Shown here piece after piece: positions 1-64,000 of a stretch of DNA of 64,000 nt; position 1 is the first letter of the stretch, and each line of letters begins with the position of its first letter. The position numbers and the translations under genes were made by a program. The DNA comes from Diacronema lutheri (taxonomy: Eukaryota > Haptophyta > Pavlovophyceae > Pavlovales > Pavlovaceae), in assembly GCA_019448385.1 (NCBI GenBank), contig JAGTXO010000025.1, forward strand, positions 1 through 64,000, read 5' to 3'. The notes beneath the pieces are model-generated. The model searched no databases. It worked only from the letters and a program-made list of their open reading frames with translations, and was not told the origin of the DNA.

Positions 1-706
1 TTATATAGGGCGCGGTCCGGGCTGGTCCGGCCAGTGTAAGGCTGAGAGTACGACCCGGGTCGTACAATCAAGGGTTTTAAAAGCCAGCCAATGAGCGCTC
101 GAGGGGTCGGGGCGAGGCTTATGACGAGCCTAGGACCGAGACACCCTCCTGACCGGCCGATTTGGAGTAGAATTCGGGGTCGAGCGGGCGCGGCGGACGG
201 AGGGCCCGAGCCGGGCCGACGGAGGGTCCGACCCCGGAATGCGGGCGACCGGAAGGGCTTGGGTGATTTACGCCTAGTAGAATAGAATGGCGGATTCCGG
301 GGGGGCTCGCAACTGGCATCGCGCAAGCTGAGGCCCCCTGACTGACCGGACCGCGCCGAGTGCGCGTGCACCCCGTGGAGGGCGCGGCCAGTCGGACACT
401 CTTCGCGACTGAGCTCGCCGCGGCATACCGTGCGCTGCGCCGGCGCGCTACTTGCCGTTGGCCGAGCTGCGGGTGTTGCGCACCGCCGTGCTGGATGCGC
501 CGGTGGCCGGAACCTTGGCGCGCTTTGGCTAAGCGACCTCGGCCTGCACAGACTCGAACGCGTGCGTAAACTCGAGGCGTTGCAGGTGGCGAGCACGTGA
601 GTTCGCGTAGGAGGTCTTGTACTCGGTGGCCTGACTGTCGACCGACGAGAGCTTGGGCGAGTTCGGCGGCACGTTGGCTCACTTGGGCTCGGTGCGCGGC
701 TCTGCC

Positions 707-739
<33 letters not shown>

Positions 740-860
740 CTTCGGACTCGCTGCCCGGCTCTGCCTGTGCGGGCGCGATGCACTCGGACTCGATGCCCGG
801 CTCTGCCTTCGTGGGCGCGGTCGCGGGCACGGGCGCGCCCTCGACCCCGTCGCGGTTGAA
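1..860. other. No gene called; GC-rich left edge
   Basis: Frames are open on both strands, but nothing here can be tied to a known family. The stretch holds an 18-bp perfect palindrome at 48-65 and a run of GCGGGC hexamers near 710-735. After it, about 738-830, comes a degenerate tandem repeat of about 43 bp containing the phrase CCCGGCTCTGCCT. The tandem part lies downstream of the minus-strand coding remnant described next and could be its repeat-rich C-terminal part. Confidence 0.5.
48..65. repeat. 18-bp perfect palindrome
   Basis: GTACGACCCGGGTCGTAC reads identically on both strands. It lies in a short less GC-rich stretch with TATATA at the very left edge of the window and TTTTAAAA about 10 bp further right. 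It could be a dimeric factor site in a promoter, or chance; no gene start next to it can be supported. Confidence 0.5.
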
Positions 861-869
861 GACATCGAA

Positions 870-1677
870 CTCGACGCACACGCCGTGGTCCTTGAAGTCG
901 GTGGCCTCGCTGTCGTTCGCGTAAGCCTCGGGCGAACTCGCAACGAGCGACGACATCTCGGCGTGGAGCCAGCACATCTCATGCTGCACCGCGTGTTCAG
1001 GTTCTCGAGCGCTCCGTTGAAAGAGTCACTCTCACCGAGGCGCTCGCTGCACCACACCAGATAGCCATCGAGCTTGTGAGCGTGCTCGTGCGCCCGTGCG
1101 AGGTCCTTGGAGAGCGCGTCGGCGCGCGCGCACATGCCGTCGCATGACTTGGCCGGTGTCATGCTGTGCTTCCAAGGCCTGGTGCTCGGCGTTGAGCGTG
1201 TCGTGATCCTCGCGAACGAGCTGCAACCAGCTGCAGCAGCCGCGCGACGCCGCTGTCGCCGACGATGCGCTGGAGCATGTGGCCCATGAGGTGTGCGCGG
1301 CACGTGGCGAGCGCCACATTTTTGCGCAGCAGCGCGAGGATCCGGGCGCCGCGGACGAGCCGGCCCATGCACTTGAGCGCGTAGATTCGGCCGCACATGC
1401 ACGCGCCGACGACCGAGTCGGCGGGCCCGCCGTCGAGCCAAAAGTTGGCCTCGGCCGCATCGCGGCGGCGGGCGACGCGCTGAAGGATGCGCACGCGGTA
1501 GTGCCGGTCGACGAGCAGCTCGTCGCCGAAGATCTCGTCGGGCAGCAGCTCGGAGACGTTCTGGGGGTACATGCTGTGCGAGCGTGCACGCGACGAGATC
1601 TCGTCGGGCGTGCCGTCCGTTCGTTCAGAGCAGAGCGCGTCGGACCGGCAGACAGACGATGCAGCGCGCGAAGGCAC
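870..1677 (-). pseudogene. Decayed coding remnant, unknown function
   Basis: The minus strand carries protein-like sequence of ordinary composition, unlike the Arg/Ala-rich noise around it. One stretch contains MYPQNVSELLPDEIFGDE and a Cys/Leu-rich helical segment. Another has alternating Leu/Glu/His of coiled-coil type (ALSKDLARAHEHAHKLDG). These stretches do not share one frame, so this is either a broken gene or one with introns I cannot place. I do not recognise the family. Its position beside mobile DNA suggests a remnant carried by or damaged by insertions, but that is inference. Confidence 0.4.
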
Positions 1678-2000
1678 CTGCGGCGCGCGGCGTGGCCTCG
1701 CGTGCCGTCACGAAGCCGCCTGCGCGCACTGCGGAGGCGGCGAGCGCGACGAGGGCGGGCGCGGACGAGGTGCTGAGCGGCGTCACGTACGCGCCCTCGC
1801 TCGCCGAGCTCGACGCCGCGGCGCTGACGATGCGCGCGGCGTACCACACCGACCGCCCCTGAGACGATGCGCGGCGCCCGCGGAGGACTGGTCCGTTGGC
1901 GCGCAAACCGTGGGCGAAAGGGCGCGAAGCCAACGGCCGTCCGCGCACGTTCAAACGCGCGCATACGGGTGGCATCCTCCCACCTTCGGCGCCGCTTTCC

Positions 2001-2293
2001 AAAAGGGTGTAGGGTGTAGGGTGTAGGATGCAAAACAAGCCCTCCCCACATTTGGGCCCGACGTCATTCCTTCTTCGAAGCCGTGACGTTACTCACATAC
2101 GAGTACCTTTACTTAGTGTAGGATGTATCTATTCTCTAGGTATTTGCATAGTGTAGGGTGTAGGATAAGTACGGTCATGAAAGTCCCATAGGGGGGAGAA
2201 GGAATGACGCTGTGACGAAAGAAGGGATGACGTCGGGCCCAAATGTGGGGAGGGCTTGTTTTGCATCCTACACCCTACACCCTACACCCTTTT
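2001..2293. mobile_element. MITE-like element, copy A, telomere-like TIRs
   Basis: A 293-bp non-coding element with terminal inverted repeats of about 75 bp. Each end begins AAAAGGG, followed by three GTGTAGG/TGTAGGG heptamers, then a unique stretch that includes CTCCCCACATTTGGGCCC and CGTCATTCCTTC. The interior is AT-richer than its surroundings and holds another heptamer pair near 2149-2165. No protein is encoded, so it would depend on a transposase elsewhere. The ends resemble plant-type telomere repeats but diverge from TTTAGGG. Flanking CTTTC and GAAAG continue the inverted repeat imperfectly, so the true boundary and target duplication are uncertain. Confidence 0.8.
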
Positions 2294-2552
2294 AGAAAGC
2301 GGCGGCGCCTCGGAGCATGGCGGCTCGACAGCATGGCGCCTCGACAGCATGGCGTCGTCCAGCGTGGCGTCCAGGATGGCGACTGCGCCCGGGCCGTGAC
2401 GCCGCGACGTCGTTCGGCTGCGTCACGGAGGAGCGCCATCCGTGCGCCACGGAGGAGCGGCAGGACCACGACGCGGCGTGACGCTGGACGACGCCATGCT
2501 GTATAGGCGCCATGCTGTCGAGCCGCCATGCTCTGAGGCGCCGCCGCTTTTC
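2294..2552. repeat. Inverted-repeat spacer between the two MITE copies
   Basis: The first 75 bp or so, which contain repeats of GACAGCATGGCG, recur in reverse complement at the right end (about 2480-2552, ending CGCCGCCGCTTTTC). The two MITE copies are themselves inverted, so the whole 2,001-2,844 segment can fold into one very long hairpin. The middle of the spacer also has short inverted pieces (GGAGGAGCG..CGCCATCCGTGCGCCACGG). No coding content is seen. Confidence 0.75.
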
Positions 2553-2844
2553 AAAAGGGTGTAGGGTGTAGGGTGTAGGATGCAAAACAAGCCCTCCCCA
2601 CATCTGGGCCCGACGTCATTCCTTCTTTCGTCACAGCGTCATTCCTTCACTCCCTGTAGGACTTTCGTAACCGTACGTATCCTACACCCTACACTATGCA
2701 AATACTTAGAGAATAGATACATCCTACACTAAGTAAAAGTACTCGTATGTGAGTAACGTCACGGCTTCGAAGAAGGAATGACGTCGGGCCCAAATGTGGG
2801 GAGGGCTTGTTTTGCATCCTACACCCTACACCCTACACCCTTTT
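2553..2844. mobile_element. MITE-like element, copy B, inverted relative to A
   Basis: Same element as copy A in the opposite orientation: the interior reads as the reverse complement with few differences, and both ends carry the AAAAGGG plus TGTAGGG heptamer pattern. In this copy the inverted repeat continues outward on both sides through CGCCGCCGCTTT and CATGCTCTGAGGCG, to about 2522 and 2875. The full element may therefore be larger than the 292-bp core. The near identity of the copies points to a recent duplication or to conversion between arms. Confidence 0.8.
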
Positions 2845-2954
2845 AGAAAGCGGCGGCGCCTCAGAGCATGGCGCCCGCCCGCTCGAGCCGGACCTCCGCG
2901 CAGCCGGACTCGCCCCGCCCCGGGCTGCTCTGGCTGGGCGACGTCGTGCGCGCC

Positions 2955-3253
2955 TCAGAACGCCGCGCTCGCCACGCGCACGTAGCCCTCGTCCGGGTCC
3001 GGCTCGGGCGCCGCGTCGCGCACCGAGCGCGACGCGGCCTCGACGCCCGGCGTTTCGGCACGCGAGGCGACGGATGCCTCGTCCGGCCGGCCCCACGGCA
3101 GCTGCAGCTCGAGCTGGCGCTGGATGATGCGCGGCGTCGCCACGCGCCCGTGCTGCACCTCGCGACGTCGCGCGCGCACGTAGAGCACGATCGCCACCGA
3201 GCCGCTGAGGCCCATCATCGCGCCGAGCAGCACCGAGATTGTGGTCTCATTGT
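2955..3253 (-). CDS. 3' exon of a single-pass membrane protein (partial)
   Basis: About 99 codons ending in TGA. They begin with an extracellular-looking NETTIS, then a clear hydrophobic span (VLLGAMMGLSGSVAIVLYVR), then a basic stop-transfer RARRR and an acidic tail ending GYVRVASAAF. The likely acceptor is CAG just upstream (minus strand, about 3254-3256), preceded by a pyrimidine-rich stretch, so this is a last exon. The 5' exons should lie at higher coordinates, but from 3431 on the plus strand begins the helicase-bearing element. The gene is therefore either cut by the insertion or has distant exons beyond it. The family is not recognised. Confidence 0.5.
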
Positions 3254-3430
3254 CTGCTTGGGCGCGAACGGAAAACGCGCGAAGGGTGGCGACGAAGATC
3301 GTTGGGTTGGGTTGGGCCACCGGCTCCCGAGGATTGCTTGTGGCGCTCGACTGACCGTTGGCCCAGCTTTTTTTTTTCTCGAACCTACTGTGGAGCCCGC
3401 CTGCAGCGTGATCTCCCGCGCACAACGACC

Positions 3431-5930
3431 ATGGCCGCCATCGACCTGCGCGCCTTCGACGCGGCGCTCGTCAACTGCGAGATCGTGAGCACGCGGCCGG
3501 TCAAGCCGAGCGAGCAGGCGCGCACGGTCGACAAGCTGAGCTACGGGCCGTCGCGCCGCGCGCTCGCCTTCGTCTCGCCGCCCTGCGTCGTCGACTGGCC
3601 CGAGCTCACGGGCGACGGCAACTTTGGCACCATGTACGGGCCGACGGACGTCGACAAGGCGGCGTACACGGCCGGCGTGACCGACAAGGAGCTGCCGATT
3701 GAAGGCGCGCCGCTCGCGCAGATGGACGCCTACTTTGGCGCCCTGCGCGCCATCGACGATCAGCGCGTCGAGACGGTGCACGCGCGCCAGAAGGAGCTGC
3801 TCAACACGCGCGGCCTCTCGAAGGAGGAGGTGCGCGGCAAGCTCTCGCCCGCCGTCAAGCCCAAGTACGAGGACGACACGCTCGCGCACACGCGGCTGAA
3901 CATGTCGACGCGCACGTTCACGTGGGCGGGCTCCGAGCGCGTCGTGCCGCTCGTCGACGCGCGGCGCGAACCGGTCGACGAGATCCGGCACGAGGACGTC
4001 TGCGCCATCGCCACGCAGCTCGACCGCGTCTACACGGGGCTCACGGGCTCGATGTTTGGCACCAAGTGGAACGTGTGCGGGGTCATGCTCCTGAAGCGCG
4101 CCGAGCAGCGGCCGCAGCCCGGCTCGGACGCCTTCGCCTCGTACGGCGTGCCCGCCTGGGCCGACACGTTCGACTCCACGGGGCTGTACGTGCCCGACGA
4201 GCGCGAGCGCGCGGCGGCGCTCGCGGCGGTGGCCGGTCTGCGCACGGCGCGCGCGCCGGCCGGGCCGGGCGGGCGCGAGCTCGCGCGCGCGCAGGGCTAC
4301 CATCGCGCCGAGCGGGCTGCGAGCGCGGCGGCGGCGCGCGCGGCGATGGCCGAGGGCGGCCAGCAGTGCGCGCTCCACGGCGCGGTCGTCAAATCGGCGC
4401 TGCGCGGCGTGGGCAACCGGCTGCATCTTTGCGACGCGCCGGGCGGAACGGGCAAGACGTTCGTCGAGCGCGCCATTATCGCCGCCGTGCGCGCGGATGG
4501 GCACGCGGTCGTCGTGGGCGCGTCCTCGGGCGTCGCCGCCACGCTGCTGCCCGACGGCCGCACCTTCCACTTGACCTTCAAGGTGCCCGGCGGTGCCGAC
4601 TCCGACGGGCAAGCCGTTCAATGGCGTGCCGCGCTCCGAGCGCGGGCGCTCCCTGGCCGCCGCGGCGGCTGGTCGTGTGGGACGAGGCGCCGATGCAGAC
4701 GCGGTGCCACCTCGACTCGCCTGATCGGTGTTTGCGCGACGTGACGGGCGTCGACGAGCGCTTCGGCGGCGAGACGCTGCTGCTCGCCGGCGACTTTCGC
4801 CAGTGCTTGCCGGTGGTGCGGCGCGGCTCGCGCGCGCAGATCGTGCGCTCCTGCCTCAAGTACTCGGCGCCGTGGCAGCACGATCGGCAGCACGCCTTGG
4901 TCGAGAACGTTCGCGCCTCGAGCGCGGCGCGCGACACGGGCGACGCGCTCGGCGCGGGCGAGTGGGCGGAGCTGCTGCGCAGCCCCGGCGACGGCGCCGT
5001 TCCCGCGGCGGTGCCGGCGGCCGGGGCCATGCCCGGCGCATTCCCGCTCGATCCCGTGCAGCTGCCCGAGGCCGTCGGCGGCGTCCCCATCCGCGTGGGC
5101 TCGGCCTACCCGACGGAGCTCGTGACGACTTTGTCCACGGCGCGACGTGTTGGACCGACGACGGCTCGCTGTGCGACCGCGCGGTGCTCTGCGCCAAGCA
5201 GACGGACGTGGCGCGGATCAACTGGCTGGCGATCGGCCGCTTCCCGGGCGCGGCGGCGAGGTGCGCGTCGGCGGACGAGCTGGCGCGACGACGGGGCGGG
5301 CAAGCAGATTGCGCGGGCGTCGGTCGAATTCCTCGACTCGCTCGAGCACGCGCAGATGCCGCACCGCGTCCTCGACCTGAAGCCCGGGATGGTGGTGATG
5401 CTGCCGCGCAACCTCTCGCCCGGCGAGGGGCTGTGCGGCGGCACGCGGCTGATCGTGCGCGGCGTGCGCGCCGGCGGCCGGCTGCTCGAGTGCGCACGCC
5501 CCGGCGCGGCCGCCGGGCGCGACAGCACCGTGCTCGTCGCGCGTGTCGACCACCACTCGCCCGACGACGGCACGTTCGCGCTTGTGCGGATGCGCCGCCA
5601 GTTCCCCGGTGCGGCCGGCGTAACGAGGCGCAGGGGCAAGCGCTCGGGTGCGCGGGCGTGTGGCTCGCCGAGCCGTGCTTCACGCACGGCCAGCTCCACG
5701 TGGCCGCTTCGCGCGTCGGGCACACGTCGCGCGTCCGCTTTGCGCTCGGCCCGGACCTCGTGACGCGCAGCGTCGTCTTCAAAGAGGTGCTCCGCGCGGT
5801 CAGCGGTGGCGAGGCGGCGGCGGCGGCGCTCGCCGCGGCCGCCGTCGCCGCCGCGCGCGAATGCGCGGCGGCGGCGCGCGGTGGCGGCGGGCGCGGACGG
5901 CGCGCGCGGCGCCGGCGGCGGGCGGCGCGC
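3431..5930 (+). pseudogene. ssDNA-binding-like / Pif1 helicase gene, broken
   Basis: The first 240 or so codons from ATG 3431 resemble the OB-fold ssDNA-binding proteins of large DNA elements (SPPCVVDWPELTGDGNFGTM early, TGSMFGTKWNVCGVML late). The rest has Pif1/RecD-like helicase motifs in order: Walker A DAPGGTGKT (about 4,430), WDEAPM (about 4,680), AGDFRQCLPVV (about 4,790), a GMVVMLPRNL/GTRL block (about 5,390-5,450), NEAQGQ and FTHGQLHVAASR (about 5,620-5,720). The closing pattern is the one used by Helitron and viral Pif1 enzymes. The motifs are spread over different frames with roughly four changes, so the gene as it stands looks broken, unless some changes are introns. Start and end are approximate. 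Confidence 0.75.
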
Positions 5931-7332
5931 TGGCGGCGGGCGCGCCGCCGGCGCGCGGTGCTGGCCAGCACCCGCCGGCGCGACGCCCGCCGCGCCGCTC
6001 GCGCCGACGCGCAGCCGTCGGGTGCTCGCCAGCACCGCGCGCCGCGCGACCGGCCCGCGTACCTGCGCGCCCTTCTAGGGCGCGCAGGGCGGCGCCAATG
6101 CGGCCGGCGCGCAGGGGCCTCACGCTGGCGCGCTGCCCGCCGCCGCGTGGGTCGCCGCTGCGCGCGTGCCGTCGGCGCTGCCGCCGCCCGGCGTCGCGCT
6201 CGCGCCGCAGCCGCAGCCGCCGCCGCCGCCGTCGCCGCCGCCTGCCGCCTGCCGGCAAGCTGGGCAAGTGCGCAGCGGCGGCGACGGCGGTGCGCGACCC
6301 GGCGAGCAGGCGGCGCGCCGCCGAGCCGGGGGCGGGCTCCGTGGGCGACGAGGCTCGCCCGCCACTCGCACTACTCGCGCGCCAAGTGCGCACAACGCGC
6401 CCCCCCCCCCCCCCCCACCCCACCCCCCGATGAATTTAATGCTCATACCATGGCGTCGCGCCACGGCAGTACGCCCGTGGCCCCGGCGGCCAGCCTCGCG
6501 CCGCTACGCCGTGTCGTCGCGGCCGGCGCACACAGCGAACTGTGTTTCCGCGGCACATGCCCGGCTGCTCGCGCGCTGCAAGCTTGCCGAACTGCTCGCG
6601 CTGGAATGGCGCGTTGCGGGCGTGCCCGCGCACCGCGCGTGTGCCATGCGCGTTCCGGGAGCGCCGCGCCGCGCGCCAAAGCGGCGCGCGGCGGACGTGC
6701 GGCCTCGGGCCGAAGAGGGGCCGGCGCGACCGGCCGCGAGGCGGGCGCAGACGCTCGGCGTGCCGGTCGATGCGTCGTCCAAATCCGCGTCGGGCGGATG
6801 CGCGCCTGGGCCGGCGCTGCGTGCAGTCGGCGGGGCCCGGCCACGCGCTCGGGCGTAACGTTCGCGCCTGTTCGGCCGAGGCGCACTCGCCGTCCCCTCG
6901 CGCCGGCAACGTGCGTGCGGGCCAGCACGCAGGCAGCGTACGATGCCACGGCAGCGGCGAGCGCGTCCCCGCCGGTGTGCCGCTCGGCGCCCCGTCACGC
7001 GCAACGTGCGCGCCGCCCGCTGCATGCGCACGCATACGCGCGCTGGCAGCGTGCGCAAAATTGCCCGGGCAAGATCGTCCCGCGCTCGCGCCGCCGACGC
7101 ATCATTCCATGTGTCCGTTTCGGCATCTGCCACCATCCACCAGCCCTCGAAAGCCGGCTTGCGCGTGGGCGCCCGTCCGGTGCGAGAAGCGGCTCGCGTC
7201 CTCGCGCGGGGCGCCTCCGCGCCAGGCGCCCGGCGCGCGCTCGTCTTGCCGCGCCACCACGCTGATCTGCGCCCAACCCTCGCTCGCCAATTCCCCCGTC
7301 GTCCCTGCTGCGCAGCCCGCAACAGCGCGCGC
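5931..7332. other. No gene called; low-complexity GC stretch with a C17 run
   Basis: After the helicase the sequence becomes repetitive GCC/GCG that translates to Ala/Arg/Pro in every frame. A run of 17 C at 6400-6416 is followed by two more C blocks, resembling the poly-C runs seen in introns of this genome. A short less GC-rich patch (GATGAATTTAATGCTCATACC) follows it. I see no domain in either strand. The right end may be the promoter and 5' leader of the USP gene. Confidence 0.5.
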
Positions 7333-9000
7333 ATGGCGCGTGCACGGCGCGGCGCCTTGAGCAAGTTTTACGTCGTCGGTCGGCAGCCTGTGGAAGACGC
7401 GTTTGACGGCCCGATGTGGCCGGTGAGAGTGCCCGGCGTGCCGCGTGGTGAGCGCCTGCACGGCTTGCCGGGCTCGGCGCGCGCCCAGCCAGCCTCCCTC
7501 CATCCCGCCGCAAACCGTGCGTGCGCACCCCGCACACCCGGCGCTGCGCGGCGCGGCGCAGGCGCGAAAAACGAGGGCAGCGCGTGCTACACGACCGTCC
7601 TTATGCAATCGCTCTTCGCCCTGAACATGCTCCGTGCGATGCTTCGCTCCGCTTCGCGCCGTGCCAACAGCGTCGAGAGGGCGCGTTTTCGGGACTTTGG
7701 CACGCTGATCGAGGACACCAGGGCGCCGACACGGCTGTGTCTTGTGTCCGTCATCGACGTCATCTCGGGCCGTGGCGCGCGAAGGACGCCGCAGGATGCC
7801 GCTGAGTTCTTCCGGTTGCTGCTCGGCCGAGTGCCCGGGCTCGCTGCGGCCTTTGAAGCCGACACACGCGTCGGGCCAGTGCTCGAGCAGATCGCCGTGC
7901 CTTCAGAGGCCGGCGAGGGCATCGCCGTACTCGTCAGCGTCGGCGGCGATGCGGCGCGCGCGCTTGCACACGCTCTGGGGGGCGCCGCTGGGCCGCCGCG
8001 GGATCGCCACACGAACGCGGGCCACTCGGGCGTGCTCACGCCAGCCAGCATTGCTGTCGAGGCGCCGCGCACGACGCGCGGCAATGGCTCGCAGTGCAAG
8101 AACAACCGCGCGCTCGTGTGCGCGCCGCGGCTGCTGCTCGGCGGGCGCGACCACCTCCCCGTCGCCGGCGTGGTGCACGTGGGCGAGGGGCCGATGAGCG
8201 GGCACCTTGTCGCCATCGTGCTCCGCAACGAGGCTTGGTTTCCGTGCGACGACTACAACGTGCGGCGGCGCGCACGGTCGCTCGGTGCCGCGACCGGCGG
8301 TCGAGCGCAGCCGCGACCGCCCCGTCCTCCCGCGCGGCACGCGCGCGTGGCCTGAAAGCTCGCGCGCGCGCCTGCCGCACGCACGCGCGTTGCCCGCGCA
8401 GATCTACAACGTGCCTGAGTCCGACGCGCTGGCGTGGGCAAGTGGTGCGAGCATGCTCGTTCACAGCCGGCTCGACGTGGAGCCGTTGGACCCGGCGCTG
8501 GGCTCAGCGTCACCGCCGTCGGCCGCATCGCCTGCGTGGCCGAGCTCGGAGCCCGACGCGCCGACCTTGCCGGCAGCCTGGCCGCGGGTGCGGCAGATGG
8601 CAGCGGTGCCAACAGATGCGACGATCGGCATCGCGGAGACGGCTGCAGACATCTCTACGGCGGCGATCGGCCCAGCTGCGTGCGAGGCCCGCCAAGTTGT
8701 CTCCGTGACGCGCGCATTGCCAACAGCGGTGAGTGCGTCCTCGTCTCCGGCGGCCGCTGTGCCCCCCCCCCCCCCCCCCCCCCACACACACACACAACTC
8801 TCCCTACCTTCTTCCTCCTTTCGCACCTCGCACGCGCACGCCGTCCGCTGTCCGCTGTCCGCGGCCCAAATTGCCTTGCGGAAGCCGAGCAGGCAGAGCC
8901 CTGCTTGGATGGCTCCAGCGCGCATCTTGTGGATGGCGACGCTGTGGGCGAGCACGGACGCTCAAATGTGACCAGTGGCGCGCACGTGCACGTGCGCTAA
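7333..9000 (+). CDS. USP-type (peptidase C19) deubiquitinase-like protease
   Basis: Three exons, 7333-8259, 8402-8728 and 8893-9000, give about 453 aa. Both introns are GT-AG and phase 0. The Cys box is NEGSACYTTVLMQSLF (nucleophile Cys at about 7,585). The His box is SGHLVAIVLRNEAWFPCDDYN, and across intron 1 the family's C-terminal signature follows as VPESDALAWASGASMLVHSR. This is the ubiquitin-specific protease fold in compact form, much smaller than typical host USPs. Intron 2 contains 22 consecutive C and a CA repeat before its acceptor. It lies between the broken helicase and the Ulp1/Fanzor frame, which suggests it belongs to the element. It would cleave ubiquitin or a related modifier, or process the element's own proteins. 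The start is uncertain; the frame is also open upstream. Confidence 0.75.
8260..8401 (+). other. Intron 1 of the USP-type gene
   Basis: GTGCGGCGG...CGCGCAG, 142 bp. The USP C-terminal block changes frame exactly across it: it joins DDYN to IYNVPES, phase 0 on both sides. It includes an in-frame TGA, so it must be spliced out for the box to be complete. Confidence 0.8.
8729..8892 (+). other. Intron 2 of the USP-type gene, with C22 tract
   Basis: Donor GTGAGTGCG, acceptor GCCGAGCAG, 164 bp, phase 0. Inside is C22 at 8762-8783, followed by CACACACACACA and a T/C-rich stretch (ACTCTCCCTACCTTCTTCCT), a long polypyrimidine tract in front of the acceptor. Confidence 0.75.
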
Positions 9001-9777
9001 CTGGACGTCGAGCGTGTGCGCCTTGTCCGCACGTGTGCACTCACGTGCGTCTGCGGCGATCTGCCCGGCGTAGTAGTCCGCGCGCGCGGGAGCCGCGTCG
9101 GCAGTAGGAGCAGGATAACGTACTTGCGCCTGACGAGGACGGCGAGAAGTGCGGCTTTTCGCTCGGGGTCTACCATGCCGCCGAGGTTGGCGCTGGCGCG
9201 CGTGAGGCAGTCGGAGCGCGCTGGGCCCGGGTTGAAGGCCTCACCCCGGGGGACGGGAGGATTCAAGGCGCCGAGCCGCTGCGGGTGCGGCGGGAGGCCC
9301 CGGGCGGGTGTGCTAATGCGGCTCGATGGCCGCCTGCCGGGGGGGGGGGGGGGGGGAGGGGGGGGGGGGGGGGGGCGTTGGGCCGCCCGCGGAAACGGAG
9401 GTGAGCGTGTGGGAGCGGCGCGCGTCGGCGCGCGCGGCTGGCGTGCAGCACGGATAAGTCTTGTGTGGACTTCGCGGGGCGGATCCCGGTGCAGGGATTG
9501 CCGACGTAGGCCGCGAGCGCGAGCAGGGCGGGGATGAAGACGGATGATGGGGTTGGGGCCAAGGCCGCCGCACCCGCAGCTATCACGGTGGCAGCGACCG
9601 CCACGGTCAGTGCGAGGCTCGCGTGGCCGCTGCGCGGGCAGCTCGCCCGCCAGGTCCAGGAGGGCCGGCCTGCGGCCTCAGTGCCCAGCGTTGGGCATGT
9701 CAGCGTCTGCGTCTGCGGGCCCGCCACTGCGATGGCGCATTGAGCCTGGCGCACCAAAACGCAATCGGTCCGCCGAT

Positions 9778-9809
<32 letters not shown>

Positions 9810-11240
9810 CGAGGCGTGCGCGGGGGCTTGGGGTGGGCTCCGGGTGCCGGCGCTGTGCCAGCGGCGGGCTTGGTTGACGCCGTCTCGCCGGGGCCCTTGC
9901 GCCTTGCGGCGCGAGCGTCGCGGAGGGGCGTCGGCTGCGCTGGCTCCGCGTCGGCGGTGGCGTGGGGCAGGCTCTTGTGGAGGGCGGAGCGCTCGCGCAC
10001 GAGTCGGTTGCCAAGGCGGGCTGTCTGCGTGCCGTTGGGCTGCGCTTGGGCAGGTAGGACCTGCGGCCTCGGGGGCGGGCGGGTTTTCGTGTTGGGCCAG
10101 GCGGCAACGCGCACCGGCCGTGTTCGCGGCCGGCAGGCGGACGTCCGCAGCGGGGCGGAGAATGCGGGTGAAGCGCTTGCACGGGCGCGGTTCGCACCTG
10201 GCGGCCAGGCGATCACGAACCGTTGGGTCGCCCGGCTGTTTGGTGGAGCCGAGGGCAGCAAGGATAGCGAGCTTGGCCGCCTCATCGGTGACGAGCGGCA
10301 CTGTTGCCCAGCTCTGTACCTCGAAGCCCTGGATGTGCAGGCGTCGGGGAAGTTCCCGGCAGCGTCGCCTGCGTCCGTCGAGAGGCGGACCGAAGTCGCG
10401 CCCGTGCCCCCGTTGGCGACACCGAGCTCTCGCTCGTTCACACCGGCCCGCCGACGCGGGCGCGTGGTGCGCGCGCGTTGGGTGCGTGTCTGCCTCGAGC
10501 AGCGTGCCCAGTCGCAGTGTGGGCGCGTGTCCGTCTGCCTCAAAACGCCACGTGGAGGGGAAGGCGCGGGGCGGGCTCGCCGAGGAGGTGCCGCCGCTCG
10601 CTGCCACCCGGCGCGGGCTCGGGGCAGCCGTCTTCGGGTGCCGCGCTCTTCGCGCCATGCACGAACGTTCCGCCGCGCTCGCAGCGCGCGAGCGCACACA
10701 CAGAGCGCGCGGCGACCCCGGCGGGGGCAGTGCGTCCCGGTGGCACTCGCGGGCGCGCGCCTGGCCTGGGCGCAGCTGGGCGCGTTGCCGCCCGCGCAGC
10801 GAGCCGCCCGCGCGCCTCGCCGCGCGCGCGCTTCGTCGCACGCGTGCGCCCTGCATGCACGCGCACAGCGCGCGGCGGCTCGGCGCAGTGCAAGGCAGAG
10901 CGTGCTGCAACGGTTGCGAGGGCGCGCACGCGCGGCGCGGCGCGCCCCTGTGTGGTCGCCTGCGCGCGGCGCGTGGTCCGGACGCAGCTCGGTGGCGTGA
11001 TGCCGTTCGTGCAACACAGTGCGCGTGAGAGCCGCACGTGCACACCTGCAGTGCAACGCGGCATTGCGCGCGTTGCGTGGGCGGAGCGCGGCTGGATGTG
11101 CTTGAGGTCGCGCAGCATGCCGCGCGCCGCGCGCTGTGCGGCGCAGCGAGTCGGCCATGCCCCTGGTCCTCGTCTCCGGGGGGGGGGGGGGGGGGTGGTG
11201 GTGGCAACCAGGATCCGCCAGCGCGTGGTGGGCGCCGTCC
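8997..11240 (-). CDS. Intron-rich minus-strand gene, unknown product (exons tentative)
   Basis: Three islands of ordinary-looking protein sequence alternate with homopolymer-rich DNA on the minus strand. One (about 10,200-10,340) contains IQGFEVQSWATVPLVTDEAA. One (about 9,480-9,750) begins AQCAIAVAGPQTQTLTCP and carries two hydrophobic spans (LALTVAVAATVIAAGAAAL and FIPALLALAAYVG). One (about 8,997-9,230) contains MVDPERKAALLAVLVRRKYV and ends at a stop facing the USP gene's stop. G runs at 9339-9375, 9780-9809 and 11178-11195 read as poly-C on the minus strand, as in the introns of proven genes. The islands are not in one frame. I read this as a spliced membrane protein gene, but exon limits and function are unresolved. 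Confidence 0.4.
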
Positions 11241-11714
11241 AACTCCCAGCCAGGATGCGCCCCGTTCTTCCTGGACACTCTCCGTCCAAACCCGCCGCCC
11301 AGCCTGCCGCCGCACCCGCCGCCAACGCCGCCGCGCACCCATCCGCCGAGCTCACCTCGCGCGCGCTCGCGCTCACGCTGCGCGACGAGGCTGCGCAGGC
11401 CGGCGCGCGGCCGTGCAGAGCAGCGCAGGCCGGCGCGCGGCCGCGCGCGCGCGCTCACGTTGCGGCCGCGCAGCGAGCTTTCGCCGCGTCGCAGCCCCTC
11501 CGAGCAGCCACGATGCACGCCCCCGGAGGACGTTGGCCGCGCTCGGAGGCCGCGCTCGGGCGCGCAAAGAGAGGCGGCGCGGGCAAACGAGTAGGCTCGG
11601 CGCGCTGGCGGGTCCTGGTTGTGGGAGAGCGTGGCATTCTCCAGGGCATCATGTAAATTCTCCCAAGTATCATCCGGGCCGCCATCCGGACACTGACGTG
11701 CCCACAGTCTGCAG

Positions 11715-12450
11715 ATGGAGGACTCCGTGAAGGACGCTTTGCCCGGCGGGCGGGGCGGCTCGGACAGTTTCTCGCTGGCCCTCAGCACCATTCTGTCGCC
11801 GGGAGATACCCACCCCCACGTGGTCCCATCCACTTGCCTCATCGCCCTGCTGCGTTACGCGGATTTCGGCACGAGCAGGGTTAGGGTGGGCGACACGGGG
11901 TGCTCGCAGCATGCGCTCAAGGTGGCGCTGCGCAACCTGCGCAAAGCATGCGCGGATGCGGACCGGTTTGGGCAGGTGCTCGTGGTCGTGCTACCGCTCT
12001 GCCTCCGCGCGTCCAGCGGCCTCGTGCACTGGACGGCGGCGTACCTGCTCCTCGCGCCGCCCGCGCAGCGCGGCGCGCCGCCCGGCGCCGCGCTCGCCCT
12101 GCTCGCCGATTCGCGCACCTTGGGCAACGGCGAATCGGCGTACGCCACGGCGGCCGGCGTGCTCATCAAGAAGCTTGCGCAGCGCATCGGCAGAACAGCG
12201 CCGCCCATCGATGCCTTCAAGGCGCCCCCGCAGAGTGGGGCCGCGTGTTGCTTCGCCGCGGCAACAGTCGCGGCCGAGGTCGTGGCGAGCGCATCGACGC
12301 TCTACGGCCGCCGCGCGAGTGTCCTTGTCGACATCAAGAAGGCTTTGGACGCGTGCCTCGCGCGCCTCACGACGGCCGCGTACGAGGAGACCCGCGCGCG
12401 CACGCTCCGCGCCGCCATCGGCGCTCTGCTCGGCGACCGCGCCAGGCGCT
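11715..12450 (+). other. Domain: N-terminal Ulp1-like (C48) protease
   Basis: Catalytic order His-Asp-Gln-Cys is present: His in GLVHWTAAYLLL (codon 12027), Asp in ALLADSRTL (12108), Gln in APPQSGAACCF (12231), with Cys at 12246 or 12249. Spacing and the HW pair match the SUMO-protease/adenain fold used by KDZ-type and Polinton-type elements and by viruses. It should cut ubiquitin-like modifiers or the polyprotein itself. Confidence 0.7.
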
Positions 12451-15400
12451 TCGGCCCGTTCACCCGCGAGGCCGCGCGGCTCGCCGAGGCCGCGCGGCTC
12501 GCCGAGGCGTGCGATGCCAGTGTCGGCGGATCCGCGCCCGACGGGCTGCTGCAGGCCGTCGAGGCGGCGCTGCGCGCGCCCGACGACCGCATCGCACGCA
12601 CGGCCGCGCTCGACGCGCTCACGGGCGCTGCAGGCCGCGCGCTGTCGACGGCGGCCAGGCCGCGCGGCGCGGCGGCGCCAAGGCCGCCGTCGCGAGCGCC
12701 ACCGCCGCGTGCGCCGCAGCGGCGCGCCGCCTCGGCGTGGGGGCCCCGACCATTCAGCAGCCTCGGCGGGGGCGAGGGCGACGGGGACGATGGCGACGCC
12801 ACCACCGCTGACGACGGGGAGGGCGCGGAGGACGGGGACGACGACCCCGCGGGCGCGGCGGCTGCGGCGGTGGCGACGGGCACGGCGGCGACGAGCGCGG
12901 TGGCGGCGGGCGCGGCGCCAACCTCGCCGGCGGCGGCGGACGGCGGTGGCTCGGCGCCGCTCGAACGCCGCTGCGTCTACACTGCGCCTGATGAGGGCGA
13001 CGCGGACGCGCGCGTGTACGACGCCAAGGACCCCGAGCAGCTAAAAGCGGGCAGGGCGCGGCTACGGGCGAACAGCGGGCGCGCGCCCGCCGTGGTCGAC
13101 ACGCTTTTCGCGCACGCGACGGGCACGATCGTCACGCGGCAGCGCACGGAGGGCGTGACCGGCGCGGGCATGCACCACCTCGCCGCCCCGACGCAGGGCG
13201 CGGGGTACGGTACCGTCGTGCGGGCCGAGCTGGGCGAGCCCGGCTTCGCGGGGACGACATGGCACATGACGTCGGGCGTGGAGAACCAGCCGCGCGCGGT
13301 ACGAGCGGCCGCGCGCGCGTACGCGCACGACGGCTGGGGCGGCGTGTACAATGCGCACGAGGACTTTGCCGCCTTCGAGGGCTTGCCGCGGCTCGCCGCG
13401 CCCGAATCGCTCGCGGCCATCGCCGGCGGGTCGGCGGACGCGGTGTTCTGCTGGCGGTCCGGCCGGTCCGTCATCGGCGAGGTGACGACGGTTCACTTCA
13501 ATGGCGACCGCGCCGCCGCCATCGACCACGCGCGGGCGCTGCGCGTCAGGCCCGATTGGCGCTCGCAGCCCAGGATCTACGAGGCGGCGTGCGGCGCGGA
13601 GGGCACGGTGCTGCTCGTGTGGGTCGTGCCCGACCGTCACAAGAACCCGCGGCTGGACTGGGCGCCGATTCTCGTCGTGATCCACCTGCCCGCCGACCCC
13701 GACTGGCTCGCGCGCGCCACGCCGGCGATCGCGAAGGCGCGGCGCGAGGTCGAGGACGGACGCGCGCGCGCGGAGGCGCGCGGCGTGCCGCAGCACCTCG
13801 CCTACACGCTGAGCCCACGCTTCCGAGGCACCGCGCCGCGCGGAGCCGCGCGCGTGCCGCCGCGCCTCGGCGCGAGCGACGCGCGCGAGGCGCGCGCGCT
13901 CGCGGCGCTCGAGCCGGCGCTCATGTTCGCGCCGGCCTGGCGGCGCGCGGTGCGCGCGGCGAGCCGCGCCCCCGGCAGTGGCGCCGCGGCCGTCGAGCGC
14001 GCGCTCGCGCGCCTGCACAACGCGCTCGAGCCCGATGACGAGAGCGCGCCCGAGTCGACGCGCGTCGCGCCGCTCGCCGCCGCGCTCGAGCAGTCGGCGG
14101 GCTGGCCGGCGGGCACGGCGCGCATGGCGGCAAGCGTGACCAAGGGCCCCGGCGTCGGAGATGGCGCAGGTGGCGACGAAGTGACCAAAGTGGAGGAAAC
14201 GGCGAAGACGAGCGGCGACGGCTGCACCGGCACGCCTCCTCTGCGCCCGGCCGCGCGCGCGGCCGGCGCGGCGGACGACGGAGGGGCGGCGGTCGTGGCG
14301 GGCGTCGAGGGCGAGCGCGACGCACTCGCCAAGACGGGTGCCGGCGGCTGCGACGACGACGCTCGCGAGCCGCTGTCGGCCGGCAAGCCCGGCGCACTCG
14401 CCGCCGCGGCGACCGTCGGGGGTCTCGGCGAGCTCGTCGGCAGCCTATGCGCGTGGCTGGCGCGCGGCGCGGCTGGCGGCGCCATCGCGGCCATCTCCCC
14501 CGGGACGGCCGCGCGCGGAGCAAACGGCACGCCGCAGCGCGCCGAGCCGCCGGCCGCCGGCGATCCCGTCGCTCCGCACGCGCGCGTCGCCGCTGCGGCG
14601 CCCTTGGCGGGCAGCGCGGCGGCGCCGTCGTCGGCCGCGCGCGACGCGCAGCGCGGCGTCGCGGGAGTCGACGCGGCCGCGCACGCGCACGCGCGCGACG
14701 GCAGGCGGGCGGCACGGCGGATGCGCGAGCACGAGGGGGCGGTGCACAGGGCCTTCCGCATGTCCCTCTGGCGCGACGCGACGTTTGTCGAGTTCGTTGA
14801 GAAGCTGCGCCCCGACGGCGGCGCGCAGCTGCTCGCGCGCGAGCCCACGCGGCGCGCGGCGGCGGTGCTGTGCGAGCTCGCGCGCGGCCGCGACGGCGCG
14901 AGCGGCGCGGCCGGGCTGCTGCACGAGATGAGAGCCGCCGATGCGCGCGCGCGCGAGGCCGCCAAAGCGGCGGAGGCAGCGCGGCCTGCGCACGGGACGC
15001 TGCGCATCGTGGCAACCGTGGCGCTGGGCGGTGCGGTCTTCGCCGGCATGTCAGCGCTGGTCGTTGCTTGCGCGGCGCGCACGGCGACCGGTGCGCTTTT
15101 TGGGGCCCGCCGCCCGCGGGCGGCCGCGCGCGGAGCCGACGACGCGCTCGGCACGCTGCAGCGCGCCGAGCCGCCGCCCGCCGACAAGGGCAAGCGCAGG
15201 CGCGCCAGAGCCAACGACGACCCCGTCGACGCGGCGCGCAAGGCCGTGGGCAAGGCGGAGGGCAACTGCCGCAAGGCAGCCCGCCGGCTGCACCTCGCTG
15301 CACTGGGCGAGGAGGAGGCGCAGCAGCGCGTGCTCGACGCCGAGGCGGCGGAGCAGCTGGCGCGCTCGCGCGAGCCGGCCGGCGGCTGGGTAGGCAGCGC

Positions 15401-18400
15401 GCGCGCGCGCGCGCGCGCGCGCCCCGCCGCGCGCGCGCCCGTCGATTGGCGTGCGCGCAGCGCAGAACGGCGCGCCAGCTCCGTCACCTGCGCGCCGCCG
15501 CGCCCGTGCCCCTCGCGCGCAGGGGCGCCCTGCGGACCTGCGGCTGCAACAGGCGCACTTTGGCATGCGCGAAGATGCCGACGCGGAAGTGCGCCGCGCG
15601 CACGAGGCGCTGCGCCGGGCGAGACAGGGTGTGGCGTGCGCCAAGGCCAGCGTGCGGCAGATGGAGGCGGCGTTGCTCAACGCGACGCGCTGCGCCACCG
15701 CGGTGCTCGCGCCGCGTGGCGTGCCGGAGGGTGACGAGCAGGCCGCGGCGAGAGAGCAGGCGGCGCTGGACCGGGAGGCGCCGCCGGCCGCGCAACGCGC
15801 GGCGCCGACGGCGCGCTCGCCCTCGGAGCCGCCGTCCGAGTGGGGCCCGCCAGCGGTCGGCCGGCGCCCGACGCCGCGTGCACTGTCGCACGCCGCGGGT
15901 CGCGGGGACGACAACCCGTTTGCGCCGCTCGCAACCGTCAGCGGCGATTGGTCGCCCACGCCGAGCTCGCGCTCGCCGTCCTCGCCGCCGCGGCAGCCGC
16001 CGTCCGACCGCCGCAGCGCGCAGCGTCGCAGCGCGCGCGCGCGGCCGCCGAGGCCGACCGTTTCGCCCGAGGACGCGCTCGCAGCCGAGCGCCAGGCGCG
16101 CGCGCTGTCGGAGCAGGCGGAGCAGAGGCGCGCCAAAAAGGCCGCCGCCAAGGCCGCGCGCCGCGCCGCGCGCGCCGCCGACAAGCGGACGGCGCGCGTC
16201 GTCCACGCGTGCGTAAGCGCCGCCTTGCGGCGCGTCTGCACGAGCGTCGCCACGGGCACGCCGCTCGCCGTGCTCCGCGAGCGCGCCGAGAGGCCGCGCG
16301 CGCCGAAGGCCGCGCCCGCGCCACCACGCCGCGCAGCGGACGGCGGCCGCGCGCTCCGCCACGCGCGCCGTGCGGCCGCCGCGGCGGCGGAGCGCGAGGC
16401 GGCGGTGGCGGCCGACGCCGACGAGCGGTTCGAGCAGCAGCCCTCCGCCGCCCGGTTCGACGGCGGCGATGGCGGCGGAGGCGGCCACGTCGAGGCGAGC
16501 GCGCGACCGCGCACCGGCGAGGCCGGCGAGGCTGGCGCGCACGGCGCGCCTGGCGCAGCGGGGACCCCGGCGGCGTCGCTCGCGTCGCGCAGCCCGTGTG
16601 ATGCGCGCCGCACGGCACGCCTCCCGCACGCACGCGCCGCAGCCACCTGCGCACGCAACGGCGGCTGGGGTGGCAACGTCGGCGGCGACGTGTGCGGCGG
16701 TTGTTTCGGCGGCGGCGGCGTCCGTCGCGACGCCTGCGGCGGCGGCGACGCCACCTGCGGCTGCGGCGATGGCGGCGTCGGTGCTGGCGCTGGCGAGGCC
16801 CCTGCACACGGTGCGCCGGCGCGCGCGACGGCGTCGCGCTTGCTGCGCTTGCTCGGCGCGCCACGCGCCGTGCTCGGTGCGATGGCGCACGCCGCGGCCG
16901 TGTTGGCGCGCGGCGTGGCCGCAGCCGTCGCTGGCGTGCGCGCCGCCGCGCGCGCCGAGCGGCGCGCGCGCCGCCGAGCGCCTTGTGCGCGCCGCACGGC
17001 TGCGCGGCGCGCTCGCGGCCCGCCGATGCGCGACGTCGACGGCGCCCTGCGGCCCTCACCGTCTTGGCCGCGCACACGCCTCGTCTGCGGCCGGCGCCTC
17101 GCGCCTCTGCGCCGCGCGGGCGCGCGCCCGCCGCCCGCACACGCCGCGCCGAGTTCCCGCGCGCGCGCTGCGCAACCCGACAGCGACGCGCCGGCGTGCG
17201 CGCCGCGGCGCTCGGCGCCTGTCGGTGCGCCGCCGCGCGCGCGCGGCCTCTGCGCGGCGCGCGCACGGCGCGTCCTCGACGTCGCCGGCCGCGCGGCGCG
17301 GAGCGCGCGCCTCGGCGCGCGCATCACGCGCCAGCGCACGCCGGGCCCGTCATCGGAGCCCTGCACGGCCGAGAGGGGCGACGGCGCGGGCGCCGGCGGC
17401 ATCGGCGCGGCGGCGCCTGGCGCGGCGACGATGCGCGCCACCGGCGCGCGCGCAGCGCGCGCTGCGGCGGCGGCGGTCGGTGGCGCCTCGCGTCTCGCGC
17501 GCCGCGCGATGGCAAGCGCCGCCGCCGCTGCCACCTCCATCGCCGGCGCTACCGCCTCCACCGTCGCCGCCGCCGCCGTTGCCATCGGCGCGGCCGTCAC
17601 GTCACCGGTGTTCGCCGCGGCGCGCGGCATGGCGGCCGCATGCGTCGCTGCCTGCGCCCGCCCCACCGCCGCGCAGGCGGCCGCGTCGCGCGCGCTCGGC
17701 GCGCTCTTCGTGCTCGTCGACGCGGCCGACGCGGCGGGCGACAGCGACGCCGCGCTCGGCGCGCTCGCGGCCGCGGTCGACGCGACGGAGCTGCGCCCGC
17801 CGCCGGCCTTTTGGCGCGCGGGCCGCGCCGCGGCGTACGCACCGCGTCCGCCGCCCCTCAACTCGGCGCGGCCGCGCTACAACCGGCGCGCGCGCGCACC
17901 TAGCCCTCCCGTCGCGGCCGCGCGGCGCAATCTCGCGCGCGCGGTGCGCGAGCTCACGCGCGCCGCGCGCGCTGAGCGCGAGCGCGCGCCGGCGCCGCGC
18001 GGCGCGCGCGGCGGCGTGCTCCACGCGCTGCGCGCGTCGCTCCCCGTGCACGCGCGCGCCGCGCTCGGCACGGACGCGGAGCTGCGCGCGGACATCGCCG
18101 CGTTCGCGCGCGCGCGCCGCGAGCTGCACAGCCTCACCGACGCCGAGGTGGCGGCGCTCGCGCGCCCGGACGGGCCGCCGCTGCCCGTGCGGCTCGCGTG
18201 CACGGCGGTCGCGCGCGCGCGCGGCGTGACCGTGCTGCTCGACATCGTGCCGCGCGGCGGCGGCGCGCCCGAGCGGCTCGTGTGCCGCGCCCGTCGCCGC
18301 GGCGCCGCCACGCGCACGCCACGGCCGACAGCCGCCGTTATCGCGCGCGCGCCTTGCATAGCGGCGCGCGTTGGCCACACTGAGCCGGCGCGCGCGTGCG

Positions 18401-19970
18401 CGGGCGGATCGATCGGGGTCGCGCGCCTCCGTTCAGCGCGCCGCCGCTCTTGGCGTGGGGCGCGGCTCGACGTGCACACCCGCGAGCGGCTGGCCACACC
18501 GGTGCCAGGCCACGTCGTGGCCTGCGCCGCCGCCTCGGCCATCGGCGCGTGCGTCGCTCGCGCGCGGCTTGGGCTTGCACGGCTGGCGCGCGCGTGGCCC
18601 TGCGCCTCCGCTCCACTGGCCGCTGCTGCTGTCGCCTTCGCGCCTGCCGCCGACGGTGTTTTCTGCGCCCCGCTGGGCGCTCCTGCATCCGCCTTCGCGC
18701 CTGCCGCCGACGGTGTTTTCCCCGCCGCACTAGCCGCTGCTGCATCCGCCTTCGCGCCTGCCGCCGATTTTCCCGCCCCACTAGTTGCTCCTGCATTCGC
18801 CTCCGCGCCTGCCACCGACGGCGTTTTCCCCGCCCCACTAGCCGCTGCCGCTGCCGCGTCCGCGCCTGCCGCCGCGGGCGCGTCTTCCGCCCCACCAGCC
18901 ATCGCCGCCGCGCCCGCCGCCAACGCGCGCACCGCCAACGTGCCCGTTGCCAACGAGGCTACCGCCACCGAACCAGCCGCCCTTGAGCTTCCCCTCCAAC
19001 CCGCCAACTCGGCGCTGCTTGCGTGGGCGGGCGACGCGGCTGCGCGCCGGCTGGCCGCCGCCGCCGCGAGCGCCGGCCTCCCGCAGGCAGAGGTGGAGCG
19101 CATCGCCAGCGGCGACATGCTCGCCTCAACCGTCGACGCGTGCTGCGAGGTCGTGCTGCGCGTGCACGGGCAGGCCGGCGGCGGGCATGTCTGCCACGTG
19201 CCGCTCGCCGCGCAACCCGCGGTGTTTCAGGACGACGCCGAGCGCGCCGCGCTGCTGCACCGCCTGCGCAGCGAGGCGACAACGCAGGCTGTCATCGGCG
19301 TGTGGAGCCCGTCGGACGAGCGCGGCGGCGCGGGCGGTGACGACGGCGCGCAGCTCGCCTCCGGCCATTTCACCGCGTTGCGCCTTGTGCGCGTCGCGCG
19401 CGCGGGCGAGCATCGCTACGACGCGGTGCTCGTCGACACGCTCGCGTCGCCCTGCAGGCAGGCGCTCATGCTCGCCAAGGCGATAACTGCCACGCTGCAC
19501 GCGGCGGGTCTCGACATTTCGCGCGTGCGCCGCGCGCTGCTGCTCAACGAGGCGGCGCAGCGTGGCGCGACGTGCGGCCTCGCGATAGTGGGCGCGCTCA
19601 ACGACGCGCTCGCCGCGGCGGGCTGCTCGTCCGCGCCGCGCACGTTCAGCGTGGCGGACATGTACGCTGTCGGCGAGCGCCTCCGCGTCGCGCTGACCGG
19701 CGCGGCCGGCGATCGTGCGCCGGGCGGCGTCTGCGCGGTCACGAGCGCGGTGCGCGGCGGGGGCAGCCCCGATGGCGCCGAAACGCCGCCGCAGACGCGC
19801 GGCGCCAAGGCCGCCGCTGGCGTCACCGCCGCCGCCACCGCCGCCGCCACGCCGCCGCCGCCCGCGCTGGGCGCCGCCGCCGCCGCCACCGCCGCCGCCG
19901 CCGCTGCTGCCGCCGCCGTGGCCGCGCCGCCACCGCCGCCACCGCCGCCGCCGGCCGGCGACGCGGGCGA

Positions 19971-20013
<43 letters not shown>

Positions 20014-23000
20014 GCCGCGCGCACGTTCTTGAAGCTCGCGCCCAGGGCGCGCGCGGCCGCCTCGGCGCGTGAGGCGTTGCGCGCCGCGTGTGCGCGCGCG
20101 GACGCGGCGGCGTCGTCACACGCGTCGGCGCCGCACGCGCCCGCCGGTGCGCGCCGCCGGCGGCGCGCGGGCGCAGGCGAGCTGGCGCTCGCGGCTGCGC
20201 GCGCGCTCGCCTCGACGGAGCACGGCGATTTGACGGACGACGCGCTCGAGGCCGCCGTCGAGCAGGAGCTGGGCGACGAGCGCGGCCAACTGCTGCTGTG
20301 CACGCGGGGCGCAGCGGCGCAAAGGCCCGCGCTTTGCCGGCTCCTGAAGCACGCGTGCGCGTCGGCGCGCGCGGCGAAGCGCGCGCAATTCACGGTGTTC
20401 GTCGTGCGCGCGGCCACGCGCGGCGAGCGGGGGGGCGCCGCCGCGAGGCGCGTGGACTCGGTGGTCGAGCTGTCGTGCGCGCTGCACGAAAAGGCGGGCG
20501 CGCTCGGCGGCCTCCAGAGCGTCTGTGTGCGTGGCTTCGCCCTCGAGCGCCGCCGGACACTCGACGGTGGCGCCGAGGCCGGCGCGTCCGCCATCGGCCA
20601 GGACGAGCAGGTCGAGGCAGAGGCGGGCGAGGCGTGCGTCGCCGGCGTGACGATGGCCAAGCAGCTGCGTCAGTTTGCCGAGCAAGCTGCCCGCGACGAC
20701 GTGCTCTTCCGCGTCGCCGTGTCCGAGGCCGACGCCCACGCCCGGCTGGCGCGCGTTGCGGGTGACGATGTCGGCGCGTACAGCGTCGTGCTCGCAGTCG
20801 CCGGGCTCGTCTGGCTGGCCAAGGCCGACGAGGTTGCGCCGGCGGCCGCCCGGTCCGCCGCCGCGCCGCCCGCCGCCCCGCCTGCTGCCGCCACGTCCGC
20901 CGACGCCGAGCGCGACGCCTCGCCTTCCGACCGCCTGCGCGCGCTGACGCTCGCCGTGCGAGTCGCGCTCGCGCGCGGCGTGCTGCGCCACCTCCTCGCC
21001 GACGCGTCGCCGGGCGCGTCCGCGACCGCTGGCGGTAGTTGCGCGACGCCCGTCGAGGCGGCCACGTCCGCCGCCGCGCCGCCCGCCACGGGCGTCGTGA
21101 CGAGTGGCGTCGCGGCGGGCGCTGTGGCGGCCGCACCGGCTGCTGCGGGCGGTGCGACGGCGGGTGCATCGCCCATCACGCGGCCGGCGAAGCGCGCGCG
21201 GCGCACGCTCACCGCCGCTCCAGCCGCCTCGGCCGTTGCGGCCGCTGGAGGCGCACGCGCGGGCGCACGCGGCGCGGCCGGCGCGCCTCGCGCGCGCGCC
21301 GCGCGCGCGCCGGCCGAGTACGTCTGGCTTGCCATCGCGCGCCGGATGCTGGCGGCGCGACACGCGGCGGCCGCGGGCGGCGACTTTGTCGCGTCGTGCG
21401 TCGCCGCGATGCAGGCCGAGTACGGCGACGGCTGTGCCGTCGTCGTCGGCGACGCGCCTGATGACGCCTTGGTCGAGGCTGCGGCGGCGGCGCTGCTCGA
21501 GGGCAAGCACGCGGCGGTGAGCCTCGGCTGCGTCGACCGGCCGGCGGTGCTCGTCGTGCAGCGCGCCGTGGACGCGCCCACGTCGCGCGTGCACGGGTGG
21601 TGCGCGCACGCGGCGGGCGCCGCCGAGTTTGACGAGGGCGCCGCGCACGGCGTGTTCAACGCGATCGTCGAGCGCGCGTGGGCGCTGCGTCCGGACCCGG
21701 CTGACGGCAGCCCGCCGCCCACGCGCACGTGGGAGGTCGAGCAAATCGCTGGCGACGCGCCCGACCAGGCGGGCGTGGCCGCGCTGCGCGTGCTCTACGC
21801 GCTCGTCGCGGCGCACGGCCGCTACCGCTCGGCCGCCGCGCTCTTTGGCGCGCTCGCGCAGCTGCACGCGCCCGACGCCGCCGGCGCGCGCGCGGAGGTC
21901 GTCGCGGCGGCGTGCGCGGTGCCGCACGGCGCGCGGCCGGGCGCCGCGCCGGCGGCCGCGCGGGACGACGCGAGGGAGCGCGCATGGGAGGGCGCTCAGA
22001 TCGCCGCGCTCGCCGTCGGCGCGGACGCTGCGCGCAGGCGTGTCGCGCCCGTGCGCGCGCTCGTCGACGCGCTCGGCACGCCACCGACCTCGGCGATCAC
22101 GGGCGGGCCGGCGGTCCGGCTCGCGGGCGCGGGCGACGGCGGCCACGGTGCACGGTGGGTGGGCGGGCAGGCGGCGACGCCCGCCGAGCAGCTGCCGAGG
22201 GAGCTGCTGCGCGCCTACCACGAGGCGGTGCTGTGCGTCACGCCCGGCAGCCTCCAGCTCGGCCCGGCGGCGCTCGACGCGGTCACGCGGCCGCGCGAAA
22301 ACGACACGCTGGAAGGCCTCCTCGCGCGCGTCAGCTGGCAGTGCGGCGCGAGGGCGAGCACGTGCGCCATGCTCGCCACGTTTTCCGAGCAGGCGGGCAC
22401 CGGCTCGCGCGTCGCGCTCAAGGCCCTCCGCACGAGCTCCGACCTGGCCGGGCTGACGGCGGCTGCGGTCGGGCAGCAGGCGCCGCAGACGCCGCCGCCG
22501 CCGCTGCTCGTGATGCTCGGCCGCTGCCCCAGCCCGCTCGTCGGCGGCGGCCTCTTCCCGCCCGACCGCGCGACGGGCGAGCCGGCGGTGCACGCGGCGA
22601 CGTCCGAGCTCGCCGTCGAGCTGCTGCGCGACGCGCGCGCGCTGGCCGGCACGGACGGGCGGCTCGTCGTGCTGTGCCTCGAGGCGTCCAACCCGCTCTG
22701 GTTCTGCCCCAAGGTGCGCGAGCTCGAGCTGCCGCGGACGCGGTCGGACGGCGTGCGCGCGTCCGGCTGCACCTGCCCTGCGACGTGCAGCGATGCGCGC
22801 GGCGCGGCGGGTGGCGCTGCCCGCGGCGCATCGACGCGGCCGGCGGCGCGCGCGATCAACAAGGCGGTGCTCGACCACTTCGTCGCGCTTTTCGGCCGCG
22901 AGGGCTTCGCGACCTTTGAGTTTGCGGGCGGCGGCGAGGCGAGCTGGCTGTGCGACAGCGCGGCCGGCAAGACGACCGTCGCGGCGTGCGCGTCGCTCCC

Positions 23001-26000
23001 GCCGCGCATGGGCGATGGGCAGCTGGCCATCCGGCGGCACACGCTCGGCACGGGCGCCGACGCGCCGGCGCACGCCGTCGTCTCGCTCCGCGTCGCGCAC
23101 GTGAGCCACGCCATCCGCCGCGCGGCGGACGACGGCGGCGCGCGCGCCGAGCGGATGGCGCGCGCCGCGCGCGCGTTTTGCGATGTGGCGGCCGCGCTGC
23201 GCGTCGACGCGATCCTGGCGGAGGTGCCCGAGGACCGCCCGACGGGCACGCCCTTCCTTGGCGGGCTGCTCGAGTTTTGGAACAAACGCCACGGGAGCTC
23301 GACGGCGCCAGCCACGCTCGCGCTCGGAGACGTGCGCGAGGTGGCCAAGCGGACGGCCGACGCAGCGGCCGGCCGAGCGGACGAGGTCCCTGCGGCTGGC
23401 CGTCCGCAGGTCGCGGCGCGCGCGTGCGCTGGCGCGATTGGCGGCGGCGCGGGCGCGGCGGGCGCCTCGGACGCTGCGCCCCGTGCACTGGCGGGCGCGT
23501 CGGGTGCGCGCACGGACGGCGGCCCTGCCGACGCACCGCGCCAGCTGGAGAGCCGCTACGGCGAGGCGAGCAAGCTCGACCTACCCCAAGATTCCACTAC
23601 GGGCTGCGTCCTCGACGCTCGCGAGGCCCAGGACCGCGCGCGCGTGCCTGCTGCGCCCGACGGCACAGCGCTGCGCCGCGTGCTCGACGCCGTCGGCGCG
23701 GGCGCGCCCGCGCAGCGCAGCCCGCGCTGGCACGACGAGCGATGGGAGGAGGTCACGGGCAGCAAGGTTGGCGACGTCGTGAACGACAACGCCGGCGTCG
23801 CGCACGAGACGCTCACCGACGAGTACGTGCACCGGCGGCGGCGCGAGGTGCGGACCAAGGCGACGACCGCGGGCATCCTCGGCGAGGCCGTCGCGCTGCG
23901 CAAGCTGGCGGCCGCGTACGGCATCACCGTCGTGTGCAACCTGCCGATGGTGCGTGCGGACCCGCACGACAAGAGCGCGCCGTTCGCCTTCTCGCCGGAC
24001 GGGCTCGCCATCCTCCCCGAAGACAACGAGCAGGTCCTCGTCGAGGTGAAGACGCTCACCAAGGCGGACGCCAAGGCGCACGAGGACGGGCCGCCGCAGC
24101 CGCACCGCGATCAGCTGCAGCTCGGCATGCACGTCCTCGGCGTGCGCAAAGCGCTCTACGTGCAGTACCTCAGGCACGAGGACCGGATCGTCGTGCACGT
24201 CGTGACGCGCGGCGTCGGCTGGCTTGCATTCGCGCAGCCGAGGGTGCAGGCCTTCTGGGCGCGCGTCGTCGAGCGGCGCGCGCGGCTCGAGCGCGCGCGC
24301 GCCGACCACCCGGCTGCGAGCCGGCGGCACCGGCGGCAGCAGACGCCGGCCGGGCCGCCGCTCGTGCTCGCGCTGGACGGGCGCATCCCCGCCGCGCGCG
24401 CCGCCGCGCTGCACGCCGTCGCGCACGGCACCGCGAGCGCGGCGGCGGTGGCGGCGACGGCGGCGACGGGCGACGCGACGGCGTTGCAAGACGCGATCGC
24501 GGCGCTGCGCGCGCCCGTCGGCAATGCGGCGATCGACAGCGCAGCGCGTGCGGAGCGCGCGGCCGTCGAGCGGGCGATCGCGTACCTCGGGCAGCCGGCA
24601 GGCGACGCCGCCGCCCGCGGCACGGCCGAGGCGGCCGAGGAGGAGAGGACGGTCGACGCCGACATCTGCGCGTTGCTGCACCAGCTCGGCGCGAGCGTGG
24701 CGCACGTGCACGTCGAGGACGCGGATTGCGTCACGCGTGAGCACTGGGGCGGGGCGGTGCTCGCTGCAGCGGGCGACCCGTCGAGCGCCCCCGCCATTTC
24801 GAGCGTCATCGTCGCGCACATCGTGCGGCTCGCCGGCTTTGGCGTCGAGCTCCCGCAGTCGATTCGCGTCGCCCCCAGCACGGCCGACTGGCACGAGGGC
24901 TGGCTCGACGTGCAGTGCGTGCTGCTGCGCACGCGCCGGCGCGGGCGGCGCGACGACGACTTTGTGGCCGTCGTCAGGCGCGGTGGGCGCTGGTTTGCGT
25001 GCGAGCCCGGCCGCGCGCGGCGGCTGCAGTGGCGGTCGGTCCTGCGCCGCGCGCGCGGCGGCGTCGACGGGACCGGCGAGGAGGCGTTCGCGGTCGTCTA
25101 CGTGCGGCGCGGCGACGCGGCCGGCGACGCGGCTGGCGACGCGCAGGCCGAACGGGCGCGCGGCGGGCGCGCGCGCAGGCGCGCGCGCGGCGGCACGCGC
25201 AAGCGCAAGCGCGGCGCCTCCGCCGGGCTCGAGGCGGCCGCGCCCGCCGGCGCGCCGGCGGGCGCTGCTCACCGCCCGCCCGCCAGGCGTGCCACGGTCG
25301 CCGCGCGCACCACGCGCTCTGTGACCGACGCGCGGCACTCGGCGCCTGCCGCCACGGTTGCACCTGTCTTCGACTGGCGCGCCGGCCGCCCGCCCCCTGC
25401 CGCCGCCGCCGCCGCCAAGCGCGGCCAGGCGCTCGAGCCGGGGCAGTTCGCGCGGCCGCGTGGGCGCGCGCCATGGGGCAAGGTCTGGGACAGAGTCTCG
25501 GGTGCGTGGGCGGACAAGCCGACTGGTGCTGCCGTCGCCGCCGCGCCGCCGCCGCTGCCGCCCGCCGCCGCGCCGCCGCCCGCCGCCGCGCCGCCGCCCA
25601 CCGCCGCGCCGCCGCCCGCCGCCGCGCCGCCGCCCGCCGTCGCGCCGCCGCCCGCCGCCGCGCCGCCGCCGCCGCCGCCACCGGCGGCGCTCGGCCGCCG
25701 GCAGCACGTCGGCGCGGGCGGCAGCGCGGCGGGCCGGCGGCTCGCGGCCATCGCACGGCGGCAGCGCGGCGTGCGCGCGCCGCCGCCCGCCGCGCGCTTC
25801 CTCGCCACGCTGCCGCCACCGCCACGCGACGGCCTCGCGCGCACGAGCAAGCAGGCGCGCGCGAGGCGCAACGCGGACGGACGGCCGGCGCACGCGCGCG
25901 CGGCCAACGCGCGCGCCTTCTACCGCGGCGTGGAGCTCGGCGTGCACGCGACGCGCGCCATCGTCGACGCGCGCCACGCCGACCTGCCGCAGGCCGTCTT

Positions 26001-29000
26001 CGTGGCGGAGGCGCGGGCGATCGTCGCGCGCTCCGCCGGCGGCGGCGCGCTGCTCGCGCCGGACGACGTGCGCGACCTGTGCGACGCGCAGACGGACGCC
26101 GATCGCGCTGCGATCTGGGCGTCGGTGGGCGCGCACGAGGCGACGCGCATCTTCGCGCTCGTCACGCGCAACGCGAGCTTGGCGGGCGCGGCGCTGCTCG
26201 TGCTGCACACGCCGGCGGGCGCGCCGGCGCGCGCGCTCGGGCTCCTGGCGACGCGCTCGCGCGCGCCGTCGACGGGCGCGCCGCGCGACGCGCACAGGGC
26301 GCTGGTGCAGCGGTTGGACGTGCTGATGGACGCGATCGCCGCGGCGCGAGGCGCGTCGCCGCTCGAGCTCGAGCTCGCGCTCGCGCCCGAGCCGCAGAGC
26401 GCGTGCAACGCGCGTGCGGCCGCGCTGCTCTGCCTGCAGGCCGTCGCGGACGCGAGCGGCCGTCCCGCCGCTGAGGACGCGCTGGCCGCGCTCGACGACG
26501 CGCGCGGCATCGACCGGCACTGCCACGCCGTCCGGCAGCAGATCGAGGCGAAGCTCGCGTGGCGGCGCGCCGACGGCGCCGTCGGCGTTGACGGCGCCGA
26601 CGGCGCGCCCGCGCTCGCGCCTGCCGCCGCACCGCCGGCGTGCGCGCCGGCGCACGCTGCCGGCGAGGCGGCGGTCGACCAGGCGATCGTCACGCGGGTG
26701 CGCGACGCGCTGCGCGCGTGGGCGACGACTGGCACCGCGCCCAGCGCGGCGGTGCTCGACGACGCCTGCGCCGCGTACACGGCCCGCGCACGCGCGCGCA
26801 AGGACGCGCGCACGGCGCTGGGCCCGACGCGCGCGGCCGAGCTGCTCGCCGCGGCCGCGCGCGGCGGAGCCGACGGGGCGGATGCCGCGCGCGCGCTGCT
26901 CGGCGGCACGCCGCGCCTGCTCGTCGTGCTCCTCTGCGTGCCCGTCGCCGCGCCGTCCGGCGAGCCGCCGCGCCCGGTCGGGCTGCTCGTCGCCGACCGG
27001 CCGACGGACGACTCGCGCCCGGCCGCGCTCGTGCGCTACGACTTTGCGCCGCTCGACGCGGACGTGGCCGTCGCGGTCGGCGCGCATGCCGTCGCGCTGG
27101 CCAGTGCGATCTGGCCGCTGCTCGCGGCCGAGGGGGAGCCGCGGCCATCGCCCGTCGTGCGCTCGCAGCCGCGCGGCGGCGACGATGGCGCGCGTGCGCT
27201 CGCAACGTTCGCGTGCCTCGACGCGCTGATGACCGCCAGCGTCGGCGCGCACGGCCTCGCGGGCGGCGCGGGCATGCTGCCCGCGCTGGTCGCGCGAGGC
27301 GCCGCGGCCGCCCAGCGCGAGCGGCAGCTGCGCGCGGCCGCCGAGAGGCTGGGCGGCACGGTCGCTGGGTGGCCGGACACGGGCGCGAGCGCGGCGGGCG
27401 CGAGCGTCGACGAGGAGGCGCGCACGTACGAGGTCGAGGCGGTCGTCGACGAGCGCCGCAAGGCGGGCAAGAAGGTGACGTTCCAGTTCCGGATCAGGTG
27501 GCGGGGCTACGACGAGAGCGCCGACACGTGGGAGCCTGAGGCCAACGTGAGCAGCGACCTCGTCGCCCAGTTCCGCAAGACGCGCGACGAGCAGAAGCGG
27601 CGCGCGGGCGTATCGGGCAGCGGCAGCGGCGGCGCGGGCGCGGCGTCGGCATTGGCGTCGGCGCCGCTTCGCGCGCACGGCGAGTCGGGCGCCGCGGGCA
27701 AGCGCGCCGCGGCGGGTGCCGCCGCGAGCGCGCGCGACGCCGCGGGCGCGCGCGCGCCGAGCGTTCCCCGCGCGCGCGGCGTCGAGCGCGCGCGCGTGGA
27801 CGAGCCCGCTGCGCCGAGCGCGCGCGCCGCCGGCGGCGCGACGGCGCGCACGCGCGTCAGCGTGCTCCCGGGCTTCGTGGTCAAGCGCTCGACGCTCAAC
27901 GCGGGGCCGCAGGCGGTGACGGCGCAGCCCGGTGCGCGGAAGGAGCTGCGGCGCATCGCGGCGGCCGTGCACAGGCTCACGACACAGGCGTACCGCGTCA
28001 TCAACAAGGTGGTGCGCGACGAGGCTGCGGTGGCGAGCGCGCAGGCCGTCGGCGCGGCGTCGGGCGGCCCGTCGACCAGCGTGCACACGTCGACCACGAT
28101 GGACAAGGGAACCGTCCGTGCGATCTTCTCGGCCATCGGCTGGCACAAGGACGAGAGCACGTACGGTGCAGCGCCCCGAGGCAAGCCCGCCGAGCAAGCC
28201 GCCGCGCAGACCAAGGCGGCGACGGCGCGCGCCGTCGGCGAGATGGCCGAGGGCGTCCAGCCCGTCTGCGCGGTGGGCCTCACGGAGATCCTCGAGGCGG
28301 AGGCGACGCAGGTGTCCACCGCGTGCCTGATGCATCCATCGCGCGTCGTGAACGGGCTGCTCCGCGACGTCGTCCGCGCGGCAGTCGAGCGCGACGAGGC
28401 GCTCGTCGCGCTGCCCGAGATGCAGCGAAACGCGCGCGTGCGCGAGCTGTGCGAGCGGCTGCTGCGCGGCGACGTGGAGGGCGCGCGCGTCGGCTGCCCC
28501 GCCGCGCTCGACCGCCACCTGCCCGACATGGTCCTCCACAAGATCGACTACAAGTGCACGCCCACGAAAAGGTGGAACTACGACCGGCACACGACGCGCT
28601 ACTTCCTCGTGCAGATCCGCACCCTGCAGCACGTGGCCGAGGGGCAGGCGCTGCTCTGCCGGCTCGCGCACATCCACACGCAGCTGACCGGACGGCCGCC
28701 GCGGTACAATGTGGCGCCGCTGCGCACGCACAATGTGCGCGCGAGGCGTGGCTGCCGCTGCCGCCGCCGAGGGCCCAAGCGCGCGCGCGCCGCCGCCGTG
28801 CGCGCCGCCCCGCGGCCAGGTTGGTCACGCGCCCGCGCGCTCGCGCGCCGCGCGCTGCGCGCAGGTGCCGCGCAACGTGCGCTTCGCCGCGAGCGCCATC
28901 TGGGTGACGCTTTCGGATGACGAGCGCAAGGAGCTGCGCGCGCGGCTCAAGGCGCTGGACCTGCGCGACCACGATGGCGAGCCGATCAAGTGGACAGGCA

Positions 29001-30589
29001 CAAACGGCAACACCCCGCCGATGTCGGACGTGCGCGTCAGGTACGCGGTCTTTGCGACGCGCTTCGACATCTCCAACCGCGTCTTCGACTACGCCGGGCG
29101 CGAGCGGCCGCCGGCCGATCTGCCGTGGCACGCGCGGCGCTCGTGGGTTGGCCTCGCGCCGCTGCCGCGCGTGCCGCTCCCGGGCCGGCAGCCCGTCAAG
29201 TCGGTGGTGACAGATGGCGTCGCCGTGCACGCCGTCGGGACCGTCCTCGTGCCGAAGGCGCAGGCGCCGGCCGGCGGCTCGGGCGTCCTGCACCGCTGGC
29301 GCCGGCCGGACGGGCGCATCGCCGTCGCGCTCGGCTCCGAGCTGCGGCGGGCGATCGACGTCGAGGCGGCGGTCGTCGTCGCGGCCGACCCGAACATGGG
29401 CAACATCACCACCTACTCTGCGCACGTCGGGCGGGCGGCCGTCTGGCGGCAGTTCACGCAGCGCGCGCGCGCGCGCGCCGCGGGCTTTGCGCGCGAGACG
29501 GCCAAGACCAACGCGGCGCGGCGGCGCGTGCGCAAGGACGGGCGCGGCGAGGAGTTCAGCGTGGAGGCGGACGAGGCGCGGCTTGGCGAGGCGCACAGCG
29601 CCAAGGTGCTCGGCGAGGGCGAGTTCCACGCCTTCCACCGCGAGAGCGCGCGGGTGCGCGAGCGCGCCGCCGAGCACGTGTACGACGCGCCGGCGCGCCG
29701 GAAGGAGCGCTGGCGGCGCGACAGCGGCGGGCGGTCCAACGCGGCGCGCGTCGCCGAGGCGCTCATCGCGGCGCACTGTGTCGACGGCGTGACGCGCGAC
29801 CGGCTGCTCGTGTGCGTGGGCAAGTGGCTGCGCGACCACAAGGGCGCGCAGCCCAAGGGCGCGCCGCCCGCCTTCCAGGTGGGGCTGCTGCGCGAGCTGC
29901 GGCGGCGCGGCGTCGCGGCCGTCTTCGTGCCCGAGCCGTACACGTCGATGCACTGCTCGATGCCGCGGCTCGCCAAGGGCGGCAGGCTGCAGCGCTGCGG
30001 CGCGGAGCTCGCGCAGAACCCGCGCCTGCCCGTGGCAAAGGGCGGCACGCGCACGGTGCACGCGCTCGTCATCTGCCCGGCGTGCAACGGCGGCAAGAAG
30101 CCCGTGCACCGCGACTACAACGCCGCGCGCAACATCTTCTACGACGTGCACGACATGGCGGCGCACGCGGCCGGGCGCGACACCACGTCGACGCCTGAGC
30201 GCTTTGCCCTCGTGCTCGCCTGGTGGGCGCGCGGCGAGGTGTGGGAGCGTGAGGAGCGCATGGTGCACGGCGAGGGCGACGACTGCGACGACGAGTGCGA
30301 CGGCGACGACGAGGGCGACGACGAGGGCGACGACGACGACGACGACGATGGCAGCGGCGACGGCGGCGGCGGCGAGGGCGACGGCGACGGCGACGGCGAC
30401 GGAGGCGGCGGCGGCGACGACGACGATGACGGCGGGGGAGGCGGCGGCGGCGACGGCGGTGGCGACGACGGCGGCGGGCGCGGCGGCGGTGGCGGCGGCG
30501 GCTCTCGCGCCCGCACCCCCGCCCGCGGAGCTGCCAGCGCCAGTGCCGGCGGCGGCAGCGCGCGCGGGCCGAAGCGCGGCCGGCGTTGA
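11715..30589 (+). CDS. Giant polyprotein: Ulp1-like, YqaJ, chromodomain, Fanzor
   Basis: Starting at ATG 11715, three exons (11715-15389, 15523-28734, 28865-30589) with phase-0 GT-AG introns give one frame of about 6,203 aa. Order: C48 protease; an unknown middle with CWRSGRSVIGEVTTVHFNGD (about 13,450) and a hydrophobic span (about 15,000-15,090); Ala/Arg-rich linkers; second C48 protease; three to five C48-like stretches without the cysteine; YqaJ nuclease; Pro/Ala repeats; chromodomain; Fanzor with an Asp/Gly tail. It may be one self-cleaved polyprotein, or several genes whose internal starts and introns I cannot see, because GC-rich DNA leaves frames open. ATG 11715 directly follows CTGCAG, so it could instead be an internal exon start. 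Third positions are G/C-rich as in the host, so no recent base-composition foreignness. Confidence 0.6.
15390..15522 (+). other. Intron 1 of the polyprotein gene
   Basis: Donor GTAGGCAGCGCG after a Trp codon, acceptor CTCGCGCGCAG, 133 bp. Helical charged sequence (LDAEAAEQLARSREPAGGW) before it continues as GRPADLRLQQAHFGMREDAD after it. The coding frame switches exactly across the intron, which supports it. Confidence 0.7.
19000..19650 (+). other. Domain: second Ulp1-like (C48) protease
   Basis: The clearest protease in the frame: His in SGHFTALRL (19366), Asp in DAVLVDTLASP (19435), Gln and Cys in EAAQRGATCGLAIVG (19558 and 19573). All four catalytic positions are in the order and rough spacing of Ulp1/SENP enzymes. 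A Pro/Ala low-complexity arm of (GCC)n follows it at about 19,800-20,030. Confidence 0.8.
20190..21990 (+). other. Two C48-like stretches lacking the catalytic cysteine
   Basis: Two consecutive modules share the layout of the intact proteases: a helical front, a hydrophobic strand (for example AVLVVQRAVD at about 21,545), an Asp/His-rich middle, and a block in the place of the Gln/Cys loop. In the second module this block reads EVEQIAGDAPDQAGVAALR (about 21,735), with Ala where Cys is expected. They look like inactive copies, perhaps kept to bind modifiers or the polyprotein. The match is by pattern only. Confidence 0.35.
22150..23600 (+). other. Unassigned domain of the polyprotein, Cys/Trp-containing
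   Basis: Well-composed protein sequence with LVVLCLEASNPLWFCPKVRE (about 22,665), a short Cys cluster GCTCPATCS and LRVDAILAEVPEDRPTGTP (about 23,200). It shows acidic residues at regular places, as nucleases do, but I cannot match it to a family. It directly precedes the YqaJ nuclease and may be its partner domain. Confidence 0.35.
23713..24290 (+). other. Domain: YqaJ / lambda-exonuclease-type nuclease
   Basis: The family signature is complete: QRSPRWHDERWEEVTGSKV at the front, GILGEAVALRKLA with a conserved Glu (23884), SPDGLAI with the metal-binding Asp (23998), LVEVKTL as the ExK motif (Glu 24043, Lys 24049), and DQLQLGMHVLGVRKALYVQY at the end. YqaJ enzymes are Mg-dependent 5'-3' dsDNA exonucleases of viral recombination systems and are found in several large eukaryotic transposons. 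Here the nuclease sits inside a polyprotein instead of being a separate gene. Confidence 0.85.
24600..25120 (+). other. C48/USP-like stretch after the YqaJ domain
   Basis: The block DDDFVAVVRRGGRWFACEPG followed by EEAFAVVYVRRG (about 24,950-25,120) has the layout of the His strand and closing strand of papain-fold proteases. The expected His is replaced by Asp (DFVAVV instead of HFVAVV). It may be another inactive protease copy. Confidence 0.3.
25549..25690 (+). repeat. Coding minisatellite: Pro/Ala (PPPAAA) repeats
   Basis: About six copies of an 18-bp unit (GCCGCCGCGCCGCCGCCC) encode PPPAAAPPPAAA-type linker in the polyprotein frame, varied only by single changes (PPPTAA, PPPAVA). It separates the nuclease half from the chromodomain/Fanzor half and is prone to length change. 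Confidence 0.7.
25900..27270 (+). other. Two further C48-like modules without catalytic cysteine
   Basis: Two tandem modules of 200 or so residues. Each has a hydrophobic strand pair (AALLVLHTPAG..ALGLLATRS and RLLVVLLCVPVA..VGLLVADRP), then a Gln-led loop where Gln-Cys is expected (APEPQSACNARAAA about 26,390 and RSQPRGGDDGARALA about 27,165), then a helix. The usual Cys is missing or displaced. I infer repeated papain-fold pseudo-proteases; sequence identity between the two is low. Confidence 0.3.
27424..27595 (+). other. Domain: chromodomain
   Basis: TYEVEAVVDERRKAGKKVTF, then FRIRWRGYDESADTWEPEAN and a closing helix SSDLVAQFRK. The three aromatic cage positions (Tyr of TYEVE, Trp of IRWRGY, Trp of DTWEP) are intact, so it should bind methylated lysine on histone H3. 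Chromodomains joined to mobile-element proteins are known to steer insertion into heterochromatin. Confidence 0.9.
27870..30235 (+). other. Domain: Fanzor (eukaryotic TnpB-like) RNA-guided nuclease
   Basis: The N-terminal helical part contains RRIAAAVHRLTTQAYRVINK. The family phrase around YNVAPLRTHN then VPRNVRFAASAIW is joined across the intron at 28735-28864. RuvC-I Asp lies in VVVAADPNMGNITTY (29387), RuvC-II Glu in AVFVPEPYTSMHC (29933), the zinc-ribbon cysteines in MHCSMPR, RCGAEL and ICPACNGG, and RuvC-III Asp in HRDYNAARNIFYDV (30113). All three catalytic acids are present, so the nuclease looks able to act. Fanzors descend from IS605-type TnpB and cut DNA guided by an RNA, usually encoded around the 3' end of the gene. 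Here it is the C-terminus of a much larger frame. Confidence 0.85.
28735..28864 (+). other. Intron 2 of the polyprotein gene, inside Fanzor
   Basis: Donor AAT|GTGCGCGCG, acceptor CTGCGCGCAG|GTG, 130 bp, phase 0. The Fanzor phrase PLRTHN-VPRNVRF is contiguous in relatives and changes frame exactly at this intron, which makes it one of the best supported introns in the window. Confidence 0.85.
30260..30589 (+). repeat. Asp/Gly-rich coding low-complexity tail of the Fanzor frame
   Basis: (GAC)n and (GGC)n triplet runs encode an acidic then glycine-rich tail (DDECDGDDEGDDEGDDDDDD) of about 75 residues, ending in a basic patch GPKRGRR before TGA. Tails of this type are not part of the Fanzor core. 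The basic end could act as a nuclear localisation signal. Confidence 0.7.
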
Positions 30590-31111
30590 CGCACGGCCGA
30601 GCCGCGCAGCGGTCGACGCTTTGCGGGCTCTGCCCAGGTCGCGCGCGGCTGGCGACGCGTGCCGCGCGCGGCACGACCGTGCACGCCGCCACCCGTGGCC
30701 GAGCGCGCCGCACCAGCCGGCCCGCTCCAACCGCCGTGCGGATCACGGACGCTCGCTACGGCTCGTCGGCGCGCGTCACCTGCGCCGGCGGCCACGGCGC
30801 CGTCTGCTCCGGCCTCGTCGCGAGCAGCCCGACCGCTGCTCGCCGCCCGCACGCCGCCGCAGCAACGCTGCGCGTCGTGCTCCCCCGCTCGCCAAACGCG
30901 AAGAGCTCCCTCACAAGGACGTCCTTCCGAACGGCCCGCGCTGCACTCGGGGCGCGATCGTGCCCCTGATCGGATTTGGCTTGACCATCTATACATTCCC
31001 ATATTCGGGGTCGCCTATGAGGCGATCCGGGGTGTCGTACCAAGTGGACTAAAATTGTAGAGTCTTGGTCGTACTGTGGAGGCGTTGGGTAAAAACTCCG
31101 CGTCGGCCTCC
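30590..31111. other. No gene called; element right flank and CAMTA promoter
   Basis: About 520 bp without supported coding. The first 350 bp stay GC-rich and are where a Fanzor guide RNA and the element end would be expected. The last 150 bp turn AT-richer (GACCATCTATACATTCCCAT, then ACTAAAATTGTAGAG, GGTAAAAACTCC) and are the likely promoter and leader of the CAMTA gene at 31112. I see no terminal repeat matching the left side of the element. Confidence 0.5.
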
Positions 31112-34100
31112 ATGGATTCGGCGGACGAGGCATTGAGGCGCGAGGCGGGCCGACGTTGGCTCGAGGCGCGGGAGGTGCTCGCGATCTTGCTCGACCCGAC
31201 GCGCTTTGGCCTGACCGTACGCACCACGCAGCCGCACCAGCCCCCGAGTGGCTCAATCTTCATCTTTGACCGCCAGCACACAAAGGGTTCGGCTGCGGCG
31301 CGCGCCACCCGTGCGCGCACAGCCTTCCGGCGCGACGGGCACCCATGGCGACGCAAGGCGAACGGTGGCGTCGCCGAGACTTACGAGAGGCTGCGCGTGG
31401 ACGGACTCGGCCGCATCCTCTGCTCGTACACGCGGTTGGACGATGCGTTCGCGCAGCAGCAGGGCGAGCTGCACAGGTGCGCGCGCGTGCCGGCTGCGAC
31501 CGATGCGCGCACACCCGTTCCGTACGCCGCCGCTGAGAGCGCGCGCGCGCGCGCGGCCCCCGCACGCCGCACGCAGGCGCGTGTACGCGCTGTGCGCGCC
31601 CGGGCCGGAGGGCGGCAGCTCCGTGGGCGCGGGCCTGAGCAGCGAGCACACGCTGAGCCTCGTGCACTACCTGAGCCCAGCCGCCGTCGCCGCGCTGGGC
31701 CGGGGCGCAGGTGGCGCGCCCATGCGCGACGTGACAGGCGCGCCGCCGGTCCTCGTGCGCGCGGTGCCACCCAACCTCGCGCCCGCGCAGCCGCTCGCCG
31801 CGCATCTGGCGCACGCACTCGCCACCGGCGCGCCCGGTCGCGCAGCGCCGCTACCGGGCGCGGGCGGCGCGCCGCTCGACGCACCGACGCATGACGGCAT
31901 GCTTCTCGACGCGCTGCTCGCCGACGACGACGACGCGTCGATCATCCTCAGCCAATCGGACCTGCTCGCGATGCTCACCGACGCGGACGAGCTGGCGCAG
32001 ATGCAGGCGGTCGCCGCGCCTCCCGCCACGCTGCGCGGCTGCGCACCCCTCGTCAAGCTGCACGACGATGCGCAACTGCTCGCTGCGCGCTGCTCCGCCG
32101 TGCACGATGCGCGGCTGCCGCTCGAGGCGGCAGGCGAGCCGCGCGCGCAGCCGGACGTGCGCGGCTTCCCCGAACGAGCGATGGGCGCGTGCCTTGGCTC
32201 GAGCGCGACGTCGGGCGTGGTCGACGGTGGCTCCATCGGCGTCGGGCTTGGCGCGCCCTGCGCGCGGCCGCCCGCCGCCTCGCCGCGCTGCGACGAGCGG
32301 CTGAGTCACGCAGCGTCCATGGCCGCGTCGCTCACGCCGCCCACGCCGGGCGGCCGCGCCTCGCCGCCTGCGCATGTGCCCTCGCTGCCGGCGGCGACGG
32401 GCGCGGCGGCCGAGGTCCTCGCGCACGCGCACGCGCCGCGCGCCGCACGCGCGCCGCTGGCCGCTGTGGCGGGCGTGCCGCCCGGCGCGCGCGCGCGGTG
32501 CGGCGCAGACGGCGACGACGCGCGCGCGCTGCTCCGCTGCTACTCGGAGGAGATCTACGCGCTGCGGCAGGAGGTGAGCAGGCTGACGCTCCTCGGCTCC
32601 GCGCGTGCGCTCGACACGCCGCCGACGAGCGCCGGCGCCGCGGCTGTCGGCGGGTCCGGTGGCCGCGCCGCGCCGGCCGCGGCGAGCGGCGAGTTCGGCG
32701 CGAGCGGCGCGGTGGCCGACGCGCCGGGCTGCGCGGCCGTCCTCGCGACGGTTGTAGCCGCGCCCGCGCTCGCTGCCGGCTGCGCGCGCCCCTTTTGCGC
32801 GCCCGTACAGCCCGCGGCCGGCGGCGCGTGTGGCGTGCGGCTCGCGCGCGTCGCCGCGCCCGCGCCGGCAGCGAGCGGCGCGGACGGCGCGGACATGATG
32901 ACGGCCGAGCGCGCGGCGTCGAGCGCGCCGGCGCGCGTGGTCGACTTCACGCCCGAGCACGGGCCGTGGTGCGGCGGGATCAAGCTGCTGCTCACCGTCC
33001 TTGGCCTGCGCGCGCACGCCGAGCGGTTGGTGGGCGCCGACCGGCGCGCGCCGTGCGGCACGTGTGGCGCGTGCGAGGGTCCAGACGTTGAGTACGCCGT
33101 CTCCTTTGGCGAGCGGCTGCTCGCGCGCGCGGAGGCGATTTCCGAGAGCGTGCTGCGCGTGCGCGCGCCGCCGCTGCCGCGCGAGAAGCGCGTCGCCGCG
33201 CGGGACGCGCGCGAGCGCGCCGACGGCGTCGCCGTGCGGCTGGCCGTGCTGTGCAAGACGGTGCCGTGCGCGCGCTGCGCGGCGCGCGAGTGCTGCGCGG
33301 TGGACGCGCCGCAGCCGCTCGCCAACGCCGATTGGCACATCGTCGCGCACGCGCCGGCGCACCTGCCCTTCACGTACGAGCGCGAGCGCGACGCCGATCG
33401 GCGGCGGGAGCTTGGCGGCGAGGCGCGCGCGTGGCGCGTCGGCGCGTTCGCGCGCGCCGAGCCGCGCGGCGCGGGGTGGGACGTGGCCGACTCAGCCGGC
33501 GTGGCCGCACCAATGGACGTGTGCGGCGGTAGTGCACACGGTGGCCACCTCGGCGGCTGCGCGCACGGCGCATGGTCAGCGGTCGCCTCGCCTGCATCGC
33601 CGACCAGCGGGCAGCGCCGCCCGCCGCTGCTGCCGCCGTCATCCGACCCGTCTGCCTCAGACTCGGGCGCGCGCTCCGATGGCAGCTCGCGCGGCGGCGT
33701 GTGGCCGGCGTCTGACGGCGGCGGCGGCGGCGATGGCGGCGGCTGCTGCAGCGGCGTCGGCGCGCGCGGCGACATGTGCCGTGCGATGGCGCACGCGATG
33801 GCGTCGGCGGCGCTCGGCGGCGGCGGTGGCGGCGGCGGCGGCGGAACCGGCGCGCGGCTCGCGGAGGCGGGCGCGCGCGCGTCGGCCGCCGAATTCGGCG
33901 CCGGCGGCAGCGACACCGGCAACGGTGCGCTAGGCGGGCTGGGCGGTGGCTTCGCTGCCGCCTTTCCGCCAGCGCCGGGCTGCTCTTCGCTCGGCTCGGG
34001 CGTGCGCGGCCTGGGCGTCATTTCTCGCGCGCAGCAGCGCTTTCGCTTCCGGTCGTCTGCGAAGCGCAGGGCGGCGCTCAAAATCCAGCATGGCTTCCTG

Positions 34101-34246
34101 AGAGCGCGCGGCGAGCGCGGCGCAGAGGCCATGGCGGGCGGCGCAGCTAGCGGTGCCGCCGGCGCGCGCAGGAGCGCAGTGCACAGCAGCCACGACGGCT
34201 CGGAGAGCGGCGGTGCCGACGTCGTTCAACGCGATGGCGACGACGA

Positions 34247-34288
<42 letters not shown>

Positions 34289-35582
34289 CGGCGATGACGG
34301 CGGCGTGTGCAGCGTGGGCGCGGCTTCCGGCGCAAACGCCGCGGCCGGCGACGACGTGCCGCACGGCCTCGGCGGTGCGTCCTCCGACCGTCTCGACACG
34401 GCCTCGCTCCTGCCGTTTGCGCCGCGCGACCCCTCCGTCAGCGCGTTGTGGAGAAACGCAGCCCGTGCTGTCGTTGAGCTCGCGCAGCGCGAGATGAGCG
34501 GTGGCGGGCGCGCGCTCGGCATCGAGCGCATCCACGGGTTGAGCGGAGGCGCGCGCGCGGCCGATTTGCTCGGCGGCGACGACGCGGCAGCAGCCGCCGC
34601 CTCCGCCGCCGCCGCAACCGGCATGACGACCGGCGCGTGCGCGGCGGGCGACGCGGCAGGCGCGCGCGCGCACTCCAACGGCGACCGGCGCACGGGCGGT
34701 AGCGCTGGCGGTGGCGCGTGCGCATGCGGCGCGCAGCTGCGCCACTCCGTCCCGTCGCCGCCCGCCGCACCGCCGCGCGACGTCGACCTCGTCGTGCGGC
34801 TGCAGGAGACATGGCGGCAGCGGAGGGACAAACGACGGGCAGTTGCTGCGATCGAGCAGGCGTACCAGACATACCGTTACCACTCGGTCGCGGCAGAGGC
34901 CGCGCACGCGGCCGTGGCTGGCGCGCGCCGCGCCGCCGCGCCACGCCGCGCCACATCTGCCGCAGCCGCGGCCGCCACCAGCCAGCGAGGTGCTGGCGAT
35001 GCCGCGCGAGCGCCCAGCGCCAAGCGCACGCACGACGACACGCGCGGCGCGTCCGCCGCTGACGGCGCGAGCGGCGGTGTGGACGGCCGAGGCATGGAGG
35101 CAATTGGCGGCGCGCAGGCGCTCAGCGCCGATGGCGCGGACGCGGGGGCTGGCGGCAGTGCGTGCCACTGCGCGGCGAACGGCGGTTACGGCGGCGTTGG
35201 CGCGTGTGCGCCCGCATGCGGCGCGGACGCCGAGCGCGCGGCGCGGGCGATCACGCAGGCGATGCGCGCCAATTACCGCTTCCACCTCGAGCGGCGCGAG
35301 TGGGCGGCCGCGCGCATCCGGCGCGCTCTCGTCTTGATCGTCCGGTCGGAGGCCATTGCAGCCAGGCGGTCGACGGGCGGCGGAGGCGGTGCGACGCTCG
35401 CCGGTGGCGGAGGGCCGCGCGGCGGCGCGGGTAGTGCCGGCGCATGCGTGGGCAGCGCCGGAAGCGAGCGAGCGGCGGGGACGGGGGCGGGCGACGGCGC
35501 TCCGTCGCGCTTTGCGCAGCCGGTGCCTATGGCCGTCGACCCGGCCGAGGGCGCGCCGCTGCGCGCGCTGTACGGCATGTAG
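31112..35582 (+). CDS. CAMTA-type transcription factor (CG-1, IPT/TIG, IQ)
   Basis: Exons 31112-31476 and 31577-35582 join through a 100-bp GT-AG intron (phase 2), giving about 1,456 aa. The CG-1 DNA-binding domain is at the front: EAGRRWLEAREVLAIL, PPSGSIFIFDRQ, FRRDGHPWRRKANGGVAETY, and after the intron RRVYALCAPG..LSLVHYL. An IPT/TIG fold follows at about 32,936-33,390 (VVDFTPEHGPWCGGIKLLL). Three IQ-like calmodulin sites lie near the C-terminus (ALKIQHGFLRARGER about 34,077; AVAAIEQAYQTYRYH about 34,840; AARAITQAMRANYRFH about 35,235). No ankyrin repeats are visible, unlike plant and animal CAMTAs. A (GAC)n run encodes poly-Asp at about 34,220-34,288. It should be a nuclear Ca/calmodulin-responsive regulator. 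Confidence 0.85.
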
Positions 35583-35719
35583 CGCACCGCCGGTTCGCGT
35601 GCGCAGTGAGTCCGCGACGGATGCACGGTGCACCGCCACCACACCGCCGGACCGCGCGAGTCACTGTCCTGCCATTGGCAGCGTACGCAACAGTCAGCAT
35701 CTCGTCCGTGCAAGTCAGC

Positions 35720-37731
35720 ATGGCGCGACCCGCCGAGCCGCGGGGCAAGCGGCCCCGCGACGACGGGGCGGAGGCGGAAGAGGTGGAGGCGCGCGGGGAC
35801 GTCGCACAGCGCCCGGCTGTGCTCAACTCTGCGGCCGTCTCCGCCGTGCATGCGGGCGTGAGACCGGGCTCGCGCGTCGATGTGCGAGGGTTGGCCGGCG
35901 TGCGGCCCGAGCGTCACACCGCCGCGCTCGAGCGACAAGCCGGGGGCGCGGGCGAGGGCGAGGCTGGAGTTTGCGCGCTTGATTGGGCGGCGAGCGAGGC
36001 CGACGACTTCGTTGCGCGCGGCCTGGGCCCAGACGATACCGCCTGCGGCACGGGCGTGGGCGCCGGCGGCAGCAGCGGCGCGCCGCGCGCGCTCGCGCGC
36101 CGCGCCGCCGCGTACGGCGACGAGGAGGAGGAGGAGGGCGAGGGCGATGGCGAGGAGGCGGTGGACGAGGACACAGCGCTTGACTTTGATTCGGACGGGT
36201 GGATCCGCCGGCAGAAGGCGGCCAACGTCACCCCCGAGGGGTTGCTCGGCCAGCTTGGCGTCACGGTGTCGGTGCGCGCCCGACCGCCGCTCGACGCAGC
36301 CCGCCTCGTGCGCTCGCGCGGTTTGCGCGCCCGCGCGCATGCGCGCCCGCGTCCGGACGTGCGCACTTTCCGCGCCCGCTGCGCGCTGATCGCGCGCCGC
36401 TCGCGCGCGCGCTCCGGAGCGCAGCACGCGTCATCAGCCGACGAGCTGTGGCAGCTCGCTGCGGTCCTTATCTCGCAGCTGCGCACGCGCATGCTGCCGC
36501 GGCAGCGGCTCGGCGGCGCGCACTCGACGCTTGACGACGCCGTGCGGCTGCTCAGCACCGCCCGCTCGGTGGTTGTCGTGTCCGGCGCGGGGATCTCTGT
36601 CTCGGCGGGCATCCCAGACTTCCGCTCGGCCAACGGCGTGTACCAGATGGTCGAGGAGCGGTTCAACCTGCCCGACCCGCAGGCGCTCTTCGACATCCAC
36701 TACTTTGCAAACGACCCACTCCCCTTCTTCGCCTTCGCCAAAAACATCTACCCGGGCGTCTTCCAGCCAACGCGCTGCCACCGCTTCATCAGGGCGCTCG
36801 AGGCTCGCGGTCGGCTCCTTCGCAACTACACGCAAAACATCGACACGCTCGAGAAGGTGACGGGGATCCGTCGCAAGGTGACGTGCCACGGCTCCTTTGA
36901 GACCGCCTCGTGCCTCGCGTGCAAGCGCACCGTCTCGTGCGATGAGATTCGGCCGCAGATCGCGAGCGGCGAGGTGCCGCGCTGCGGACAGTGCGAGCAC
37001 CATCTTGGCATCCTCAAGCCGGACATCGTCTTCTTCGGCGAGTCGCTCGGCGAGGGCTTCGAGCGGCACATCCAGCGCGACCTGCCGCGCTGCGACGCTC
37101 TCGTCGTCGTCGGCTCGTCGATGCGCGTGCAGCCGGTCGCGGCGATCCCGGCGATGCTGCCGCCCGATGTGCCTCAGATCCTCATCAACCGCGAGCTTGT
37201 CCTGCAGCCGCACCGCTTCGACATCGAGCTGCTCGGTAGCGTGACGCCACGCCGCCGCCTGCGCCGCCTGCGCGCGCGCCCACGCCGCCCGCCGCGCGCG
37301 CGTGCGCGCACCGTGCCGTACCGCGCCGCGCAGGCGACTGCGACGTTATTGTCGCCGAGCTGGCGCGGCGGCTCGGCTGGGGCTCGCTCGACCCACCCTC
37401 CGACGGCACGGCTGGCGCGGTCGAGATCGAGACGCCGTGTGTCTTCCGCTTTGAGCCGCCCAGCCGCTACCTCTTCGCCGGCGCGATCGAGCCGCTCTCG
37501 ACGCACCGCGTCCGTGCCGACGGCGACGGCTACGACTGCAGCGGCGAAGGCGGCGACGACAGTGGCGACGAACAAGCAGGCGCAGGCGCGGACGGTCGGC
37601 AACGCGCGGAGCAGCGCGGAGCCGTGGCCGTTGGCGGGACGCCAGGCGCAGACCGCGCCGCCACATCGCCACCAAGGCGAAACGGCGGCTTCCAGGCTGC
37701 GGACGCGGATGCTGCCAGACATCTTCACTGA
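35720..37731 (+). CDS. SIRT1/Sir2-type NAD-dependent deacetylase
   Basis: Starts at ATG 35720 (MARPAEPRGKRPRDD, a nuclear-looking basic N-terminus). The sirtuin core is complete: VVVSGAGISVSAGIPDFRS (NAD binding), NYTQNIDTLEKVTGI, catalytic His in TCHGSFETASC, zinc site CLACK and CGQC, LKPDIVFFGESL, VVGSSMRVQPVA, PQILINRE. The 98-bp intron 37236-37333 (phase 1) restores the class I ending FDIELLG-DCDVIVAELARRL. An in-frame 159-bp intron at 36266-36424 (GTGTCGGTG..GAGCGCAG) is likely, since the Arg-rich stretch it encodes is absent from relatives. Such enzymes remove acyl groups from histones and other lysines. Confidence 0.9.
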
Positions 37732-37818
37732 ACCCGATGAACATGCCGCGGCGCCCTGTGCTCATCGCACGGGCAAGCCTCGTGACGCTCAGACCCAAAC
37801 TCACGGGCATCGACCGCG

Positions 37819-38433
37819 TTAGTCGGTCGCCAGCTCGTCGAGCATCGCCAACCACTGCTCGACCGTCCACGACGACGACACCTGCGGTGCCTCGACGCCG
37901 TGCACAAAGACCGTTGGCGTCACATGTACACCTCGCGCGCGGTGCTGGCGGACGGTCCACTTCTCGAGCTGATGGATGGGCGCGTTCTCCGCGCGGCCCG
38001 GCGTGACGAGCGGCAGCAGCTCGGCGGCGGGCATGCCGACCGACGTCTCGGCAAGCGCGGCCGCGCGCGCGGCCGTCTCAAGCCGCGTCTCGCCGGCGAC
38101 GGCCGCGTCGGTGAACGATTCGTACGCGTCGAGGACGGCGAGGCAGTAGGAAAGCGCCGCGTCGACACCCTTGCGGGCACGCACGGCGAACGCCACCGCA
38201 TGCAGCACCTCGGACTGTGCGTGCCACGGCTGGATGACGTGCTCCATCACGAAGCGCGCCTTGCCGTGCAGAGCGCCGCCCGGCTGCGCGGCGGGGTAGA
38301 CGGCGCGTAGCTGCTTGGCTGAGAAGGGGCACGCGAGGTCGAGGAAGAGCTCGACGAGCGGCGTAGACGGCCCGCCGCCACCAAATGCCGAGCCGAGCGG
38401 GCGCGAGGGGAGAGGGGGCCCACCCGCGGTCAT
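37819..38433 (-). CDS. DsbA-like thioredoxin-fold protein
   Basis: 204 aa from the only in-frame ATG (MTAGGPPLPSRPLGSAF). The fold signature is LVELFLDLACPFSAKQLR near the front and GVHVTPTVFVHGVEAP near the end, with the cis-Pro in VTPT. The active-site motif reads CPFS, with one Cys instead of CxxC, so it is more likely a monothiol oxidoreductase, isomerase or glutathione transferase-like member than a disulfide-forming DsbA. No clear signal peptide. It ends 88 bp from the sirtuin stop, tail to tail. Confidence 0.75.
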   Translation of the reverse strand: MTAGGPPLPSRPLGSAFGGGGPSTPLVELFLDLACPFSAKQLRAVYPAAQPGGALHGKARFVMEHVIQPWHAQSEVLHAVAFAVRARKGVDAALSYCLAVLDAYESFTDAAVAGETRLETAARAAALAETSVGMPAAELLPLVTPGRAENAPIHQLEKWTVRQHRARGVHVTPTVFVHGVEAPQVSSSWTVEQWLAMLDELATD

Positions 38434-38706
38434 CTTTGGGGATGCGCCGACGGCTGGGGATGCGCCGATGACGTCCGCCGTGGGAGGCGGGTCAGTCCGC
38501 CGTCGTTTCACAAAAAAAAATGGCGTATGCGTGATTGCGTTTGAAGGACGTGGACTGGGAGCGCGCGTGCGTGCGCGTGGGCGCGCGTCCGTGTGCGCAC
38601 GAAGCTGCCCGGACGCCAGCGCTGCCGTCGGCGCGTGTGCCGCCGCTTGCCGGCCGCGGCAAAGAACGTGCCGAGGGGATCGTGCGAAGGAGCAAAAGAC
38701 ACGTGT

Positions 38707-38777
38707 ACGAGGAAAGGGTTTTGATCCCTTGACCCTCGGGTTATGAGCCCGATACGCTACCACTGCGCCACCCTCGT
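38707..38777 (-). tRNA. tRNA-Met (anticodon CAT)
   Basis: 71 nt on the minus strand. Acceptor ACGAGGG pairs with TCCTCGT (one G-T), the D-arm holds GCGCAGTGGTAGCGT, the anticodon stem is TCGGG/CCCGA with loop CTCATAA, and the T-stem AAGGG/CCCTT has loop ATCAAAA. No intron. The T-loop lacks the usual TTC, so function is likely but not certain. Overall it looks like an elongator Met tRNA; an organelle-like origin is possible given the loop. Confidence 0.85.
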
Positions 38778-38841
38778 CCAGTACGAAAAACGAGGCGAAA
38801 TTATGCCTACTATAACGCTTCGTCGTCTATACCGCGCGGCC

Positions 38842-41169
38842 ATGGCCGCGGCCGCGCACGACGCGGCGGCCCTGCTCGCCGCGCTCCACGCAGCGGCGGG
38901 CGCGGATCCGGACGCGCGCCGCGCGGCGGAGTCGGCCCTCCGCTCGGCAGAGACTCGCGCGCCCGCCGCCTTTCTCTATCTCGCGCTTGCGCTCGCGGGC
39001 GACGCACGCGACGGCGGCACGAGACAACTCGCGGCATCGCTACTGCGCGCGCGGCTACGCGCGCTGTGGCCGTCGCTGGCGCCGTCGGAGCGCGCAGAGC
39101 TCGCGCCGGCACTGTGCGCAACTCTGCTTTCGAGCACCGACGCGGCCGTGCGCGCGCACGGCGCGCGCACGCTTGGCGAGCTTGGCGCGGACGACGCACG
39201 CGACGGGCTGCTCGCAGTGCTCGCTACGCGGGGCGCGCGCGGCAACGATGGCAGCGCGGCAGAGGAGGAGGGCGTGTGCGAGGCGCTTCGCGTCGCCGTC
39301 AAGGCGCTCGGCGTGCGCGTCGACGCCGCCGCGGCTGCCGCCGCATGGGATGGCGCCGAGCCGCGCGCCGCCGACGCGCGCGACGCGGTTGCGCTCGACG
39401 GGCTTGTGCGCGCGCTCGCGCCGGCGGTGGGCGCGCGGTGGGCCGACGTGCTCGCGCGGCCGGCGCGCGAGGGCGCGGCCAGCGAGGTCGATGCCGTGCG
39501 CGCCGCGACACGGCACTCGCGCCTGCTGCTCCAGCTGCTGCGCGCGCCCGCGCCCGCCGCGCGCGACGTTGCCCGCTCGTCCGCACTGCGCCTCTCGCAG
39601 GCGCTTGGTGCGGAGGCGGGCGCGCTCGAAGCGGCGGTGCTCGAGCCGGCGGCGGACGCGCGCCGGCTGTCGCTGCTTTCCGAGCGGCTACAGCTGCTCC
39701 GCTGGCTCGGCAAGTGCGCGCGCGCCTGCCATGGCGCGCTCGACGGCGACGGCGCGTGTCTCCTCGCGCCCGCCGCGCGCGCACTCTGCGCGGGCGCGGC
39801 GGCCGCGGGCGGCCGTGCGCACGCCGGCGCGAGCGCGGCGCTGCCGCTCGTGGCCGACAAGCTGCGTGCCGCGCTTGCACCGCTCGCCGAACTCCTCGCG
39901 CTTGGCGCGAGCGCAGATCCGCCCGCCGCGATGCTCGCCGCTGGCCCGGACGCGTGCGCGGCTCTGTGCGCCGCGTGCGCTGCGTTGCTCGAACCAACTG
40001 AGCGGGCGCTCGCGGCATGGGAGGCGGACGCAGAGGGCTGGGCGCTCGACGGCGCGGGTGGCTGGGAGGAGGCACCCGGCGCCGATGACGACGACGACGG
40101 CGCGGACGACGACGGCGCAGCCGACGACGACGAGGACGAGGGCGCGCACGGGGCGGTCGGCGCGGGCGGTGACGCGCTGCAGTCGGCTGGCGAGCGGCTG
40201 CTCGTTGCGCTCGCGGCACTGCACCCAGAGACGGTGGGCGCGCTCATCGTGCGCCGCCTCGATGCGCGCGGACGCTGTGGCGGCAGCGGCGCGAGCGGCG
40301 GCCTCGACCGCGCGGCGCGCGACGACGGTTGGCTCGCAGCGGCCGGCCTCTGCCCGTGGGAGCTGTCCACGCGCTGTGGACTCGGGTTCGATGCGCTTCT
40401 GTGCGCGCTCGAAGTGCGGCTCGTGGTCGCACGCGAGCTGCGCGCCGCGCCCCTCCACAAGGCCGACGCGCGCACGGCCGAGCGCGCGCTCGCGCTCGTC
40501 GAGCGGCGGGGCGCATGGCTGCTGGGTGCGTGGTGGGCGTTTGGCGGCGCTGCCGCGGCCGCCGCGGCGTTGGACGCCGCGTTGGACGCGGCAAACGGCG
40601 GCGCTGAGACGGCGGCGGCGCGGCTCGCGCACGCTGAGGCGGTGGACGCCGCGGCCGAGGCGCGCGCCCTTCACGTCCTCGCGTCGGTCGCGGGTGGAGC
40701 GCATGACGCAGCTGCGCGGCTGGCAGCCGTCGACACGCTCGGCCGGATCGCGCAGGGCGGCGCCGGCTCGGCGTGCGGCGGCCTCGGTGCGGACGGGAAG
40801 CCGGCGGGACGAGCGGCGCTCTGCTCGCTCGCCGAAGCGTCCGCACGCGCTGAGCGCGCTGAGGGCGCCGTGTACGCGCTGCGTGTGCTCGCGGGCGCGC
40901 TCGAGGCCGAGCCGCGCGCGCTGCTCCCGCTCGGCATCGGCGCACCCGAGCCAGGTGAGCCCGCGCACGCCTTCGAGGCGGCGGTGTTCGAGATCGTGCG
41001 CTCTCACGGCGAGCTGGTGTGTGCGCACCCACCGCTCCTCCGCGCGCTGAAGCTGTGCGTGCGTGCACACGCGCGTGCGTGCGAGGCGGCCGGCGTCCGA
41101 CCGGGCCCAGCGCTTGAGCAGCTCGCCGTACGTCTGGCCATGCCTGGCAGGACGACGGGGCGCCCCTGA
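38842..41169 (+). CDS. Importin-beta family karyopherin
   Basis: Start chosen at ATG 38842 (MAAAAHDAAALLAALHAA). Two upstream in-frame ATGs exist, one of them inside the tRNA gene. The first 110 residues fit the importin-beta N-terminal (Ran-binding) domain: RRAAESALRSAETRAP, TRQLAASLLRARLRALWPSL, ERAELAPALC. Helical HEAT-like repeats of Ala/Leu follow, and at about 40,080-40,145 an acidic loop (DDDDDGADDDGAADDDEDE) like that of importin-9. At 775 aa it is shorter than typical importins (about 900-1,100) and ends in GRTTGRP, so a downstream exon may be missed or the C-terminus is reduced. Confidence 0.7.
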   Translation: MAAAAHDAAALLAALHAAAGADPDARRAAESALRSAETRAPAAFLYLALALAGDARDGGTRQLAASLLRARLRALWPSLAPSERAELAPALCATLLSSTDAAVRAHGARTLGELGADDARDGLLAVLATRGARGNDGSAAEEEGVCEALRVAVKALGVRVDAAAAAAAWDGAEPRAADARDAVALDGLVRALAPAVGARWADVLARPAREGAASEVDAVRAATRHSRLLLQLLRAPAPAARDVARSSALRLSQALGAEAGALEAAVLEPAADARRLSLLSERLQLLRWLGKCARACHGALDGDGACLLAPAARALCAGAAAAGGRAHAGASAALPLVADKLRAALAPLAELLALGASADPPAAMLAAGPDACAALCAACAALLEPTERALAAWEADAEGWALDGAGGWEEAPGADDDDDGADDDGAADDDEDEGAHGAVGAGGDALQSAGERLLVALAALHPETVGALIVRRLDARGRCGGSGASGGLDRAARDDGWLAAAGLCPWELSTRCGLGFDALLCALEVRLVVARELRAAPLHKADARTAERALALVERRGAWLLGAWWAFGGAAAAAAALDAALDAANGGAETAAARLAHAEAVDAAAEARALHVLASVAGGAHDAAARLAAVDTLGRIAQGGAGSACGGLGADGKPAGRAALCSLAEASARAERAEGAVYALRVLAGALEAEPRALLPLGIGAPEPGEPAHAFEAAVFEIVRSHGELVCAHPPLLRALKLCVRAHARACEAAGVRPGPALEQLAVRLAMPGRTTGRP

Positions 41170-41693
41170 ACCCCTTATAAGAATTGCCCCCGCGCGAACG
41201 TCGGACACCCTCGTGGCTCCGACCATGGACCCCGAGGCGTTTGTGTTCGGCTGACGCTCAACACGGGCTCGCGGCGATGATCTGCGAACGCACGGCACGT
41301 AGCTTGGGACGCGCCTGCGCGGCGGCGCGCGGAAGGCAGGGCGCGGAGATAGCGGGCGGTGAATTCGCAACGACGACAGAGCTGCACGCGGGTGCGTGCT
41401 GCGCTGTGGCCTCAGATGTCCCAGGTCAGGGCGGTTTACTCCTCAGCGGGCGAAGGCCCTCCGAATTGTGAGGATGTCGATCATCAAGGGCGCGGTGCGC
41501 GGCCAGCGGCGGCCAGCGCGGTATGCGCGCCGCATACCGTGCCACTTGACCTCCACGAGCCCACTTCAGCATGGCGCCCTAATCGAGTGTGGGATGACAG
41601 TTGCAGACTTGCAGACTGACGCACCTCGGACACGCACACCTTCAGTCTTTCGTGTGACTCGTGTGAAGGTGCGAGCGTCCGCGAGGGCGCGTT
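41170..41693. other. No gene called; convergent intergenic region
   Basis: About 520 bp between the stops of the karyopherin and TauE genes. It is less GC-rich than the genes, with short open frames on both strands and no domain or RNA structure I can support. It should hold both 3' ends. Confidence 0.6.
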
Positions 41694-42641
41694 CTACAGC
41701 TTGAAAGCGCCCTTCGCGCCGAGGAGCAGGAAGGCGCCGCAAAAGAACCAGCGCAGCGCCTCCTGCGGCACGACCATCGCGAGCTGCGCGCCGCCCATCG
41801 CGCCGAGCGCCGTGCCGGCGAGCAGGCCGGGCAGTGCGCGCACGGCAACGTTGCCCATCTGCCAATGCGTGCGCGCGCCAATCATCGACGGCAGCACCAT
41901 CGCGGCGAGCGTCGTGCCGAGCACCGCCTGATGCGGCATGTCGGCTATGAAGGCGAGCGCCGGTGTGACGATGGAGCCGCCGCCCACGCCAAACATGCCC
42001 GACAGCGCGCCGGAGAAGACACCGACGGCGGCGCACTGTGCGAGCGCGCTGTACGACAGCGGCGCGTGCTGCTCCGCGTCGGCCGCGCACGTGCGCTCGC
42101 CGCCGGCTGAGCTGCGATGCTGCAGATAGCCCTTGAGCGGCACAAGCGGCGCGACGGCCATCATGAAGACGCCCATCAGGCGCTTGAGCGTTGCGCCCGA
42201 GAGCCTACTCGTCGCGCGCGCGCCGGCGACGGCCGAGAGCGACGCCGTCGCCGCGATCGCCGCCGCGGCGGGCCAGTCGACCTGGCCGTGCGATGCGAAC
42301 GAGACGCACCCTCCAAGCCCAGTGCTGACGACTGCGACGAGGGACGTGCCGTGCGCGGCGTGCTGCGAAAGGCCGGCGAACGAGGTGAGCAGCGGCACCA
42401 TCACCACGCCGCCACCTAGCCCAGCGAGCGAGCCGAACGCGCCGGCGAACAGGCCGATTGCGCCGCTCGCGAGGTGGACGCTGTACCCGGCCGCGGCCGC
42501 GCCGGCGCCGGTGGCTTCCGCCGAGGCGGGTGGCCCGGTCTGCGCGGGCACACGCGGCGAGACGCTTGGCTTGGCCGGCGCGCATAGCCCGCGCGCGCCC
42601 GGCCGTCGGCACGCGCGGAGGAGGGACGAAAGGGCGCGCAT
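41694..42641 (-). CDS. TauE/SafE family anion permease
   Basis: 315 aa. After a basic, Ser/Arg-rich leader of about 50 residues (a possible organelle transit peptide) come two repeated halves with the family's glycine motifs: GLFAGAFGSLAGLGGGVVMV near the front and FSGALSGMFGVGGGSIVTPA in the middle, each followed by TxxA/GTSLxA-type helices (HAAHGTSLVAVV, HQAVLGTTLAAMV). Seven or eight membrane spans are visible. The family exports sulfite, sulfonates or organic anions; the substrate cannot be read from the sequence. Upstream on the minus strand CCATTTATTTAGGG (about 42,676) may be part of the promoter. Confidence 0.9.
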   Translation of the reverse strand: MRALSSLLRACRRPGARGLCAPAKPSVSPRVPAQTGPPASAEATGAGAAAAGYSVHLASGAIGLFAGAFGSLAGLGGGVVMVPLLTSFAGLSQHAAHGTSLVAVVSTGLGGCVSFASHGQVDWPAAAAIAATASLSAVAGARATSRLSGATLKRLMGVFMMAVAPLVPLKGYLQHRSSAGGERTCAADAEQHAPLSYSALAQCAAVGVFSGALSGMFGVGGGSIVTPALAFIADMPHQAVLGTTLAAMVLPSMIGARTHWQMGNVAVRALPGLLAGTALGAMGGAQLAMVVPQEALRWFFCGAFLLLGAKGAFKL

Positions 42642-43493
42642 TTTGGATCGTTGACGAATCCGGATTCAGCCCCGTCCATTTATTTAGGGCCCTTTTTGAA
42701 CAGCTGCGAGGCGCCGTGGTCCCCGTCGGCGCGGCGCGCGCCGGCGCGGCCGTGCCGGCCGGCAGCTTCGGAACGCCGGCTGCCTTGACGGCGCCTGCCT
42801 TAGCCATCCAGGCTGCGCCCTCGCGCTCTGCTGGCCGCGCTCCGCGCGCCCCGCCGCCCCTGCCCATCGACTGCGCCGGCACCGCGAACAACGTACTTTT
42901 CGCCCCGGTCGGTGGGTTTGGGGGTGGCGGGGCGCGCGCGCACGGCCGCACGAGCGACGGCGGCGTGGCCTTCTCTACGACGAAACCTTCGCTTGCGACG
43001 GCTGCGCCCTCGCGCTCTGATGGCCGCGCTCCGCGCGCCCCGCCGCCCCTGCCCATCGACTGCGCCGGCACCGCGAACAACGTACTTTTCGCCCCGGTCG
43101 GTGGGTTTGGGGATGGCGGGGCGCGCGTGCGCGGCCACGCGGCCAGCATCGCGGCGCTTGCCACGCTGGCGGCGGGTGGCGGTACGCTTCGCGGCGGCGG
43201 CAGGGGGCTGCGACGCGGCGGGGAGGGCGGCGGCTCGCTGGCGGCGGGCGTCGCGCTCTGCAGCGGCGGCGGGCGGCTTGGCGACGTGGCAGGCGGCGGC
43301 TCGGGGGTGGCGGTCGTCGCCGACGATCTTCGGGCCTCGGCGTGCGCGTGCGCGTCGGCGGCGGGCGTCGGAAAGCGTCGTTAGTATATTTATTTCTTCG
43401 GGCGTCGGCAGGGAGCCTGTGAGGGCCTCAAGGGGAGCGATCAGCGACCCCACGCGCTGCCCGTTGTCGTCGCGCCACCGCGCTGCGACCGCG
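42642..43493. other. No gene called with confidence; contains a tandem duplication
   Basis: About 850 bp between the TauE start and the stop of the HD/CoaD-like gene. Several frames are open on both strands. The most protein-like is minus-strand sequence at about 43,310-43,500 (VGSLIAPLEALTGSLPTPEE), which I cannot assign. An AT-rich island (AGTATATTTATTTC) lies at 43,384-43,397. Confidence 0.45.
42811..43140. repeat. Tandem duplication, 189-bp period
   Basis: A block of about 138 bp starting GGCTGCGCCCTCGCGCTCTG at 42811 recurs at 43000 with only a few changes. Both copies run through AACAACGTACTTTTCGCC to GGTGGGTTTGGGG. The 189-bp period is 63 codons, so either strand stays in frame across copies. 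In one minus frame each copy reads PPTGAKSTLFAVPAQSMGRG. Recent duplication, either coding or promoter. Confidence 0.8.
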
Positions 43494-44879
43494 TCAGCCT
43501 CTGACGTCGACGGGCGCGTACATCTGTGCGACCGCCGAGGCGAACCCGGCCGGCAGCATCCCGCCCGCGCGCTGCGTGTCGCCCGCGGCGAGCGCACGGC
43601 GGACAGCCGACGACGAAACATGCGCGAGGCGAGGGTCGGCGCCCAGGAAGCGCGTGCGGAGGGGCCGAGCGGCGGGCGCGAGGAGAAGCGGGCCCACCCA
43701 GTTGAGCAGCTCGAGTGTCCGCTCCGTCGCGCCGTCCGCCGCCCACGAGCGAATGCCGCGGTACAGGCAGTCGGCCCCGGTGGCGTGCGCGTACCGCCAC
43801 ACGTAGCCCTCGTGCACGACGACCTTCACGTTGCGCAGCCCAGCGCTCTGCGCCATCACCGCGAGGAGCGAGCGCCGGTCCGCCGGCGACGCCGCGTACC
43901 GCTTCGCCGGGTTGCACGACACGACGGCGTGCACCTCCTCATATTGGCGCGAGAGCGCGCGCAGCAGAGACAGGTGGCCGGCATGCGGCGGGTTGAATGA
44001 CGCGGCCAGCACGGCGACGCGGCCGGCAGGCACACCGGCGTACGGGAAGGGGACGAAGCCGCGCCGCGCGAAGAACCAGTGCACCGCGCTCGCACCCGCC
44101 GCGAGTGCACACGCGCCCGCCGCCGCGCCGCGCGCGGCCGCGCCGACGCCGAGGTGGTCGCCGCCGAGCGCAAGCGGCGCGCACGCGGCGAGCGCGGCGC
44201 CGGCGGCGAGCGCGCGCGCGAGGCGCGCGCGGAGGGTACGCGCCTCGCGCGCAGCGTTCGCGCGCGCGAGCGCCTCGGCGTGCTCAAAATGCGCCGAGTG
44301 GAAGATGGGCGCCGAGCCGTCAGCCGAGCCGCGCACCGCGCGCTCGAGGAACGCCGCGCGCGCCGCCCAGTAGACCGGCGCCCAGACGTGGCGGTACTCA
44401 GCGCGGACCTGCGCGGCGTATGCATCGTACGCCGCCGGCTCGCGGGCGAGCACCATCATGTCCAGGTCGAGGAAGAGCCGGCAATCCGCACCGGCCGTGG
44501 GCGCTGCGCGGTGGTCGGCGGTCGCCTCGATCCACGCGCCCACCTGGTCGACGAGGCGCGCGTCGAGGCCGCCGGCGTCGGCGGCGAAGCGGCGTAAGGC
44601 GTCGGCCGAGTCGCGCTCGTTCTTCCCGCCGCCGCCGTGTCGCGCGTCGTACACCACGTCGTGAAACCAGATGGCGAGCTCGAGCGCGTCGCGCTCCTCG
44701 ATCACGAGCGCGTGCGCGTCGGACAGCGCGAGCAGCTCGCGCAGGTGCTCGAGCGTATGGTAGTAGCGGCCGGGCTCGGAGTAGCGCGCGCTCAGCTCGC
44801 GCCACCACCGCTCCGCCACCCCGTCCGACACGCTCAGCCGCTGCGTCAGCGCGAGCCAGCGCTCGCGGAGCGCCGCCAT
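43494..44879 (-). CDS. HD-domain hydrolase fused to CoaD-like nucleotidyltransferase
   Basis: 461 aa, no intron. The N-terminal half fits the predicted metal-dependent HD phosphohydrolases (COG4339 type): YSEPGRYYHTLEHLRELL, ALELAIWFHDVVYD, KNERDSADAL, with the His/Asp metal ligands intact. After a hydrophobic linker (about residues 240-285) the C-terminal half is a cytidylyltransferase-like domain: VAVLAASFNPPHAGHLSLLR (HxGH), VSCNPAKRYAASPADRRSLL, and the closing SSSAVRRALAAGD (ISSTxIR-type). This half resembles phosphopantetheine adenylyltransferase and NMN adenylyltransferase; which substrate is used is open. The start at 44879 lies 60 bp from the divergent NKAP start. Confidence 0.85.
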   Translation of the reverse strand: MAALRERWLALTQRLSVSDGVAERWWRELSARYSEPGRYYHTLEHLRELLALSDAHALVIEERDALELAIWFHDVVYDARHGGGGKNERDSADALRRFAADAGGLDARLVDQVGAWIEATADHRAAPTAGADCRLFLDLDMMVLAREPAAYDAYAAQVRAEYRHVWAPVYWAARAAFLERAVRGSADGSAPIFHSAHFEHAEALARANAAREARTLRARLARALAAGAALAACAPLALGGDHLGVGAAARGAAAGACALAAGASAVHWFFARRGFVPFPYAGVPAGRVAVLAASFNPPHAGHLSLLRALSRQYEEVHAVVSCNPAKRYAASPADRRSLLAVMAQSAGLRNVKVVVHEGYVWRYAHATGADCLYRGIRSWAADGATERTLELLNWVGPLLLAPAARPLRTRFLGADPRLAHVSSSAVRRALAAGDTQRAGGMLPAGFASAVAQMYAPVDVRG

Positions 44880-44939
44880 CCAAGTTGGCCGCGGCACCGG
44901 ACCACGCCCGCCAGCAGCAGGCAGCCCCCACTTTGTGCG
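44880..44939. promoter_or_regulatory. 60-bp divergent promoter interval
   Basis: Only 60 bp separate the start codons of the HD/CoaD-like gene (-) and the NKAP gene (+). No TATA-like element fits; the interval is C/G-rich (CACCGGACCACGCCCGCCAG). Transcription of both genes must begin inside it or inside the opposite gene. Confidence 0.55.
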
Positions 44940-47291
44940 ATGGGCGCAACGTCGACCGCGGTGGACCTCCGCGGGCAGCTCACGCGCAAGCGCTCGCTCA
45001 GTCCGCGCGATGGCGAGCCGGGGCGGGACGGAGTGTCGCGCAGCCGCAGCCACAGTCGCAGCCGCGAGCGCAGCGCCAGCCGGGGCCGAAGCCCGCGCGC
45101 GTGTCGCGCCCCGCCGGCGGGTGACAAGCGTTCGCGCAGCCGCAGCGCGACGCGGCCATACAGCCGAAGCTACAGCCGCAGCCGCAGCGCGCGGCGGGCG
45201 TGCAGCCGCAGCCGCAGCCGCAGCCGGAGCCGCAACCGCAGCCGAAGCCGCAACCGCAGCCGCAGCCGCAGCCGCAGCCGCAGCCGCAGCCGCAGCTTCG
45301 CACGCCGGTGGCGTGGACGCGACGGCCCGAGCCGCAGCGCGAGCCCCCTCCGGCATCGCGCGTGCAGCCGCAGCTCCAGCCGTAGCCCAGCTGGCCGAGG
45401 TCCTCCGCCGCGACGGTCGCCGCCGCTACACGATCGCATGCCGCCGCCTCCTCCACCGCCGCCCGCCAGCCGCTGGGGCGATCGGCCGGGCGCAGGCCTT
45501 CCTCCGCCACCGCCGCCTCCGCCCGGCTTTGGCGGCGGCACGCACGGCGGCAGGTGGGGCGAGGGAGGCGGCCAGGGCGCGGGCTGGGGCGGCAGCGGCT
45601 TTGGCGGTGCTCCGCCGCTCGATGTGTCCGCGTTCCAGTCGGCGATGGGAGGGTGCTTTGCGCGCGGCCGCGCTGTCCGCTCTTCCTCCTTCACGCGCCC
45701 CCTGCCCCCGCTCTCCCCGTCCCGCGCCCCGGCCACGCGCCGCGCGCGCCGAAGCAGCGCGCGCGCGAGACGCGCGTCTCGCGGCCAACGCGACGCTCTT
45801 ACAACGCACCCTTTCCGCTCCGCGCGCGCCCGCGTGCTCAGGGCCCGTTCGGGGCCGCACGGCGCGGTCGGCGGCTGCCGCGCCGGCGGCGGAGCGTCTG
45901 GCCCCCAGCTCGATTCGGCTGACTACCAGGCGTGGATCGATGGGCGGCACGCGCAGCGCGAGCGACTGCGCAGGCTGCGGCTGCACGCGATCTGGGTGCG
46001 CTCGCCGTCGCCCGACCGGGCCGAAGCACGCACGGCGGGCGAGCGTGCCGGCGCCTCCGACGGCGTGGGCGACACAGAGCCGACAGTCGACGGCGCGCAC
46101 GCGAAAGCGCGCGCGGAGGACGGAGGCGACGAGGACGGCGGCGGCGGCGGCGCAAAGCCGGCGGACGCAGGCGCGCGCGGCGGTGGCGATTTGGCGGTCG
46201 CTGCCGCCCGGTCCCACCCCGCGTCCGAGCCGGCTTCCGACAAGGCTTCCGACTCAAGCTCGGACCCCAGCTCATCGTCCGAGACGTCGTCCGCATCGTC
46301 CAAGCGGCGGCGCATCAAGCGCGACAAGCGCGGCGCGTCGCGCCACGGCAAGCACAAGGAGCGCACACGCGATCTGGCGCGCAAGGCGCCCAAGCGCAAG
46401 AATTCGAGCAAGGCCAAGAAGGGCAAGACGGCCAAGCGCGCGCGCGAGCGCAGCGCCGATCGCCGACCACCGCTCGACGAGCCGCGCGGCGGCGGCGAAG
46501 ACGACGGCGACGAAGCGGACGAGGCGGCGCGCAAGCGCGCGCGTGCGGACGAGCAAGCCGCGCAGGGTGCGGCTGGCCGGCCGCCGGCGCACGCCTCGCC
46601 ACCGTCACCGTCGTCCGACGGGGGCGACGAGGGCGAAGGCGCGCTCTCCGCAGCGCAGCTTGACGAGCTCTGGGCGCAGGCCTTCTGGCGCGAGAAGCGG
46701 GTTGCGGGAGCGCCCGACGGCAGCGACGACGATGAGCTCGTCGGGCCGAAGCCGCTTGCGGCGATGCCCGCCGGGCACATCAGCTACGGTGGCGCGCTGC
46801 TGCCGGGCGAAGGCGACGCGATCGCCGCATACGTGCAGTCGGGCAAGCGCATCCCACGGCGCGGCGAGGTGGGCATGGAGGCGACCGAGATTGAAAAGTT
46901 TGAGAGCCTTGGTTACGTGATGAGCGGCTCTCGCCACAAGCGCATGAACGAGGTTCGCATGCGCAAGGAGAATCAGGTGCGCGCGCCGCCTTGCGCGCGC
47001 GCGCGCGCGCGGCGTGGCGCAAAGCGCGCGCGCTCACGGCCGTGCGCGCCGCACGTCCGCCCGCAGGTCTACTCGGCGGAGGAGAAGCGTGCCCTCGCCA
47101 TGTTCAACTACGAGGAGCAGCAGCGGCGCGAGCACAAGATCCTTGCAGACTTCCGCCAGCTGATTGCCGCAAAGCTCGGCGGAGCGGCCGGTGGCGACGG
47201 AGAGGCAAGCGGTGCGGCTGCTGGCGGGAGCGGCGACGAGGACGACGATGGCGCCGGGCCGAGCGCTGCAGCCGCCGCCGGCGCGCAGTGA
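44940..47291 (+). CDS. NKAP-family nuclear protein with RS domain
   Basis: About 690 aa after removing two in-frame introns: 45653-45841 (189 bp, phase 2, less certain) and 46977-47066 (90 bp, phase 0, well supported). The N-terminus is a long Arg/Ser domain (SRSRSHSRSRERSASRG and onward), followed by Pro-rich loops. Basic nuclear signals include KRRRIKRDKRGAS. The C-terminal NKAP/SynMuv block is diagnostic: AGHISYGGALLPGEGDAIAA, GKRIPRRGEVGMEATEIEKF, LGYVMSGSRHKRMNEVRMRK, and across the last intron VYSAEEKRALAMFNYEE. NKAP proteins work in splicing and transcriptional repression. Confidence 0.9.
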   Translation: MGATSTAVDLRGQLTRKRSLSPRDGEPGRDGVSRSRSHSRSRERSASRGRSPRACRAPPAGDKRSRSRSATRPYSRSYSRSRSARRACSRSRSRSRSRNRSRSRNRSRSRSRSRSRSRSFARRWRGRDGPSRSASPLRHRACSRSSSRSPAGRGPPPRRSPPLHDRMPPPPPPPPASRWGDRPGAGLPPPPPPPPGFGGGTHGGRWGEGGGQGAGWGGSGFGGAPPLDVSAFQSAMGGCFARGRAVRSSSFTRPLPPLSPSRAPATRRARRSSARARRASRGQRDALTTHPFRSARARVLRARSGPHGAVGGCRAGGGASGPQLDSADYQAWIDGRHAQRERLRRLRLHAIWVRSPSPDRAEARTAGERAGASDGVGDTEPTVDGAHAKARAEDGGDEDGGGGGAKPADAGARGGGDLAVAAARSHPASEPASDKASDSSSDPSSSSETSSASSKRRRIKRDKRGASRHGKHKERTRDLARKAPKRKNSSKAKKGKTAKRARERSADRRPPLDEPRGGGEDDGDEADEAARKRARADEQAAQGAAGRPPAHASPPSPSSDGGDEGEGALSAAQLDELWAQAFWREKRVAGAPDGSDDDELVGPKPLAAMPAGHISYGGALLPGEGDAIAAYVQSGKRIPRRGEVGMEATEIEKFESLGYVMSGSRHKRMNEVRMRKENQVRAPPCARARARRGAKRARSRPCAPHVRPQVYSAEEKRALAMFNYEEQQRREHKILADFRQLIAAKLGGAAGGDGEASGAAAGGSGDEDDDGAGPSAAAAAGAQ

Positions 47292-47345
47292 CAACTGAGG
47301 TTTGCCTGTTTTGGAGCAGGCTGCTCCACAGACACAGTGTGACGT

Positions 47346-48335
47346 TCACGCACCGGCGCAGTCCGAGTTGCGGCGCGTGGCGGAACGAGAGAGCGGCTCC
47401 TCGCGCAGCGGCGCGAGCAGCAGCTCGTCAAAGCCCGACAAGTCCTGCTCGTTGTCCTCGGCGCAGCGCTGCGCCCACTTCTTGGAGAGGCCGCGCGCCG
47501 CCGCGCCACTCGGCGTCGCGCGCGAGCCGCCCGTCGTAGGAGGCGTGTGCGCAATGCGCGGCGCAGTCGTCTCGTTGAGCAGGTCGGCGAGGTCGTCATC
47601 GACGCCGCTTGGCCGCGAGGACGCGAGCGAAAGCGCGGGCGTGGCGAGGGGCGTGGGCGCATTTGAGCCCATGAGTGCGCGTGACGAGGCGCGCCGCAAC
47701 GCCGCCGCTCTCATGCACGGCAGCGCGTCGACGCCGACATCAATGGCCTTGGCGTCCGGCGCGCCGCGCACGTCGAGCGCCGGGGGGCGCAACGATCGCG
47801 TAGTCGGCGTTGGCGTCGGCATCGGCGCACGCTCTGTGCGTGGGCGCGCGTTGCGCACGGCGGCGCTTGCGCACGCCACCGCACGCCAGCGTGCCAGGCC
47901 CGTCCGAATGCGCCGAGCAACTTGATCTTCGCGTGCGCGGTCGACGTGCGACTCGTGCAGCTCGAGCGCCAGGCGCGGCTCGCGCGTGCGGTTGGCGGCG
48001 GTGGCCAGTGCGGCGAAAGCTTGCCCGCAGAGCCGCTCGGCGACAGAGACGCGAACATCGTGCGCACTGGCGTTCAGCGCCTTGACGAATGAGGCGAGCG
48101 CCGGAAAGCGGGCCGCCGCGAGCGGCGCGCGCGCCGTCCACGGCGGCATCTTTGGCGGCAACGGGGGCAGGTGGGCGCACACGCCGGGCGTCGTGCGCAT
48201 CAGCGCGCTGTGAAGAGCGCGGAGCTCGGAGTATCGGCACTCGACACGAAGCGTATGTCCACCAACCACAACGCTCAGCTCGTACTGCGCGGGCCCCCGC
48301 ATCGGCACACGAAACGAGGAGAGGGAGAAGGCCAT
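47346..48335 (-). CDS. PX-domain protein
   Basis: 329 aa. Residues 15-95 fit a PX fold: YELSVVVGGHTLRVECRYSE, LRALHSALMRTTPG, HLPPLPPKMPPW (PPK loop), RFPALASFVKALN. The Arg-Tyr-Ser of RYSEL is the usual phosphoinositide contact. A helical Ala/Arg-rich middle and a Ser/Thr/Pro-rich tail ending in an acidic stretch (DNEQDLSGFDELLLAPL) follow, with no second domain recognised. Likely an endosomal membrane adaptor. It ends 54 bp from the NKAP stop. Confidence 0.75.
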   Translation of the reverse strand: MAFSLSSFRVPMRGPAQYELSVVVGGHTLRVECRYSELRALHSALMRTTPGVCAHLPPLPPKMPPWTARAPLAAARFPALASFVKALNASAHDVRVSVAERLCGQAFAALATAANRTREPRLALELHESHVDRAREDQVARRIRTGLARWRAVACASAAVRNARPRTERAPMPTPTPTTRSLRPPALDVRGAPDAKAIDVGVDALPCMRAAALRRASSRALMGSNAPTPLATPALSLASSRPSGVDDDLADLLNETTAPRIAHTPPTTGGSRATPSGAAARGLSKKWAQRCAEDNEQDLSGFDELLLAPLREEPLSRSATRRNSDCAGA

Positions 48336-48556
48336 GACGTGGTCAATTCCTCGGCGACATTTGGTTGACCCTTGGCGACCTTCTTACCCCACACCTTGAG
48401 TACCATTGTACCAAGAATCGAGATACCCACCGCAAATGAGGTTATGGGCTTCACCATTGATATTTGCAGTGGACAATCACTCATCATGAGAAAGGCCAGA
48501 CTGGTCCCGTTTTTATTTTTCCAGGGAACAAAAACTCAGAAAAGAGTCCAGCAAGC
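48336..48556. promoter_or_regulatory. 221-bp divergent promoter, AT-rich
   Basis: Separates the PX (-) and FKBP (+) starts. It is the most AT-rich stretch of the right half (GTACCATTGTACCAAGAATC, CCCGTTTTTATTTTTCCAGG). A minus-strand frame (48275-48487) within it encodes a hydrophobic TSFAVGISILGTMVLKVWGK and could be a tiny membrane protein, but it overlaps the PX start, so I leave it uncalled. The closing TTTTTATTTTTCCAG could also be an intron end in the FKBP leader. Confidence 0.5.
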
Positions 48557-49033
48557 ATGGGCGCCGTGACGAATGGCGAGGTGGTCCAGATCAGCCCGGG
48601 GCTCACCAAGAAGGTGACGCGCGCAGGCAATGGGCAGCGCGCGCCGTCGGGCTCGACGGTCAATGTGCATTACACCGGCAAGCTCGCCGACGGCAAGGTC
48701 TTCGACAGCTCGCGCACGCGCGGCCAGCCCTTTTCGTTTGAGCTCGAGCAGGGGAACGTGATCGCCGGCTGGGATCGCGGCGTCGCGACGATGACCGTAG
48801 GCGAGCAGGCGGTGCTCACCATCGCGCCGGAGCTCGGATATGGCAGCCGCGCGGTCGGCCCGATCCCGCCAAACTCTACGCTCACGTTTGAGGTCGAGCT
48901 CGTCAGTTGGTCGGCGGTGAATGCGCTGCGCGCCCTTGCGAAGCGCGCGCTCTTCGTGGCACTTGTCCTCGCGTACGCGTACTTTCGCTTCCGCTCGGCG
49001 ACGAATGAGAACACGGGCAACCCGCTGTTTTGA
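48557..49033 (+). CDS. FKBP-type peptidyl-prolyl isomerase, tail-anchored
   Basis: 158 aa. The FKBP fold is complete: GSTVNVHYTGKLADGKVFDS, QPFSFELEQGNVIAGWDRGV, LTIAPELGYGSRAVGPIPPN, STLTFEVELVSW. The residues that line the FK506/proline pocket (Tyr, Phe, Asp, Val-Ile, Trp, Tyr, Phe) are present. The C-terminus adds a hydrophobic helix (ALFVALVLAYAYFRF) with no lysine-rich flank, suggesting a tail-anchored ER or mitochondrial outer-membrane protein, as in FKBP8-like members without TPRs. Its stop lies 6 bp from the carrier gene's stop. Confidence 0.9.
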   Translation: MGAVTNGEVVQISPGLTKKVTRAGNGQRAPSGSTVNVHYTGKLADGKVFDSSRTRGQPFSFELEQGNVIAGWDRGVATMTVGEQAVLTIAPELGYGSRAVGPIPPNSTLTFEVELVSWSAVNALRALAKRALFVALVLAYAYFRFRSATNENTGNPLF

Positions 49034-49039
49034 GGGCCG

Positions 49040-50433
49040 CTACATCGCCCATATGAGCCACTCATATAGGCCAAACGTGATCATCGACTGCGGCACTGCG
49101 CGCACGAGGTTGACCGAGAATCCGTGCCAGAGCGCGCTCACGCCCTCGTTGCGCACGGTCTGCTGCACCGCGTCGACAATCCCCCTATAGTGCCTGCCTT
49201 GGCCCGCGGTGAAGCGCTGGTCCTGCAGCCGCGCGCGCACGAGCTCGTGCGGGTAGGTTGCCGACGACGCCAGCAGCTTTGAGATGAAGGAGGCTGCGAG
49301 CACGACCCACGTCGGGTGCTGCTGCGGAGCCGCCTCGCCCGCGCCGCCCACGCTACTCCGACTGTCGCCGCCGCCGCCGCCGCCGCCGCGCACGGGCGGC
49401 TTGCCGAGCGCCGATGTCGCGTTGCCGCCGCGGCCCTCGCCGCTCGGGCTCCGATTGCCCTCGCCGCGCCGCTTCGCGATTGCGCCGAGTGACGACTTTG
49501 CCGACTCGTACACTGGAAACTGGATTGCAATGTGGCTGAGGCCGAGCATCGACGCGCCCAGCCCGCGGTAGAACGATCTCCAGCCCTCCGCGGCGAAGAT
49601 GTCGCGGCACACCTGCACCATGCCCCGGCCCCGCTCGCCGTGAAGCGCCTGCGTCTGGAGACGCGTGCGCACGACCTGCGGTGGCGCGGGCGCGCGCGCG
49701 GCGGCGAGAGGCGGAAAAGGGGACGGGGGGGGGGGGGGGGGGGGGGGGGGGGAGGTTGCTGTCCTGTGAACGCCGCTTTGCACTCGCGCGACAGCGTTGC
49801 AAAGCACGCGCGCGGCGGCGTGCGGCGTGGCGAGCGCGTGCCCAGAGAGGGTTGGTGAGCACGTTGATCGCAAAGCCCGCGCTGACGGCAGAAAACATGT
49901 GCACGCCAGATGACCTGGCCAAGGCGGACAGTCGAGGCAGAGGAGGGGCGGGGTGGAGCACGCGTCGGCGCGCACGAGCGGAGCGGCGTGCGCGAGGTCG
50001 GCACGCGGCGAGTCGAGACTGCAAGGCACGCGGCGAGAGCAGCCGCGCGCGCGTGCGTGCGGTCGCGCGCGTGCCGAGTGTCGGTGCGCAGCACGTGCGC
50101 GACCGCGGGCTTCATGCGGTCGTAGAGCGGGAAGTAGAGCGACCAGAACACGGGCACGGTCAGGATGGCCGGGGCGAAGCCGCGGAACCACCCCGCAAAG
50201 CCTTCCTCGCGCTGGATGCGCGCGAGCGTGCTCACGATCCCGCTGTACACGGGCAGCGAGGCGTTGCCCAGCGCGCCCTGCACTTGCAGCCGCGTGCGCA
50301 CGACGTCGAGCGGCGAGAAGACCGCGCAGCACACTACGCCCGACGATGCGCCTGCAAAGGCCTTCTTCCATGCGAGCGGCTCGGGGGGTGAGAGCTCGAA
50401 GACACCCGGCGCGTCCTCCGCCTCGCCCTCCAT
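49040..50433 (-). CDS. Mitochondrial carrier (SLC25), folate/pyrimidine/NAD-type
   Basis: Exons 50093-50433, 49842-49914 and 49040-49675 give about 349 aa. All three carrier signatures are visible: FSPLDVVRTRLQVQ, NPLW-VVRTRLQTQ (split by intron 2) and TYPHELVRARLQDQ. The NPLWVVRTR form of repeat 2 is typical of the pyrimidine nucleotide, NAD and folate carriers. Intron 2 (49676-49841) begins GC, not GT; intron 1 (49915-50092) also seems to need a GC donor. Intron 2 holds a 28-nt poly-C on the coding strand. A Gly-rich insert (GGGGGGGDSRSSVGGAGEA) sits between repeats 2 and 3. It should exchange a cofactor or nucleotide across the inner membrane. Confidence 0.88.
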
Positions 50434-50518
50434 CTACGGCGCCGCGCGGGGTCAGGACCCCCGTGCCAACCGCCGACACCGCGGCGGGAGGGATACAAGG
50501 CTGCCTCGGCGTACAACG
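50434..50518. promoter_or_regulatory. 85-bp divergent promoter interval
   Basis: Lies between the carrier (-) and CMC1-like (+) start codons. GC-rich throughout, with AGGGATACAAGG near 50,498; no clear TATA element. Two genes for mitochondrial proteins share it, so common regulation is plausible. Confidence 0.5.
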
Positions 50519-50888
50519 ATGGCGGAAGACGGCCTCGAGGATCGACGCAGGCCGCTCACAAACAGGCGCAAGGACGTGGTGCGCAAGGCGGTGTACGCGC
50601 ACGCCTTCAAGGAGTGCCGCGCTGAGCTTGAAGCGTACATTGGCTGCATGCAAGGGCGCATGCTCTCCGTCGTGTGGGCATGCCGCCCCGAGAATCGCAC
50701 AATGAACGAGTGCCTGCACCAATTGTGCGCGCGTCCGCGCCGCGCGTTTCGCGTCGCATCCACCCGGCCCACTGCTGCACCTCTGACATGCTACTCTGAT
50801 ACTCAACGCGCGCATGCGCAGCACCAACCCCGCGTGCCTCGACAAGGCGTACGAGGAAGAGGAGCGCAGACTCGCGGCCAAGGCGTAG
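50519..50888 (+). CDS. CMC1-like twin CX9C mitochondrial protein
   Basis: Two exons (50519-50724, 50822-50888; 97-bp GT-AG intron, phase 2) give 90 aa. The twin CX9C motif is exact: CRAELEAYIGC and CRPENRTMNEC. The C-terminus after the intron reads TNPACLDKAYEEEERRLAAK. CMC1-family proteins are imported into the intermembrane space by Mia40 and help cytochrome c oxidase assembly with copper. The length fits the family. Confidence 0.85.
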
Positions 50889-51331
50889 GTAAGCGTCGAC
50901 AGCTCGGTGATCAGTTGCTCGATGAAGATGCCACGTGGGAATGCGCGGGTTTTACAGCAAGTTTTGCCCGGCGCATGCTGCTACCACCACGACGGTCGCG
51001 CGGGTGTGCCCGTACGTCACCTCGTCCTCGCCTCGGCCATGCTCGCGCTCGTCGCGTCCCCCATCAGTCACTTCATCGTCGTGCAGTGCGCAGACGGCCT
51101 CGGGGCACCTGACACAACCCCCCTGGACCTGCCCGCTCTCGCCGTCCGGCCGTCGCACTCAACAACGTCGCGCAGGCGTGCTGCACACGCGCAAACATTG
51201 CCGGCCTGAAGTTGCCGCCACCACATCGGGTCCGCCATGCAGTGTCAGTGCTTCGGCCCATGGCCAAGGTCGAGGTCGAACAGGCCGAGCAGCAGCTCCC
51301 CGGCGTGCAGGCGCTAGCGTGCGGCCCGTGG

Positions 51332-51399
<68 letters not shown>

Positions 51400-51457
51400 T
51401 ACGGCCTGCGCGGCTGAAGCTGGCGCCAGCTTTCAGCTTGGTTGCGCCTGTGGCGAG
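50889..51457. other. Intergenic region with a 65-nt G run
   Basis: About 570 bp between the CMC1-like stop and the VPS37 stop. No supported gene. An uninterrupted G run occupies 51333-51397, by far the longest homopolymer in the window. It lies 3' of both genes and reads as poly-C in the VPS37 transcript direction. The run could form stacked G-quadruplexes, and its exact length is a likely assembly uncertainty. Confidence 0.6.
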
Positions 51458-52000
51458 TCATGCGCGCGAGCGGCGGAGGGCCGAGCGCATGAGCTCGAGG
51501 TGATGGCTTTCTCTCACGGCGTCGAGGTACGCGTCCATCGTGCGCTCATCCTCGATCGACCGTTCTCTGCGCTGGATGTCGCCTCGGATGGCCGCGGCCT
51601 GCGCTTTGGCGTGCGCGGCAGCCGCCGCGACGCGTTGTTCGACCGCCTCGGCCGACGCCACGCCCCTCCAGAGGCGATGGTTCGCTTCGTGGAGCTCGTC
51701 CAGCTGGGCAACATCATGCGCGCTCTCCTCCTGCGCCTGCGCCGCCGCCTCGAGCACGGGCAGCAGCGCCTCTGCTCGTTCGACAGACGCACGGGCGAGC
51801 GCGGCGCACGAGTACGCCAGCTGCTCCTCATCTGCGCGTGCGCGCTGTACGGGCGCGAGGGCCTCAAAGAAAGCGTCAAAGTCGCGGTTGTTGCATTCGT
51901 GGTCGACCAGAGCCTCGAGTTGGGTGTGGTTGAGCTGGCGAAGGCGCTCGTCGAGGTCGACCGGATCGAGATCGTCCAACCTCCCACCGTCGCCCTCCAT
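51458..52000 (-). CDS. VPS37-like ESCRT-I subunit
   Basis: 180 aa, no intron. The Mod(r)/VPS37 core is visible: LRQLNHTQLEALVDHECNNR at the front, a long charged coiled coil in the middle, and ERTMDAYLDAVRESHHLELM at the end, where the family has its Tyr/His-rich closing helix. ESCRT-I sorts ubiquitinated cargo into multivesicular bodies. The start codon is only 9 bp from the divergent F-box/ankyrin start. Confidence 0.75.
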   Translation of the reverse strand: MEGDGGRLDDLDPVDLDERLRQLNHTQLEALVDHECNNRDFDAFFEALAPVQRARADEEQLAYSCAALARASVERAEALLPVLEAAAQAQEESAHDVAQLDELHEANHRLWRGVASAEAVEQRVAAAAAHAKAQAAAIRGDIQRRERSIEDERTMDAYLDAVRESHHLELMRSALRRSRA

Positions 52001-52009
52001 CGTGCGTCG
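52001..52009. promoter_or_regulatory. 9-bp gap between divergent start codons
   Basis: VPS37 (-) starts at 52000 and the F-box/ankyrin gene (+) at 52010. No promoter fits in 9 bp, so each transcript must start inside the other gene's coding region, or one start codon lies further in. For the plus gene the next in-frame Met is far downstream, at 52197. Confidence 0.6.
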
Positions 52010-53245
52010 ATGTTGCTCGCGACGCAGGACACGACTCGCCTTGTCGTCGACCTGGTCGACGAGGACGATGCGCTCGCGCTCGCCCTTACCTGCCGCACGC
52101 TGCGCGACGCTGTGCGCTCGCTTTTCTCCCAGCCGCATCCCCGCGCACCGCGGCTGCGCACGCGCACGCGCGCTTGCGCGTGCAGCGTGACGCGCATGGC
52201 GTGGGCGCGCGCTTGCGGCTGCCCGTGCGCGTGCCGCTGGGCGGCCCAGCTCGGCAAGCAGGAGGTGCTCGAGTGGGCGCGGGCTCAGGGCTGCCCGTGG
52301 CACGGCGCGGTCGTGGGTGCTTCGGCGGGCGGGCACGCCGAGCTCGTGCGCTGGTTGCACGAGGAGGGCTGCGCGAGCGAGCCGCGCGTGCTCGCCCTCG
52401 AGGCGGCGGCGGAGGGCGGGCACGTGGGCGTGCTCGCCGAGCTGATCAGACAGGAGGGCTACGCGTGGAGTCACCTCGTCTCGACGGCGGCCGCGCGAGG
52501 CGGGCACGTAACTACGCTCGCGTGGCTGCACAAGCGCGGCTGCCCGCACGGCCCCTGGCTCATGACGGCCGCCGCGGCGGGCGGCCACATGGACGCGCTG
52601 CGGTGGGCGCACGAGACGGGCTGCCGGATGGGCGTGAGCGACGGCAAGCCAACTGCGAATGCCGCGGCGGGCGGCGGCCACCTCGCCGTCCTTCGCTGGC
52701 TACGCGGGCACGGATGCGCGTGGGACGCCGAAACCTCGTCCCTGCTCGCGCGCGGAGGCCACCTCGACGCGCTGCGGTGGGCGAGGGCGGAGGGCTGTCC
52801 GTGGGACTCGCGCGCGTGCGCGGCGGCGGCCGCGGGGGGCCACCTGGACGTGCTTCGGTGGCTGAGGGCAAATGGCTGCCCGTGGGGCGCAGAGACGTGC
52901 TCTGCGGCCGCGCGCGGCGGGCACCTGCACGTGCTGCAGTGGGCTCGCGAGCACAACTGCGTGTGGGACGCCGCGGCGCTGGCCGAGGCGACGGAGCACG
53001 GGCACGCGCACGTAGCGGCGTGGGCGCACGCGGCAGGCGCGCCCGATCAATCGGTCGTGTACGAGGCGCCCGCGCTGTGGGGCGGGCTCTCGGCCGCTGT
53101 GCAACGGCTGATGCGCGCTGACGAATCGGACGAGGACGACGACGGGCGCGAAAGCGAGGGCGAGGCCAGCCACGCGCGCGCGGCGCAGCTCGCGCGGTTG
53201 ATCGGCCTCGCGTCCGCGTCCGCGTCGCGGTCGGGCGCACGCTGA
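52010..53245 (+). CDS. F-box-like / ankyrin repeat protein
   Basis: 411 aa. The N-terminal 45 residues look like an F-box (DDALALALTCRTLRDAVRS). About ten ankyrin-like repeats of a special form follow: GGHLDALRWARAEGCPWDSR, GGHLDVLRWLRANGCPWGAE and similar, period 25-27 residues, with the signature GGHLxxLRWLxxxGCPW. This repeat type is abundant in giant viruses and in some protists. The C-terminus is acidic (DESDEDDDGRESEGEAS). It may serve as a substrate adaptor for a ubiquitin ligase. Confidence 0.8.
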   Translation: MLLATQDTTRLVVDLVDEDDALALALTCRTLRDAVRSLFSQPHPRAPRLRTRTRACACSVTRMAWARACGCPCACRWAAQLGKQEVLEWARAQGCPWHGAVVGASAGGHAELVRWLHEEGCASEPRVLALEAAAEGGHVGVLAELIRQEGYAWSHLVSTAAARGGHVTTLAWLHKRGCPHGPWLMTAAAAGGHMDALRWAHETGCRMGVSDGKPTANAAAGGGHLAVLRWLRGHGCAWDAETSSLLARGGHLDALRWARAEGCPWDSRACAAAAAGGHLDVLRWLRANGCPWGAETCSAAARGGHLHVLQWAREHNCVWDAAALAEATEHGHAHVAAWAHAAGAPDQSVVYEAPALWGGLSAAVQRLMRADESDEDDDGRESEGEASHARAAQLARLIGLASASASRSGAR

Positions 53246-53294
53246 AACTTGAGGCAACGACGCAAAAATGCGCACAAATCGGAAATTCGATTTC

Positions 53295-54714
53295 TCACGT
53301 CTCTCCGTCTGCAGCGCGCGTGTCTTGACGCTTCTGCTCGAGATATGCGCGAAAGCTCTCCAGCTCGGCATCGGCGTCCGCACCCGTGTCATGATCCGCG
53401 TCGCCATCCACGTCAGTGCGCACGGGGCCGTCGCCGTCCGCCTCGTCCGCCTCGGCGAGTGCGTCGCGATCAACGGCGCGAGTGCCGTGCGGGGTGAGCG
53501 TCGGCCCGACCCTGCTCGCCCCCGCACCGCCCGCCGCCGCGACGGCCACTGGCCCAGACGCCGCGGGCGTCGCAGCGCCCGCGTGCGCGGCCGCCTCCTC
53601 CGCGCGGTCTTGCTCGAGCCGCTGCACGCTCTGCCGAGCGGCCTCTGCGGCTTCGGCGTCCTGCGCGGCATGGACGGCAGGCACAGCGAAGATGGACGCA
53701 CGTGGGCAATGCGTCGCCGGCGCGCGTGCAACGCGCGCGCGCCCGCGCCCGCGCCGCTGCCGCGTCGAGCGCACCCGCTTTGCGCGCCGCGCGGCCAGGT
53801 CGACCGCGTAGGACTCTTGGTACTCGTGCGCGCAGGTCTGCAGCGCGTCGAGCAGCTCGGGCACGCCGTCGCCCGTCAGCGCGGACACGTGCACCGCTCG
53901 GAGCTGCGAATAGAACTCGTCGAGCATGAGCGCCATCGAGCGCGAGAGGGAGCCAATATACGCCTTCTCGCCATCGAGCGCGGCCTGGAATGCTTCGCAG
54001 TCGGCCATCCATTCGGTGGCAAAGTCGGCGGGCAGCACGTCAGTCTTGTTGAAGACGAGAACAAGCGGGAGCCGGAACTTGTACAATATCGAGCACGCGT
54101 ACAGCATGTTGGACATGAAGGTGACGGGCCGCGCCGAGCGCGGCGTGTCGATGACGTACACGATCACGGTAGGGAGTGACGCGGCGAGCGCCTCGGTGAT
54201 CACGGCGCCCGAGGCGGACCAGGTGAAGATTTCGATCTGGCCGGGCGTGTCAATCAGCACGTGCGCGGGCGGCGTCTCCGATGCAACGCGCCGCTCGACG
54301 AGCGAGAGAACCTGGTCAAACTTTGTGGCAAACAGGTTGAGCGCGGTCAGGATGCCGCCGTTCGGTCCGAGCTGGTACTGCTTCATCACGCCCTTGTAGT
54401 CGACGGTCTCGCGCACGTCAATGTCCGGCTCATACGCGAGGTTGCGCACGGCCGGGTCCAAGTTGATCGAGTAGAACGCGCTCGACGCCGCCTCAAGGTC
54501 TGCATGCAGCCGCTGCGCGCCAGCGAGCGCGCCGCGCGCGGCGCTCGCGTCGGCGACATGCGCGCAGCGCGGCGCGGCGCCGGCGCCGCCGCGGCGTGGT
54601 ACGCGAGTGGCACGCGCGCACCTGCATGAGCGTCGTCTTGCCGCTGCCCGCCATGCCAATCATGATCGCCACCACCGGCTTTCTGGCCGCCGACTCGACG
54701 GACGTGCCCGCCAT
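53295..54714 (-). CDS. GPN1: GPN-loop GTPase 1
   Basis: Exons 54622-54714, 53775-54512 and 53295-53660, with introns of 109 and 114 bp (both GT-AG, phase 0), give 398 aa. The P-loop [12 protein letters not shown] ends exon 1. Then come INLDPAV, the GPN loop [39 protein letters not shown]-type [16 protein letters not shown] (guanine specificity) and [10 protein letters not shown]. The C-terminus is acidic, as in relatives. GPN1 brings RNA polymerase II to the nucleus. A short Ala-rich leader precedes the P-loop. Confidence 0.93.
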
Positions 54715-54794
54715 CGCCCTAAGCGCGACCCGGACATCCGGACTTAAAAGGCACGCAACCCACCCCGGGCTCCGTGGCTCCCCACACCTCAGCC
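54715..54794. promoter_or_regulatory. 80-bp divergent promoter interval
   Basis: Between the GPN1 (-) and RPL7 (+) starts. It contains GACTTAAAAGGCACGC near 54,741, a TTAAAA box that could serve as a TATA-like element about 50 bp upstream of the RPL7 start. Confidence 0.5.
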
Positions 54795-55820
54795 ATGGTC
54801 GCGCACACGCCTGTCCCCGAGTCGGTGGGTCGCGCCGCCGCGCTTGCCCGCGCGCTCAGCGCGCGGCGCTTGGCCGCGCATCACCTTGGGCAGTTGTTGG
54901 CCTCCCGTGGCCGACGCCACTCGCATCGCCAGCCGTGCTCGCGGCGTTTGAGGCGCGCGCCGGTCGGCACGCCCAGCGACGGCTTGGCGGCACGAGGGCC
55001 GCGCGAACGCGCTCAAGCGCGTTCGACGGGCGCGTTGCTGACGCTCTGGGTTGCGCACGCCCCTGCTGCTGCCCGTCGGCTCTCGTGCTCTCGCGCGCTC
55101 GTGCGCCCGCGCGCGCAGGTGCTCAAGAAGCGCAAGACGCAGGACCGGCTGGCCGCGGCGAAGGCGGCCGAGGCTGCGGAGGCCAAGAAGGCCAAGATCG
55201 CGAAGACGCGCACCATCTTCAAGCGCGCGGAGTCATACGTGAAGGAGTACCGCGCGCAGGAGCGCCAGCTCATCCGGATGCGGCGCGAGGCGAAGCGCGC
55301 GGGCAACTTCTTTGTCGAGCCTGAGGCCAAGCTGCTCTTTGTGATGCGCATCCGCGGCATCAACGCGATGCACCCCAAGATCAAGAAGATCCTGCAGCTC
55401 CTCCGCCTGCGCCAGCTGCACAATGGCGTCTTCATCAAGGCGAACAAGGCGACGATCAACATGCTGCGCAAGGTCGAGCCGTACATCGCCTACGGCTACC
55501 CTACGCTCAAGACGGTCAAAGAGCTCATCTACAAGCGCGGCTATGGCAAGGTCGGGCCGGGCAAGGACCGCATTGCGCTCACGGACAACGCGATTATCGA
55601 GGAGGGACTCGGCAAGCACGGCATCATCTGCACGGAGGACCTCATCCACGAGATCCACACGGTCGGGCCGGCCTTCAAGAAGGCGGCGAACTTCCTCTGG
55701 CCGTTCAAGCTCACGAGCCCTAACGGCGGCTTCTCAAAGATCACCTCGCACTTCATCGAGGGCGGCGACGCTGGCAACCGCGAGCTCGCGATCAACGACC
55801 TCATCCGGCGCATGTGCTAG
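54795..55820 (+). CDS. RPL7: 60S ribosomal protein L7 (uL30)
   Basis: Exon 1 (54795-54824) encodes [11 protein letters not shown] 294-bp GT-AG intron follows, then exon 2 (55119-55820), for 243 aa in all. The sequence is eukaryotic uL30 throughout: [63 protein letters not shown]-like [19 protein letters not shown], and the closing [19 protein letters not shown]. An intron very near the start codon is typical of ribosomal protein genes and often boosts expression. Confidence 0.96.
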
Positions 55821-56835
55821 GGCGTCCGGCGGCGGGGTGGAGCGGGCGCGTACGGCGCTCATGTGCCAACAGGAGGGAGGGCGCACGGGCGCGGCCGGCG
55901 AGGGGGGCACCCGCGCGGGCGCGGCACCGTCACAGCGGACGCCAAAGGGCTGTGCAGAGGGGCGCCAGCGCCGCCTGTGCGCGCGATCCCAGGAGGGATT
56001 GTGCGCGCGGACGGGCGCCCGGGGGCTGGCAGCTTGAACTTGGCGGCGCGCTGTGTCGGTCATGCGCATCAGCGGAATGCGGGAGAGCCTCGTTGACCGG
56101 CCGACATGAGCTGTGGGAGCGTGCTGTCAACACGACTGAACGCTCGAACAAGCGGTGAATTGGCGGTTGACGTCACCGGATTTGATCGAATGTCAAATGC
56201 GGCTCCTCAGTCCTCAGTCCCCGGCACTGACGCGCCCACTGACACTGCGTTGGCAGACTTCCAGTCGTGCGCCGCGGAGAGCAGCACACGTGACGCCAGA
56301 GGTCGCGGCAGCGGCGGCGCGCGCGCGCGGCAGACCGCGCGCGCGCGGCGCTCGCTCGAGGCGCAGTCGGCGGCGCGGCGCGCTGAGGGCATCGCGCGGA
56401 GCTGGTGCGGCTGCGAGAGGCGCCGCGCGGACGAGAGGAGCACAAAGGCGCAGGCGCGTGCACAGGATGGCGGCTCCGCAGCGTCGCGATGGGAGCGAGG
56501 TGGAGGAGGCAGCGCGTCGCGAGGCGCACGAGAGCGAGGCGCGCGGCGAGGCGCCGCGCGGCGCGGCGCCGCGCGGCGCAGCGCCGGGCGGAGCGGCGCA
56601 CGCCCGCGCACGTCGGCCGCACCAGACACACCGCGCGAGGTGTCGCGCCGCTTGGCGCCTGCAGGCGCGCACTATCGTCGCGCGCCAAACCTGGACGGCG
56701 CACGCGCTGAGCGCGCGAGATGCGCTCGTCCCACCTCGCGCCGCCGCCGCCTCGCCCGTTGCGCGCACGCGCGCGCTCGCTCACTCAGCGCGCGCTCGCT
56801 CACTCAGCGCGCGCTCGCGCGCGCGCATCGGCCGC
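55821..56835. other. No gene called; convergent intergenic region
   Basis: About 1 kb between the RPL7 and hnRNP stops. The right half is low-complexity GC, with the palindromic GGCGCCGCGCGGCGCGGCGC near 56,550 and a short tandem repeat (CGCGCTCGCTCACTCAG, two copies) at about 56,772-56,810. No RNA gene or domain could be supported. Confidence 0.55.
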
Positions 56836-58214
56836 TCACGCCGTGCCCGGTGGAGCGTCCGCGTCGGCCTCGTGCGCGGCGGCCGTCTCGTTGCCCTCGC
56901 CGTTCGCGCCGGCCTCAGCGTGCGGCTGCTGCCAGTTGCCGCCCTCCGCGGCCGCGGCCGGAGCACTCGAGCCGCGCTCGCCGGCGGGCGCGGCCTCGAC
57001 CGCAGCTGCGGACGGCTGCACGGCGCTGGGCGGCTCGGCCGCGTGCGTCGCGCCGAGCTGCTCCTTCTTGGCATGCAGCTCGGCGACTTTACGCTGCAAC
57101 TCGGCCTGGCGGTGGCGGGTGGAAACGGAGGAGGAGCGGGTGAGCTTGCTCGTCAGCCATGCTGAACATGAGCAGGGCACATGCGGCGCGGCGCGACACA
57201 ATGGTGCGGCACGGGCTGATGCACAGCTGGGGGCCGAAGGCGAGGAGGGCGAGGAGGGGGTGGGGGGTGGGGGGTGGGGGGTGGGGGGGGGGGGGGGGGG
57301 GGGGCACAGCAGGGCATCGCGCACACCTGCTGCTCGGCAATCGCGGCGAGCGCCTGATCAACCTCGGCGATGGTCTGCGGCTCGGGGCCGCCCGGCTCAC
57401 CAACGCGCGGCCGCTTCTGGCCGGCGTGCGCTCCATCGTACCCGACGTACGCGTTGTAGGCGTTCCCCGCGTCGGTCGTCGTCGGCGGACCGGGCGGCGG
57501 ACCGGGCGGCGCACTGTACGCGGGCGCCGGTTGCGCGGCGTAGGCCGCGCTGGCGGCGCCATAGTCCACGGGCTGTTGATACTCGCCGCCGGCGTAACCG
57601 CCCACGCCGTACGCCGCGGCGAGCGGCGCGCCACCGGCACCCGCGCCCGTTTGGCGGAAGGAGGAGGCGGCCTCGACGCGCAGCCGGAAGCCCCACAGGT
57701 CGTACTGGTTCATGCCGAGCGCGGCGGTGGCGGACGCGGGCTCGACGTAGTCGACAAAGGCGTACTTGGCGTTGCCACCAAAGCGCACGTCCACAATGGC
57801 GCCAAAGTGCGAGAAGAGCTGCCGCACGACGTCGGGCGTCGCGCCGGGCGGCAGGTTGCCGATGTGCACCGTCTTATTCGTCGCTGCCACGGCGCCCATC
57901 ATCACGCCGGGCATTCCCATGCCCATCGCGGCAACGGGGATAGTGTCGCGAATGCGCTTGATGACGTTCGAAAGGAACGCGCTCTTGTTCCGGATGCCAC
58001 CCGTGTTGGCCTCGCGGAACTTGTTGACGACCTCGTATGCCTGCGGCTCGGAGAGCCCGCGCAGCGACGACTGCACGTTGAAATCGAGCTCGCCGGCCAT
58101 GAGCACGCCCGTCGCGTACATCTCGTCAAGCACCGCCTGCACCGATGGCAGCTGCGGCACCTGCTGCGGCTGCGCGCCGTACGCGCCCACGCCCGCTGCT
58201 GCGCCGCCCCACAT
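56836..58214 (-). CDS. hnRNP Q/R-like RNA-binding protein, single RRM
   Basis: Exons 57327-58214 and 56836-57105 join across a 221-bp GT-AG intron (phase 0), giving 385 aa. The N-terminus resembles the acidic NURR domain of hnRNP Q/R (SLRGLSEPQAYEVVNKFREA, IRNKSAFLSNVIKRIRD). One RRM follows: TVHIGNLPPGATPDVVRQLF (RNP2) and NAKYAFVDYVEPASATAAL (RNP1). Then come Tyr/Gly/Pro-rich repeats and a short coiled coil (AELQRKVAELHAKKEQ). Animal relatives have three RRMs, so this is a reduced form. The intron holds 22 C on the coding strand. Roles in mRNA processing or stability are likely. Confidence 0.8.
57106..57326 (-). other. Intron of the hnRNP-like gene, with C22 tract
   Basis: Donor GTGTGCGCG after a Gln codon and acceptor CACCGCCAG before Ala-Glu-Leu, phase 0. 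A coding-strand C22 (57283-57304), then CCCCCACCCCCC blocks, fill the first half. The acceptor lies about 175 nt after the run. Confidence 0.8.
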
Positions 58215-58319
58215 GTCTCTCGGCGTGGAGGTTCACGAGAGTCTCTCGACGAGCGACGGACCTCCGAGCTAGGGCACCGGACCGACCCGAGCGTGTCCGG
58301 CGTTTGAAAAAAAAGAGGC

Positions 58320-59470
58320 ATGGCGCTCGTCGGTGGCACGCCCGTCTACGACGACACCGAGGGCTCGGCGCTGGGCGCGCAGGAGCGCGCGCGGCACTCG
58401 TCGGCGCGGAGGCGCGCGCTGCTGTACCGAGGCTTTGCGTCGGCGTCGGGCGCGTACGGTCGGCCGCGCTCGCTCCTCCGGCCGCACGTCGGTGCCATCT
58501 TTGACGACGCGCACCTGGCGAGCGCGCGGCGCGCGACGACGTGCCTGCCGTACGCGCAATTCGTCGCGGCTGCCCCCGCCGAGCCGCGCGTCGACACGGC
58601 GCAGCGGCTCTCGCCGCTCGCGCTCGTCGCCGCGTCGTCCGCCGAGGGCGTGCGCTTTGGCGCTCACAAGGCGGCGCCTGTCGGCGGCGCGGGCAAGCGG
58701 TACCCCGAGCCGCCGTTCAAGGGGCTCCTCTCAGCGTTTAAGCCGACGTCGCTCACGATCACCGTCGTCAAGTGCTACGGCCTCTCGTTCGGCAACCTCA
58801 TGTTTGGCGCCGAGATGGAGGAGCAGACCATCACGGACGAGCAGATCAACGCGGCGCACAAGGCGTCGCTCGAGCTCGTGCTGCGCGAGCTCGCGACGAC
58901 GACGCTGCGCCGGCTGCTCGAGAAGGCTGCCATCCTCGCGCTCGACCCGCGCTGGAGCGCGAAGTTGCTCAAGGTGCGCCTCGCCGAGCCGCACGCGCCG
59001 CGCGGGCGGCGCGCCCGCCGCGCGGGCAGCGCACGCGCACGCCGCGCTTTGCACTTCGCCCACCGCGCGCGCGCCGCGCCACCGCGCGCACCGCGCGCAC
59101 TGTGCCGCAGGACCTGAGCGCCTCCGCGCGGCGCAAGGCCTTTCGCGATGGTCGGCTTTCGGCAGCCGGCCGCATCGCGCTCACGTCGCTGCGCGCTTCG
59201 CTGCTGACGCATATCTCGACGTGGACGTGCGAGGTGCTCATCGACATCGCGGCGATGCTCCGCGGCAAGATTAAGCCAAAGGCGTGCGCAAAGCTCATCG
59301 TGCACCGCGCGCTCAACCGCCTGATCTGCGCGCTCTCGGGCGCGGCGGGCGCATCGCTGCTCACGCTCTTCTTCCCGGGCATTGGCACGTTTGTGGGCGC
59401 GCTGCTCGCAGAGTCTGCCGCGCCCTACCTGACCGCAGCGCTCATTGGCGACGCGCAGCAGAGCCCGTGA
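58320..59470 (+). CDS. Unknown conserved-looking membrane-associated protein
   Basis: Exons 58320-58973 and 59111-59470 (137-bp GT-AG intron, phase 0) give 337 aa. I do not recognise the family. The middle is well ordered (FKGLLSAFKPTSLTITVVKC, HKASLELVLRELATTTLRRL). After the intron lies a helical region (LTSLRASLLTHISTWTCEVL, KACAKLIVHRALNRLI), then a Gly-rich hydrophobic segment (GASLLTLFFPGIGTFVGALL) that could insert into a membrane. No signal peptide. It shares a 105-bp interval with the hnRNP-like gene, where TGAAAAAAAAGAGG directly precedes the start. Confidence 0.65.
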
Positions 59471-59571
59471 CTCGACGAGCGCGCGTGGCCCAAGAAGATG
59501 GAGGGAGAGCGTGGCTTCAGACGTCGCCGGAGAGGATTGCCACCGGATCGCTCAATGCTCTGCGAGCGTGA

Positions 59572-60473
59572 TCATCGGCATTCGTGCTCTTCGTTGCCCT
59601 CCTCCCCCTCGCCCGCGTCGGGCCCGCCGTCCAGAAAGGCGAGGTCGCGCTCGAAGCGCGCCTTGTAGCAGAACCATATGAGGTATTTGAATGGCAGCGG
59701 GGGCCCGTCGCGCTTGCGCACGAGCACGCGCCGCGGCACGATCGCCTGCACCTCGCTCATGTCGAGCACCGAGCGCACGAACGCGACGTGCAGCGTCGAG
59801 ATGGGCAGCAGGAGGACAAACGGCTTGCCGCAGGCGGCAAGGGCGCGCATCACCTTCTCCTTGGTCTCGCGGTTGGAGTAGGGCGCTGCACCGGCGCAGA
59901 GCCGAGCGCGCCCGCGGCGCGCGTGAGGCAATGGGGCGGCGATGGCGCCGCGTGGCGTAGGCCAAAGGGCGCAGCGGTGGGCGCACGCGGCGGCGGCGCG
60001 CGCGCACGATTGTCAATCACGACGTCTACCGTATCGAGGAACGCCGCGTCGCACACTCGCTCGAAAAAGTCGGCGCCCTCCTCGTGCACGACGTGCGCAA
60101 AGCCGAGCGCGCGCAGGTGCGCGGCGCACGCGCCGTCGTAGTAAAAAGGCATCCATACGCGCGCGGCGCGGTATCGCTCGATGGCGGGCGCGAGGCTTGC
60201 CCACGTCTGCGCACACGTCTGCCACTCGTCGTTGGCCGGTGAGCCGTAGTTTGCCGACATCCGGCCAGAGACGGTGCGCATCGGCGGACCGCGCGCCTGC
60301 ACGCCGCCGGCCGGTGCGCGTCCGTGCGACGCCTCCGGCCGACGCTCGCCCGCTGGCGTGCGCGCGCTCACCACGGCCGCCCGACCCTCGGCGCGCGCAC
60401 GCGCCGGCCGCGCCTCGTCCAACTGCACCGGCGTGGGCCGTTCGCGTTTGCGTTTGCCGCCGAACCTCGCCAT
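59572..60473 (-). CDS. NPPY-motif methyltransferase-like protein
   Basis: Exons 60008-60473 and 59572-59885 (122-bp GT-AG intron, phase 1) give 259 aa. The intron lies inside the catalytic motif: splicing restores VVIDNPPYSN, the D/NPPY signature of amino-group methyltransferases acting on adenine, cytosine or glutamine. Other matches are ANDEWQTCAQTWASL, WMPFYYDGACAAHLRALGF and GKPFVLLLPISTLH. No separate SAM-binding FxGxG is evident, as in some phage Dam-like and related eukaryotic proteins. A basic N-terminus (ARFGGKRKRER) suggests the nucleus. Upstream Met codons at 60491 and 60515 are alternative starts. Confidence 0.7.
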
Positions 60474-60584
60474 CGTCCTTACCACTGTCATGGGAACCGG
60501 GAATGCCGAATGCACCAGTCGACTGTGAGTGCAACAGTCAAGCGCGACGAGCCGTCACTCACGCGCGCGCCCAAGCGCGCGACA

Positions 60585-63324
60585 CTAGGCGCCAAAGACG
60601 TCGTGCCGTGTGCTCAGGTCGTAACCGCGGTTGCCGAAGAACGGGACCGCGCTTTTGAGGTGCGCGGGCATGGCGGGCGTCGCCGCGAGCACAAGCTTTC
60701 GCCCGTACTCCGAGTGCTGCAGCCCGGCCTCGACGAGCGCGCCAAAGATCTTGTGGCGCATGTCGCTCAGCAGCTGGTCGTCGCGGTAGCCGCGCACGGG
60801 CGCGAAGGCACCGCCGCCGCCCTCGTCTGGCGGCGCGGCCGACGCGGCCGTCGGCTGGAGCAGCCGGCGCGCGTCCGCCTCGACGTCGGGTCGCACACGC
60901 TCAAAGAAGCCCTCCAGCGCGGCCTCGTGCTCGGCGTGCGCGCGCGCGGCCGCCTCGGCGCGCGCGCACGCCTCCACGCGCCGCGCCGCGAGCTGTGCCG
61001 CCCGGAATGCCGTCCGCTCGGCCGCGACGCGCAGCATCTCGGCGTGCCGCTCGGCGGCGACCGCCGCCTCGTCGGCTGCGAGCGCGTCGGCGGCGCGTTT
61101 GGCCGCCTCCATCTCGTCGCGGTGCGCCGCGAGCGCGACGCGCTGCCGTTGGCGCTCGACCGCCGTCTCCGCCGCGCGAGCCGCGGCGATCGCCGACTCG
61201 ACGGCGCTCCTCTGCGCGGCGTCGAGGTCGCCCTGCTCGTCCTCCGCCGCCCTCCGCTGCCGCTGCGCGCCGAGCGCCTCATGGGTCGCCGAGCGCTTCG
61301 CCTCGAGCTGGGTGCGCTCGGCGGCGCGCTCGGCGGCCGCGCTCGCCGCCGCGTCGAGCGCGCTGAGCGCGGTCGCCGCCTCCTCGGCCAGCCGCGAGCG
61401 CGCCCGCCGCGCGTCGGCGCCAAGCGCGCGCAGCCGGCGCTGGTAGGCGAGCGCGGCCGCGCTCAACTCGACGTGCGCGTCGAGCTCGGCGGCGGTGCGG
61501 TGCGGCATCAGCGTGCACAGCCGGTCGATGAGCTGCGCGCGCGGCAGGCCGGCGTACTGCGCCGACAGCTGCGCGACCAGCTCATGCTCGCCAACGGGCC
61601 AGCCTTCGAGCGCGCGCGCGCCCGCCACGCCCGTCAAGCGCGCGTGCGCGGCCGGCGGCTCGGGCGGGGGCTCGGGCGCGAGCTGTGATGCAACTACGCC
61701 TGGCGCGATGAGCTCCTCGTACGCCGCGCTGCTGTCGTGCGCCCCGCCCCCGCCCTTGCCGTCGACGTCGCCCACATCCTCACCCTCTGCCGAGCTCGCT
61801 CGACGCGCGCCGCCATCGTCAGCATGCGCGCCGCCGTCCGCGCGCTGCAGCGCGGGCAGCACGTGCGCGTACTGCGTGCGCAGCGCGGCGCGGCCTGCGT
61901 CCAGCTGCGCGTCGATCTGTGCGAAGCGCGCAAGCAGCGCCTCGGATGCCTGCCGCCGCGCCTCCGCCGCCTGAGCGGTCGCCGCCTCGACCAAGCGCGG
62001 GCCGCCCGTGTCGCCCGTGCTGCAGCCGGCCGGGTGCATGGCAGCGAGCGCGGCTGCGTCAGGCGGAGCCATGCGCGCGCTCTGCAGCGAGGCGGGCGGA
62101 AGCGCGGCGAGCTGCGCCGCCGTAGACTCCGCCGGCTGCGTCGCGCTCACCAGCAGCCGTCGGATCTCAGCGATCGCCGCGGCGCCGCCGCCGGCGGCAG
62201 CGCCCGTCGCGCACCCGAGTACGGCCGCTGCGCTCCGCACACTCCGCTGCGGCGGCTGCGCAGCAGAGCAATTCAAATCGTCTCGCTCCCAGCGGCCAAT
62301 CTCTGCGCACGCCTCGCGCACCTCCGCTTCTGCCGCGAGCGCCTCTGCTCCCAGCGCATCCGCGCGCGCCGCGAGCGCCTGCGTGATCGTGGCAACCAGA
62401 GGGCGCAGCGAAGACGGGCCCGGTTGCTGCGGCGGCTGCTGCTCCGGCGGCGGCGGCGGCGGCGGCGCGTCAGTAGGTGCGGCGGCCAGGCCGCCGCTGC
62501 CGGCGTCCGCGCGCGCGGCACGCACGGCGCCTTTGAAAAGAAGCGCGCCGGCCGCGCCGTGGCCGTGTCGCCGAGCGGCCGCCGCGCGTGGCAACTGCGC
62601 GCCGAGCAGCGCCTTGAGAGCACCGAGCTGCTCACCCAGCGCTGCGCACACGCGTCAGACGGGCGGGCGCGCGAGCAGGGGGTGCGCGGTCGGGTTGAGC
62701 TGCGCTCGTGGGCGCGCGCGCGCGCGGCGGTCGAGCTTGCCTTGCCGTGAGCGCTGCGCGCTGCGGGCCGGGCGAGCACAAGCGCAAGCGCGCACCGCTC
62801 GCCGTGCTCGCGCGCTCACGCCCGAGCTCGAGCTCGTCGCGCAGCAGCTCGGCAACCTCGTCGGCGAGCGCGCCACCGCGCATGGCGAGCAGCCGCTCGC
62901 TCAACCGCGCCTCCGCCACGTGCCGCTCGTCCGCGAGTCGCTCGGCCGCATCGTGCCAAGCGAGCTTGTGCTGCTGGCCAGAGACGGTCGACTTGCGCTG
63001 GCGCGACATACGCGCAAGCAAGTCGGCGTGGACGGCGAGGGAGGTGGAATCGGCCTTGACGGCTGCGATGCTGCGCGACATCGAGTCGATCGTCCCGCGC
63101 CCGCGCACCAATGAGTTCAAACCCTCCTTCCGCCTTCGAAGCTCCGCGGACCTCGCGTGCTGCTCGGCGGACGCGGGCGGTCGCGGCAGCGCGTTCGCCG
63201 GCTGCGCGGGTGCGAGCTGACGAGCGGCAGCAGCGCGCGGTGCTGCCCTCGGCATCGTAGGCGCCGGCGGCATCCGCCCCGCCGGCTCCTCGCGAACCGC
63301 GCCCGGCGGTTGCGGCTCTGCCAT
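60585..63324 (-). CDS. Long coiled-coil protein, possibly CCDC148-like
   Basis: Exons 62820-63324 and 60585-62641 (178-bp GT-AG intron, phase 1) give about 853 aa. An N-terminal charged block (SRQRKSTVSGQQHKLAWHDA, RLADERHVAEARLSERLLAM) precedes a long Ala/Glu/Arg coiled coil, including EAKRSATHEALGAQRQRRAA. The C-terminus departs from it: KIFGALVEAGLQHSEYGRKL and AHLKSAVPFFGNRGYDLSTR. The layout and ending recall CCDC148, a cilia-linked protein, but the similarity is weak and I give no symbol. The start Met at 63324 is 51 bp from a divergent gene. Confidence 0.6.
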
Positions 63325-63375
63325 CGGACTCGCGTTTAAAATCGTGCCTCCCTCCTCACGACGGAGAGCGGGGCT
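63325..63375. promoter_or_regulatory. 51-bp divergent promoter interval
   Basis: Between the coiled-coil (-) and FN3 (+) starts. It contains GCGTTTAAAATCGTGCC (63,331-63,347), a TTTAAA box that reads the same on both strands and could position either transcript. Confidence 0.55.
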
Positions 63376-64000
63376 GATGCCTCTCGACGCTCGACGTCGC
63401 GGCGTCGCGGCGCGCGCGCTCATGTGGGCGGCGCTGCTCCACCCGCTTGCGGCGGCGATTGCAGACGGCGGGCACAACGGTTCGCAGCCGTTCCCCGCGC
63501 CCGGCGTGCCCTCGCCGCCGCTGCTGCAGCTCGGCCCCAAAGCCGTCGACGTCGCGTGGCACCGGCCAGCGGGCGCGGCCGAAGCGCCCGTGTCGTACGA
63601 GGTGCTCGTCACGATCCAGCGCGCGCGCGACGCACCTGCCGAGCGGATCGAGCGTTCTGCCGGCCGCGAGACGCAGTTTGAGTTCTCGCCCGTGCCGAGC
63701 GGCGCGCGCACGTGCTTCCGCGTGCGCTCCGTCGGCGCAGCGGCCGCGCCCGCGCCGGGCGGCCGCGCCGATGCGCCACGCTCCGACTACTCGGACGAGA
63801 CATGCTACTCGAACTGCGAGTGCGAGAGCGCGCTTGCCCCCGCGGGTAAGGGCGGCGCGCCCGCCACGCCCGCCCGCCCGCCCACGCCCAAGCCGCCGCG
63901 GCCGGCCGGCCCGCCGACCGACGCGTTCCCCGACGACGACGATAAGTTTGGCGACGGCGCCGCGCGCGCGCGCGGCGGTGGCGGCGGCAGCTGCGCCGCG
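63376..64000 (+). CDS. Secreted fibronectin type III protein (5' part, runs off window)
   Basis: 208 codons, open to the window edge. The N-terminus is a signal peptide: basic PLDARRRGVAARA, then hydrophobic LMWAALLHPLAAAIA. An FN3-like sandwich covers residues 45-145: LQLGPKAVDVAWHRPAG, VSYEVLVTIQRARD, FEFSPVPSGARTCFRVRSVG, DYSDETCYS, with the Trp and Tyr core positions. A Cys cluster (CYSNCECES) and a Pro/Lys-rich linker follow. Probably an extracellular or cell-surface protein; the rest lies outside. Confidence 0.7.

Follow-up and report, generated by a model that had tools for sequence, protein, structure and literature searches.

The window analysed here, a 64,000-nucleotide stretch of Diacronema lutheri DNA, opens with a mobile element of about 31 kb (about positions 2-30994), and the giant gene region at 11.7-30.6 kb is part of this high-copy element. 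We interpret it as a copy of a giant, recently active D. lutheri DNA transposon with recombination-coupled copying by its own enzymes, a reading to which we give a probability of roughly 0.55. The element and its domains are observed and form the secure part of this reading; the copying mechanism is tentative and, in our view, less likely right than not. The features of the element are as follows.

2-30994, + strand: mobile element, one complete copy of about 31 kb (homology with copies C29 and C82, terminus counts)
1990-2858, no strand assigned: internal palindromic array of 869 bp, about 90% self-complementary, with GGGTGTA runs (window self-BLAST)
3431-5760, + strand: Pif1-type helicase gene spread over two or more frames (PF05970, PF21530)
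6859-8355, + strand: UCH/USP-like deubiquitinase open frame, best match at 7561-7827 (PF00443, E = 4.3e-8)
11715-15389, + strand: exon 1 of the giant gene, with donor 15330 or 15390 at its uncertain 3' border (open frame, GC3, splice candidates)
12027-12251, + strand: C48-like H-D-Q-C motif 1, motif level only (post-hoc regular expression)
15553-28734, + strand: exon 2 of the giant gene, with an uncertain 5' border (4,508-codon open frame, GC3)
19366-19578, + strand: C48-like H-D-Q-C motif 2, motif level only (post-hoc regular expression)
23728-24135, + strand: YqaJ/lambda-exonuclease-type domain (TIGR03033, PF09588, residues)
27427-27579, + strand: chromodomain (PF00385)
27856-28734, + strand: probable N-terminal Fanzor part in exon 2, itself unmatched by any profile (spliced to the conserved beginning of exon 3)
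28735-28864, + strand: phase-0 GT-AG intron, ...PLRTHN^VPRNVRF... (sequence, joined frame, indel in copies)
28865-30589, + strand: exon 3, with Fanzor/TnpB RuvC, C4 zinc ribbon, acidic/Gly-rich tail and stop (PF07282, motif, relatives and copies)
30590-30994, + strand: 3' non-coding end, candidate guide RNA scaffold site (position only, weak folding signal)

The borders of the element were defined by comparison of its copies. The C29 and C82 copies are homologous to the window from position 2 to about 30994, and the first base is identical in three copies. At the 5' end, S-TATA is followed across the border by TAGGGCGCGG, and the 3' end reads GACCATCTATAC up to the border. A search of the 43.5 Mb genome recovered the 5' terminus 223 times and the 3' terminus 225 times, with no match for the reversed control. 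A Fanzor-bearing gene within an element delimited by so many termini is therefore transposon machinery or cargo, and the first-pass annotation, which had suggested an unusual mobility system, was borne out to that extent, although it had not recognised the high-copy element around the gene. Element copies are inserted at TATA, and TATAC closes all 31 complete 3' ends read, with flanks that differ by eye beyond it. Inspection by eye revealed neither the terminal inverted repeats that mark TIR/DDE transposons nor a flank repeat longer than TATA in 17 usable flank pairs. The TATA common to both junctions may be a 4-bp target duplication; a pattern search for empty sites returned no matches. The palindromic array is also present in two other copies of the element.

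Between the listed element copies, the protein pieces used for searching show 98-100% identity. At this identity, the YqaJ piece has at least 150 stop-free genome matches (150 scored of 240 candidates) and the Fanzor piece at least 111 (111 scored of 403). One copy of 21.5 kb is a mosaic relative to the window copy, with 99% identity over its first 2.4 kb, 90-95.5% at 4-8.8 kb and 98.5-99.97% over its last 11 kb, a pattern that recombination between subfamilies would give. Several contigs end exactly at element termini. A purely assembly-made repeat was ruled out because the 3' ends read run into differing flanks, and a telomere-specific element was rejected since many copies are interior and TTAGGG arrays lie at the ends of C15, C29 and C30. 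The D. lutheri genome paper reports 22.9% repeats, and its main text contains no word starting with "transpos" (PMC8379373).

Upstream of the giant gene, the helicase gene starts with an ATG at 3431 and encodes a long N-terminal part without family assignment, followed by a Pif1 core (4364-4600 and 4561-5007, PF05970, E = 4.2e-14 and 1.8e-24) and a Pif1 2B domain (5326-5457, PF21530, E = 6.2e-13). Within the giant frame, the YqaJ exonuclease proposed in the first-pass annotation is supported by TIGR03033 (E = 1.6e-7; 31.6 bits, below the strict cut-off of 68) and by the D, E and K of SPDG...EVK, intact in 21/21 copies read; profile match and D...ExK core together place the domain among YqaJ/lambda exonucleases. 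The PF09588 search suggested with that proposal was equivocal, falling 0.8 bit below cut-off in the window and exceeding it only in copy C71 among 150 scored of 203 genome candidates. A PDB search with the YqaJ domain gave chance matches only, and when this region of the 4,508-aa frame was used as a protein query, none of 6,015 candidates matched at E 0.01. The predicted chromodomain was confirmed (PF00385, E = 5.7e-12; 45.8 bits, cut-off 25.1). C48 proteases, also predicted, were not confirmed: neither the whole frames nor 10 pieces of them matched PF02902 (Ulp1), and the two H-D-Q-C motifs fit a pattern that was written after both had been seen. No profile-supported protease was found in the giant frame with Pfam, and the cleavage of a polyprotein into a nuclease set that nicks and targets chromatin, as the first-pass annotation put forward, stays hypothetical.

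Exon 3 carries the predicted Fanzor/TnpB-type nuclease. Its RuvC residues are D (29387), E (29933) and D (30113), and the TNB zinc ribbon of TnpB/Cas12f RuvC at 29897-30136 matches PF07282 above cut-off (E = 2e-6, 28.3 bits against 26.3). A motif search also found in exon 3 the arrangement D-X(125,275)-[TS][TS]-XX-C4 zinc finger-X(5,50)-RD, by which TnpB and Fanzor proteins are defined (PMC3627910). The relative P0002, 45% identical, keeps the three acidic residues and the four cysteines, and the catalytic triad is conserved in all 20 copies read, including that of the window. The NCBIfam guided-TnpB model, which is meant for prokaryotic proteins, scored 14 bits (E = 0.023) against a cut-off of 100. 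PDB sequence searches with the Fanzor part returned a single relevant chain, a Cas12f1 (E 0.35 and 0.015), and the AlphaFold model of exon 3 was poor (pLDDT 41).

Whether these domains belong to one protein depends on the frame. Plus-strand open frames cover 11697-15734, 15394-28920 and 28688-30589, the gene would start at the ATG at 11715, and its predicted product of about 6,200 residues could be one giant multidomain protein. The first-pass annotation had joined all three exons in a single frame; the intron between exons 2 and 3, in phase 0, stands, with 5,021 codons free of stops after joining, but the exon 1-2 splice is one among several possible joins. This ambiguity favours another reading, which we consider rather unlikely: a genuine element whose YqaJ, chromo-Fanzor and other proteins are made separately through internal promoters, other starts or alternative splicing, and stops are scarce partly because of a GC content of 75-80%. 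High-GC sequence does yield long frames, with maxima of 1,778 codons in order-1 and 2,581 in order-2 simulations of the same stretch (n = 100 each). However, the 4,508 codons of exon 2 exceed every simulated maximum, which ruled out a chance open frame, and in 113/150 scored copies 4,000 codons or more can be read without a stop. The same frame is marked nearly throughout by third-position GC, the highest of the three codon positions (exon 1, 8/8 windows; exon 2, 29/32, the exceptions lying at 16.8 and 18.4-19.4 kb; exon 3, 2/2). A separate C-terminal protein is suggested by the record P0001 (570 aa), which begins at window 28877, and by in-frame ATGs at 28709 and 28733 that could start an unspliced product. 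Against this, P0002 homology starts at the splice acceptor (28865), the first ATG within exon 3 is codon 53 of that exon, and the ATGs further upstream are located within or ahead of the intron, where 13 of 19 copies read, the window copy among the 19, have a frame-changing 2-bp deletion (of the 20 Fanzor loci, the rearranged L024 gave no intron). YqaJ-Fanzor spacing is 5,401-5,485 bp in 71 paired copies among the 111 Fanzor matches listed, and 70 of these 71 spacings are consistent with indels that keep the frame, whether or not the 2-bp intron deletion is added, on a modulo-3 reading that chance would satisfy about two thirds of the time. Comparison of the window with the near-identical C9 copy (synonymous/nonsynonymous changes 0/2 in exon 1, 33/77 in exon 2 with omega about 0.93, 1/8 in exon 3) did not show purifying selection.

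Helitrons carry a Pif1-type helicase, and the element could be a Helitron2-like rolling-circle transposon with Pif1, Fanzor cargo and no target duplication. The Pif1 match and the absence of a visible duplication beyond TATA agree with this, as Helitron2 elements usually have no TSD and those of Chlamydomonas contain Fanzor1 (PMC3627910). Nevertheless, we judge this origin improbable: the frames scanned have no Pfam Rep match, the only HxH strings, four in number, have no other Rep features around them, the ends of the element are TATA...TATAC and not the TC...CTRR of Helitrons, its genes are far larger, helicase and Fanzor lie in separate genes, and its 5' ends number about as many as its 3' ends. 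YqaJ, Pif1 and UCH genes are also carried by large DNA viruses that infect eukaryotes, which would suit an integrated giant virus or polinton-like virus whose remnant multiplied. Fanzors are likewise found in such viruses (PMC3627910), but the scanned frames showed no match to a capsid, polymerase or integrase, and IMG/VR scans, made with short exact peptides against records that may omit those near this genome, found no relative; we consider a viral source highly improbable.

The giant-transposon reading can also be set against other known systems. IS200/605 and IS607 elements with TnpB have no TIR and no real target duplication, insert at a fixed short motif and carry the RuvC gene at the 3' end. 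The D. lutheri element resembles them in all these respects, with TATA as the motif, but it spans 31 kb with introns, no TnpA-like recombinase was found in it, and its guide RNA is hypothetical. Fanzor1 proteins travel on eukaryotic DNA transposons, where a cargo role is already known (PMC3627910; PMC10432273). Like these, the nuclease described here has a C-terminal RuvC with the D, [TS][TS]xx-C4 zinc finger and RD motif on a high-copy mobile carrier; unlike them, it lies in frame with a chromodomain and YqaJ at the end of a giant gene and has no sequence match to the solved Fanzor chains in PDB. The eukaryotic DNA transposon ISL2EU (PHIS) likewise encodes a YqaJ exonuclease, in the second ORF of an element of about 4.8 kb with a DDE/HTH/THAP transposase and TIRs (PMC4482050), whereas no such transposase or TIR was found here.

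Pfam scans of the frames gave no transposase, integrase or Rep match. We propose that an unrecognised recombination activity would insert the element at TATA, and that a guide RNA read from its 3' end into the flank may direct the Fanzor to cut element-free copies of the flank-matched site. The YqaJ exonuclease would then resect the break, the Pif1 helicase would support copying of 31 kb from the occupied locus, and the chromodomain could tether the protein to chromatin. No guide RNA was seen, and folding of the 3' end is weak (z -1.8 at 30725-30874, -2.1 at 30800-30949). Five copies have a left flank situated where related short repeats end, and in the four of them whose right flanks are known these differ, a pattern unlike guide-directed homing. 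Neither the Fanzor-chromodomain-YqaJ fusion nor this element type was found in the literature searched, and the element is possibly a new superfamily. That it founds a giant-element superfamily without classical transposase, in which a fusion of nuclease, exonuclease and chromatin anchor acts with Pif1 in break-induced 31 kb copying into element-free sites, is a speculative and doubtful extension.

If each of the 223 5' ends bears a copy of 21.5-31 kb, we estimate that the element makes up 11-16% of this compact algal genome. If our reading is true, Fanzor would here be built into a large recombination protein and not be a small stand-alone gene, which is relevant to the still debated role of Fanzors in eukaryotic transposons.

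Giant-gene sequence recurs many times in the Diacronema lutheri assembly, which totals 43,492,796 bases in 103 contigs (PMC8379373 gives 43.5 Mb, 103 contigs, 73.25% GC and a longest contig of 3.042 Mb for the NIVA-4/92 genome). On contig C32, the window covers positions 1-64000. The YqaJ exonuclease piece had at least 150 genomic matches at 98-100% identity (the best 150 of 240 candidates), and the Fanzor RuvC piece had at least 111 (the best 111 of 403). Copies on contigs C29 and C82 aligned to the window from base 2 on, the C82 copy being diverged near 46-100, and 3' homology between copies stopped at about 30994. A genome pattern search allowing up to two mismatches recovered the 5' terminus 223 times and the 3' terminus 225 times, with 0 matches in the reversed control. 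Together, these alignments and recurrent termini place the giant gene within a roughly 31 kb mobile element. End coordinates among the matches listed point to length variants of about 21.5, 26.3, 31 and 32 kb; in one 21.5 kb copy, window 8760-18995 was unmatched, 2.4 kb of other sequence took its place, and the match resumed from 18995. In a rearranged copy, L024 (C9:426032-430135), the Fanzor exon abuts an inverted piece of window 24642-25964.

Features of the window:
2-30994, mobile element
about 3.4-5.8 kb, Pif1 helicase
6.9-8.4 kb, UCH-like frame
11715-30589, giant gene, three exons
35435-37822, frame for a Sir2-family deacetylase (PF02146, E=4.2e-56), within host DNA adjoining the insertion
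38705-38777, minus strand, tRNA-Met gene
44598-47291, NKAP-type frame
51113-53245, ankyrin repeats

Within the element's 5' non-coding region lies a palindromic array (1990-2858) that includes GGGTGTA runs and 104-bp inverted units; two other copies have it too. The window also contains a 137-bp direct duplication with 97% identity (42811-42947 and 43000-43136) and an unbroken run of 65 G (51333-51397); the L024 copy is flanked by a stretch 98% like window 43060-43284.

At the left end, C or G preceded TATATA(G/C), once TATACAG, in 28 of 30 copies read; one exception lay inside a T run and the other was the window copy, at the contig edge. All 31 complete right ends read finished in ...CCATCTATAC. 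Inspection by eye of 17 flank pairs with both sides present, paired by position, revealed no repeated flank beyond TATA; no terminal inverted repeat was seen by eye, and one search for an empty insertion site found none. Several contigs of the assembly (G000) terminate precisely where the element's 3' end lies (for example C1:2-23, C5:1-22, C6:2-23, C12:2-23, C3:444878-444899 and C32:562133-562154), and the 5' end lies at a contig edge more rarely among the matches listed (C32:4, C82:1529053). These stops are probably assembly breaks at a repeat exceeding read length, which leaves the 3' bias unexplained. The 25-mer GCTGTCCTGACGTAAGCGCCGTTAG has 174 exact copies, within one of several short dispersed repeats that often terminate in GTTAG-TATA and adjoin some giant-element copies (left flanks at loci L047, L049, L053, L064 and L087). 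Perhaps these are small elements sharing the giant element's TATA target.

The roughly 6,200 codons proposed in the first-pass annotation agree with the three-exon total, counted from ATG 11715. Exon 2 stays open through 4,508 codons, versus simulated maxima of 1,778 and 2,581 (100 simulations each). Third-position GC was highest in 39 of 42 windows over the exons, failing to be so at 16.8 and 18.4-19.4 kb, with a narrow margin at several low-complexity places. Several candidate splices could join exons 1 and 2. A phase-0 GT-AG intron (28735-28864) links exons 2 and 3; the match to P0002, a metagenomic relative, begins exactly at 28865, and the first internal ATG of exon 3 is codon 53. This intron carries a 2-bp deletion in 13 of 19 copies read, and in-frame ATGs at 28709 and 28733 make an unspliced start possible.

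Profile matches identified the chromodomain (E=5.7e-12) and TNB zinc ribbon (E=2e-6). Lambda-exonuclease TIGR03033 scored below its cut-off (E=1.6e-7), as did PF09588 (YqaJ), slightly, in the window; genome-wide, among the 150 of 203 candidates scored, only the C71 copy exceeded the PF09588 cut-off. Catalytic residues were intact in all 21 copies read for YqaJ and all 20 for Fanzor, window copy included; in P0002 (45% identity) the RuvC triad is conserved, as are four cysteines. The EukProt record P0003 (labelled Pavlova_lutheri) matches window 22369-23643 at 99.8% and may, or may not, derive from RNA. The C48 proteases proposed earlier found no profile support; two C48-like H-D-Q-C motifs fit a pattern that was written after they were seen and that had 0 matches in 500 shuffles.

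Between the window and C9 copies, synonymous/nonsynonymous changes numbered 0/2, 33/77 and 1/8 in exons 1 to 3, a pattern with no sign of coding constraint. In a more diverged stretch (18995-19794), changes favour third positions (39 versus 25 and 24). No transposase was recognised in the frames scanned, solved Fanzor chains gave no sequence match, the NCBIfam guided-TnpB model did not reach its cut-off, and the predicted structure was too poor for use.

Among the open-literature titles and abstract openings listed on Fanzors, YqaJ/giant transposons, Helitrons and TnpB polyproteins, none described an element of this build. Its existence, ends, copy number, mosaic copy and parts are established here. 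A cut-and-copy role of Fanzors with single-stranded DNA transposons is discussed in PMC10432273; according to PMC10711439, the copy number of some Fanzor elements runs into the hundreds, and flank nucleotides become part of the Fanzor guide RNA scaffold. We propose that an unrecognised activity would insert the element at TATA, with Fanzor cutting perhaps steered by RNA from the element's 3' end and YqaJ performing resection. Pif1 supports break-induced replication, and the element's Pif1 may assist copying, while the chromodomain would provide tethering.
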